Made by a program: the position numbers and the translations under genes | The notes under the pieces: model-generated | Told to the model about the DNA's origin: nothing | What the model saw: the letters and a program-made list of their open reading frames with translations, nothing else | The model's database searches: none | Shown here: positions 1-37,964 of the stretch, piece after piece | How the letters are laid out: every line of letters begins with the position of its first letter | Position numbering within the stretch: position 1 is the first letter of the stretch | DNA from: a virus | Length of the DNA: 37,964 nt | IMG/VR virus record: IMGVR_UViG_3300045918_000841 | Coordinates: 1 to 37,964 of that record | Direction: 5' to 3' (one strand)

Positions 1-1431
1 CCAGGTATAATAAGTTACCCCCGCAACACCCTGATCACCTTTAAACTTGCTCCAGGCGTAATCCGTTTTAACCGTACTTTCTGCCGCAACAGCTTGATTC
101 GGAGATATCCCGATATACAGCGTATCCGCCGTGGGAGTATCATACAGACCGGTACCGTCGGCATTATCAGAATACTTTATCCATGTATAAACCGGGGCGC
201 CTTGTTGGCCGGTATCCCCCTGAACCCCGGTATCGCCCTTGTCACCTTTTATCAGGCTCCACGTATAATCGGAAGAGACATTGCTTTCAGTGGCAACCGT
301 CTTGTTGTAGGCAAAACCGATGTATGTGGCGCCAGAAGGAGAATCGGAAAACCCTGTCGAGCCGTCTGCAGCCGTGGCGTATTTGATCCAGGTATAATTC
401 TGTGAGGTCTCCAGCGTATTGACATTCTGATAGGTATTATCAGCTTTCTTAAAAATCACCTCACCCTGGAAAACAAAATCCGTCCCGTCGTAGGTAAAAT
501 GCGTATTCGCGTCTTTGTTGAACTGAAACGTCCCGTCAGGTTTTATCTGCCAGCCGGAAACCCCTGAGACATAATTGCCGCTTTTAACCAGACCGCCAGC
601 AATCAGTTGCAGCGCAACGGAAATATTTCCCGCTGTGATCTTATCCGCCGCCAGATTACATATCATGGCATTGGTTATCGTCGCCTTATTAATGTATGCC
701 GTATTCATAAATACCGCATAGTCACCGGTAAACGGACCTGCTGTTGGATCACCTGCCACCGGAGTACGAGCAACGATGAACGGATATGTCCCAACCGTCG
801 GCTCACCCTCCTCAAAACCACGGATGGCGAAGTTCTGCGCCGGGATCACAATATCTTTTGTGCCGAAGATCTCCGTCGGGGTCATAGCATCGAACGTTTT
901 TGACAGCAGATCGATCATGTACGCCGGATCGTTGGCAGTACGCCCTTCCGTTCCTGCCGTAGCATTCAACGGACCTTCTATGCCATAGACGCTGACGCCC
1001 CTAATCCAATACCAATAACTTTTACTCAGCGCCACAAACTCCGGAACATCCAGATACATATTTGAATACGAATGGCCGACTACCACCGCAGCGCTGAAAT
1101 CATCAGACTCCGCCCGGTAGATAGCCACATATTTCATATTCCTGTAACTTGGCGCATCCCAAACGAGCATGATCGACCGGAAAGCGCCGGTGACAACCAG
1201 GTTTTTCAGCTGGGGCGGAGTAATGCCATCATCGCCCCCCGGTGAAGGATCTATGTTCGGGATGTTCGGGAAATCCTCAACCACGACGGCAGCAATATCG
1301 TTTCTGGTTACCATCCCGCCACCAGCCGCAATCTTGTTGGAAAAATCTTTCAACGCGTTCACCAGCCGTGCGATATAGAGCCCCTCGGAATTCGGCGGAG
1401 TAGGGATATTCAGCGTCGGTGTCGCACTCAT
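1..1431 (-). CDS. Phage tail fibre / host-recognition protein (3' end outside window)
   Basis: The frame is open from an ATG at 1431 through position 1, so at least 477 codons are present and the C-terminus is missing. The ATG overlaps the stop of the upstream gene by 4 bp (ATGA), which fixes the start. The middle has a fibronectin-III-like stretch (LVVTGAFRSIMLVWDAPSYR). The last 150 residues contain repeated modules of the type YTWIKYA...GLSDTP...YIGIAYNK, each followed by collagen-like GDKGDTG/QGDTGQQG segments. These features are typical of phage tail-tip and fibre proteins that contact the host surface. The position at the end of the structural operon agrees. The specific receptor cannot be read from the sequence. 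Confidence 0.8.
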   Translation of the reverse strand, partial: MSATPTLNIPTPPNSEGLYIARLVNALKDFSNKIAAGGGMVTRNDIAAVVVEDFPNIPNIDPSPGGDDGITPPQLKNLVVTGAFRSIMLVWDAPSYRNMKYVAIYRAESDDFSAAVVVGHSYSNMYLDVPEFVALSKSYWYWIRGVSVYGIEGPLNATAGTEGRTANDPAYMIDLLSKTFDAMTPTEIFGTKDIVIPAQNFAIRGFEEGEPTVGTYPFIVARTPVAGDPTAGPFTGDYAVFMNTAYINKATITNAMICNLAADKITAGNISVALQLIAGGLVKSGNYVSGVSGWQIKPDGTFQFNKDANTHFTYDGTDFVFQGEVIFKKADNTYQNVNTLETSQNYTWIKYATAADGSTGFSDSPSGATYIGFAYNKTVATESNVSSDYTWSLIKGDKGDTGVQGDTGQQGAPVYTWIKYSDNADGTGLYDTPTADTLYIGISPNQAVAAESTVKTDYAWSKFKGDQGVAGVTYYTW

Positions 1432-3089
1432 TGCCCCAACTCCAACAGACAGCTCGCCAGCAGCAGCGGCGGCACAATCTCCACACTGCTTGTCACCTCA
1501 ATCTCATACGTAGACTCCGCCGTATACCCTCCCGGCAGGTTCACCGGCTCCTCACTGGTTATCGTCGCCACATACGCCGCTCCGTTGTGCTTGATCTGCA
1601 CCCCATCAGCAAAAACCTTAACCGTCGGAGCCGGAGAATACGAACCGGCAAACAGTTGCAGCACTCCCATGGTATCAGGAGCAACCAGTCGCTCCGGTCG
1701 GGACTTCCACACCATCTGCTTCTTTGTCGCTCCGGCGTTCCATGAGACAATAGCGCCGGCCACCGCCAGATACAGCGTCCCCGTTGTCTGATCATAAAAC
1801 CGCGCCGTAGCCGCAATATCCGTGGTCGAATAATCTCCAGTAGCCGCATCAAATATAAACGCGCCGGTCGAACCAAAACCGATATACGACGAACCATACT
1901 GCGCGCCCATCAGACCAACCCCATTGGCCGCACCAATTGACGCCAGCAGCGCCAGCCAATCAGCCGGTTTCAGGATATTCTCCGTAACCAGAACAACCGA
2001 ACCGGTTGACGCCAGCCACAACCCAGACGGACCCGCCCAGGCGCACGAATAACCCAGATCAACAAAACTGCGCTTACTCAAACACGCCTCACCCCGCTCC
2101 AGCTTCTCCGGCGGGCTCAACGAATCAGGAGAGCCGCCCGTCACCACATACGGCATCCCGGTTGTCACTACAAGCACGCTATTACCGAATATTCCCAGTG
2201 CAACAATAGGGTTTTCGACACACATCTGATACGCCGCCGGCCATGCATGCGGTTGATACGCTACCGAAAAGCAGAGAACATTATCGTAAAACCCGACCAG
2301 AAACCCGCCGGGGTGCGAAACAATCCCTTTTAACCCGACATTCGGCGCAATCCACGTCTCAGACGGGCATACCTCGGCAAGATCCGAGGCCAGTCTGGTA
2401 TCTGCGTAGGACGTCGCGTTAATCTGCAACACGGCGACCAATTGCCAGACCGATGTACTAGATCCGGTATTCGAACGATAGAGAATTTTTTGGGTAATGT
2501 TATAGCCAGTTGGAGCTCCGGTACCAATACTGGTTACCGTTACCGTACCAATACCATCATCGACGGACACGATATCGGAGGCATCCGACAGTGGTCCCTC
2601 CTCACCAAAATACGAGCGGTAACAATATGCGTAGCGTCTCGCCAGCGCATTCGCTGTTGGAGTACCGCCGCTGTACGATGCATGCGGAGTTGCAGCAGGT
2701 TTCGGAATACCGAGCGGCCACCCCCCTTGCGGCATCGCCGTACCACCCGTGAGGATCTTGGTGTTATCTCCCATCTTCGGACCGGCCACACCGGACGCAT
2801 CTCCGGTCCAGTAGAGGCGGTCAAAGGCATCCGCCGCCACTGAACTCCGGCAGACATCAACATCCTGGGCGCTGTTCCAGTTGAGCCAATATGCGCCATA
2901 TTTGAACAGCGACGAAATAGTCCCGCTCCGCAGCGCCGCATTCCCGGCAGCCACAATCGAGAGCGGCACCGCCAGCGGCTTGAGCGATCCTGAACCAAAC
3001 ACGCAGTTCGTCGCCGTTTGAGCCGCACCGGGCGGCAGCATGCGCGGGGTAACCTTTGGCGCCATCCCTTTGAATTGATCAATCTTCAT
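1428..3089 (-). CDS. Phage virion structural protein, 553 aa, probably tail-associated
   Basis: This 553-residue protein starts MKIDQFKGMAPKVTPRMLPP, a beginning I associate with large structural proteins of podovirus-like phages. It contains an ARRYAYCYRSYFGEEGPLS segment, typical of fibronectin-like modules in virion proteins, and no catalytic motif. It lies between two adaptor-like proteins upstream and the fibre downstream, overlapping the fibre start by 4 bp, so it is probably part of the tail hub or tube. It has no signal peptide or membrane segment. The exact virion role is inferred from position; the phage family assignment is uncertain. Confidence 0.6.
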   Translation of the reverse strand: MKIDQFKGMAPKVTPRMLPPGAAQTATNCVFGSGSLKPLAVPLSIVAAGNAALRSGTISSLFKYGAYWLNWNSAQDVDVCRSSVAADAFDRLYWTGDASGVAGPKMGDNTKILTGGTAMPQGGWPLGIPKPAATPHASYSGGTPTANALARRYAYCYRSYFGEEGPLSDASDIVSVDDGIGTVTVTSIGTGAPTGYNITQKILYRSNTGSSTSVWQLVAVLQINATSYADTRLASDLAEVCPSETWIAPNVGLKGIVSHPGGFLVGFYDNVLCFSVAYQPHAWPAAYQMCVENPIVALGIFGNSVLVVTTGMPYVVTGGSPDSLSPPEKLERGEACLSKRSFVDLGYSCAWAGPSGLWLASTGSVVLVTENILKPADWLALLASIGAANGVGLMGAQYGSSYIGFGSTGAFIFDAATGDYSTTDIAATARFYDQTTGTLYLAVAGAIVSWNAGATKKQMVWKSRPERLVAPDTMGVLQLFAGSYSPAPTVKVFADGVQIKHNGAAYVATITSEEPVNLPGGYTAESTYEIEVTSSVEIVPPLLLASCLLELGQ

Positions 3090-3092
3090 GGC

Positions 3093-3806
3093 TTATTGCC
3101 CCTGAGAAACACTGGTCGAAAGCCCGTCACTCGGCGCAAAGAACTTGTCAGACTGAATCTTTTGACCAAGAGACGTAGCAGCAGCCGCATAATGCGCCTG
3201 TGCCCGCTGCATGTTCCCGATGATTTTAGAATCTTTGGACAATGCCCGAGCCAGCATCAGATCGATCATATTGTTCTCATGCAAATCCGATAACGAAAGC
3301 ATTTGACCGCTGGTAAAACTCAGACCGTTAACCGCCTTCGTCACCGGGGTAGGAGCGATAGACACCAGCGCTTCGACCGTACCGGTACCGGTGGCCGGTT
3401 GTGGTGGATAGTTGTAAAACGTCAGCGGATCACGCTCATCAAAACAAAACCGCCGCACCTCCGCCGAGGCGGTTGATGAATGCCAGTTCGGCATCGTGGT
3501 ATCCAGGATCTTCCGGTCGCAATTAGTAACCGCCCGGGTATATGTGCCGGTATTCCGGATCACATCCAGCAGGCGCACCCCGGTTTTGGCAACGCCACCA
3601 ACCGTTATTGACGCCGCTGACTGTTTTGTCCCGGCAACTAGGGCGATACTCCCATTGGCCGTCAACGAATCCGGCTTGAGATTGACAACCTCTCTCTGCG
3701 CGGCGTTAAACCACATCACCAGCTCATCCACCGTACACCTGATATTGTCATCATCATTGAGTATCTTGGCCACTTTCTGAGCCAGTTCCCACGCATCTAT
3801 TGCCAT
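3093..3806 (-). CDS. Phage head-tail adaptor-like protein, 237 aa
   Basis: The N-terminus (WELAQKVAKILNDDD, then DELVMWFNAAQREVVNLKPD) matches the style of small phage adaptor proteins that join the portal to the tail. The central part carries an FYNYPPQP segment and the C-terminal third is helical with LMLARALSKDS. It lies 3 bp upstream of the 553-residue structural gene and 15 bp downstream of a second adaptor-like gene, so all three probably act in the same connector. The family call is from recognised style, without a search. The start is the ATG at 3806, which has GGAG a short distance upstream. Confidence 0.5.
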   Translation of the reverse strand: MAIDAWELAQKVAKILNDDDNIRCTVDELVMWFNAAQREVVNLKPDSLTANGSIALVAGTKQSAASITVGGVAKTGVRLLDVIRNTGTYTRAVTNCDRKILDTTMPNWHSSTASAEVRRFCFDERDPLTFYNYPPQPATGTGTVEALVSIAPTPVTKAVNGLSFTSGQMLSLSDLHENNMIDLMLARALSKDSKIIGNMQRAQAHYAAAATSLGQKIQSDKFFAPSDGLSTSVSQGQ

Positions 3807-3821
3807 GATTATACTCCTTGC

Positions 3822-4421
3822 CTACAGTCCGTTTATTGAATCAGCCAACACCTGTTCATCATCACCATCAGACCCGCTCAACATCTGATCAACCTGCAAC
3901 TGAATCACCGGTACATACGTCTTGGCATTCATCGCCGCCAGCCCGCCCGAGAGAACCGCAACCACGCCATCGATATACACCTGATCAAAATCACCATTAA
4001 ACGGCAGATCGTCATACATCGCCGCCGGAACATCCAGCCGCAGCCGTGCCAGCATCTTGATCGTAATAGCGGCATTAGTCGGTGGAAACACCTGGATCAA
4101 CTTGCCGACAATCCGATAGAAGCTCGGTACCGCCGCCGTCTCCAGCGCCGACGTATCATTTGACGTCAGCATATTAAGAAACGCCCCACCGACAATTTGC
4201 GGACGCCGCGACAACGACATAAACTCATCCGGCAGATAGCCGATATCCTCACCGGTAGCGATATCAACCGTAATCTCCTGCACCAGCGCATCACTGCGCA
4301 CCTGAACCAGCCGGTTGATAATCGTCGTATGCGTCAGCCGGACCGCCTCGACAAAACTACACGCCGGATTCATCCCCGGCATGGATGGCTCAACAATATC
4401 CAGCAACTCCTGCAGCGTCAT
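3822..4421 (-). CDS. Phage adaptor-like structural protein, 199 aa
   Basis: The start chosen is the ATG at 4421 (MTLQELLDIVEPSM). It overlaps the upstream stop as ATGA and has GGAGG five bases upstream; a GTG four codons earlier would lie on the ribosome site itself. The protein has an LPDEFMSLSRRPQIV segment, a FYRIVGKLIQVFPP segment and a helical C-terminal part ending in an acidic loop (GSDGDDEQ). This resembles the adaptor/tail-tube proteins that follow capsid genes in podovirus-like operons. No enzymatic motif is visible. The role is inferred mainly from position among connector genes. Confidence 0.5.
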   Translation of the reverse strand: MTLQELLDIVEPSMPGMNPACSFVEAVRLTHTTIINRLVQVRSDALVQEITVDIATGEDIGYLPDEFMSLSRRPQIVGGAFLNMLTSNDTSALETAAVPSFYRIVGKLIQVFPPTNAAITIKMLARLRLDVPAAMYDDLPFNGDFDQVYIDGVVAVLSGGLAAMNAKTYVPVIQLQVDQMLSGSDGDDEQVLADSINGL

Positions 4422-5965
4422 GCGCGCCTCCACTTGTTATAAACCTTCTCCACCGCCGTATAGATCTCCAGCGCACTAATGTTCTGCGCACACAACGCCG
4501 CCCCGGTCTCAGGGACAATCGAACAATACTCAGAACTGTAATGCAGCCGATGACACGGATAACACGAGCACGCGTCCGGCGTCAGCGCCTGAATCATACT
4601 CCAATGTTTTGACAGATTATTGGCCGAGGAATGCGACAGCAACAGCACCTTACTCACCGACTCCTCAAAGCCCACCGCATTCAGCACCCCGGTCTCCGGA
4701 CCAACCACCAGATTCGCCAGACCGGCCAGCGTCAACGTCTGCCTGATCGTCAATTCATCTGACAAACAGACAACACGCGGCTCCTCTTCCCATCCTTGTT
4801 CCAGAATCTTGCAAGCAAAATCCCCCACCAGTAAAATCTGCGCCTCCGGCATCTCCATCAAGATCCGGGCAATAACCGGATCCATATGCGGCGTAAACTT
4901 GTGCTGTGACGAACCGGACAGCGCCCAGACGATATTGAACGAGGGACTGGTATGCTTCGTCAGCAGCGTCAGCGCCTCAATCTTCTCTTCATCAGTCGGG
5001 TAGAACAGGCGACACGGCTTAAACGGTACCCCCGCAAGCTCCGCCGTCCATTCGTGATAATTGGTATTCATCCGCTTCTTGCGTACCTCAAACGGCCAGG
5101 AATGATTCGGCCGCCCCGGCAGTGCCAGCAGATGCCCCTCAATCGATTCAGAGAGATTGATAAACGTATCAAAGCGTCCGGCCTGCACCTTCCAGAACTC
5201 AAACAGCTCATGATTCGGCACCTGATCATTATCCACAATGTACCAATCATCAACATTCGGATCGTGTTTGATGATATCCTGCCCTTTCGGCGTGGTCATC
5301 ACGGTAACGTGATAGCCCATCTCCTTCAGGCGAGGGAACAGCAGCGCCGTCTGGATCATGTCACCGAAACCACCGAAACGGCAGATGCAGGCGGTTTTCA
5401 ACATCTTATCAGGCGGGAACGGTTGCGAGATTTTATGTGCTACATCGGGATATAGGTTCTTGCGGTACACCTCATAAATCCCGTACTCATTGCCTTCACC
5501 GCGCTCTTCCGATTCCAGCAATGTCCAGCAATACGGCAGACTCATCAACAGATCGTGTATATTTCCCGGATAAATATCATGCTTATGATCCGGATTCGCC
5601 CCCGGCTCCCCACACTTCGGATAGAGATTAGCAGACGGCACATACAGACAGAGAAACCCGCCCGGCTTAATCACCCGCGCCCACTCATTCAGCGCCGCCT
5701 GCATATCCTCCATGTGCTCCAGAACGTGCGACGAAAAGACGGCATCAAAGGATTCATCAGCAAACAGTGAAAGGCTGGCGGCATCACCAACAACATCAGC
5801 CGCCCCCTTCCCAAAATGGTGCCCGGAATCATAGCCGATGAAATGCGGAAACGCCTTCTCTTGCCCGCATCCTATTTCAAGAACCCGCCCGCGAGTATAT
5901 TTCGGCAGAAGGTATTTAATTTTCCGTGACTCAAAACCGTTTGACGTTTCCAGGCTCCAGGTCAT
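4418..5965 (-). CDS. Fused SAM methyltransferase and family 9-type glycosyltransferase
   Basis: This 515-residue protein has two enzyme domains. Residues about 25-110 form a class I SAM-dependent methyltransferase: motif I is VLEIGCGQ and the post-motif region reads SSHVLEHMEDMQAALNEWARV followed by IKPGG. Residues about 190-510 resemble a GT-B glycosyltransferase of the ADP-heptose transferase type (family 9), with CICRFGGFGDMIQTALLFP at the start and LVVGPETGVLNAVGF near the expected sugar-nucleotide site. It lies within the late structural operon, sharing TAATG and ATGA junctions with its neighbours, so it is expressed with virion genes. It may modify a virion protein or the host surface polysaccharide. 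Substrate and product are not evident. Confidence 0.75.
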   Translation of the reverse strand: MTWSLETSNGFESRKIKYLLPKYTRGRVLEIGCGQEKAFPHFIGYDSGHHFGKGAADVVGDAASLSLFADESFDAVFSSHVLEHMEDMQAALNEWARVIKPGGFLCLYVPSANLYPKCGEPGANPDHKHDIYPGNIHDLLMSLPYCWTLLESEERGEGNEYGIYEVYRKNLYPDVAHKISQPFPPDKMLKTACICRFGGFGDMIQTALLFPRLKEMGYHVTVMTTPKGQDIIKHDPNVDDWYIVDNDQVPNHELFEFWKVQAGRFDTFINLSESIEGHLLALPGRPNHSWPFEVRKKRMNTNYHEWTAELAGVPFKPCRLFYPTDEEKIEALTLLTKHTSPSFNIVWALSGSSQHKFTPHMDPVIARILMEMPEAQILLVGDFACKILEQGWEEEPRVVCLSDELTIRQTLTLAGLANLVVGPETGVLNAVGFEESVSKVLLLSHSSANNLSKHWSMIQALTPDACSCYPCHRLHYSSEYCSIVPETGAALCAQNISALEIYTAVEKVYNKWRRA

Positions 5966-6399
5966 TACTTGCCCTTCTTCCCGGCGTTGCCGCCAGTCTG
6001 CAGATCCAGCTGCAGATCAACATCACTCGTACCGACCGCATCACCCGCAGCCACAGCATCCAACGGCAGCAAGGCAGTCAAACGGTCAACCTCTGCCTGG
6101 AGACGGTCAGCAATAACCCTGGTCGTATCCATCTGCCCGACAGCCTCTTCATACGCCGCATCCTTGTCATCAAGCGCTGCCTGCAGCCGACGGACCTCAT
6201 CAGTCAGGCGGCCAATCTCACGAAGTAAGCCACCATCATCAGAACTTGCCACCACAGCCACAGCATCGGGGATCACCACCTCCTCAAAGCCGGGCAATTC
6301 ATTACCCTGGGGGTCAAACTGAACGCCATGCTGCTCATACCGGGCCGTGTTTGAACCGTAAATCTCACCAAACGGTTGCGATCTATCCAATTTTCGCAT
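5965..6399 (-). CDS. Small coiled-coil phage protein, 144 aa
   Basis: The chosen start is the ATG at 6399, which overlaps the preceding stop (TGATG) and has GGGAGG nine bases upstream. The N-terminal 30 residues (RSQPFGEIYG, then ARYEQHGVQFDPQGNEL) follow a pattern I recognise in short proteins next to phage capsid genes. Residues about 55-110 form a heptad-rich coiled coil (LLREIGRLTDEVRRLQAALDD). The C-terminal tail is Gly- and Lys-rich. There is no catalytic motif. It probably has a structural or assembly role, inferred from position between the capsid and adaptor genes. Confidence 0.55.
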   Translation of the reverse strand: MRKLDRSQPFGEIYGSNTARYEQHGVQFDPQGNELPGFEEVVIPDAVAVVASSDDGGLLREIGRLTDEVRRLQAALDDKDAAYEEAVGQMDTTRVIADRLQAEVDRLTALLPLDAVAAGDAVGTSDVDLQLDLQTGGNAGKKGK

Positions 6400-6590
6400 C
6401 AGCACTTACCTCCCGGCATGCAACCCGTATCACTCTTGGTGTTGCCTGTAATCGAACCACCGGACGAATAACCGCTATTAAGCGCATCACCAGCGCCATA
6501 CGTATCAGTCACACCGGTCTTGTTCCCCGCATCCTTCAAATCCCGCCCTGCCACCGAACCATTCGGCATATTGCTCGTATCAATCGCCAT
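6399..6590 (-). CDS. Small Gly/Ser/Thr-rich phage protein, 63 aa
   Basis: The ATG at 6590 is preceded at five bases by GGAGG. The reading frame ends in a TGATG overlap with the next gene. The product is 63 residues, rich in Gly, Ser, Asn and Thr, with two cysteines near the C-terminus (CMPGGKC) and no predicted membrane segment. It lies immediately downstream of the hairpin that follows the major capsid gene. I do not recognise the family. Tight coupling to neighbours and the good ribosome site are the reasons for accepting it. Confidence 0.55.
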   Translation of the reverse strand: MAIDTSNMPNGSVAGRDLKDAGNKTGVTDTYGAGDALNSGYSSGGSITGNTKSDTGCMPGGKC

Positions 6591-6613
6591 CACATCCTCC
6601 AGTTTTTAAAATA

Positions 6614-6645
6614 GCGCGGGAGGAGGTAAATCACCTCTCCCGCGC
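6614..6645 (-). terminator. Hairpin after major capsid gene, probable partial terminator
   Basis: A 13-bp stem with a single bulged base (position 6623) and a five-base loop lies 22 bp downstream of the capsid stop. On the minus strand it is followed by TATTTTAAAAAC, a weak U-tract. Known phages often reduce transcription after the capsid gene in this way. A complete stop is unlikely because the structural operon continues. Confidence 0.6.
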
Positions 6646-6666
6646 AGAACCCACTAACAACGCCGA

Positions 6667-7605
6667 CTACCCCTGACTATCCCACTTGACCACACGCTCA
6701 TCAGCCGCCGTCAAACGGTTCTTGGCGAATCCACCGAGGTAATACCAGGCAACACCCATATTCCGGCCGTAATCACCGGGGATCTTGCCGCGAATCTCTT
6801 CTGGTACCGCCACACCCTCAGAAACCGCATCCTCACCAAAGAAGTAAATCCACCCGGACTTACCGCCCGCCCAGGTGCCCTTGGCAACGTTGGTCTGCTC
6901 GATGTAGCGAGTATTCTCATACTTGCCAATCTCGCCATGCATAATCGTCTGAAAGCCTTCCGGCGTATACTGGCGAAGTGTTTCCAGTTCGTTCTTAAAG
7001 GTTCGCAGCGTCGTCGGCCAGGCAATCGCCATGTAATCATCAGCCATATATGGAGGAATATTGCGCTCCTTCATAATATCGACAATCGCCTTGGCATGAT
7101 CCGCGTTGAACGCTACATTGTTGGTACCAGTCGCAGTACCATTACTGTAAACCGTTACCGCCGCCGTATCAGTACCGGCAGTAGGAATAACCCGCAGCAG
7201 CGCCGAATTGAACGCCGCAGCCGCAGCATTATCAAAATACTTCTTGGCGTCGTTTTTCAGCGACTTGTTGATACGCTCCTTAACCGGAATTTCAGACAGG
7301 TTATCAAGCAGGCCGGAATAAGGAATGGAGTTACCCGCCTCACCGATCGTCATAGTACCCTGCGTAATAACAAAATTTGTTTCCGGCATGGTGCTGGTCT
7401 CAATAAGAGTCGTGCCCTGTGTCGCCACATCAGAAAACACGTCCCAGGTGAAGGTTTGGCCCTTGTTTTTACCAACAGCATCCTTCACGTCAGCAAACTG
7501 ACGGAACTTGCACAGCGGCTGCACGACATCGCGCAGCTCTTTCGAAAGATTTTTGGATGACAGATAGCCACCCAGGGAGTTAGTAACCCATAATTGTCCA
7601 GCCAT
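6667..7605 (-). CDS. Major capsid protein
   Basis: This 312-residue protein follows the scaffold gene and starts MAGQLWVTNSL with GGAGG upstream. The C-terminal part (WIYFFGEDAVSEGVAVPEEI, then RGKIPGDYGRNMGVAWYYLG) is characteristic of HK97-fold major capsid proteins of the N4-gp56-like type. It forms the icosahedral shell around packaged DNA. The gene order terminase-portal-scaffold-capsid supports the call. The length is normal for the family. It has its own downstream hairpin, consistent with high expression. Confidence 0.85.
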   Translation of the reverse strand: MAGQLWVTNSLGGYLSSKNLSKELRDVVQPLCKFRQFADVKDAVGKNKGQTFTWDVFSDVATQGTTLIETSTMPETNFVITQGTMTIGEAGNSIPYSGLLDNLSEIPVKERINKSLKNDAKKYFDNAAAAAFNSALLRVIPTAGTDTAAVTVYSNGTATGTNNVAFNADHAKAIVDIMKERNIPPYMADDYMAIAWPTTLRTFKNELETLRQYTPEGFQTIMHGEIGKYENTRYIEQTNVAKGTWAGGKSGWIYFFGEDAVSEGVAVPEEIRGKIPGDYGRNMGVAWYYLGGFAKNRLTAADERVVKWDSQG

Positions 7606-7651
7606 GATAATCCTCCTGGCGGGTAATTATCCCGCAAAGGTTTGTTAATAG

Positions 7652-8644
7652 TTATGTCGGCAAATGCCGACTCTTGCGCATGCTGGCAATAACATCCGCA
7701 CGCGACTCCTCTTTTTCCTCAACCGGACCCGCATTGCGTGCCCCGGCTGCTACCACGATACTATCAAGCGCCGCCTTGCGGCTTTGACGCTCCTCACTGC
7801 CCGACAACTTCGCTTGCTCCTGTACGGCGGGAGCAAGCATACGCTTGGCCGTTGCAGCGGTCTGAGTCAGCGCCTCAAGGTAGCTGATTTCACCGCTCTG
7901 CACCTTTGCCTCATAATCCCTGACATAGATCAGATCCCCAATCTCACGTTCCCGTGAAATAATCTGGTTACCCTGATCATCGAACTCCGCCCGGAACTCC
8001 GGGTTATCCCGCACAAAGTTTTCCCAGACCTGCTCACCATCCATCTCCTGCCGGACCTGCTTGGCAATCTGCTGCGCATCGACGGCCGGGGTAGTGTTCT
8101 CACGCCCTTTGTTCGCCATCATCGCCTTAGCCAGCAGATTACTCGCCTCTTCAACATCACCCTCGGTAAACAACTCCAGTGCCCGCGCAATCGGCGCTTT
8201 CATCTGTGCCATAGCATCGTCACCAGCAGCCTGATCATCTCCCGCCGCTGTTTGTGATGGATTCCCTGACTGCAGCTTAACCTGCGCCTCCAACTGTTGA
8301 ACCGCACGCTCTCTGGCATCCAGTTCACGCCCCTTTTCGCTCGCCTTACGCAAGCGCTCAGAAGCAACCTCATTTTTCTGATACCCAGCCACCACATCAG
8401 CAACAGAAAGCTCCTTTTCCTCACCGTCAACCTTGACGCGTACCCGAAACTGTGACGGATCATCCACCACCCGCACACTCGGCTCCGTAGTCACATTACC
8501 GGCACCGGCAATCTGCCGCTCTAGCTCCTCATCAGCCCGAGCCATAATCGCCGCCATGTTCTTTTCACGCAGCTGTATCTGCGGTGAACTGATAACCTGC
8601 TTTTCCACCTGCGACACGTCCTGCTGGATAGTGTCAAGACTCAT
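7652..8644 (-). CDS. Capsid scaffolding protein
   Basis: This 330-residue, highly charged, largely helical protein lies immediately upstream of the major capsid gene. It has long coiled-coil stretches (RLRKASEKGRELDARERAVQ), acidic and Ala/Gln-rich linkers, and a basic C-terminal tail (ADVIASMRKSRHLPT). Scaffold proteins of P22/N4-like phages have this composition and use a basic C-terminal segment to bind capsid subunits. There is no protease motif. Its start overlaps the upstream stop as ATGA at 8641-8644. The function is inferred from position and composition. Confidence 0.75.
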   Translation of the reverse strand: MSLDTIQQDVSQVEKQVISSPQIQLREKNMAAIMARADEELERQIAGAGNVTTEPSVRVVDDPSQFRVRVKVDGEEKELSVADVVAGYQKNEVASERLRKASEKGRELDARERAVQQLEAQVKLQSGNPSQTAAGDDQAAGDDAMAQMKAPIARALELFTEGDVEEASNLLAKAMMANKGRENTTPAVDAQQIAKQVRQEMDGEQVWENFVRDNPEFRAEFDDQGNQIISREREIGDLIYVRDYEAKVQSGEISYLEALTQTAATAKRMLAPAVQEQAKLSGSEERQSRKAALDSIVVAAGARNAGPVEEKEESRADVIASMRKSRHLPT

Positions 8645-8934
8645 AAATTCCCCTCCATCATGCGAATTTCCTTCTCGGCTTCCCAGCCGCTTGTAATCAA
8701 ATCAGCCAGCCAGGCGGTAAAACTCTCCGCCCGATAAATATCATTCTGCAGCTTGACAATCTGTTGGTAATCACATGGATCAACCGTTTTCAGACCCGTC
8801 ACCGCCTCAATAACTTCGCCGTCAGCCCGCTGCTGGAGATACTTCCCCAGGGGAGAAGCAAGAAACGCCTCAGTCTCAATCCCAAACCGGACCACCGTCA
8901 TCATCTTGCCCACAATCTCTTCGGTCTCATTCAT
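8641..8934 (-). CDS. Hypothetical phage protein between portal and scaffold, 97 aa
   Basis: This 97-residue acidic, helical protein (MNETEEIVGKMMTVVRFGIE at the start) overlaps the portal stop and the scaffold start by 4 bp each, so translation is coupled on both sides. Its C-terminal half contains YRAESFTAWLADLITSGW. I do not recognise the family. Small genes at this position may assist portal or scaffold assembly. A perfect 23-bp palindrome lies just upstream of its start (8943-8965), and its translation-start segment is identical to that of the MazG-like gene at 22562. Confidence 0.6.
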   Translation of the reverse strand: MNETEEIVGKMMTVVRFGIETEAFLASPLGKYLQQRADGEVIEAVTGLKTVDPCDYQQIVKLQNDIYRAESFTAWLADLITSGWEAEKEIRMMEGNL

Positions 8935-11063
8935 GCCGGCACCTGTTCACTATCATATTGAACAGCAGGCGCAACACCAGACTCAACACCATCCATCACG
9001 CCAGCACCGGCATTGGCCGGGAACATCGGAGACGTATTCTGCGGGATCTGTGCGCCCGCCGGAATCTGTTGCTGTTGAACATTGGCCGGATAAATCGGCG
9101 CCGCATCCTGATCAACAAACCCGGCAGACTTGGCAATCGCATCAGCGACCGGCGTAACCCCCGGCACCTGTACCGCCGTCTGCGCCGTATTCATCGCCGC
9201 ATACAACGCCTCAACCCGCTGTACCATCGCCCGCACATCGTTCAGATCCTTCTCTGACTTCAGTTTATTAACCTGTGCCTCTACTACCTCCGGTGGATTC
9301 TTCGCCTGCAGCGCTTTTTGCAACTCTTCAACCTGCTGCATCAGCTTCATCTTCTCCGGATCTTCCTCCTGACCACGCTTCATCAGGAACCGGGCACCAT
9401 CCTTGTAGCCGCACTTGCCGAAGATCTCCTTGGCAACCTCCATCTCCTGATCCGACAGCGGACGATGCAGTGCATCAGGCCCGATAATAGAAACCAGCGA
9501 CGTCATCGCCTTCAAAAACTTCTCCAGCTGGAACATCGGATTAACCGCGCCCACTCCGACATTGCAGGTCAACAGCACATCCTGCCGGATCAACTCCGTA
9601 AACAGCTCATCACTCATCTGCTCGGGAGTCACACCCGCCTTGGCTGCCGCCATCTGCAACACCTTCGGATTCGTCTCCAGCGTCTGCTCCATCACAATCA
9701 CCTGACGCAACACCGGCTCCACCCACGTCTCGGTAAACACCTTCAGGTCATACTCAGACACCTGGTTTGCATTGGCACTCAGCAGGTTCATACCGCCAAC
9801 CGTCTCATTCAGCTTGCGGTTGCTAGCAACAGAAGATCCCGAAAACGCCCCCGCCAGATCATCAAAATCGAGATTCAGCCGGTCCTGCTCCTGATAGGCT
9901 GACGCCGTAGCATCATCAGTCGTAATAACCCGCACATCATTAACATCATCAGCCAGCGTAATAGATCCCGGCACGTTGCGCACCAGACTGGTCATATCAA
10001 CATTACGCCCGCGCTTGATGATATAGCGCTTCTCATTGGCCAGACGCACCGCATGACGCCGCTCGTTGGCAACATCATTAATTTCAACCTGGACATCACG
10101 GGTCAAACTCGGCTTACTCGACTTATACGCCTTATGTGCCTCCAGGATCGTAAACCCGATCACCACCGGACGCCCCCACGGGTACCGATCAGTCACCAGT
10201 TCCGGCTCAGACAGTATCCGCTCTTTCCCCAAGGTAAAAAAGCGCACATCCATATCATCAACCTTGATCATATTTTCATGCACCCAGACGATCATATAAT
10301 CAGTCTGGCCGCCGCCACCTTGCTCTTTCGGATCAATACCCCGATTCTCCCGCGTCATCCGGATAGTATCAGTCGTGTTCTTGCTCGCCGCGATAATGGC
10401 TGTTTCATCATACTTCCGCCACTCACCACTGCGCATCTTGGCCTTAACGTCAATCACATACATCGGCCATTCGATTATCAGATACGGTGACGAATCAACC
10501 GGATCACGCCAATCAGACGCCGGATCGAACTTGACATTCTCAATCGGCAGCAGACGAATCTCCGGGCGGTCCTTGTCTTTGAGCCAATCTTGATGAGAAG
10601 CCACCACGCCACACGTCTCCGCCTCCTGAAACGCCCCGATACAGGTAATGAACCACGGCAGGCCATGCGGTTTCGGCCTGGTCAAACGATACTGCATCAA
10701 ACCCTTGATAAACTGGGCCCCCATGCGGTTCAACTCATCATCATCATTCTCCGGACGAATAGAAATAACATCCTCAGTCGAGAAGAACGCCGCAGAAGCG
10801 GTCGCCTCGTTCTTCCTGATCGTCGCCCGCGTTTTCGGCCGAAACAGCTTTGACTTCAGCGTAAACGAATCAGTAAAATACTTTGACCCCTCCGGGTGGA
10901 CACTCTGAAACTGCCGCACATCCTGAATAATCCGATTACGGATAGCCGTATCGAAATAATTACTCGATGTCGTATGAGCCGTATTAGCCAGCTGCAGCCA
11001 GAAACGGTCACTCTCACTATCCACACCGTCCAGCGGCGCAGCAACCTCACCCTTTGGCAACAT
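8931..11063 (-). CDS. Portal protein
   Basis: The start chosen is the ATG at 11063 (MLPKGEVAAPLDG), with GGGAAGGA upstream; it overlaps the preceding gene by 17 bp. The resulting 710-residue protein has the size of P22/N4-type portals. It carries an LLPIENVKFDPASDWRDP segment and a VQVEINDVANERRHAVRLAN helix typical of the portal wing and stem. The C-terminal third has a long coiled coil (EEDPEKMKLMQQVEELQKAL) and a Pro/Gln-rich tail. Portals form the dodecameric DNA channel at one capsid vertex and dock the terminase. Position directly after the terminase block supports the call. Confidence 0.85.
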   Translation of the reverse strand: MLPKGEVAAPLDGVDSESDRFWLQLANTAHTTSSNYFDTAIRNRIIQDVRQFQSVHPEGSKYFTDSFTLKSKLFRPKTRATIRKNEATASAAFFSTEDVISIRPENDDDELNRMGAQFIKGLMQYRLTRPKPHGLPWFITCIGAFQEAETCGVVASHQDWLKDKDRPEIRLLPIENVKFDPASDWRDPVDSSPYLIIEWPMYVIDVKAKMRSGEWRKYDETAIIAASKNTTDTIRMTRENRGIDPKEQGGGGQTDYMIVWVHENMIKVDDMDVRFFTLGKERILSEPELVTDRYPWGRPVVIGFTILEAHKAYKSSKPSLTRDVQVEINDVANERRHAVRLANEKRYIIKRGRNVDMTSLVRNVPGSITLADDVNDVRVITTDDATASAYQEQDRLNLDFDDLAGAFSGSSVASNRKLNETVGGMNLLSANANQVSEYDLKVFTETWVEPVLRQVIVMEQTLETNPKVLQMAAAKAGVTPEQMSDELFTELIRQDVLLTCNVGVGAVNPMFQLEKFLKAMTSLVSIIGPDALHRPLSDQEMEVAKEIFGKCGYKDGARFLMKRGQEEDPEKMKLMQQVEELQKALQAKNPPEVVEAQVNKLKSEKDLNDVRAMVQRVEALYAAMNTAQTAVQVPGVTPVADAIAKSAGFVDQDAAPIYPANVQQQQIPAGAQIPQNTSPMFPANAGAGVMDGVESGVAPAVQYDSEQVPA
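8943..8965. promoter_or_regulatory. 23-bp palindromic operator copy (inside 3' end of portal gene)
   Basis: Arms CTGTTCA and TGAACAG are separated by nine bases, and the minus-strand spacer is ATATGATAG. The copy at 26078-26100 has the same arms and shares six of nine spacer bases. The upstream region of the terminase operon (13728-13748) has the same left arm and spacer. The site ends 9 bp before the ATG of the 97-residue gene. It also encodes part of the portal C-terminus, so it could be coincidental, but the conserved spacer argues for a binding site. Confidence 0.55.
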
Positions 11064-11427
11064 TGATAATCCTTCCCGCAAAATCACGCGGCAGTTCAGC
11101 AATCTCTTGATATCTCATCGCCCCGCGCGTCACATTGAAGCGCTCCAGAATCTCCCCACCATACATCATCGCCTTATGCTCCAGCTCCGAGACCGACGCC
11201 GGGCCATCCATAAATACCCGGCAACCCAGCTGGCCATCAAGAGAAACATTGATGATATCGATCATCCCCTTACGCCGGTCAGCCCGTATCAGCCAATCAT
11301 ACAACGGATAATGCTTCATCAGCACCGCCCCGACGATCTCACACAACTGCTGATCAAGCGGATCAGCAATCTCCATCGGCTCCAACTCCCGCGAAACATG
11401 CGGCACGAAATCAGGCATACCAAACAT
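11047..11427 (-). CDS. Hypothetical phage protein between terminase and portal, 126 aa
   Basis: The start is the ATG at 11427, with GGGGAG six bases upstream and a TGATG overlap with the 55-residue gene. The protein (MFGMPDFVPHVSRELEPMEI at the start) has mixed helix and strand character and contains RADRRKGMIDIINVSLDGQL. No catalytic residues stand out and I do not recognise the family. It is encoded inside the packaging module and is probably co-translated with the portal, so a connector or packaging accessory role is possible. Confidence 0.6.
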   Translation of the reverse strand: MFGMPDFVPHVSRELEPMEIADPLDQQLCEIVGAVLMKHYPLYDWLIRADRRKGMIDIINVSLDGQLGCRVFMDGPASVSELEHKAMMYGGEILERFNVTRGAMRYQEIAELPRDFAGRIINVAKG

Positions 11428-11594
11428 CAAACACTCCCCTTATACGGATCTTTCGGCTGTTCAAACGTTCTGCCGTTACTAAAGCGATAGGCCGGATCAG
11501 CCGCTTTCAACCGCTCTGGATCAACCGCATTCACCAGCCGATCCCACATCACCGAACTTGACCGTGTTTCTGTTCGTGGTTCTTCATTTGCCAT
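11427..11594 (-). CDS. Small phage protein between terminase and portal genes, 55 aa
   Basis: Reading the minus strand from the ATG at 11594 gives 55 residues beginning MANEEPRTETRSSSVMWDRL and ending PKDPYKGSV. The ATG overlaps the terminase stop (TGATG), and its own stop overlaps the next start in the same way. It contains DPERLKAADPAYRFSNGRTF, a pattern seen in short virion-associated proteins. Composition is soluble and basic/acidic. The function is unknown; the two exact overlaps are the main evidence that it is translated. Confidence 0.6.
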   Translation of the reverse strand: MANEEPRTETRSSSVMWDRLVNAVDPERLKAADPAYRFSNGRTFEQPKDPYKGSV

Positions 11595-13093
11595 CACGCC
11601 GCCTCCGGTACCAACATACCCTCATCAAACATAATCGGCTCGCTGTAATCCATATCGTACAACCGGCTTACCGCATCAATCAGGTCATCCGGCACGCCCT
11701 GTGTCGGAAAATTCAGATACTCATTCAAAAAACGCTGATTCAGCGAATACAAATTACCCTCATGGTCCCGCTGCTTCACCGGCACCAACACCCGGTACTG
11801 CTCACCTGACTCACGCATCATTCGCTGATTCTTCGTCTCACCATCAGCCACCGCAATCAGAAAAAACTTCCCCACCTTGAAATCAGGCACCAACCGCTGC
11901 ACCCGATCCTCCTTGCTCTGCCCCGAATTCTGTGACCAATTCAGTTCCTTAATTTCGAAACTATCCCCATCATCCCGCATCTTCTCTTCAAAATGCTCAA
12001 TATCGCTCTGCATGCCATACTTCTCGTATCCGACCCACACCAACTGCACCCCCGGACGATTCAACCACTTGCGCCGCATCCCCCGCAGCGCCTCCCACCG
12101 CTCCGCCAGGTTCATCTTATGACAGAAACCATCCAGCAGATACTTGTTCCGGGCACCATCCACGCCGATAACCGCAATCGCCGTATTATCGCTCGTTTTC
12201 TTCTTGCTGCTGGCCGGATCACCCATGATGTAGACATTCAACGTCGCCGGGCGCACATCAGTAAACTTCAACCACTCCTTGCGGAAGATACCGTTTACCG
12301 CCTTACGGATCTTCCAGTTACCCTCCAGCAGCCGCGACCGCTGCACCTCATCCAACGCCAGCAGGTTCGCCTCATAATCCGGATCAGCCTCCATCAACTT
12401 CTTGTTATCCGACAACAGCGCCGAGATAAACGTCACAGACTTCGGTTTAACCGTCGGGCCATACACATCAAGCAACTCTTGACGCGAATCAGACCAGATC
12501 AGCTTATCGTTGATACGAATAAACCAGCGGATCTTTCCGGACCGCTCAGGAATCGGCAACCCGGTCTCCTGATTAATCCACCACGCGATAAAAACCGCCA
12601 CCCAACTATCCACATCAGGATTCGTTGACGCCCGCACATACGGACGAACGCCGCACATCGATCGGTTACGACTTAACATGTAAAAGAACTGAGTTTCAGT
12701 AAAGTGCGTGAGCTCATCAAAACAAATCAGCGGAACTTGAGACCCCTGCCAATTCAACACACTCGATTCATTCTCCAAATGGCTGAACTTAATAAATCCG
12801 CCCTTCGGAAAATCCCACAACATCGTGTGGCTGACCGGCTTCGCTCCTGCATGCGGGTAGAGCTTCATCGACTCATCCCACAAACCGCCGGGGTTTTTTA
12901 CCTGAACCGCATTGCGCCTGAAAAAGACCGTAAAATACTCAGGGTTAGTAGAAACATGCCGGAGTGGCTCCAACAGCAGCGCCCAACTCTTACCCCCTCC
13001 AGCAGCCCCACCATAAATTGCAATATCAGCCGATGACGACAGGAACATCTCCTGCGGACCAGCCTGCGGTCTAATCTCTGTTATCTCGGCCAT
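11594..13093 (-). CDS. terL: Terminase large subunit
   Basis: This 499-residue DNA-packaging motor has an N-terminal ATPase and a C-terminal RNase H-like nuclease. Walker A is GGAAGGGKSWALL (about residues 28-40) and Walker B is LICFDE (122-127). The first nuclease acidic residue lies in YIMGDPASSKKKTSDNTAIAV (about 288-308), and the last in VPDDLIDAVSRLYDMDY near residue 470. It cuts concatemeric DNA and pumps it through the portal. The ATG at 13093 lies 23 bp inside the small-subunit gene, a common terS-terL arrangement. The length is normal. Confidence 0.95.
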   Translation of the reverse strand: MAEITEIRPQAGPQEMFLSSSADIAIYGGAAGGGKSWALLLEPLRHVSTNPEYFTVFFRRNAVQVKNPGGLWDESMKLYPHAGAKPVSHTMLWDFPKGGFIKFSHLENESSVLNWQGSQVPLICFDELTHFTETQFFYMLSRNRSMCGVRPYVRASTNPDVDSWVAVFIAWWINQETGLPIPERSGKIRWFIRINDKLIWSDSRQELLDVYGPTVKPKSVTFISALLSDNKKLMEADPDYEANLLALDEVQRSRLLEGNWKIRKAVNGIFRKEWLKFTDVRPATLNVYIMGDPASSKKKTSDNTAIAVIGVDGARNKYLLDGFCHKMNLAERWEALRGMRRKWLNRPGVQLVWVGYEKYGMQSDIEHFEEKMRDDGDSFEIKELNWSQNSGQSKEDRVQRLVPDFKVGKFFLIAVADGETKNQRMMRESGEQYRVLVPVKQRDHEGNLYSLNQRFLNEYLNFPTQGVPDDLIDAVSRLYDMDYSEPIMFDEGMLVPEAA

Positions 13094-13685
13094 TGTCCGG
13101 AATATAGATCCTCACCACGTTCTCTGTTGCAATCGGCCCACCATCCTTACCCGTCAACTCCATTTTATCCTTATGCAGCCCCAGTATCTTCGCCAGTTCA
13201 ACCGCCGATTGATGGCGCTGCGGTACCTTGAACATCACATGCGTAGTGCCAAACTTACTATCACGCTCAACATCAAACTCCAGGATAGACGCCGCCTCAC
13301 TACTGATCGCCTCAATCGACTGAGGCTTGCCAAGTTCATCAAGATACTCACGCCGATCGATCTTCAACACCTTACCGTGATACTCCATCAGATCAGCAGC
13401 AGTAACCTCATAACGCCGGCGCAACTCATCACGTATCTGCCCGATTCTTTTGACAATCTTATCTTTTCTTAGCATTTTGCATGCTTGAACCGCAGCCGTC
13501 TCGTCACTTACTTCCGGATGAATCGCCTTATACGCCTTGGTGCCGTTGTTACGCAGCACATACTCCCAGCAAACACGCTCCTGATCAGGGCGCAGCACAA
13601 TAGACTCGTACCCGAGCGCATCCGCCATCCCCGGCAGCGCAACTTGACCCGGCACAGAACCGGTATGTGAAGAAAGTCCATCCAT
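13071..13685 (-). CDS. terS: Terminase small subunit
   Basis: This 204-residue protein has the Terminase_2-type layout. A helix-turn-helix region comprises RPDQERVCWEYVLRNNGTKA, YKAIHP and ETAAVQACKMLRKDKIVKRI. It is followed by a helical oligomerisation part (LRRRYEVTAADLMEYHGKVL). The C-terminus contains VELAKILGLHKDKMELTG, common in this family. It recognises phage DNA and loads the large subunit encoded immediately downstream. It is the first gene of the late operon; upstream are an operator copy and the terminator of the early operon. Confidence 0.85.
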   Translation of the reverse strand: MDGLSSHTGSVPGQVALPGMADALGYESIVLRPDQERVCWEYVLRNNGTKAYKAIHPEVSDETAAVQACKMLRKDKIVKRIGQIRDELRRRYEVTAADLMEYHGKVLKIDRREYLDELGKPQSIEAISSEAASILEFDVERDSKFGTTHVMFKVPQRHQSAVELAKILGLHKDKMELTGKDGGPIATENVVRIYIPDNGRDNRD

Positions 13686-13727
13686 AATCGACAGCTACCG
13701 CAACATAAAACATTTCTCAACAAAAAA

Positions 13728-13748
13728 ATTCACTATCATATTGAACAG
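13728..13748 (-). promoter_or_regulatory. Operator copy upstream of terminase (late) operon
   Basis: On the minus strand this reads CTGTTCA, then the spacer ATATGATAG, then TGAA followed by T's, so the right arm is partial. The first 18 bases (13731-13748) are identical to the minus strand at 8948-8965. It begins directly after the T-tract of the terminator at 13749-13772. TATGAT inside it could serve as a -10 box, but no good -35 lies at the right distance, so I do not call a promoter. Confidence 0.5.
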
Positions 13749-13772
13749 AAAAAAGGCCAGGTTTCCCCGGCC
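13749..13772 (-). terminator. Rho-independent terminator of the early/replication operon
   Basis: On the minus strand a 7-bp GC-rich stem (GGCCGGG with CCTGGCC, one G-T pair) and a GAAA loop are followed by six T's. It lies 7 bp after the stop of the gene ending at 13780. It separates the leftward early and replication genes from the terminase operon. Confidence 0.85.
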
Positions 13773-13779
13773 CTTCGGT

Positions 13780-14013
13780 TTATATGCTCACTACCGCCAA
13801 CGAACAATTCACATGCCGCTTCTTCCTGCCGCGCATCTCCCCCTGGTGCAAACCCTTGTGGCGCTTATCGCAATATCGCCGCTTCAAAAAATTATTCTTC
13901 GTCTCCCCCTCCTTCTTAACCAGACCAGCATCACACCACAAACAACTCCGCTCATCATCAGCTACCCCTCCCACAGAGCACCCCCAGAAGATTAATTTTG
14001 TCCATCCCTCCAC
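13780..14013 (-). CDS. Small zinc-knuckle-like phage protein, 77 aa
   Basis: The frame opens with GTG at 14013 and ends 7 bp before a strong terminator. It contains SCLWCDAGL and, 20 residues later, FLKRRYCDKRHKGLHQGE. The spacing CxxC...CxxxH...H suggests a zinc-binding fold like the short HNH or zinc-ribbon proteins near phage replication genes. The N-terminal 20 residues may be untranslated, because the GTG at residue 18 is another candidate start. No family was recognised with certainty. The terminator position and the cysteine pattern are the support. Confidence 0.5.
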   Translation of the reverse strand: MEGWTKLIFWGCSVGGVADDERSCLWCDAGLVKKEGETKNNFLKRRYCDKRHKGLHQGEMRGRKKRHVNCSLAVVSI

Positions 14014-14415
14014 TCAGCCATCAAAGCCTCCCTCTCTGCCGCCGTCACGCCGTCGCTCATGCGCAAAAACCTCCCGAATCGTCTGTGCCTCATCATCGCT
14101 AAACAGCGCCATCACCTTCCGGAACGCCTCATCTGCCAACGTCTCGTTATAACTGGTCGTATCGGACAACGCCTTCCGGGTCAGATCCCCGCGCAGTTGC
14201 GGCCGTGGTGCCTGCCGTGCCAGATCAATCAACTCAGCCGGAACCGGCATAAACCGGCACGTCTCCGCCGCCCGCAGACACGCCCACTCCAGTTCCTCAA
14301 TCAGCCACTTATCCAACGCCCGCAGATACAGCAGTTGCCGCTTCATTGGCCATTCGCAACCCACCGTTTCTGCCAAAGCCAGCAGCGCAGCCAGCAGTCT
14401 CTTTTCCCGATCCAT
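14014..14415 (-). CDS. Probable phage replication helicase-loader-like protein, 133 aa
   Basis: The start is the ATG at 14415 (MDREKRLLAALLALAETVGC), with GGAGG nine bases upstream. The gene overlaps the replication initiator gene by 107 bp. The helical protein contains LDKWLIEELEWACLRAAETC, FMPVPAELIDLARQ and ALFSDDEAQTIREVFAHE. This layout, with a Trp-containing first half and an F-P-P-ELI-like motif, resembles lambda P-type proteins that load the host DnaB helicase. Position directly after the initiator supports this. The similarity is in general pattern, so the assignment is tentative. Confidence 0.5.
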   Translation of the reverse strand: MDREKRLLAALLALAETVGCEWPMKRQLLYLRALDKWLIEELEWACLRAAETCRFMPVPAELIDLARQAPRPQLRGDLTRKALSDTTSYNETLADEAFRKVMALFSDDEAQTIREVFAHERRRDGGREGGFDG

Positions 14416-15277
14416 ATTTCCGTTCCTCCAGTAACCGCAACGCCTCTTGCGTCGCCGCAATATTCGCTTCACTGCGCTGTTCCGCCTTGGTTTTTTTCTC
14501 AACAACGCCTTTCGGTTTGCCTTTCAGGACTTCAAGCAGATACGCAAACGATTTACCGCCATGCAGTGCCATCTGCTCAAACACCGCTTCCAGTTTGTCT
14601 CTCGGATGCCGCAGGCACAACTCCTGAGCCTGATTGTTCAGCCCACCAGGCAGCAACTCCCCTGTCGCCTGGTGATATGCCAAGCGAAACTCAAAAATTG
14701 CCAAACGCTCCGTCATCGTCACCGCCGTTCCGTCTGGCGGTTGATCCAACTCCGTTGTTAACTCCACTACTGGTGACGATGATGTTTCTTCTTTTAGAGA
14801 AGGAGAAGGAGAAGGAGAAGGAGAAGGAGAAGGGGCATTGCTCACAGCAATGCTTGGAGCATCCTCGTAGCATTGCTCTTGCATCTGTTTTGGATAGCTA
14901 CCTGTATTAATTGAACTATTATTTTTATTCCATCGAGCATTGCTTGCCTTTTTTGCTTTCTCTGAACGAGTTGGTGAGCCAATAACCCATGTTTGATGAT
15001 CATCCCAATCATGAGGATAATAGCCGTTCTCTATCTCATCAATAAAACCGACTGATAATAACGACTGAAACAACAACCCCGGTTCACCAGTCCAACAGGC
15101 AATATCCTCAATTTCATCACCAGACCAACCAATTAATTCACCAGTTGGTAGGTACTGGGCAATATACCCCCACATACACACCAAATACTCCATTGGCGAC
15201 TCACCAATTGCTCTTTTCAATCGTTTATACTTAAGGTGACGAGGCAGACCTATACTGATACGGATGTCACTGTTCAT
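14309..15277 (-). CDS. Phage replication initiator / replisome-organizer-type protein
   Basis: This 322-residue protein starts MNSDIRISIGLPRHLKYKRL. Its N-terminal domain (MEYLVCMWGYIAQYLPTGEL, then a segment through IACWTG) resembles the winged-helix domain of phage replisome organizers. It is followed by a Ser-Pro repeat linker (about residues 149-162) and a C-terminal helical domain with PRDKLEAVFEQMALHGGKSF, then AYLLEVLKG, like DnaD/DnaB-type primosome regions. It probably binds the phage origin and recruits a helicase loader, plausibly the overlapping gene downstream. The linker is encoded by a perfect hexanucleotide repeat. Confidence 0.65.
   Translation of the reverse strand: MNSDIRISIGLPRHLKYKRLKRAIGESPMEYLVCMWGYIAQYLPTGELIGWSGDEIEDIACWTGEPGLLFQSLLSVGFIDEIENGYYPHDWDDHQTWVIGSPTRSEKAKKASNARWNKNNSSINTGSYPKQMQEQCYEDAPSIAVSNAPSPSPSPSPSPSLKEETSSSPVVELTTELDQPPDGTAVTMTERLAIFEFRLAYHQATGELLPGGLNNQAQELCLRHPRDKLEAVFEQMALHGGKSFAYLLEVLKGKPKGVVEKKTKAEQRSEANIAATQEALRLLEERKYGSGKETAGCAAGFGRNGGLRMANEAATAVSAGVG
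14799..14834. repeat. Hexanucleotide tandem repeat (GGAGAA)n in replication gene
   Basis: About six uninterrupted copies of a 6-base unit occur on the plus strand. On the minus strand they encode alternating Ser-Pro residues in the linker of the replication initiator. Each copy change would add or remove one Ser-Pro pair without a frameshift. Confidence 0.85.
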
Positions 15278-15316
15278 GCTTCAATCCCCCCCACAGTGGA
15301 TCAAAAAAAACAAAAC

Positions 15317-15490
15317 CTACCCAAAACAATACTTACAGCGAACAAACACCCGCAGCGTAGCCGGATCAACCAACACCAACTCAACCGGTTTCTTACCAGC
15401 CATATCCAACGCCAACGGACAAACCGGCCCAGCGTGAAGCACCTTGGCCTGACGGCCTTTACTGGCAGAAACATAATAGCGCCCTGTCAT
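15317..15490 (-). CDS. Hypothetical small protein coupled to the integron-type integrase, 57 aa
   Basis: The ATG at 15490 overlaps the stop of the integrase gene (ATGA at 15487-15490). The 57-residue product begins MTGRYYVSASKGRQAKVLHA and ends VFVRCKYCFG. It is basic, with cysteines in GPVCPLAL and RCKYC that could form one zinc site. I do not recognise a family. Exact coupling suggests co-expression with the recombinase, either as a partner or as an older phage gene behind which the recombinase gene was placed. Confidence 0.5.
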   Translation of the reverse strand: MTGRYYVSASKGRQAKVLHAGPVCPLALDMAGKKPVELVLVDPATLRVFVRCKYCFG

Positions 15491-16497
15491 GCTACCCTCC
15501 GCAGTTCCGTCACCGGCCGACGATCCAGCGGACTATCAACCCGTGACGGCGTAATGAGATGAACATAAATCATCGTCGTTTCAATTTTACTATGCCCGAG
15601 AATCCGCTGCAGCCGTGGCAGCACAACATCCTGAGCCCCGTCAGCATCCTCCAGCCAATGAGTAGCAAAAGAATGGCGCAGAATATGTGGGTACACCCGC
15701 TTTGTAATACGAGCACGAGCCCCCGCCGCCTTGATCTGCTTCTGCACCGCAGTTTCATGCACAAACCAGCGCCGCTGCACGCCGCTATCCTTTTCCGTAT
15801 AGCGACCAGCAGCCGGGAACACCCACTGCCAACACCAATCCCAGGGAGCATTCGGGGCCTTCTTCGCAAACGCCCCAGGCAGAGCCACACCACCCCAACC
15901 ATCTGCAAGATCCTGCTCATGAATCCGCGCCACCCGTTGCAGATGCTGCTGCAACGGAGCAATCACCAAAGAGGGGAGGGGAACATACCGATCTTTATCC
16001 CCCTTGCCGGCACGGACAATGATAGTCTTACGATCAAAATCAACATCACCAACCCGCAACATGCAGCACTCCATCAGCCGCAGGCCGCAACCATACATCA
16101 AAGCGGCCATCAGCCAGAAGTCACCTTTAAGGTTATCAAGCACCCGCCATACCTCATCACGACTAAGGACAACAGGCAACCGGACCGGACGCTTTGAGCG
16201 AAGAAACGAAATATCACCAAGTTCGATTTTAAGCACCTTGCCATACAGATAGACCAGAGCGCACAAGGCTTGCTTCTGCGTACTGGCCGCGACACCGTTC
16301 TTCCCACCCACCAGATGCGTGAGAAATTGCCCTATTTCAACAACCCCCATATCAGCAGGATGCCTCAGTTTGTGGTGATGGATGAATTGCTTAATCCAAT
16401 TAACGTAGGTATCAATAGTATTCGGGCTCAGTCTCTGGAGCCGCATGTTGTTGCGCACCTGGTCCAGCAGTCGGGGTTTATTCGGTTCAGTCTGCAT
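15487..16497 (-). CDS. intI-like: Integron-integrase-family tyrosine recombinase (IntI-like)
   Basis: This 336-residue protein aligns by eye with IntI1 over its full length. The N-terminal core-binding domain has RLSPNTIDTYVNWIKQFIHH and ASTQKQALCALVYLYGKVL. Catalytic residues are R140 (YGCGLRLMECCMLR), a Lys in GKGDKDR (164-170), H271 and R274 (HILRHSFATH), H302 (LGHS) and Y311 (TTMIYVHL). Between R and H it has the IntI-specific insertion (GVALPGAFAKKAPNAPW, then WCWQWVFPA and SGVQRRWFVHE, about 203-248), which XerC/D-type enzymes lack. The C-terminus has SPLDRRPVTELRRV as in IntI proteins. A five-residue insertion lies between HSFATHWL and LGHS. The start has AAGGAG eight bases upstream. 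Adjacent attC cassettes support a role in cassette recombination. Confidence 0.9.
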   Translation of the reverse strand: MQTEPNKPRLLDQVRNNMRLQRLSPNTIDTYVNWIKQFIHHHKLRHPADMGVVEIGQFLTHLVGGKNGVAASTQKQALCALVYLYGKVLKIELGDISFLRSKRPVRLPVVLSRDEVWRVLDNLKGDFWLMAALMYGCGLRLMECCMLRVGDVDFDRKTIIVRAGKGDKDRYVPLPSLVIAPLQQHLQRVARIHEQDLADGWGGVALPGAFAKKAPNAPWDWCWQWVFPAAGRYTEKDSGVQRRWFVHETAVQKQIKAAGARARITKRVYPHILRHSFATHWLEDADGAQDVVLPRLQRILGHSKIETTMIYVHLITPSRVDSPLDRRPVTELRRVA

Positions 16498-16524
16498 AAG
16501 CGGCTCCTTTATGAGTTAAGTAGT

Positions 16525-16587
16525 TGAAAACGAATACTGCCGTTTCCGGTTATACCGACCGCATGGCGGTCGAATCAGATGTTATAT
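16525..16587 (-). repeat. Terminal attC-like site next to intI (attC0, one side degenerate)
   Basis: On the minus strand the site starts with ATATAAC (16581-16587), the reverse complement of GTTATAT that begins the same cassette at 17148-17154. A 7-bp perfect hairpin (CGACCGC/GCGGTCG, 16556-16572) follows. The far box is poor: GTTTTCA at 16525-16531 is the only GTT at the expected distance. The site lies 28 bp upstream of the integrase start. It may be the last attC with an eroded end, or a fused attI remnant. Confidence 0.6.
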
Positions 16588-17133
16588 TCTTCTCGATGAT
16601 TCCGCTACTTCGACCAGCCATTGCCGCAGCGCATCCGGCGTATGTTCCCGCTCAAACTGTGTGCAACGCTTTGTACCTGGCACTTGCCCTGTAATCGACT
16701 TTGCAGCTCGACCGTACTTTTTCGGAATGACCGGCAACTTTTGCGGAGGGCAACCGCAGATGTAAATCTTTGTCGGCTTGTTCGCAACGTGTCCAAAAGC
16801 ATACTGGTCAATCTCTACCGTGTAGCCGCCGAACTCGTCAGGGAACATACCCTCTTCTGGCAGGTTCGCTTCTTTCCAAAGCCGTGAACCAGAAGGATGC
16901 TCCAAGCAGCCACCGTTTGCCCGTACCTGCTCGACAGCCCACAAAGCAAGCTCGCGTTCGCCCTCTCTCGGTTTTGCCATGTGCGCCAGTATTCCCCACG
17001 CTCGACACGGTGGATGTGCAATTACCGGCATCCCGCCAGAGAATGAAAGAGCGTCACGGTCAAAATCGTAGCAGTCGCATTGCGGCATCTTTTTGTATTC
17101 TGAATCTGCTCTGACAAACAACACCGCTACCAC
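16582..17133 (-). CDS. Cassette 9: phage-type protein with PPC motif, 183 aa
   Basis: A GTG at 17133 with GGGGGAG upstream is the likely start, because earlier codons lie inside attC1. The protein contains GGMPVIAHPPCRAWGILAHM, then ALWAVEQVRANGGCLEHPSGS and YAFGHVANKPTKIYICGC. I recognise this pattern from hypothetical phage proteins. The PPC and LEHPSGS segments recall cytosine-C5 methyltransferase motif IV, but no SAM-binding glycine loop is present. The function is therefore open. The stop codon TAA lies inside the attC0 core ATATAAC. This is the cassette nearest the integrase. Confidence 0.65.
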   Translation of the reverse strand: MVAVLFVRADSEYKKMPQCDCYDFDRDALSFSGGMPVIAHPPCRAWGILAHMAKPREGERELALWAVEQVRANGGCLEHPSGSRLWKEANLPEEGMFPDEFGGYTVEIDQYAFGHVANKPTKIYICGCPPQKLPVIPKKYGRAAKSITGQVPGTKRCTQFEREHTPDALRQWLVEVAESSRRI

Positions 17134-17147
17134 ATTGCTCCCCCAGA

Positions 17148-17202
17148 ATATAACCAACGCATCGACCGGATGAAGAACCCGGTCATGCTTTAACCGTTAG
17201 AT
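17148..17202 (-). repeat. attC1 site, 55 bp
   Basis: On the minus strand: R'' box ATCTAAC, an interrupted palindrome (GCATGACCGG with CCGGTCGATGC), then R' box GTTATAT. R'' matches the RYYYAAC consensus exactly. It lies 1-2 bp after the stop of the 275-residue gene and just before the next cassette gene. Confidence 0.85.
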
Positions 17203-18029
17203 TACTCTGCCACTATTCCCTTTTGTGTCCACGGATGGCCTGTCGGACTACACCAGCAATGTTTTGACAACAGGTGTATATTTCGGCCTTGCAGGTCTGT
17301 CAGAACATCATTGAGAGTGCCTTGCAATTCCTGTGCATCACGCCGCCAGTTTATGGCATCCTCACATGCTGCATCGAGAGACACACGCCAGAACTCAGCC
17401 TTTGACAGTGCCGCCTTTTCGTCACATCGAATTTTATTGCTCAATAGCCGTTCGGTTATGAGTTCAGCTTTTAAAACCAACACCTCATCGTCGTGACGTT
17501 CAACTGCTGCATCCACTCCACTGATATTCATAGACCGCCTGAAAGCAATATCATCGCAAACAGCGCAATCACATGGTTGATCATGCTGGCTCAAAAACAT
17601 ATCATCTAGCGACATCCTTGATACCTTTTCGTGTTCTTCACAAAGCGTAATTTGTGTTGCAGGGACACAGGCACAAACATCACATGACCCATCCAGAACA
17701 GGCACCAGAGATTGAAGTGTTGCAATCTCAGACTGTGCCAGAGCATAACTTTCACCTCTGTCTATTGTCTGTATTTCCAAGTCCTTTATTTTTGCTGTTA
17801 CCATCTGCGACAATTCATGCAGGCTGTGTTCATAATGCTCGATTTTAAGAGCGTCACAGAGAATCCCTTTGATACCGGCTTCGTTGACTGCCAGCGTGTG
17901 ATGAAGGTTGAAGAATTTAAGGTATGCTTCTTTCAAAGCTGTTATTACCGCCGCCGCTTCTTGTAGCTCCTCGGTATCATCGCCGCTGTCTGCTATCCAT
18001 TTATTCGCATGTTCCAGCATTTCACTCAT
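17202..18029 (-). CDS. Cassette 8: helical cysteine-rich hypothetical protein, 275 aa
   Basis: The start ATG at 18029 has AAGGGGG five bases upstream and lies 17 bp after the recombination core of attC2. The 275-residue protein is mostly helical (ELQEAAAVITALKEAYLKFF; LKAELITERLLSNK). Its middle holds two cysteine clusters (GSCDVCACVP and QPCDCAVCDD) that could bind metal. Long coiled-coil phage proteins of this type occur in accessory regions, but I recognise no family. The stop codon directly abuts the R'' box of attC1. Cassette core boxes GTTAGAT (start) and ATCTAAC (end) are exact complements. Confidence 0.6.
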   Translation of the reverse strand: MSEMLEHANKWIADSGDDTEELQEAAAVITALKEAYLKFFNLHHTLAVNEAGIKGILCDALKIEHYEHSLHELSQMVTAKIKDLEIQTIDRGESYALAQSEIATLQSLVPVLDGSCDVCACVPATQITLCEEHEKVSRMSLDDMFLSQHDQPCDCAVCDDIAFRRSMNISGVDAAVERHDDEVLVLKAELITERLLSNKIRCDEKAALSKAEFWRVSLDAACEDAINWRRDAQELQGTLNDVLTDLQGRNIHLLSKHCWCSPTGHPWTQKGIVAE

Positions 18030-18045
18030 AAAACCCCCTTTCGTA

Positions 18046-18104
18046 ATCTAACCAACGCTGTCCACCAGCCCGAGAAACCGGCTGGTGACGCTCAAGCGTT
18101 ATCT
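18046..18104 (-). repeat. attC2 site, 59 bp
   Basis: Minus strand: R'' AGATAAC (18098-18104), a 9-10-bp central stem (TCACCAGCCGG pairing with CGGGCTGGTGG), and R' GTTAGAT (18046-18052), a perfect GTTRRRY. The stop TAA of the upstream gene is inside R''. Confidence 0.9.
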
Positions 18105-18563
18105 GTATAAAATCGCCTCTACCTGCTGCCGAGTTTCGGGGTGGAGTTGAATGGTGGTTTTGTTCTTGTCGTACCATTCCTTTGTTTCCCATTTGCCAGT
18201 GATAGCGCGACCTGCACCCATCCAATCGGCCACCATCTCCAGTACGTACCGGCGCGGCATTGGTAGTGGTTCGGTTGTGCCCCTATCCCACGTAATCAGC
18301 CAATACTGCCAATGGTGTTTATTTCGCTTTTGGTGGTGGTTCCAAGCGTAAGTGAAGTCCATCCCTTCTTTGTACTGCTTTGAGCCGTCAGGCGCATAGA
18401 AACAGCAGGCGTATGGCATCCACTCAGAAGGTTTGAACTTGCTGGCATCGTGAATAATCACCCGCCAGAAGAGTGCAAGCGGAGCGTTCTTGATCCGCAG
18501 TCCAGCAACATAGACAAACCACTTATGGCGTAACAGGTATTTCAAATAATTCAGATGTCGCAT
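18099..18563 (-). CDS. Cassette 7: DUF5662-type phage protein, copy 1, 154 aa
   Basis: The 154-residue protein starts MRHLNYLKYLLRHKWFVYVA with GGAGG before the ATG. It contains VIIHDASKFKPSEWMPYACC, FTYAWNHHQKRNKHHWQYWL and MPRRYVLEMVADWMGAGRAI. The HDxSKF...HH...H pattern is typical of the DUF5662 family common in phages, whose histidines and acids suggest a metal-dependent activity that is not established. The sequence is identical to the copy at 18646-19110. Its stop TAA lies within the R'' box of attC2. Confidence 0.75.
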   Translation of the reverse strand: MRHLNYLKYLLRHKWFVYVAGLRIKNAPLALFWRVIIHDASKFKPSEWMPYACCFYAPDGSKQYKEGMDFTYAWNHHQKRNKHHWQYWLITWDRGTTEPLPMPRRYVLEMVADWMGAGRAITGKWETKEWYDKNKTTIQLHPETRQQVEAILYR

Positions 18564-18589
18564 GATTCCTCCGTAAAGTTGAAATTCTC

Positions 18590-18651
18590 AGATAACCACG
18601 CCTGGAAGCGGACTCCACTACGTTCCGCCGTTCAGGCAGAGGCCGTTATCT
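18590..18651 (-). repeat. attC3 site, 62 bp
   Basis: Minus strand: R'' AGATAAC (18645-18651) and R' GTTATCT (18590-18596), which are exact complements. Between them lies an imperfect stem with GCCTGAAC/GCGGA on one side and TCCGC/CCAGGC on the other. It separates the two identical cassettes. Confidence 0.85.
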
Positions 18652-19110
18652 GTATAAAATCGCCTCTACCTGCTGCCGAGTTTCGGGGTGGAGTTGAATG
18701 GTGGTTTTGTTCTTGTCGTACCATTCCTTTGTTTCCCATTTGCCAGTGATAGCGCGACCTGCACCCATCCAATCGGCCACCATCTCCAGTACGTACCGGC
18801 GCGGCATTGGTAGTGGTTCGGTTGTGCCCCTATCCCACGTAATCAGCCAATACTGCCAATGGTGTTTATTTCGCTTTTGGTGGTGGTTCCAAGCGTAAGT
18901 GAAGTCCATCCCTTCTTTGTACTGCTTTGAGCCGTCAGGCGCATAGAAACAGCAGGCGTATGGCATCCACTCAGAAGGTTTGAACTTGCTGGCATCGTGA
19001 ATAATCACCCGCCAGAAGAGTGCAAGCGGAGCGTTCTTGATCCGCAGTCCAGCAACATAGACAAACCACTTATGGCGTAACAGGTATTTCAAATAATTCA
19101 GATGTCGCAT
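18646..19110 (-). CDS. Cassette 6: DUF5662-type phage protein, copy 2, 154 aa
   Basis: Every base of this gene matches the copy 547 bp away at 18099-18563, so the two products are identical 154-residue proteins. The lack of any difference means a recent duplication or ongoing copying between them. The stop TAA is inside the R'' box of attC3, and the ATG has GGAGG upstream as in copy 1. If the early operon is transcribed through both, the dose of this protein would be doubled. Confidence 0.75.
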   Translation of the reverse strand: MRHLNYLKYLLRHKWFVYVAGLRIKNAPLALFWRVIIHDASKFKPSEWMPYACCFYAPDGSKQYKEGMDFTYAWNHHQKRNKHHWQYWLITWDRGTTEPLPMPRRYVLEMVADWMGAGRAITGKWETKEWYDKNKTTIQLHPETRQQVEAILYR

Positions 19111-19136
19111 GATTCCTCCGTAAAGTTGAAATTCTC

Positions 19137-19198
19137 AGATAACCACGCCTGGAAGCGGACTCCACTACGTTCCGCCGTTCAGGCAGAGGCCGTTATGC
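19137..19198 (-). repeat. attC4 site, 62 bp
   Basis: Minus strand: R'' GCATAAC (19192-19198) belongs to the upstream zinc-ribbon cassette. The rest, including R' GTTATCT (19137-19143), is identical to attC3. The TAA stop of the upstream gene is inside R''. Confidence 0.85.
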
Positions 19199-19408
19199 CA
19201 ACAACCTCATGTTCCAACATCTCCGAGCTTCGGCTTCGTTTATCGGAGCTTCTGTATCTGTGCCAGGGGTGATATTCCACATAGCCCCAGCCGCACCGCA
19301 AAACATGCACTGCATGTATGCCAGATTTGCCACTTCAACCCTGATATACTGGAGTTGATCACTTTTACCGCAGAATGGGCAGGGCTTCAAATCGACCGGC
19401 GACGTCAT
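19193..19408 (-). CDS. Cassette 5, second gene: Lar-like zinc-ribbon protein, 71 aa
   Basis: Starting at the ATG at 19408, which overlaps the preceding stop as ATGA, this 71-residue protein begins MTSPVDLKPCPFCGKSDQLQ. A second knuckle is QCMFCGAAG, followed by EAEARRCWNMR. The LKPCPFCG...C..CG...A...WN pattern is that of the Lar family (restriction-alleviation-like) found in many phages. Family members in Rac modulate type I restriction; activity here is inferred from similarity. The TAA stop is inside the attC4 core. It shares its cassette with the 99-residue gene. Confidence 0.75.
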   Translation of the reverse strand: MTSPVDLKPCPFCGKSDQLQYIRVEVANLAYMQCMFCGAAGAMWNITPGTDTEAPINEAEARRCWNMRLLA

Positions 19409-19704
19409 GCGCTCACCCATACTACCGACTTGCCGCCGTTCACCCATCCCTCCTGATAATCGGTTTCGCCAGCCACCGCCAATGTTGCCACCCGCTCAAC
19501 GTCCGACCAGTTCATGTTATTCGCGGCCCAATCCTCAACTTCGTAGTGATCCGCGGCAAAAAGTGGCATCGTGTCTTCATCCAGCGATTTCTGCACATCG
19601 CCACCAAATTCAGAGGCGTAGTATTCTGCTCTGTTCTGAGCAATCACCGATACCGGAACATCCCATTTGCTGCCGTCAGGCATGTTTACTCGTAAAACTT
19701 TCAT
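19405..19704 (-). CDS. Cassette 5, first gene: hypothetical protein, 99 aa
   Basis: The chosen start, ATG at 19704 (MKVLRVNMPDGSKWDVPVSV), has AGGG eight bases upstream. Upstream codons fall in attC5. It contains IAQNRAEYYASEFGGDVQKS and HYEVEDWAANNMNWSDVERV, a pattern I have seen in small phage accessory proteins of unknown function. It is acidic and soluble, with no metal-binding motif. Its stop overlaps the start of the Lar-like gene, making this a two-gene cassette with coupled translation. Confidence 0.6.
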   Translation of the reverse strand: MKVLRVNMPDGSKWDVPVSVIAQNRAEYYASEFGGDVQKSLDEDTMPLFAADHYEVEDWAANNMNWSDVERVATLAVAGETDYQEGWVNGGKSVVWVSA

Positions 19705-19733
19705 GATTTTCCCTTTCATGGCACCATAGACGG

Positions 19734-19792
19734 GCATAACCCGCCTATCGACCGGAACATAAAGCCGTCCGGTCATCGGCTAACCGTTATCC
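19734..19792 (-). repeat. attC5 site, 59 bp
   Basis: Minus strand: R'' GGATAAC (19786-19792), a long stem (CCGATGACCGGA pairing with TCCGGTCGATAGG), and R' GTTATGC (19734-19740). R'' contains the TAA stop of the upstream gene. It has one mismatch to the start box of its own cassette. Confidence 0.85.
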
Positions 19793-20221
19793 TTCGTCGC
19801 ATCCTTCGCCAGCCCACCAACCCGCGTCAGTATCCCATCGAACATGGTCGCAGGCGGCCTCACATACATCATTAGTCGGAATGTGGTCGTCACAAATTTT
19901 GCAGTAAATCGTGTCCGATTCGCAGCCCCATGATTCCAAACCCCAAAGCCATTTTGGGTTGATGGTCTGTAGTCGGCTTCCCATGCCCTCGCCGGGGTTG
20001 ACATTTGGAGAGAATCGTTTTGCCAGCCAGAAATCATTTACCCGCCCGCCCTCTAAATATACGGAGTTGCCATCAATGCCGTAGTTTCCGCAGCTGTTAA
20101 AATATAGTGTGCCGTCAGCTTTGCAAAATTCTACGTCGAAGATACTACTGTCATCGGTAACGACCGAAAAGGGCCGGTTATTCTCAAATACTATTGCTAT
20201 GATTTTACGGTCCTTTTCCAT
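19787..20221 (-). CDS. Cassette 4: cysteine-containing hypothetical protein, 144 aa
   Basis: The ATG at 20221 follows GGAGGAACTT, so it is preferred over the ATG at 20233, which lacks a ribosome site. The 144-residue protein begins MEKDRKIIAIVFENNRPFSV. Its C-terminal half has cysteines in CGNYGIDG, GCESDTIYCKICDDHIP and VCEAACDHVRW that could coordinate zinc. The family is not recognised. Its cassette is the only one whose end core (GGATAAC) differs from the complement of its start core (GTTATCT), by one base. Confidence 0.55.
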   Translation of the reverse strand: MEKDRKIIAIVFENNRPFSVVTDDSSIFDVEFCKADGTLYFNSCGNYGIDGNSVYLEGGRVNDFWLAKRFSPNVNPGEGMGSRLQTINPKWLWGLESWGCESDTIYCKICDDHIPTNDVCEAACDHVRWDTDAGWWAGEGCDEG

Positions 20222-20233
20222 AAGTTCCTCCAT

Positions 20234-20298
20234 AGATAACCAGCTTTTTCGACACAGGCGGCGATAAAGCCGCCGCTGGTCAAAGCTGATCGTTATAC
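20234..20298 (-). repeat. attC6 site, 65 bp
   Basis: Minus strand: R'' GTATAAC (20292-20298), a stem of GACCAGCGGCGGC against GCCGCCTGTGTC, an L' region ending AAAAGCTG, and R' GTTATCT (20234-20240). The upstream gene stops 8 bp before R''. Confidence 0.85.
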
Positions 20299-20306
20299 AT
20301 CTCTGG

Positions 20307-20666
20307 TCACGGTCTCACAGAGTTCACGTATTCCATGATCTCGTCAGCACACTGATAAATAGTTGTGTCGTCATGCGGATTACAGGTTGCGAGAATATAC
20401 GGGCAGACCGTGTCACAGAGTTGAGCCAGCCGCCCAAGTGATTCAGCATACTGTTTTTCCAGTGCCCTCCATTCTTCCCGCTCTGTGCGTTGCGCTACGT
20501 CCATCCGTTCAATGCCGTTTTGCAGGTCAACCACCATAAAGCGGAGGGTATCGGCTTCGAGTTTTTCCAGCACTTCCCAATCCGCAGAAGGTGGTATCGT
20601 GTCAAAGGTTTTCCCGCATTTGGTGCATTCCTTCACCCTTACCAGTTCATGATTGCAATTTTCCAC
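20307..20666 (-). CDS. Cassette 3: hypothetical zinc-knuckle protein, 119 aa
   Basis: The start chosen is GTG at 20666, with AAGGAG six bases upstream. The open frame continues 168 bp further upstream, but that part runs through attC7. The product begins MENCNHELVRVKECTKCGKT, which holds one C...CxxC knuckle, then a helical stretch (VLEKLEADTLRFMVVDLQNG) and TVCPYILATCNPHDD. No family is recognised. Its cassette is intact by the complementary cores GTTATAC and GTATAAC. Confidence 0.55.
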   Translation of the reverse strand: MENCNHELVRVKECTKCGKTFDTIPPSADWEVLEKLEADTLRFMVVDLQNGIERMDVAQRTEREEWRALEKQYAESLGRLAQLCDTVCPYILATCNPHDDTTIYQCADEIMEYVNSVRP

Positions 20667-20697
20667 GATGTTCTCCTTGTTGTTGCATTCGTTCGAT

Positions 20698-20763
20698 GTA
20701 TAACCAGCCCCACGACCTTGACCGCCAGAAAGACGGCGGCAGGTCAGGGGCCAGCCGTTAAAC
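20698..20763 (-). repeat. attC7 site, 66 bp
   Basis: Minus strand: R'' GTTTAAC (20757-20763), matching RYYYAAC exactly, a stem with GACCTGCCGCCGTC against GGCGGTCAAGGTC, and R' GTTATAC (20698-20704). The YopX gene's TAA stop lies within R''. Confidence 0.9.
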
Positions 20764-21117
20764 CGACTCTGCCGACGGTGGCAGTAATTCGGGATTTTCA
20801 AAAACATTACCGAGAACCTCGCGACAGGATACATCTGAGTGGAACAAATTTTGATTGCGGATCAGGTGCAGCCCCTCAGCCCAGAAACTCCCGCCAGAGA
20901 ATACGACTCGTGCTGTGAAATACTGACCGCTGTCAAAAATACGGACAACATCACCGTCGTAAATTTCTAAACCGTTTTTGTCGAACAGGCCGCTGGACAG
21001 CATCAATTCTTTGTCTCCAAAATGATGCATAAATGACGGCATAGTTTCCAGATCGTTGTCGCCCTGAAACGCCATGTACTGCTGTTTTTCGTCCCATGCT
21101 CTAAATTGATATTCCAT
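20758..21117 (-). CDS. Cassette 2: YopX-family protein, 119 aa
   Basis: From the ATG at 21117 (AAAGGA upstream) the protein begins MEYQFRAWDEKQQYMAF. It continues with the YopX signature SGLFDKNGLEIYDGDVVRI and ends with DVSCREVLGNVFENPELL. YopX proteins are small beta-rich proteins found widely in phages of many hosts, function unknown. The length fits the family. The stop TAA is embedded in the attC7 core, and the cassette cores GTTAAAC/GTTTAAC are exact complements. A classic phage accessory gene packaged as an integron cassette is unusual. Confidence 0.85.
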   Translation of the reverse strand: MEYQFRAWDEKQQYMAFQGDNDLETMPSFMHHFGDKELMLSSGLFDKNGLEIYDGDVVRIFDSGQYFTARVVFSGGSFWAEGLHLIRNQNLFHSDVSCREVLGNVFENPELLPPSAESV

Positions 21118-21134
21118 GTGGTTTCCTTTCGCTG

Positions 21135-21185
21135 GTTTAACAATCGCTACCAGCGTATTCACGCTGAAGCGATGCCCCGTTAAAT
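21135..21185 (-). repeat. attC8 site, 51 bp
   Basis: Minus strand: R'' ATTTAAC (21179-21185), a short stem (GCATCGCTTCAGCG pairing with CGCTGGTAGCGAT), and R' GTTAAAC (21135-21141). It is the shortest attC in the array. The TAA stop of the upstream gene is inside R''. Confidence 0.85.
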
Positions 21186-21473
21186 GGACTCTGGTTCTTT
21201 CGGTAATGGTTTCTCGTCACCACACATTTTGCAACGCAACCGCGCAAATTCAGGCGGGTAGGTTTTTGTTTTCTCGTACTCGTGGCTGCCTGTGTTCAGG
21301 CAGTCGGCGGCATGGGCGGAATAACTGAAATGGATTGCAGTGGTGAAAATAAACGCCTTTTCGCATTCTCTGCATTCGGTTTCATGATACATATCTTCCT
21401 CATACCCAAATCCGTCATCATGGCAAACCTCGTTGTCAGCCCCGCAGTATGGGCATTGCAGATCATTTTTCAT
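21180..21473 (-). CDS. Cassette 1, third gene: zinc-ribbon protein, 97 aa
   Basis: The ATG at 21473 has AGGGG upstream and overlaps the preceding gene by 11 bp. The protein begins MKNDLQCPYCGADNEVCHDD and has TECRECEKAF and LRCKMCGDEKPLPKEPE, giving three CxxC knuckles. Two-ribbon proteins of this type are frequent in phage genomes. It probably binds nucleic acid or protein through zinc; no specific partner is visible. The stop lies inside attC8. It is the last gene of a three-gene cassette. Confidence 0.6.
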   Translation of the reverse strand: MKNDLQCPYCGADNEVCHDDGFGYEEDMYHETECRECEKAFIFTTAIHFSYSAHAADCLNTGSHEYEKTKTYPPEFARLRCKMCGDEKPLPKEPESI

Positions 21474-21831
21474 TAACCCCTCCATGCTCGATAATTTGCA
21501 GTACAGCCCCGCAAACTGCCTGTGTAATTGTTGGAGCCTCGAACGTGAACCACTCCGCACCGTCGCGGAATACTGTCAGGCCCCAGCCATCAGGGGAGAT
21601 TTTAGACTCCAATCCCACACCAAACCCCCGCTCAGGGAATACAGCCAGCAACTCAACCGATCTACGCTCCGACGTTTCCCACGGAATAGACAGCCCGCCG
21701 AGTCCGTGCATGGCGCAGTTGCCCCAATATCTGGTTGGTATAACTTTCTGACCATCCATATATGGCTCAAACCCGTGTATGCAGGTACACGGCCTGCCCA
21801 TCCACTGAGATATTTTGTCGTTGTTGTTCAA
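21463..21831 (-). CDS. Cassette 1, second gene: hypothetical protein, 122 aa
   Basis: A TTG at 21831 is the best start: it has GGGG seven bases upstream and overlaps the preceding stop as TTGA. An ATG at 21858 is an alternative. The protein begins MNNNDKISQWMGRPCTCIHG, contains YWGNCAMHGLGGLSIPW and ends with TITQAVCGAVLQIIEHGG. It resembles short phage hypothetical proteins of the type WMG/EP...W, which I cannot name. It is soluble and contains three cysteines near the N-terminus. Confidence 0.55.
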   Translation of the reverse strand: MNNNDKISQWMGRPCTCIHGFEPYMDGQKVIPTRYWGNCAMHGLGGLSIPWETSERRSVELLAVFPERGFGVGLESKISPDGWGLTVFRDGAEWFTFEAPTITQAVCGAVLQIIEHGGVNEK

Positions 21832-21998
21832 AATTGTTCCCCTTTCGGCGGGTTGCATGGCGAGCAGGTACACCCCGCCAGAATGTCATTATCTTTTTTG
21901 CGCCACCAAGCCCACCCGGTCATGACGTAGGGGCATGGGCCTTTGCTCCACCCGTTCACCCCATCCCGGCGTTTAGGTTGTCCGTCTCTCCGTTTCAA
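21828..21998 (-). CDS. Cassette 1, first gene: small Trp/Cys-containing protein, 56 aa
   Basis: Reading from a TTG at 21998 with GGGAGG five bases upstream gives 56 residues, including KGPCPYVMTGWAWWRKKDN and GCTCSPCNPP. The stop overlaps the next start by TTGA. The gene begins about 20 bp inside the first cassette, directly after attC9. The basic start and the C-terminal cysteine cluster suggest a small zinc or nucleic-acid-binding protein. The start codon and function are uncertain; the ribosome site and coupling support expression. Confidence 0.45.
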   Translation of the reverse strand: MKRRDGQPKRRDGVNGWSKGPCPYVMTGWAWWRKKDNDILAGCTCSPCNPPKGEQF

Positions 21999-22016
21999 AA
22001 TTGCCTCCCTTCGCTC

Positions 22017-22079
22017 ATTTAACCACTGGCACGACCCGACCGCAAAAGACGCAGACGGTTCAGCCAGAGCCCGTTAGCC
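22017..22079 (-). repeat. attC9 site, 63 bp, upstream boundary of the cassette array
   Basis: Minus strand: GGCTAAC (22073-22079) as R'', an imperfect stem (CTGGC, ACCG and CTGC against GCGG, CGGGT and GCCAG), and R' GTTAAAT (22017-22023). No matching GTTAGCC start box is visible further upstream, so this site may be the founder attC or part of the insertion locus. Confidence 0.75.
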
Positions 22080-22123
22080 ACATATTCCGCCCGGTTCTCC
22101 TTCTGCTCGTTCGTCATCGGCAT
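22019..22123 (-). CDS. 34-residue reading frame spanning attC9
   Basis: An ATG at 22123 follows TAGGAGGGTGT and opens a 34-codon frame (MPMTNEQKENRAEYVANGLW at the start) that runs through attC9 and stops in its R' core. The first 17 residues look like a normal soluble phage peptide; the rest is encoded by attC. It may be the shortened remainder of a phage gene interrupted where the first cassette entered. A real product is uncertain. Confidence 0.4.
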   Translation of the reverse strand: MPMTNEQKENRAEYVANGLWLNRLRLLRSGRASG

Positions 22124-22131
22124 ACACCCTC

Positions 22132-22299
22132 CTAATGTTTATACCCAAACGTAACCGTCATCGTAATAGCCAATGCCGACAACCAATAACAGACATCAAC
22201 CCATTTCCGTTCACAAGCCCAGCGCAGGATATTCATCAAATACAGCGACATGATCACATACGAGAAAATACGAGGATCTTTCAGCAACGTCAAAATCAC
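22132..22299 (-). CDS. Small membrane protein, 55 aa
   Basis: A GTG at 22299 overlaps the preceding stop (GTGA), and GGGGGT lies upstream. The 55 residues begin MILTLLKDPRIFSYVIMSLY. Two hydrophobic stretches are SYVIMSLYLMNILRW and YWLSALAITMTVTFGY, giving one or two membrane spans. It is not long enough for an enzyme. It follows the MazG-like gene in the early operon and is the last gene before the integron boundary. The function is unknown; small early membrane proteins may act in superinfection exclusion. Confidence 0.5.
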   Translation of the reverse strand: MILTLLKDPRIFSYVIMSLYLMNILRWACERKWVDVCYWLSALAITMTVTFGYKH

Positions 22300-22562
22300 A
22301 ACTCATACCCCCGCTGACGGTTCTTCTCCTGCACCCGCAGCAACACATCCAGCGGATGAATCCCGAATTGCCGCTCAACAATATCAAGCGCCGTTTTTGC
22401 CGAAGTCAACAGATCCGCCAACTCCTCCGCCACTCGCTCAATCGGCTCGTTTTCAAAAGCAAGATCAACTTCCATAAGCTCGCTCCGGATATGAGCAATC
22501 TGGGCAACTAAGCCGTTCTGTTGCGAAAACTTTAGTTTCGGAAAGGGGAGGGTGTCTATCAT
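22296..22562 (-). CDS. MazG-like NTP pyrophosphohydrolase-type protein, 88 aa
   Basis: The 88-residue helical protein contains LVAQIAHIRSELMEVDLAFE and, 15 residues on, VAEELADLLTSAKTALDIVE. The ELMEVD and EELAD pairs match the ExxE...ExxD metal-binding signature of all-alpha nucleotide pyrophosphohydrolases (MazG/dUTPase-like). Such phage enzymes hydrolyse NTPs or the alarmone pool to nucleoside monophosphates. The start ATG at 22562 overlaps the true stop of the DHH gene by 4 bp. Its translation-start segment is identical over 21 bp to that of the gene at 8934. Confidence 0.65.
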   Translation of the reverse strand: MIDTLPFPKLKFSQQNGLVAQIAHIRSELMEVDLAFENEPIERVAEELADLLTSAKTALDIVERQFGIHPLDVLLRVQEKNRQRGYEL

Positions 22563-23423
22563 GCCGGCACCTGTTCACTGAGCGGAGTCGAAGTGAGACT
22601 AAACGGCAAAACATCACACTGGAAACCAGATGCCCCCTTATGCCCCCCCCCCGCCACGAGCCTTACAAATGGCCGATACATCAACCTCCGGCTTTTCGGC
22701 ATACAGCGAAATCTTCCATTTATCCCGGTACCAGCAGAACGAAAGCATAGCGTCGTGCTTCTCCGGGTCGTAACCGGAATCAAACACTGTCGAATTTGTC
22801 AGCCCCTTATTGACCGCCAGCACTCGCAAACCATCTAACTCCGTTTCAAAACCGCACGACCGGAGATAACTCTCATTATCTTTCTTTTGCGCCGCCAACA
22901 GCAACCCACCGGCCCGGGTGATCTCTTCAACCAGATCATCATCAATAAACAAACGGCTCCAGAACTCGCTATTATTCGGATCAGTATCAAACTGCCAGAC
23001 GCCTTTCTGAAACTCCATTGCGCCAGGGTGATTCATCCAGTCCCATACGTCATAGCGTCCGAGCAGAAACACCGCCCGCGGCAGAACAGAGTCAACAAGG
23101 CACTCCCACACCAGTTCGCAACCAGCCTTACCGATAACCTGCATGCCATTGAACGGCACGTCGGCCAGATCTCGCTCTTCGATAGCGCTCTTGTGGTGGT
23201 CGATCCACACCAATGCGCCACACGCCTCTTTTAGCCGGATCATGTCACTGAATGGTTGCAGTGAGAAATCCACCATATACACCAGCTCGTCAGACAGGAT
23301 CGTCTCCCACGGAAACGGCTGGCCGTAGTTGATACCTATCAGCTCGCATTCAGGGTGAACTTCTTTGACTATTGCGCCGGAACACCGCCCATCTTGATCA
23401 GCACTGTGGTAAAAACATTTCAT
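22559..23423 (-). pseudogene. DHH-family phosphoesterase split by a 10-G tract
   Basis: From the ATG at 23423 (GGAGG upstream) the protein begins MKCFYHSADQDGRCSGAIVK and has the DHH motif VWIDHHKSAIEE. As written it stops at 22638 after KARGGGGA (261 aa). If one G is removed from the 10-G tract at 22643-22652, the frame continues as GGGGHKGASGFQCD, the DHHA1 motif, and ends EQVPA with its stop overlapping the next gene (ATGA at 22559-22562); length 287 aa. The intact frame is thus clear. DHH proteins cleave phosphodiester bonds in oligonucleotides or cyclic dinucleotides using Mn ions. Without the C-terminal GGGH motif, substrate binding would be impaired. The cause could be phase variation, mutation or a sequencing error. 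Confidence 0.8.
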
Positions 23424-23618
23424 TGAGTAACCTCCGTAAAATAAGTTCCGGTCTTTCCCGGCTGTCAGGAGCCTTGCTGTTGAACTCCGGTCCTGCAATA
23501 TACGGCGGTCAGGAGTGGCGGCAAGTGTGTGAATCACGGGACTCCGCCACAAGCTACCCCGATAAACTATGCCTTTCCTGCCGTGCTCAAATCACGGTTG
23601 AACCGCCTGGGGGGTTCC
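23424..23618. other. 195-bp untranslated gap in the early operon
   Basis: This gap has no ATG on the minus strand and no convincing reading frame. It holds two inverted repeats: GTGGCGG/CCGCCAC (23515-23550) and CCGTG/CACGG around 23580-23596. There is no T-tract and no good promoter. It is the longest gap in the leftward early genes and may be a structured leader for the DHH gene. Confidence 0.5.
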
Positions 23619-23798
23619 CTAATCCTCCACCCGATCACCACACCAGATAATCACACCCTCGTCACTACCGCCCAGATCCACATCCTCGACCTCAGCCAAC
23701 CACTCACCGCAATCGATAATCACCGGAGTTTCACCAGACACATCCTGGCTATCCTTCATCTCCTCCAGCCGTCTGATAAGTTCGTCAACAGTAATCAC
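23619..23798 (-). CDS. Small acidic phage protein, 59 aa
   Basis: A GTG at 23798 has GGGAGG six bases upstream and overlaps the preceding gene by 14 bp. The product begins MITVDELIRRLEEMKDSQDV and continues GETPVIIDCGEWLAEVEDVD, ending with VIIWCGDRVED. Phages frequently encode short proteins starting TVxELIxxL with a following VVID strand. The function is unknown. The longer upstream frame has low-complexity hydrophobic content and overlaps the HTH gene, so it was not used. Confidence 0.6.
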   Translation of the reverse strand: MITVDELIRRLEEMKDSQDVSGETPVIIDCGEWLAEVEDVDLGGSDEGVIIWCGDRVED

Positions 23799-24069
23799 AC
23801 TCAACCTCCCGAATAATCGCACTAGGAAACCCGCCGCCAAACCCCTCAACCCGTAACCGCTCATCAACCCGAGCGGCAATCCCGGCCATAAACTCCAAAT
23901 CCTGCTGCTGCCACTCCCGAATGCGGTTAATAAATCCTGCCGGCATTGCCCGGCGCCCGGTCTCATACCCCTGATACGTCCCCTTCGGGATATGTAACAG
24001 CGCCGCCATCTCCCCCAGACTGAACTCCATCTCCAACCGCAACGCCTTTAACTCCGCATACGCTTCCAC
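23785..24069 (-). CDS. Cro/CI-type helix-turn-helix regulator, 94 aa
   Basis: From a GTG at 24069, with GGAGG eight bases upstream, the protein starts MEAYAELKALRLEMEFSLGE. The HTH is LGEMAALLHIPKGTYQGYET, followed by GRRAMPAGFINRIREWQQQD. This is the xenobiotic-response-element (XRE) fold used by phage Cro-like regulators. It is within the early operon, so it may tune early transcription rather than maintain lysogeny. The DNA target is unknown; operator copies at 26078, 13728 and 8943 are candidates. Confidence 0.7.
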   Translation of the reverse strand: MEAYAELKALRLEMEFSLGEMAALLHIPKGTYQGYETGRRAMPAGFINRIREWQQQDLEFMAGIAARVDERLRVEGFGGGFPSAIIREVECDYC

Positions 24070-24096
24070 GCGAAAAAACCTCCAAACCGTATGCGC

Positions 24097-24279
24097 CTAA
24101 GCGCACAATCTCGTCTCCCAATCCGGCTCAAACTCCAGACACTCATGCACCGTACCCGCAACAAACGCCTCAAGCTCCAACCGGGCACACTCCCCAATAC
24201 CACTGCACCGCTGCACCACACAACGCTCGCACTGGCTATACGCCTTATAATTACGCCGTTTGCGCTTCACTGCAGCCAT
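24097..24279 (-). CDS. Small cysteine-rich phage protein, 60 aa
   Basis: The ATG at 24279 has AAGAGGCG upstream and overlaps the end of the preceding gene by 29 bp. It begins MAAVKRKRRNYKAYSQCERC and continues VVQRCSGIGECARLELEAF, with further cysteines in HECLEF and RLCA. The spacing CxxC...C...C suggests a metal site, and the N-terminus is very basic, which may favour DNA or RNA binding. The family is not recognised. Confidence 0.55.
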   Translation of the reverse strand: MAAVKRKRRNYKAYSQCERCVVQRCSGIGECARLELEAFVAGTVHECLEFEPDWETRLCA

Positions 24280-24658
24280 CGCTTCGCCTCTTACCCTGCT
24301 CCAACAAAAAATACTTCTGCAACGTCCGGTCGCAACACTTATGCCCCGCCTGCGTCAACTGCCGCGCAATCGCCTCAAACGTCACCGAAACCGCCCGACA
24401 CAACGCAATACAGCCATAAAATCGCAGCACAATAGCAATAGTAGCCGCTCCGGACACCATCCCGCTATCCAGCGCCTCCGGAGTCAACGCCACAACCGGC
24501 GCTCCAAACGACTCCCACCACTTCCCACACAAGCGGCAACTAAACCCACTAATCATCACGCCCCCAGAACAATCCAGACGAGACAACTGCGATGATTGCG
24601 ATAAACCCTCCACCCGGATCACCGCCGGACCAGACGCCCCACACTTTGGGCACTCCAT
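24251..24658 (-). CDS. Zinc-ribbon and helix-turn-helix-like phage protein, 135 aa
   Basis: The ATG at 24658 overlaps the preceding stop (TGATG). The protein begins MECPKCGASGPAVIRVEGLS; a second knuckle, FSCRLCGKWWES, completes a zinc ribbon of the Ogr/Delta or Com style. The C-terminal half has AVSVTFEAIARQLTQAGHKC, then CDRTLQKYFLLEQGK, which reads like a helix-turn-helix. It is probably a DNA-binding regulator of phage genes. No exact family match is claimed. Confidence 0.55.
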   Translation of the reverse strand: MECPKCGASGPAVIRVEGLSQSSQLSRLDCSGGVMISGFSCRLCGKWWESFGAPVVALTPEALDSGMVSGAATIAIVLRFYGCIALCRAVSVTFEAIARQLTQAGHKCCDRTLQKYFLLEQGKRRSDGCSEAQTA

Positions 24659-24834
24659 CAACGTTTCACCAAAAACGCCCGATCAGGACCAAGCGAGCGA
24701 TTAACCGCCTCCATCATCTCCGTAACCGTCGGTTGCGGCACAACATCATGATTCTCATACCAACCAGCAACACCCATAGCCGCCACCAACAACAGAAACA
24801 CCACAACGCCATGTAACTTCTCACGCTTACTCAT
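24658..24834 (-). CDS. Small single-span membrane protein, 58 aa
   Basis: Reading from the ATG at 24834, with GGGAGGCGGAC upstream, gives 58 residues. It begins MSKREKLHGVVVFLLLVAAM and continues to a Gly/Ala segment, forming one membrane span after a short basic start. The rest (PQPTVTEMMEAVNRSLGPDR) is likely outside the cytoplasm. Both ends are coupled to neighbours: ATGA at the start and TGATG at the end. The function is unknown. Similar small early proteins occur in phages that alter the host envelope. Confidence 0.55.
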   Translation of the reverse strand: MSKREKLHGVVVFLLLVAAMGVAGWYENHDVVPQPTVTEMMEAVNRSLGPDRAFLVKR

Positions 24835-24971
24835 GTCCGCCTCCCGTCGACAACAACTGACTCTAAAATCTGCTTTAACCCGTCAACCTCCGCAGCATCC
24901 ATCCCCGAATCAGACTCCGCCAAATGGTGCAACGCCAACACAACAAACAACAATCGCGAATCATCGTTCAT
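24831..24971 (-). CDS. Small hypothetical phage protein, 46 aa
   Basis: The ATG at 24971 overlaps the upstream stop as ATGA and has GGAG six bases upstream. The product is 46 residues (MNDDSRLLFVVLALHHLAES at the start, VVVDGRRT at the end), and its stop overlaps the next start by 4 bp. It is acidic and helical. No family is recognised. Translation is supported by two exact 4-bp overlaps. Confidence 0.5.
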   Translation of the reverse strand: MNDDSRLLFVVLALHHLAESDSGMDAAEVDGLKQILESVVVDGRRT

Positions 24972-25150
24972 CGCGCACTCCGGGCAGCCTTACGCTTCAA
25001 AATGCGCCGCTCCGCCTCATCCGCCGCCGCACACGACAGCGAATAAGGGAGTGCCCCGCGCACCGGCTCAACAACAGTCGCCGGACGCATAAACTCCGCC
25101 ATCACCTCACGAACCAGCGTCTTAATTTCATGCTTATCCTGTTCAGTCAT
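24968..25150 (-). CDS. Small helical phage protein, 60 aa
   Basis: The start is the ATG at 25150, coupled to the upstream stop as ATGA, with GAGGG upstream. It begins MTEQDKHEIKTLVREVMAEF, helical and charged, with a basic C-terminus (AERRILKRKAARSAR) that could contact nucleic acids. The family is unknown. It belongs to a string of short overlapping genes, a layout like the accessory early region of lambdoid phages. Confidence 0.5.
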   Translation of the reverse strand: MTEQDKHEIKTLVREVMAEFMRPATVVEPVRGALPYSLSCAAADEAERRILKRKAARSAR

Positions 25151-25401
25151 CCCCGTACCCTCACAAAACGTCGCTGCAACCCCTGATACACCCGCGCCAG
25201 CCGCATATGCTTGCAATCCTCCGCCGGATACAACAACATCCCGCTCCGCACCTCAAAATCACGGCAACCACACCCCGCAGCGCACTCATCCAGATCAACC
25301 AGATACAGCACCCCGCGCCGACCGCTTGAGGTAACGTGATACCGGCCACGCTCGCCCGTCACCGGATACACCCCGAAATCAACCGCCGCCCGCGCACTCA
25401 T
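25147..25401 (-). CDS. SWIM-zinc-finger-like protein, 84 aa
   Basis: This 84-residue protein starts at the ATG at 25401 (ATGA with the preceding gene). It contains RYHVTSSGRRGVLYLVDLDE, then CAAGCGCRDFEVR and, 12 residues later, DCKHMRL. The CxC...CxH spacing is that of a SWIM-type zinc finger, used for nucleic acid or protein contacts. Short SWIM proteins occur in phages, with no known specific role. The length is that of an isolated domain. Confidence 0.65.
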   Translation of the reverse strand: MSARAAVDFGVYPVTGERGRYHVTSSGRRGVLYLVDLDECAAGCGCRDFEVRSGMLLYPAEDCKHMRLARVYQGLQRRFVRVRG

Positions 25402-25757
25402 AACAACTCAACCCCGCCGCCACGATTAAAACAGAACCGCACCTCTTTACCCGGATCACTCAACGCCGAGCGGATAGCACCCAGAATTGCAATAATCTCT
25501 TTGTCATGCACCGCCATATTCATCTGCATGGCCAGCCACTCCAGCGGCAGACGGCTCTTACTCTCCCGCATCAATGCCGGAATCAGATCCGGCGGGAAAT
25601 GACGCGGATCTGAAGGATTAAACATCCGCACAAACGCGCAATAATCAATCCCCAACCGCGCCGCCATATCCTTCGCGCAGACACCGGAGCCCTTCCAACA
25701 GAGATCCAGCGCCTCAGTCAGCGTCGTAATAGAAGCAACCGCAATAGAATCAGGCAC
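25398..25757 (-). CDS. Phage regulatory protein, CII-like, 119 aa
   Basis: This 119-residue protein has the segments ALDLCWKGSGVCAKDMAARL and LGIDYCAFVRMFNPSDPRHF, which form a helix-turn-helix. These are followed by PPDLIPALMRESKSRLPLEW. This pattern (helix-turn-helix, then NP..P, then a short helical tail) is seen in phage regulators of the CII/CP76 type that control early gene expression. It is near the start of the early operon. The start at 25757 overlaps the 88-residue gene by 8 bp. Confidence 0.6.
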   Translation of the reverse strand: MPDSIAVASITTLTEALDLCWKGSGVCAKDMAARLGIDYCAFVRMFNPSDPRHFPPDLIPALMRESKSRLPLEWLAMQMNMAVHDKEIIAILGAIRSALSDPGKEVRFCFNRGGGVELL

Positions 25758-26016
25758 GGCTCACCCCCGTCTTGGTAATCTCCACAACCCGCTTACCCAC
25801 CAAGGCATCACACTCCCGCAACGCCTTCATCGCCTGGCTCATATCGCCCGTATTGCGATAAAAGCAATCCAGCGCATCCTGAACCCGCTCCCGCAGCAGA
25901 TCGATCAGCTGCAGTTCAGTGGTTTTGATATACGACTTCTTGGCAAACACCTTCTGCCGGCCAACACTGGCTTTACGGTTCGCCTGTTCGATCATTGATT
26001 GGAGTCCTGTTCCCAT
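25750..26016 (-). CDS. First gene after the early promoter, hypothetical, 88 aa
   Basis: The ATG at 26016 has GGGAGAG seven bases upstream; upstream codons lie in the promoter. The protein begins MGTGLQSMIEQANRKASVGR and continues with QLIDLLRERVQDALDCFYRN, TGDMSQAMKALRECDALVGK and VVEITKTGVSRA. It is helical with a basic N-terminal third. The family is not recognised. Position suggests an early regulatory or anti-host role. Confidence 0.6.
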   Translation of the reverse strand: MGTGLQSMIEQANRKASVGRQKVFAKKSYIKTTELQLIDLLRERVQDALDCFYRNTGDMSQAMKALRECDALVGKRVVEITKTGVSRA

Positions 26017-26056
26017 ATCGCTCTCTCCCGCACTGGTAGTTTTCAGCATTTTGCGA

Positions 26057-26100
26057 ACAATAAAAAAAGCTGGTAGTCTGTTCAATAAGATGATGAACAG
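26057..26100 (-). promoter_or_regulatory. Leftward early promoter with overlapping 23-bp palindromic operator
   Basis: Minus strand: -35 TTGAAC (26080-26085), a 17-bp spacer, and -10 TATTGT (26057-26062). The perfect palindrome at 26078-26100 (arms CTGTTCA/TGAACAG, nine-base spacer) covers the -35 box, so a bound protein would block the polymerase. It lies directly after the stop codon of the ribbon-helix-helix gene. The same palindrome recurs at 8943 and, in part, at 13728. Confidence 0.7.
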
Positions 26101-26271
26101 CTACGCAGCTTTCTTGATCCTGGTTGCTTCTTTAATAAGCACGCTGCGAGTGAAAACACCGAGGGTTGAGCCTATTTTAGTAGCCGCTCGGCGTATTTCT
26201 TCTTTCTGGTCAGACGACATGGCAACCGTAAGCGTGGTATCGTAAATCACTGGACCTCTGGACATTTGCAT
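26101..26271 (-). CDS. Ribbon-helix-helix (Arc/CopG-type) regulator, 56 aa
   Basis: Reading minus from the ATG at 26271 gives 56 residues (MQMSRGPVIYDTTLTVAMSS at the start). A beta strand (VIYDTTLTVAMS) precedes two helices (DQKEEIRRAATKIGST and GVFTRSVLIKEATRIKK), the fold of Arc, Mnt and CopG repressors. The second ATG, at 26265, also has a suitable ribosome site. The gene is divergent from the CI-like gene, and the early operator follows its stop codon immediately. It is likely to bind DNA as a dimer and may be the Cro-like counterpart or the operator-binding protein. Confidence 0.75.
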   Translation of the reverse strand: MQMSRGPVIYDTTLTVAMSSDQKEEIRRAATKIGSTLGVFTRSVLIKEATRIKKAA

Positions 26272-26332
26272 CACCTCTTTCTCTGTGCTATAAGCATGTT
26301 ATCTATATTCTGTATACCAGAGGAATATGCAA
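26272..26332. promoter_or_regulatory. Divergent regulatory region between two phage regulators
   Basis: This short region separates the divergent ribbon-helix-helix and CI-like genes. It contains the near-palindrome ATAA-gcatg-TTAT (about 26291-26303). Just outside lie 13-bp inverted repeats (arms TGGACATTTGCAT and ATGCAAATGTCCA) covering both start codons. Promoters in both directions are expected. TATCTA and TATATT are -10 candidates, but no clear -35 is present. Confidence 0.5.
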
Positions 26333-26938
26333 ATGTCCACAGAAAAATATGCGTTCGTACAAAATATTTTCGAGACACTTATCTCATATTGGCAAGTCAA
26401 GGGATACAACGGGCTTGCTGCGCATATCGGTGTGCCGTACCAGACGCTTATGGCGTGGAAAAAAAGGAGAAGTATCGGAGACTATGCCCCGTTTATGGAC
26501 AAAGGCATATCAAAGGCATGGCTTGAAACAGGGGAGGGGGAGATGCTGGTTAATGTCGAGGCGTACCCTCACGGCACTAACAAGTATAAACAGCACGTAG
26601 GATCGATCCAGCAAAACCATGTTTCAGAATCTAGCGAAGAGCTTTATTCAGAAGAATACCGGGAAATGCTTAAAGCAAGAATACAGGAATTATCACCGAT
26701 TAAAGCCGCAGCTATCAGCTATATTAAATCCATGGAGGATAAAGATGTAGCGGAGATAATGAAATATCTAATCCCTCACGAGAAACCGCAGCCATCTCCG
26801 GACGAACTGCGCATGGAAAGCCTACCGGCCGAGGTGAAAGCGGTAATTCGTGAGACTATAGAGGCAAAAATCAGAGAAAGCGAAGCAGCTTCTTCAGGTG
26901 ACTTAAGCGCTCCGATTCTGAAGCCAATCGGCTCTTAA
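26333..26938 (+). CDS. CI-like phage repressor (N-terminal HTH type), 201 aa
   Basis: The ATG at 26333 (MSTEKYAFVQNIFETLISYW) has GAGG eight bases upstream, better than the ATG at 26327. The helix-turn-helix reads GLAAHIGVPYQTLMAWKKRR, followed by SIGDYAPFMDKGISKAWLET and GEGEM, which is diagnostic of the Bacteriophage CI repressor HTH family. The C-terminal part is helical (REMLKARIQELSPIKAAAIS) and lacks the S24 self-cleavage Ser-Lys pair. Thus induction would not be through RecA-stimulated autocleavage, but through an antirepressor or another signal. Its last 68 bp overlap the opposing response-regulator gene. Confidence 0.75.
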   Translation: MSTEKYAFVQNIFETLISYWQVKGYNGLAAHIGVPYQTLMAWKKRRSIGDYAPFMDKGISKAWLETGEGEMLVNVEAYPHGTNKYKQHVGSIQQNHVSESSEELYSEEYREMLKARIQELSPIKAAAISYIKSMEDKDVAEIMKYLIPHEKPQPSPDELRMESLPAEVKAVIRETIEAKIRESEAASSGDLSAPILKPIGS

Positions 26939-27290
26939 TTAAATCAAGCAGTGATTTGGAATCATACGGTTTGGTAATAAAGCGGTCGCAACCGACCTTA
27001 AAGCCTTTCATAATTGCCGATTCATCAATATTGCCGGTCAGGAAGAAAATAGGGGTATGTATGGTGGCGGCACGCGCTCGTAACATCTTGCACGTATCGA
27101 AGCCGTTGAGCACCGGCATTTCGATATCAAGCAGAATCAGGTCCGGACGGACAAATCGCGCACAATGACAGCCTGATTTACCGTTACCCGACAAATACAC
27201 TTGATACCCTGCCTCTGACAACAAAGTGTTAAGATGGTATTGAACTGCGAAATCGTCTTCAATTACTAATATTTTCTTGTTCTTCTGCAT
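26871..27290 (-). CDS. Receiver-only response regulator, 139 aa
   Basis: The ATG at 27290 (GGAGG six bases upstream) begins MQKNKKILVIEDDFAVQYHL. The CheY-type acid pocket is E11-D12, with phosphoacceptor D55 in LILLDIEMPVLNGFD, T85 in IFFLTGN, and K107 in FITKPYD. No output domain follows; the protein ends SHLKKLLRFL. It may be phosphorylated by a host histidine kinase. In a prophage, beside and overlapping the repressor gene by 68 bp tail-to-tail, it could link a host signal to phage control, either through protein contact or by antisense transcription. The region upstream has a 9-base direct repeat TCATTACAT (27359 and 27371). Confidence 0.85.
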   Translation of the reverse strand: MQKNKKILVIEDDFAVQYHLNTLLSEAGYQVYLSGNGKSGCHCARFVRPDLILLDIEMPVLNGFDTCKMLRARAATIHTPIFFLTGNIDESAIMKGFKVGCDRFITKPYDSKSLLDLIKSRLASESERLSHLKKLLRFL

Positions 27291-27416
27291 ACAACCTCCA
27301 GTAAGTGGGGTACCCGAAGGGAAAGCATAGAACATAAAAAACCGATTACGTGTGATCATCATTACATATGTCATTACATTATTAACAAGAGTAGTTAAAA
27401 CGGACTGCGGCAGGAT

Positions 27417-27566
27417 TTATTTCAGTATCAAAGGTTCTTTGTCGATCAACCAACGGACGCAATCAGATAATGATTTTTGATTAAGATCGGCAAGCGCTTT
27501 GAGTTTTTCCTTTTCCAGCGGAGTCAGTCTAAGTTGCACCAGTTCGGTTTTCAACTTAGCGGCCAT
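27417..27566 (-). CDS. Ribbon-helix-helix-like small protein, 49 aa
   Basis: The ATG at 27566 begins MAAKLKTELVQLRLTPLEKE and continues KLKALADLNQKSLSDCVRWL, a strand followed by two helices as in CopG/Arc-like DNA-binding proteins. No strong ribosome site is visible before the ATG. The start codon lies in an inverted repeat CCATAC-N12-GTATGG (27563-27586), which may be its own operator. It is divergent from the plus-strand genes at 27642 onward. Confidence 0.55.
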   Translation of the reverse strand: MAAKLKTELVQLRLTPLEKEKLKALADLNQKSLSDCVRWLIDKEPLILK

Positions 27567-27586
27567 ACAGGGTTTATACAGTATGG
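27563..27586. promoter_or_regulatory. Inverted repeat over the start of the small RHH gene
   Basis: Perfect 6-base arms CCATAC and GTATGG are separated by 12 bases and overlap the ATG at 27566. A binding site for autoregulation is plausible; it is not otherwise supported. Confidence 0.35.
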
Positions 27587-27641
27587 AATGAGTATTTAAA
27601 AGGGGAAAAGTAAAAGCGTGAAAGCGTAATAAGAGACGACA

Positions 27642-27986
27642 ATGGATAAAATCAAGTTCACCATACAAATGTTTCTTTTTCTGCTCTTCACCGCCTTTGC
27701 CGGATCACTCCTGGGCGCGATATGGTGGATGGGCGGGATCTTCTTTACGTTCTCATATAAGTACATTCAACACGGCTTCAACATTAAGGCCGTAACAACA
27801 CTTTTCACCTACTATCTTGAACGGCCCGAAGCAGCACAATATATAATAGATTGTTGCATCGGCGGATTTGTCGTTATGCAACTCTTTACACTCTTTGCCG
27901 TGCAAATAGCCTGGATGGGCGGCAACCCATTTTACGTATTCACCCGTGCCTTTAACCGTGGCGACAAAATACCGGGGCTGGAATGA
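27642..27986 (+). CDS. Hypothetical membrane protein, 114 aa
   Basis: Two hydrophobic segments are seen: residues about 6-36 (FTIQMFLFLLFTAFAGSLLG and AIWWMGGIFFTF) and about 72-95 (GGFVVMQLFTLFAVQIAWMG). Between them, residues 37-70 contain YLERPEAAQYIIDCC. The protein is probably an inner-membrane protein with both ends on the same side. The gene overlaps the next by 4 bp, so they are likely co-translated. No family is recognised. A role in superinfection exclusion is possible but not shown. Confidence 0.55.
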   Translation: MDKIKFTIQMFLFLLFTAFAGSLLGAIWWMGGIFFTFSYKYIQHGFNIKAVTTLFTYYLERPEAAQYIIDCCIGGFVVMQLFTLFAVQIAWMGGNPFYVFTRAFNRGDKIPGLE

Positions 27987-28363
27987 CCTATATACTATTA
28001 ATCGTTAGCGTGCTATTCGCCACCACCGCCCACACCGGCCATCTTCACAAAGAGTCGGAATACCGTGACGCCTGGTGTACCAAAGGGCGCACCGAAGTAA
28101 CCCTGCACGACGGCAGCCGCGTTGATTGTCTAACCGAAAACTACGCCGTAGAATTCGACTTTGCCCCAAAAGCAAACGAAGCGCTTGGGCAATCAATCCA
28201 CTATGCCCGGATCACCGGCACCGAACCAGCCATAGTATTGATCATCGAAACAGAAAAAGACTGGCGCCACTACAAACGCATCCGCCGCACCGCCAACAAA
28301 CGCGGCGTCAAACTCTGGCACATGACCCTTGAGCAGCTTGAACAACTCCAAAAGGTGAACTAA
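27983..28363 (+). CDS. Exported PD-(D/E)XK-nuclease-like protein, 126 aa
   Basis: A short signal peptide (MTYILLIVSVLFATTAHT) is followed by a family I have seen in islands and prophages. Its key segment is GSRVDCLTENYAVEFDFAPK and EALGQSIHYARITG (about 44-79). The order D48...E57-x-D59...K63 then Q70xxxY74 fits a PD-(D/E)XK fold. The C-terminus (EPAIVLIIETEKDWRHYKRI) is also typical. The start overlaps the membrane-protein gene by 4 bp. The activity and its target are unproven; export would direct it to the periplasm. Confidence 0.55.
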   Translation: MTYILLIVSVLFATTAHTGHLHKESEYRDAWCTKGRTEVTLHDGSRVDCLTENYAVEFDFAPKANEALGQSIHYARITGTEPAIVLIIETEKDWRHYKRIRRTANKRGVKLWHMTLEQLEQLQKVN

Positions 28364-28668
28364 TGCTCCGTTACAAACGACTCCTGCAGAGAGAACTGGA
28401 ACCATCACCCGGCACCTCGCTACAAAAAACCCTCCGGGATCTGGCCAAGGAACTCTCCATGCCGGTACCCAGCTTACACAACTACGTCAACTATGACGTT
28501 CTCCCCCGGATCGACAACATACAGAAAATGGCCGAGCACTTTGGCGAATCGGTCTCCAGCATGTTTTCAGACGATGACGACATCACCGCCCAACTAGTAG
28601 CCCAGGTACGCACACAAGACTCCGCCACAAAAAAGAAACTCCTGGAGGATCTGGAACAATGTCAGTAA
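28363..28668 (+). CDS. XRE-type helix-turn-helix protein, 101 aa
   Basis: This 101-residue protein contains LRDLAKELSMPVPSLHNYVN followed by VLPRIDNIQKMAEHFGESVS and SMFSDDD, a complete Cro/CI-type helix-turn-helix. It shares a TAATG junction with the preceding gene and overlaps the integrase start by 10 bp. It could regulate the integrase or act as an excision factor. No dimerisation or protease domain follows. Confidence 0.7.
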   Translation: MLRYKRLLQRELEPSPGTSLQKTLRDLAKELSMPVPSLHNYVNYDVLPRIDNIQKMAEHFGESVSSMFSDDDDITAQLVAQVRTQDSATKKKLLEDLEQCQ

Positions 28669-29669
28669 CTCCCCACCCCACAAAAGGACCGGGCCACTGG
28701 TATGTTGATATCGGATACGGCAAAAACCGGATCAGAATACCCTTTGCCGGTACCCACGAAGCCGCCAAAGATTATGAACGCTCCAAACGCCGCAGTCGAG
28801 GACTCGCCACCATCGACACAGATCCACGCCTGCGCGAAATATCAGCCGACTATCTCCGCACCTATAAACTGGACCATCTCCCGGAAGGATACAGCCGCCA
28901 AAAACGCAGCGTCGCCATTATCGAAAACTACTTCGGCGCCTTCAATATGAGCAGCATCACCACCACCCTGATCGAACAGTATAAATACAAACGCATGGAA
29001 ACCGTCAAACCGGTCACCATCAACAAAGAACTCTGTGCCCTCTCCGGCATATTCAAATGGGCCAAAGACGAAAACCGCATTGACCTCATCCCGAGAATAA
29101 AAAAGTTTCCACCGAAATTGACAGCATCGCCAATAGCTGATATACCACTACGCGCAAACATCATCGAACTGCTGCCGCACATCCCGGAAAAGATCCGTGG
29201 CCTGTTCAAACTAATGTTCTTCTACGGGCTCAGATCCGGAGAAGCACGCAACCTGCGAATTGAAAACATCAACCTGGACGCCAAAACATTTTGGGTAAAA
29301 GGGAAGGGAGGGAAATTGAGAAGCCTGCCGATCATGGATGACGAAACCTTTATAGAACTTGAACAACGCTGCAAAAACAACACAGACGGATGGCTCTGGT
29401 ACTCTCCCCGCACCAAAGGCCCATACAAAGACATCCGCGCCAGCCTCAAACAAGCAGCCCTAAAAGCAGGCATCCCGACAAATATGTACCCGCACCTGTT
29501 GCGCCACGGCTGCGCCACAGAACTCGTCGGCCTCACCGACCTACGCACCGCCCAGGCGATATTAGGACACAGCACCATAGTAACAACAGAGAAATACTTA
29601 CACGTCCGAGAACACCGCATGACAGAAGCCCTAGCCGGCCACAACAACGGAGTCGTTGACAGGATATGA
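28659..29669 (+). CDS. int: Tyrosine integrase of the prophage, 336 aa
   Basis: The N-terminal part has a phage-type arm-binding beginning and a SAM-like core-binding domain. Catalytic residues are R192 (FFYGLRSGEARNLR), a Lys in KGKGGKLRSLPI (about 214-225), H279 and R282 (YPHLLRHGCATEL), H304 (LGHS) and Y313 (TEKYLHV). It catalyses integration and excision at the attachment site. It ends 25 bp before the tRNA-Leu gene, which points to the tRNA as the integration target. The opposite attachment site is outside the window. Confidence 0.9.
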   Translation: MSVTPHPTKGPGHWYVDIGYGKNRIRIPFAGTHEAAKDYERSKRRSRGLATIDTDPRLREISADYLRTYKLDHLPEGYSRQKRSVAIIENYFGAFNMSSITTTLIEQYKYKRMETVKPVTINKELCALSGIFKWAKDENRIDLIPRIKKFPPKLTASPIADIPLRANIIELLPHIPEKIRGLFKLMFFYGLRSGEARNLRIENINLDAKTFWVKGKGGKLRSLPIMDDETFIELEQRCKNNTDGWLWYSPRTKGPYKDIRASLKQAALKAGIPTNMYPHLLRHGCATELVGLTDLRTAQAILGHSTIVTTEKYLHVREHRMTEALAGHNNGVVDRI

Positions 29670-29694
29670 CAATTTTTACCCCCGCAAACCCGCT

Positions 29695-29781
29695 GCCCGA
29701 ATGGCGGAACTGGTAGACGCAAGGGACTTAAAATCCCTCGGAAGAAATTCTGTGCCGGTTCGATTCCGGCTTCGGGCACCA
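29695..29781 (+). tRNA. tRNA-Leu(UAA), complete with encoded CCA
   Basis: The acceptor stem is GCCCGAA/TTCGGGC, discriminator A, then CCA. The anticodon arm GGGAC-TTAAAAT-CCC gives anticodon TAA. A long variable arm and a TTCGATT T-loop identify a class II leucine tRNA. It separates two integrase genes. Confidence 0.95.
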
Positions 29782-29814
29782 ACATTTAGTCCAATACAAT
29801 CCAGTAAGTATCTA

Positions 29815-29841
29815 AGCCCCTTGAAAATAGGGGCTTTTTTT
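29815..29841 (+). terminator. Rho-independent terminator of the tRNA gene
   Basis: AGCCCC and GGGGCT form a 6-bp stem with a nine-base loop, followed by seven T's, 33 bp after the tRNA. The host attachment region for the right-hand element lies before it. Confidence 0.85.
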
Positions 29842-29889
29842 ATATCTATTGTCTTTTATAGTCCTTTGCTGTACGTTTACATCCAGTGG

Positions 29890-29923
29890 TTTTAGGTACC
29901 TAAAAAGCGGTAAAAGGTACCTT
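29890..29923. promoter_or_regulatory. Two GGTACC-centred palindromes upstream of the second integrase
   Basis: A perfect 16-bp palindrome TTTTAGGTACCTAAAA (29890-29905) and a 10-bp palindrome AAGGTACCTT (29914-29923) have centres 21 bp apart, two helical turns. They lie 38 bp before the integrase start. They may be arm-type integrase sites or operators for an autoregulator. Confidence 0.5.
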
Positions 29924-29960
29924 ACTAAAAATGGAAGTACCCAAAACGGAGGAAAAGGCC

Positions 29961-31193
29961 ATGCCGAAAAGGATTACACCACTTACTGACATTCAAGTAA
30001 AGAATGCGAAACCGCAGGAAAAAGAAATTACTCTTTTCGACGGCGGCGGGCTGTATGTGAAGATTACCCCTTCGGGCGGGAAGTTGTGGCACCTCAAATA
30101 TCGGTACCGTGGCAAAGATAAAAAACTATGCCTTGGGGCCTACCCTGCCATATCTCTTTATGATGCCAGACAGCGCCGGGAAGATGCAAAGAAGTTGCTG
30201 GCAAATGATGTTGACCCAAGTGAAGCGAAGAAGGCCCAAAAATCGGCGCAAGGAGAGCAGGACGCAAACACCTTTGAAGTAATAGCCCGTGAATGGCATA
30301 GCAAATATTCACATACATGGGTTGCGAGTCACGCGCAGCATAAACTTGAACGTCTGGAAAAGAATGTTTTCCCTTGGATAGGTAAACGACCGATTAAGGA
30401 GTTGACGGCACCTGACGTGCTGGTAGTGTTACGCCGGATGGAATCCCGGAATATCCTGGACACGGCACACAGAGTGCGCTTTGAGTGTGGGGCAATTTTC
30501 CGATACGCCATTGCCACCGGACGAGCCGACCGTGACCCTGTAGCAGACCTCAAAGGCGCATTGCCACCAGTAAAGAACGGCCACCATGCCGCACCGACTG
30601 ACCCGAAAGAACTTGCACCACTATTACGGGCTATCGACGGATTTGAAGGCTCATTCGTCGTCAAGTGCGCTTTGCAGCTCACACCGATGTTATTTGTCCG
30701 ACCGGGAGAACTCCGCCATGCCGAATGGTCAGAGTTTGATTTTGAAACGGCTGAATGGAACATCCCCGCAGGGCGCATGAAAATGAAGATCGCTCACCTT
30801 GTGCCGCTGAGTGAGCAGGCTATTGCCATACTCAACGAACTCCGTCCGCTCACCGGCCATAGCAAATATGTATTCCCTTCTCACAGATCGCCGTTACGGT
30901 GCATGAGTGACAATGCTTTAAACGCTGCCATGAGGCGTATGGGATTTGATAAGGATGAAGTGACAGCTCACGGTTTCAGAGCCACTGCGCGAACGATACT
31001 TGATGAAGTGTTACAGGTTCGACCGGATTTTATCGAGCATCAACTTGCACACGCAGTTAAAGATCCGAACGGCAGGGCATATAATCGGACGGCGCACCTT
31101 GCCGAACGTAAAAAAATGATGCAGGTCTGGGCTGATTATCTGGACGGATTGAAGCATGTCACAAAGGTATTGCCATTCAAAAAGGCGGCATAA
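29961..31193 (+). CDS. int: P4-type tyrosine integrase of the right-hand element, 410 aa
   Basis: The ATG at 29961 (MPKRITPLTDIQVKNAKPQE) has GGAGG nine bases upstream. The N-terminus carries an arm-DNA-binding DUF4102-like domain (LFDGGGLYVKITPSGGKLWH). Catalytic residues are R in LFVRPGELRHAEW (about 246), HGFRATART (about 337, HxxR), H in HQLAHAV (about 359) and Y in GRAYNRT (about 373). P4-type integrases insert genomic islands and satellites at tRNA 3' ends, in agreement with the adjacent tRNA-Leu. The element is likely the tRNA-distal partner of this gene. Confidence 0.9.
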   Translation: MPKRITPLTDIQVKNAKPQEKEITLFDGGGLYVKITPSGGKLWHLKYRYRGKDKKLCLGAYPAISLYDARQRREDAKKLLANDVDPSEAKKAQKSAQGEQDANTFEVIAREWHSKYSHTWVASHAQHKLERLEKNVFPWIGKRPIKELTAPDVLVVLRRMESRNILDTAHRVRFECGAIFRYAIATGRADRDPVADLKGALPPVKNGHHAAPTDPKELAPLLRAIDGFEGSFVVKCALQLTPMLFVRPGELRHAEWSEFDFETAEWNIPAGRMKMKIAHLVPLSEQAIAILNELRPLTGHSKYVFPSHRSPLRCMSDNALNAAMRRMGFDKDEVTAHGFRATARTILDEVLQVRPDFIEHQLAHAVKDPNGRAYNRTAHLAERKKMMQVWADYLDGLKHVTKVLPFKKAA

Positions 31194-31289
31194 TTAACCT
31201 TGTCTTATCCAATGTACATAGACTATCTCTTTTTGGTCACAATATATAGTGCCTATTTCCGAGACAACTTCAACCTGTAGTGGGTGGGG

Positions 31290-31318
31290 TTGACCTAACA
31301 TGGACAACCTGATATAAT
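31290..31318 (+). promoter_or_regulatory. Strong sigma-70-type promoter
   Basis: TTGACC (31290-31295), a 17-bp spacer, and TATAAT (31313-31318) match consensus closely. Transcription would start near 31325, one base before an ATG at 31326, so a leaderless mRNA or a noncoding RNA is predicted. It is the clearest promoter in the window. Confidence 0.75.
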
Positions 31319-31325
31319 GCCACCC

Positions 31326-31736
31326 ATGAATAAAGATTACACACATTGGATGGACATAGTAAAGCTGGCCGGGACAACCGCAAGTCCGTTGCACCTCCGG
31401 TTCAATAGGGGTATGCTCCGTAACGATGGCATTGCACCTACAGTAAAGAAGCAGATAACTTCAGTGGTACGCAACCTGTTACCATCTCCATTTGCGCGAG
31501 CATCTGACGAAATACAAGTAAAGCATCACCTTGAATCGTTCCGAGTTATTATCCATCACAATAAAGGTATTTTGTCGGGAGTGGAGCTAGAGCAGCCAAC
31601 AGGCAACGGAAGCTACACCAAGAACCGAGTAACACCAGAACTCACAATGAATCGGAGGCCGAACGAGAGCTACAGGAATGTAGACTCGAACGGCATAGAG
31701 ATACACCGAAGTAACATAAATTGCACATCAAATTAG
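31326..31736 (+). CDS. Possible leaderless gene, hypothetical, 136 aa
   Basis: The frame from the ATG at 31326 begins MNKDYTHWMDIVKLAGTTAS and encodes a basic protein with few hydrophobic stretches. There is no ribosome-binding site, and the predicted transcription start falls next to the ATG. Low-complexity residues such as NRRPNESYRNVDSNGIEI near the C-terminus are not typical of a folded protein. The region could instead be an untranslated leader. I list it because it is the only open frame in an 800-bp gap. Confidence 0.35.
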   Translation: MNKDYTHWMDIVKLAGTTASPLHLRFNRGMLRNDGIAPTVKKQITSVVRNLLPSPFARASDEIQVKHHLESFRVIIHHNKGILSGVELEQPTGNGSYTKNRVTPELTMNRRPNESYRNVDSNGIEIHRSNINCTSN

Positions 31737-31999
31737 AAAGGAGTCTGCTGTACCACATCGCCGTATTTGCAACCACAAACCGCTGAGAACACGCGGTTAA
31801 ATTGTGGTTCCTCCGCAATAAACGGCACACAGCAGCTCAGGACTCAACCGGTATAACAACCGGGGACACCCTCCGAAAGCCCGCAGTGGACACTAAAAGC
31901 GCAGAAGTATTGCGTCCGCCGTGTCCGTTGCGGGTTTTTTTTATTCCTGTTCGGGCCTACGTCCACCCTTAATAATGTTTCAATGAAAGGTAAATAAAC
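31737..31999 (+). ncRNA. Structured untranslated region upstream of alpA
   Basis: Between the possible leaderless gene and the alpA-like gene lies a region with several RNA-capable hairpins. One is at 31771-31809 (AACCACAA/TTGTGGTT outer and ACCGC/GCGGT inner). Another, at 31880-31942, is multi-part. It could be a satellite immunity or regulatory RNA, by analogy with the P4 CI RNA. No family was recognised. Confidence 0.4.
31880..31942 (+). terminator. Long terminator-like hairpin
   Basis: Outer pairs CCCGCA/TGCGGG, then GGACAC/GTGTCC, with a small inner hairpin (31899-31915), are followed by eight T's (31935-31942). It ends any transcript from the 31290 promoter about 58 bp before the alpA-like gene, unless antitermination or refolding occurs. 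Confidence 0.75.
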
Positions 32000-32200
32000 A
32001 TGAATGCAATACAAAATAAAGAAAATCGTTTGTTGCGGGTAAAGCAGGTTTTGGAGTTGGTGCCAGTGTCTAAAAGTTCGTGGTGGGCAGGAGTAAAAAG
32101 CGGAAAGTATCCGGCTTCTGTGAAGTTGGGAGAACGTACCACCTGTTGGCGGCTGTCTGAAATTATGGCACTAATCGAAGCAGCGGGGGTGACTGCCTAA
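32000..32200 (+). CDS. AlpA-family excision/transcription regulator, 66 aa
   Basis: This 66-residue protein has the segments ENRLLRVKQVLELVPVSKSS and WWAGVKSGKYPASVKLGERT, then TCWRLSEIMALI. These give the AlpA winged-helix-like fold. AlpA proteins activate integrase or regulate excision in P4-like satellites and related islands. It is the first gene of the replication operon, with AAAGG upstream. The next gene starts inside its stop codon (TAATG). Confidence 0.85.
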   Translation: MNAIQNKENRLLRVKQVLELVPVSKSSWWAGVKSGKYPASVKLGERTTCWRLSEIMALIEAAGVTA

Positions 32201-32454
32201 TGGATGTCAGACAACCAGAAATACAGACAACTACCGACTTTGATTTAGGTGCAACATACATGGAGAGTACCGGCAGACAACCTGTTCCCTGTCGTCAGCC
32301 GGGGGATCACCTTATCTCGCTTGAACTTATAAACGATGATGTTACCCGTAACCTGATGATTGCCTACGCAAGCGGGAATTTAATGGTAAACGTCAAACGC
32401 TTTGCCGCTTGCAGAGCATGGATTTACCGACAGGCAAAGGCGGTGAAGTCATGA
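32200..32454 (+). CDS. Hypothetical protein in satellite operon, 84 aa
   Basis: The ATG overlaps the alpA stop (TAATG), and its own stop overlaps the primase-helicase start by 4 bp. The protein (MDVRQPEIQTTTDFDLGATY at the start) has a C-terminal half with LELINDDVTRNLMIAYASGN and MVNVKRFAACRAWIYRQ, including one cysteine. It is soluble and slightly acidic. No family is recognised. Coupling suggests a role in satellite replication. Confidence 0.55.
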   Translation: MDVRQPEIQTTTDFDLGATYMESTGRQPVPCRQPGDHLISLELINDDVTRNLMIAYASGNLMVNVKRFAACRAWIYRQAKAVKS

Positions 32455-34907
32455 GAGCCGCACAGATGCAGCAGGCAATGGAGAATGACGGACTGCAACC
32501 GGCAGAGCAGATCATTGCTGACAGTGTATTCCGCAGGATAGACGATACAAACGGCAAGCCCGGAAACAAGCTGATAGGGTATGTCAACCATGTTAACGCA
32601 GGCTATTACTGCCATTGGTCGAAGATGCCGGTAGGCAGGACGTGGAGTATCAAGAATGAAACCGACTTCACGCCAGAAGAGAAGCGAGACTTTGCAGTCA
32701 AGATGCAACAGGCGCGGAAAGATCGGGAAGCAGCAGAGACACAACGCCGTAAAGAGTGCCGGGAACTGGTTTCTGTAATTTGGGGTGAGTCACAGCTTGC
32801 CACCGACAGTCACCCGTACTTGGTCAAGAAGGGTGTTCAGGCTCACGGCCTGAAACTCTACAACGGTCGCCTCGTTGTGCCGGTCTACGATACCGATAGT
32901 GTACTTCACGGTTTGCAATATCTCACTACAGATTTCAAATGGTTTGAAGATGGAACCGCCGTCAAGGGGAATTTTGCCCATATTGCCGGTGACAACGATA
33001 AGCCGATATATGTTTGTGAAGGTTGGGCGACAGGAGCAACGATTCACGAAACAACCGGGGCAACTGTTGTAATCGCTTTCGGTTGCGGGAATCTCCGGCC
33101 TGTGATGGAGGCAATCAGAACGAGAGTCGGGGCGGAAAAAAGCATCGTTGTCTGTGCTGATAATGACCGCTTAACAACTGGCAATCCGGGATTGACACAC
33201 GCCACGGCAGCATCAACAGCAGTCAATGCAGGTCTTGCAATCCCTATCTTTCCCGGCGATATGGGAACGGACTTCAATGATATGACGGTTCTTTCAGGAA
33301 TTCCGGCTGTCAAGAATGTTCTGGAAGCAGCATCGCGGTCACTTCCACCGGCTATTCTTGAATCGGCAATGGTACCGGCAGTTCAACAGTACCAACTCCG
33401 ACCGTATCAAGAAAAGGCATTGTGCAATATCAAACAGGCCATTGCTACAGGCTTTCACAGCATTATGATTCAGTCACCTACCGGCAGCGGCAAAGGCGTA
33501 ATGTTGTCGCACATCATTCACCTGTGCCATCAGAAGGGCAGCACCGTTTTGTTTCTGGTTCACAATATCGAAATTCTCTATCAGGTCAGTGACTACCTGA
33601 ACAAATGGGGCATTGAACACGGAATCATCAAGGCAGGCGAAAAACATGAAGATCGTCACCCTGTGCAGCTTGCCAGTTTTCAGACATTGTATCGGCGTAT
33701 CAAAAACCCGTTCATCAAGAAAGCTGATGTAGTAATCATTGACGAGGCACACCACGCAACCGCAACTACATTCATCAAGGTTATTGAAGAGTTTAGAAAG
33801 AAGGTCGTACTAGGTTTTTCCGCTACCCCTATGAGAAACAATGGTCTTGGTTTAGGCAATCTTTTTGACAAGATGATTCAGGTTGCCACCATCAGCGAAC
33901 TTATTGCACTTGGCTACCTCGTACCTGTTCGCGTGTATGCCCCTGTTCGTCCCGACCTTGCAGGAGTGAAGGTAACGGCTGGGGATTACAACACACGCGA
34001 CCTTGAAACAGCAATGAATAAGCCTACGATAGTTGGTGATGTTGTCGGCCACTATCAGCAGTTCGGGCAGAACCGGAAAGCAATCTGTTTTGCTACCGGG
34101 GTGAAACATTCCATTGCTCTCTGCCAGCAGTTCCATGCAGCGGGTATAACGGCGGCACATGTTGACGGGAAAACGCCAAAGGAAGAACGCGATTCGATTC
34201 TTTCCAGATTCAAGGCCGGTTCCATTCAGATCATTGTCAACTGCCAAGTGTTCACCGAAGGGGTTGATGTTCCGGACATTGGCTGTGTGATTCTGGCACG
34301 TCCTACTAAGTCTCTTGGCATGTACCTGCAAATGACAGGGCGCGGTATGCGTATCTTTCCCGGCAAGGAGGATTGCATCTTGCTTGACCATGCCGGGGCG
34401 GTACATGAGCATGGTTTCCCTGATGAGATAACAGAATGGGAATTGTCCACCACGACCAGAACAGTTAACAAAAAGAATGAGCAGCGCAAAAAAAAGGAAT
34501 CCGAGCCGATAAGTTGCCCTGTCTGTGACTTGCTCTATACTGCGCAATTGCAGTGTCCCGGTTGCGGAAACATTCCTACCATCAAGCAGATCGGCAAGGA
34601 CATAAAGTATATCGACGGTGAACTTGGGGAGATCGTCAGAAAATCATCCACCACGACCAAAAAGCCGAAAGTAAAAGAACCGACCAGTGAGGAAAAGGCG
34701 GCATGGTTCCGGCAGTTAAAGTTGTATTGCCAGCAGCAAGGACATAATACGGGCTGGATTTCCCATAAATTTCGGGAGAAGTTCGGAATATGGCCTAACA
34801 AATATGCGAGTCTGCCAGCGGCTACGGAAGTATCGCCGGAAGTAATGGGATATATCCGTTATTCAAATATAAGACGTGTCAAGTCACCGGCACAAATGGC
34901 GGCTTGA
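32451..34907 (+). CDS. Satellite primase-helicase: Toprim plus SF2 helicase, 818 aa
   Basis: The ATG at 32451 overlaps the previous stop by 4 bp; an earlier in-frame ATG at 32409 would extend into the upstream gene. The N-terminal part has the Toprim-like segment YVCEGWATGATIHETTGAT (about 186-204), and VVCADNDR (about 231-238) contains the second acidic motif. The C-terminal two-thirds is an SF2 helicase: SPTGSGKG (about 341-348), DEAHH (about 430-434), SAT (about 457), then ARPTKSLGMYLQMTGRGMRI for motif VI. A zinc knuckle (SCPVCDLL...QCPGCG, about 687-707) follows. This links primase-like and helicase functions, as in P4 alpha-type replication proteins, but with a Superfamily 2 motor. It probably starts satellite replication. 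Confidence 0.8.
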   Translation: MRAAQMQQAMENDGLQPAEQIIADSVFRRIDDTNGKPGNKLIGYVNHVNAGYYCHWSKMPVGRTWSIKNETDFTPEEKRDFAVKMQQARKDREAAETQRRKECRELVSVIWGESQLATDSHPYLVKKGVQAHGLKLYNGRLVVPVYDTDSVLHGLQYLTTDFKWFEDGTAVKGNFAHIAGDNDKPIYVCEGWATGATIHETTGATVVIAFGCGNLRPVMEAIRTRVGAEKSIVVCADNDRLTTGNPGLTHATAASTAVNAGLAIPIFPGDMGTDFNDMTVLSGIPAVKNVLEAASRSLPPAILESAMVPAVQQYQLRPYQEKALCNIKQAIATGFHSIMIQSPTGSGKGVMLSHIIHLCHQKGSTVLFLVHNIEILYQVSDYLNKWGIEHGIIKAGEKHEDRHPVQLASFQTLYRRIKNPFIKKADVVIIDEAHHATATTFIKVIEEFRKKVVLGFSATPMRNNGLGLGNLFDKMIQVATISELIALGYLVPVRVYAPVRPDLAGVKVTAGDYNTRDLETAMNKPTIVGDVVGHYQQFGQNRKAICFATGVKHSIALCQQFHAAGITAAHVDGKTPKEERDSILSRFKAGSIQIIVNCQVFTEGVDVPDIGCVILARPTKSLGMYLQMTGRGMRIFPGKEDCILLDHAGAVHEHGFPDEITEWELSTTTRTVNKKNEQRKKKESEPISCPVCDLLYTAQLQCPGCGNIPTIKQIGKDIKYIDGELGEIVRKSSTTTKKPKVKEPTSEEKAAWFRQLKLYCQQQGHNTGWISHKFREKFGIWPNKYASLPAATEVSPEVMGYIRYSNIRRVKSPAQMAA

Positions 34908-34908
34908 T

Positions 34909-35316
34909 ATGGCTAAAACACGCCAGCAACACAAAGAGAAGATGCCTCCGTTTGTTCCTATTCGTATGGACATGCTGGAATCTACTGCGTACCAGACATT
35001 ACCGCCAAGTGCTGCAAAGTTACTTCCGTACTTCATCCGTACTTGTATCAGGGTTATAAGGGGTGCGCCTGATACATCAACAATATTCGGGTTTACATAC
35101 ACCGAGGCTGAAAAGTGCGGCTTTGCTGTCAACACCTTTACCAGAGCAGTTAAGGCACTTGTGCTGCATGGATTCATTGACCTTGTTGAAGCAGGAGGTT
35201 TGAGGGGAGCAGGTCATACTTGCAGTAAGTACAAACTCTCTAGCCAATGGGTTGGTTATGGCGGTTTGGATTGGGCGAAAGCAGCACACAAGGAGCAGCA
35301 GAGTGCAAAGAAATAG
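34909..35316 (+). CDS. Winged-helix replication-associated protein, 135 aa
   Basis: The ATG at 34909 is 1 base after the primase-helicase stop. The protein has AYQTLPPSAAKLLPYFIRTC, then FTYTEAEKCGFAVNTFTRAV and KALVLHGFIDLVEAGGLRG, a winged-helix domain similar to those of plasmid replication proteins. It is followed by a basic C-terminal tail. Because it precedes an iteron-like repeat region, it may bind the origin. The family assignment is tentative. Confidence 0.6.
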   Translation: MAKTRQQHKEKMPPFVPIRMDMLESTAYQTLPPSAAKLLPYFIRTCIRVIRGAPDTSTIFGFTYTEAEKCGFAVNTFTRAVKALVLHGFIDLVEAGGLRGAGHTCSKYKLSSQWVGYGGLDWAKAAHKEQQSAKK

Positions 35317-35344
35317 GCAGAGAAGATGGCAATATATATGAACT

Positions 35345-35465
35345 CCTCTCTTTTGGGGGGGTAGTGATGGCAAAAATTAGCCCCTACAACCTCCGATATG
35401 GGGGGGGTCTAGCAATTCAGTACCCCCAAAAGAGAGGTTGTAGGGGTGATTCAGTACCCCCAAAA
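35345..35465. repeat. Iteron-like direct and inverted repeats, candidate replication origin
   Basis: A 17-bp direct repeat ending in TACCCCCAAAA occurs at 35415-35431 and 35449-35465. Its inverse (TTTTGGGGGGGTA, part of 35345-35363) occurs upstream. A second inverted pair, CCCCTACAACCTC (35381-35393) and GAGGTTGTAGGGG (35434-35446), is interlaced with the first. An 8-G run is at 35400-35407. No gene overlaps these repeats. The order follows two replication proteins, as in many iteron origins. Confidence 0.65.
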
Positions 35466-35588
35466 CGAGGGTTGACTCTAATTTTAAAATTGAATGTCCC
35501 TAATGTCAGAGGGGCCATTCATTCCCTCTTACTATCTTATTTCTTTACTAGAAAACATTAAGCTGTAATAGCTATGGGAGATTTTACC

Positions 35589-35897
35589 ATGATTGAATCA
35601 TCAAGCAGAATAACAACCTACCAGACAAAGAAGAACTCAAACGAGACAGTCAGACTGGAGTACGAGGTCTATATGGAAAGCCCGATTGTTTCCATACGCT
35701 CATATCGCGGCAATACCTTCACGGGGAAAGGCATCTCATTGCACCCTGCTCTTATGCTGGAATTGCTGCCAGAGATTGAGAAAGCGGTGCATGAGTTCAA
35801 GGCGGTGCTGATGACACAATGCGGTGAACAGGCGGCAGAAGAGACGGTCAGAATTGAACGCAAACAGCGACGGAAAGCCGCAAAGGCGGCGGCATGA
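35589..35897 (+). CDS. Hypothetical protein, 102 aa
   Basis: The ATG at 35589 follows GGGAG at eight bases; an earlier ATG at 35574 is less well placed. The product begins MIESSSRITTYQTKKNSNET and includes MESPIVSIRSYRGNTFTG, with a helical C-terminal half (LMLELLPEIEKAVHEFKAVL) ending in a basic Ala-rich tail. Members of P4-like operons with similar layout exist, but I do not recognise the family. A role in satellite maintenance is possible. Confidence 0.5.
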   Translation: MIESSSRITTYQTKKNSNETVRLEYEVYMESPIVSIRSYRGNTFTGKGISLHPALMLELLPEIEKAVHEFKAVLMTQCGEQAAEETVRIERKQRRKAAKAAA

Positions 35898-35980
35898 GTA
35901 CACGTTCTGTAATTGGAACCGTCCTCAAGACAAAGATGGGTGACAGTATGATCGTCGTCACAGAACAGTACAATCATTAA
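35894..35980 (+). CDS. Possible small peptide gene, 28 aa
   Basis: An ATG at 35894 overlaps the preceding stop (ATGA) and opens a 28-codon frame (MSTRSVIGTVLKTKMGDSMI, then VVTEQYNH). The 4-bp overlap is the only support. Its length makes a coding call weak. It is the last candidate gene of the operon. Confidence 0.3.
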   Translation: MSTRSVIGTVLKTKMGDSMIVVTEQYNH

Positions 35981-36061
35981 GAGATTACGGCATGTCAGGG
36001 GATGAAAAAAGGGGCGTGTGTCAATTCGGAACAGCCCGAAGTTGATGCACGACCCACTATA

Positions 36062-37690
36062 TCAGGGCATATATTTATTACAGAGATTTCGTAACAAAGG
36101 GGCAACGAGATCACTTGAGTAACTTGTAGCTGTAGCGGCAGTGTCCGGGTTTTTAATTACCCGATAATGAAAAGCATTAGAATACATATTGAGATTTTGT
36201 GAGACCCACAAAGAGTCTGCACATCTTACGATTTGTTTTGATTCAGAAACCATTGGCCTTAAATTTTCGCTTGCAGTTATTAATTCGATTGTATAAATGC
36301 CTAAATCGGCGGCTAACTCAATTCTGTTCATATTTAGGCATGTAATACGATTTTTATTTTTGGCATAACACACTATTCCAGGGTAATTTTTCTCGTCAAT
36401 TTTTGTAAAATCATTTGTACGCAACATTTCGGCGATTAAACCGTTTTTGTTTTTATTGAGCAACATCAGTAAGAACGATGAAATATCCGATGATATTTGC
36501 TTGTCATTTAACTTTGAAAAATTACTTTCGACAATATTTACTTGGTTCTTGTTCAGCTTAGATAATACGTTGTCATATCTAGTTTTGTTGACTTTGCTTG
36601 TTGATTTTTCCAGAGCATACCGGTAATAAGTCGCCGCCAGTATCTTAGCATTTGATGTATCAATGTTATCATCAAATAGCTTTGCAATATTATTAATTAA
36701 TAAGTGATCTTCTTTCTGAATAATTTTAGAATAGTACTTAGTGGCTTTTTCTAAATCGATATATCCGGCTTTACCCGTTTGATAAAATACCGCAGCGCTC
36801 AAACTTGCTTTATCATGGTCAGAATCAGCAGCTTTTAAGAACCATTCTAACGCTTTAACATTATCTTTTTGCAAATACTCTCCATTTTCATACAAAGTTG
36901 CGATTGAATACTGAGATTCTGTATGTCCTTTGTCTGCTGCCATTTTCCAGTATTCATAAGCTTTTTTTATATTTTTATCGACACATTGCCCAAGGTCATA
37001 CATCTTTCCAAGGGCGTATTGGGCCTGTGGTAAACTGCCTAATGCGGATTTTGAATACCAGTAAAAAGCCTGTTTGCAATCTTTCTTGACAAAATATCCG
37101 TTGTTGTAAAAAACGCCTAAGTTGAACTGCGCAAAAAAATCTCCTTGTTTTGCTGCCTCATTATACCATTTGAAAGCTTTTTCATAATTAACCTCGCAGC
37201 CATCACCATTAAAATATGCTTGAGCAACCCATATTTGAGCAAGAGACTCACCCATTCCAGCCGCTATTTCCATATCGTGAAGAGCCGCTTTCTTATCTCC
37301 TTTTTCATACAAATACATAGCAGCCTGCGATTTATTTAGTGCTGATTGCTGCAATTCGATTGAATTTGAACCCTGTTTTTTTAAATCGTAATCGTTGAAG
37401 ATTGCGGCTACTGATCCTGCGTCCCCTCTTTCGTAAGCCTCGTTTAGCAAAACAATTATAGCTGTACCGCTTTTATATTCCCTCGTACTCTTGGCCCACT
37501 CAATGAACTTTGGGTCGTCGTTTGTAGTCATCCAGTTGGGCGCGAGCTTTGAAATATTAGCATGAAGTCGGCTCACACTTGTTTCGGCCTGATACGTTGA
37601 TTGAGTTTGTTCTTCCGCAAATAAGTATTGAGGGCGGCACGTAAACAACACTCCAGCAAAAATAATTACCAACAATAGCCTAATCGTCAT
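36062..37690 (-). CDS. Exported Sel1-repeat protein, 542 aa
   Basis: A signal peptide (MTIRLLLVIIFAGVLFTCRP, about 1-25) is followed by a region with NDDPKFIEWAKSTREYKSGT. Several Sel1-like repeats span about residues 140-330: AQIWVAQAYFNGDGCEVNYE, FNLGVFYNNGYFVKKDCKQA, AQYALGKMYDLGQCVDKNIK and SQYSIATLYENGEYLQKDNV. Sel1 repeats form alpha-helical solenoids that bind partner proteins, here in the periplasm. The C-terminal half is unassigned and AT-rich. The base composition is visibly lower in GC than the phage genes, which suggests a different origin. Its start overlaps the upstream gene by 11 bp. Confidence 0.8.
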   Translation of the reverse strand: MTIRLLLVIIFAGVLFTCRPQYLFAEEQTQSTYQAETSVSRLHANISKLAPNWMTTNDDPKFIEWAKSTREYKSGTAIIVLLNEAYERGDAGSVAAIFNDYDLKKQGSNSIELQQSALNKSQAAMYLYEKGDKKAALHDMEIAAGMGESLAQIWVAQAYFNGDGCEVNYEKAFKWYNEAAKQGDFFAQFNLGVFYNNGYFVKKDCKQAFYWYSKSALGSLPQAQYALGKMYDLGQCVDKNIKKAYEYWKMAADKGHTESQYSIATLYENGEYLQKDNVKALEWFLKAADSDHDKASLSAAVFYQTGKAGYIDLEKATKYYSKIIQKEDHLLINNIAKLFDDNIDTSNAKILAATYYRYALEKSTSKVNKTRYDNVLSKLNKNQVNIVESNFSKLNDKQISSDISSFLLMLLNKNKNGLIAEMLRTNDFTKIDEKNYPGIVCYAKNKNRITCLNMNRIELAADLGIYTIELITASENLRPMVSESKQIVRCADSLWVSQNLNMYSNAFHYRVIKNPDTAATATSYSSDLVAPLLRNLCNKYMP

Positions 37691-37964
37691 CCTTCGCCCC
37701 CATCACTTTTTGAAAGTCCTCTATCGACTCCTGCATCCGGCTTGCTCTGCTGTTCCCCGCTCCCGTCTCTCCCTGATACTCCATCCCCCTCTTTGCGTTG
37801 TTCAACACCCACATCCCCATCGGATTGAACGGCGGGTCGAGTGGGACCGGATTCAATCGCGGCTTCTTATTCCTTCGCTGCGGTTTGGGTGCCATTAAGT
37901 CAGTCTTTACGCATACCAAGTCTGGCCCCTGAATAAATATTGTATCTTTTTTTCTACCTGCCAT
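37680..37964 (-). CDS. Hypothetical protein upstream of Sel1 gene, 94 aa
   Basis: The ATG lies at the very end of the window (37964), so the upstream ribosome site is not seen and the start could be further out. The protein has a basic Pro-rich middle (MAPKPQRRNKKPRLNPVPLD) and a helical C-terminus (MQESIEDFQKVMGAKDDD). The 11-bp overlap with the Sel1 gene suggests a two-gene operon. No family is recognised. A role in type IV secretion or conjugation is conceivable from similar island neighbourhoods, but no sequence evidence supports it. Confidence 0.5.
   Translation of the reverse strand: MAGRKKDTIFIQGPDLVCVKTDLMAPKPQRRNKKPRLNPVPLDPPFNPMGMWVLNNAKRGMEYQGETGAGNSRASRMQESIEDFQKVMGAKDDD

Follow-up and report, generated by a model that had tools for sequence, protein, structure and literature searches.

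The DNA analysed here, a virus record from IMG/VR with a length of 37,964 bases that is referred to throughout as the window, comes from a genuine temperate tailed phage and carries a complete integron. It is very likely, in our judgement, that the integron belongs to the phage itself, that its integrase moves cassettes at the attI site, and that the cassette genes, which are reversed relative to their attC sites, are expressed together with phage transcription. Integrons have been studied as bacterial devices for gene storage and shuffling and, to our knowledge, earlier reports for phages were confined to captured fragments and to orphan attC clusters.

The integron is flanked on both sides by phage genes. 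To the left of the integrase gene (intI), on the − strand between 1428 and 15277, lie structural and replication genes identified by PHROGs matches (internal virion protein, head proteins and a replication initiator), together with the large (11594-13093) and small (13071-13685) terminase subunits, both likewise on the − strand and matched by PHROGs. To the right of the array, MazG-like, DHH phosphoesterase and CII-like regulator early genes (22296-26085) occupy the − strand as well, and beyond them a phage integrase gene (28659-29669, + strand) adjoins a tRNA-Leu gene (29695-29781, + strand) at the prophage end. The array therefore meets the test of lying inside a phage genome, being bordered by structural genes at one end and, at the other, by early and regulatory genes followed by the integration gene and tRNA-Leu, and its earlier placement within a prophage stands. 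Misassembly was considered and rejected.

The intI gene (15487-16497, − strand) is intact and encodes 336 residues. Its product scores 352 bits against TIGR02249, the NCBIfam integron integrase model (cut-off 265), and falls far under the cut-offs of the XerC and XerD models. The catalytic residues R140, K165, H271, R274, H302 and Y311 are all kept, at six positions that are invariant columns in an alignment with IntI1 and with Vibrio, Shewanella and Gemmatirosa integrases, and the same alignment places the IntI-specific region in the window protein. Five residues are inserted before LQRILGH, a feature found otherwise only in the viral records L004 and L005 among the nine integrases aligned; the L004 protein is a 91% relative of the window integrase. 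The tree separates the window protein from the outgroup with support 100/99, so that profile scores and tree together assign it to the IntI family and not to XerC/D. This is the assignment made in the preliminary description, which had named such a tree as the means of checking it.

Within the IntI tree the window integrase sits inside an all-viral clade of 28 rows (support 92/93), and it is also held by nested clades of 18 rows (97/89) and 11 rows (100/99); the corresponding viral clade of a quick tree comprises 30 rows (support 97). For the bacteria, the tree drew on the top 80 matches out of more than 587, and among these the identity to the window integrase reached no more than ∼51%. Within the sequences sampled here, the lineage of the window integrase is viral only. 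Outside this clade viral and bacterial rows alternate across the tree, and integrases have therefore probably been acquired by phages several times. Relatives of the integrase occur in at least 80 IMG/VR records.

An attI-like site lies at the 5' end of intI (16525-16587, + strand), with its crossover between G16581 and T16582, and forms a tenth (half-)site beside nine attC sites. Its motif, TTCCGGTTATAC...AATnAGnnG/TT, is conserved in L004 and L005. The window and L004 are similar at the DNA level from 16585, within the attI core, through intI as far as 15521, where the similarity ends. The test of an attI adjoining intI is met, as the site is common to three phages and the L004 similarity breaks at its core.

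The attC sites were scored with a covariance model trained on 41 bacterial attC sites and no phage sites (R2), which was used instead of an earlier model of 12 class-1 attC sites (R1) that proved too narrow. R2 matched all nine window sites, on the + strand each time, at 20.1 to 7.9 bits, with E < 0.05 in four cases. In order from intI these are attC1 (17148-17202; 18.8 bits, E 0.02), attC2 (18046-18104; 14.0 bits), attC3 (18590-18651; 18.3 bits, E 0.026), attC4 (19137-19198; 18.0 bits, E 0.031), which equals attC3 except in the outer core, attC5 (19734-19792; 20.1 bits, E 0.0097), attC6 (20234-20298; 7.9 bits, E 8.4), attC7 (20698-20763; 11.0 bits with R2 and 11.0 bits with R1), attC8 (21135-21185; 14.2 bits with R2 and 13.8 bits with R1) and attC9 (22017-22079; 10.6 bits), which ends the array and is near-identical to L004:2127-2189. 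The weakest, attC6, has a strong hairpin and a core that pairs exactly with that of attC7. Scores with R2 are low for attC6, attC9 and attC7, and six unrelated R2 matches are interspersed with the weaker window scores. R1 gave only three weak matches among the window sites, yet scored 28.7 bits at L004:2706-2763. An Rfam scan of the window at gathering thresholds did not find the attC family, its sole match being a tRNA. Terminator hairpins were considered as the identity of the sites and rejected.

All nine sites had been proposed from the letters alone, and each was found again in its place, with lengths of 51-66 bp. The proposal was to fail if fewer than three sites scored as attC in a covariance model and the recombinase grouped with XerC/D; with nine of nine sites matched by R2 and a recombinase of the IntI family, that outcome did not arise. 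The window sites point away from intI, which is the canonical direction, and their relative direction is the same in L004. R2 also finds attC sites in many other virus records, at up to 45 bits, nearly all of them directed away from intI.

The cores at the two ends of a cassette provide a further test. The end 7-mers are exactly complementary in eight of the nine window cassettes, as previously described, the exception being cassette 6, whose ends (GTTATCC and AGATAAC) differ by one mismatch; in L004 they are complementary in 6/6. Across the region the core-pairing chain contains five consecutive exact links, or nine links if up to one mismatch is allowed, against maxima of one and four, respectively, in 200 dinucleotide-preserving shuffles of the region. 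Two tests are met on this basis: that of at least two attC sites with R''/R' cores and an imperfect palindrome (nine sites on one strand, and the shuffles), and that of circularisable cassettes, in which the start core is compared with the cassette's own R'' (8/9 exact).

The nine cassettes, all with − strand genes, follow one another from the attI crossover to 22073. Cassette 1 (16582-17196) carries a phrog_12600 gene (16582-17157), and cassette 2 (17197-18098) a gene of unknown function (17202-18029). Cassette 3 (18099-18645) contains a DUF5662 gene (18099-18563, PF18907), and cassette 4 (18646-19192) is its exact duplicate, identical over 547 bp with zero mismatches. Family matches in cassette 5 (19193-19786) identify a Lar-type restriction alleviation gene (19193-19447) and a phrog_17928 gene (19405-19707). 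Cassette 6 (19787-20292) holds an open reading frame of unknown function (19787-20233), cassette 7 (20293-20757) a gene ending at 20307, cassette 8 (20758-21179) a YopX gene (20758-21162, PF09643), and cassette 9 (21180-22073) a gene matching phrog_35669 (21180-21560) and a second gene (21463-21873). The YopX, DUF5662 and Lar-like cargo that had been named beforehand is thus borne out by family matches. No match to defence systems was found for the cassette genes.

In all nine cassettes the genes are antisense to attC and read toward attI. This strand assignment is backed by the families phrog_12600, DUF5662 (twice), Lar, phrog_17928, YopX and phrog_35669. The window therefore does not meet the test for a canonical array, in which genes are sense to attC and Pc lies at attI. 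One strand is common to the cassettes, intI, the structural genes, the replication initiator and the early genes from 26,085 leftward.

Gene direction was then compared between viral and bacterial arrays using codon-scored calls, since orientation by longest open reading frame is noisy in G+C-rich contigs. In viral arrays 5' (left) of intI there are 31 antisense and 2 sense cassettes, whereas bacterial arrays left of intI contain 13 sense and 0 antisense, and all bacterial arrays together 27 sense and 1 antisense. Counted per locus, the antisense:sense contrast is 14:1 for viral against 0:11 for bacterial arrays (p = 1.6e-6). In a Shewanella prophage with a captured host integron, all five called cassettes are sense. 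A viral subgroup (L121 and L171) has its array 3' of intI and its genes sense to attC, and hence on the intI strand. It seems that phage cassette genes track phage transcription, whichever way attC faces.

The stop codons point in the same direction. In seven of the nine window cassettes the core itself supplies the stop codon, since the TTA with which the cassette starts reads as TAA on the gene strand. Such antisense stops occur in 0/34 cases in bacterial arrays left of intI, which have sense genes ending in the R'' core in 14/34, and viral arrays left of intI give 23 antisense and 10 sense. The test is blurred for arrays right of intI. The antisense direction was absent from the preliminary description.

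Some of the viral records in these counts may be misclassified bacterial DNA. Phage hallmark genes are present, by PHROGs matches of chosen open reading frames, in L004, L005, L110, L122, L174 and L184 and weakly in L146, and they are also present in L111, L115, L120, L121, L129, L132, L133, L171 and L173. A search with terminase and portal Pfam families and with the window terminase detected hallmark genes in only part of 50 records, because phages differ.

Comparison with relatives bears on how the integron travels. L004 has attI and intI as in the window and different cassettes. The packaging genes also differ within the viral clade: the window has a phrog_979 terminase, L004 a lambda-type terminase, portal and protease, and L110 and L122 a phrog_2 terminase. 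The integron is therefore carried by unrelated phages and, with an all-viral clade spread over phages whose packaging genes are unrelated, behaves as a unit passed from phage to phage. L118 and L124 have backbone DNA that is 76-95% identical and do not have intI and array in common. In L005 and L023 an IntI is present and no convincing array was found.

Individual cassettes recur as well. A YopX cassette occurs in both the window and L004, at different array positions; the cassette 7 gene is 92% identical over its final 173 bp to an L122 cassette gene, the similarity extending to the core; and the cassette 1 gene has relatives in a cassette of L126 and in the array region of L124. Between the viral contigs L130 and L131, which are otherwise 99% alike, the differences consist of whole cassettes with their boundaries at attC cores. 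The phage nature of these two contigs is less certain. The preliminary description had inferred that this phage acquires and reshuffles accessory genes, and the L004 break at the attI core, the cassette genes common to the window and L122, L124 or L126, and the comparison of L130 with L131 all lend support, recombination itself remaining inferred. It had further proposed comparing related prophages for differing cassette order with identical junctions. Differing cassettes with breaks at att cores are indeed seen, both between the window and L004 and between L130 and L131.

In the mechanism proposed, the product of 15487-16497 would recombine folded attC strands with attI at 16525-16587, as in other integrons. 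Small phage accessory genes could thereby be inserted, excised, duplicated and reordered, new cassettes entering adjacent to intI. Both the occurrence of recombination and its catalysis by the window IntI are inferred. Cassette genes read toward attI on the leftward strand of the phage, and are therefore probably expressed with intI by read-through from the early region, without recourse to an integron Pc promoter. No clear promoter of the leftward block was found, promoter-like sites being no commoner than in shuffles, and read-through is for that reason an inference from gene direction. No LexA box (CTGT-N8-ACAG) was found in the window, and cassette movement may instead be coupled to the lytic programme; this timing at phage induction is likewise inferred.

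Antisense arrays recur in a number of separate viral branches across the IntI tree, which suggests that they have converged under selection for transcription direction. A broader proposal, towards which the balance tips only slightly, is that phages keep an integron system of their own, with a distinct integrase lineage and a separate pool of reversed-gene cassettes that leftward phage transcription expresses at any array position. The phage and bacterial pools would then be functionally apart, because a cassette from one would be antisense in the other.

Complete integrons in ordinary temperate phages have so far been traced to host integrons, in the survey by Qi et al. (2023, PMC9892861), and the window could likewise hold a piece of a host chromosomal integron captured by a prophage, as in Vibrio anguillarum and Shewanella phages. 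Such capture is highly improbable here. The intI gene belongs to an all-viral clade, with the ∼51% limit to bacterial identity noted above for the 80 leading matches out of more than 587, and the array lies between phage replication and early genes rather than at the prophage edge. Moreover, the window genes are antisense where those called in the captured Shewanella array are sense, and the same attI and intI recur in a lambda-type phage (L004). The test for a captured fragment, an integrase and attC sites of the host's bacterial type, is not met; the all-viral clade, the antisense genes, and an L004 with different cassettes and packaging together lead to the conclusion that the integron was not captured from a host.

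An intact IntI with all catalytic residues, a 547-bp cassette duplicated without a mismatch, exact core pairs in 8/9 cassettes and whole-cassette differences between close relatives also make it unlikely that the integron is a relic, intact by recent descent and no longer recombining, whose attC hairpins have since taken on a role as transcription or RNA elements. What keeps that reading alive is the weak R2 scores of some attC sites and the absence of activity data. The direction assigned to attC, for its part, depends on a model of bacterial sites, and a phage IntI could favour the opposite strand. The genes would then be sense, and the attI of the array would lie at its far end near 22.1 kb. 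Near-symmetric attC cores, and the presence of a site after each gene on the gene strand, leave room for such a misreading, which nevertheless carries very little weight: R2 matches on the other strand cover 0/9 whole sites and only a 15-base piece of attC5, other phages show a large gap between strands (43.1 against 14.7 bits for the site at 9421 in L174), and the att-like site conserved between phages adjoins intI, where the window/L004 similarity breaks.

The survey by Qi et al. (2023, PMC9892861), which covered 10,705 phage genomes, yielded 17 CALINs, 3 complete integrons and a single lone integrase, and demonstrated recombination of phage attC sites with attI1 through IntI1. The complete cases comprised host integron pieces (Vibrio), an inactive prophage with a Shewanella-type integron, and class 1 fragments in P1. 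Those elements resemble the window in being integron parts in phages, and differ in having been captured from a host or from class 1 integrons. Neither a phage-specific integrase lineage nor antisense cassettes were found in the searched main text of PMC9892861, nor in the other literature searched, which did not cover most subscription journals and preprints.

If real, an integron lineage adapted to phages would give them a dedicated route to mosaicism in their accessory genes (anti-restriction, methylase and other early genes), and the exchange of small genes between unrelated phages would be explained at single-base precision. It also raises the question of what makes the cassettes, and why gene direction flips between the bacterial and phage pools.

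Class 1 and sedentary chromosomal integrons (IntI1, Vibrio and Xanthomonas types) share with the window the IntI family, an attI adjoining intI, attC sites directed away from intI, complementary end cores and small, mostly unknown genes. Unlike them, the window integron lies in a phage, has antisense genes in line with intI, belongs to an all-viral integrase clade and lacks a LexA box. Treponema-type integrons, represented here by Acidobacteriota and Planctomycetota loci (L038 and L052), have their cassette genes on the intI strand, as does the window. Their arrays lie 3' of intI with genes sense to attC, an arrangement also seen in the phage loci L121 and L171 and of which the window, its genes being antisense, is the mirror case.

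Comparison of L118 (1-12000) and L124 (1-12000), two loci that each carry an IntI relative and derive from related phages in the same metagenome, showed that the backbone DNA is common to both at 76-95% identity. Despite this common backbone, the intI integrase genes and their arrays differ between the two, as if the entire integron had been swapped. In a viral subgroup comprising L121, L132 and L171 the attC recombination sites are located 3' of intI; the cassette genes are in the sense direction relative to attC in L121 and L171, the members for which this was called. This layout is a second means of holding cassette genes in line with intI. IntI is also present in the related phages Virus Rctr41k (L023) and L158, in which no convincing attC array was found; the Rctr41k integrase is annotated as xerD in GenBank.

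Within the window prophage, a stand-alone response regulator receiver protein (26871-27374), flanked by a putative repressor and the phage integrase, is a possible lysogenic conversion gene. Amid the structural genes lies a 515-aa protein (4418-5965) with an N-terminal methyltransferase domain and a C-terminal part that is glycosyltransferase-like, as judged by eye.

Immediately past tRNA-Leu is a second mobile element (29931-35900), encoding a P4-type integrase, an AlpA-like excisionase and a Toprim plus ResIII helicase protein; the element looks like a phage satellite adjoining the prophage. The region of the Sel1-repeat protein at the record's right end (36062-37690) is probably host or satellite DNA.
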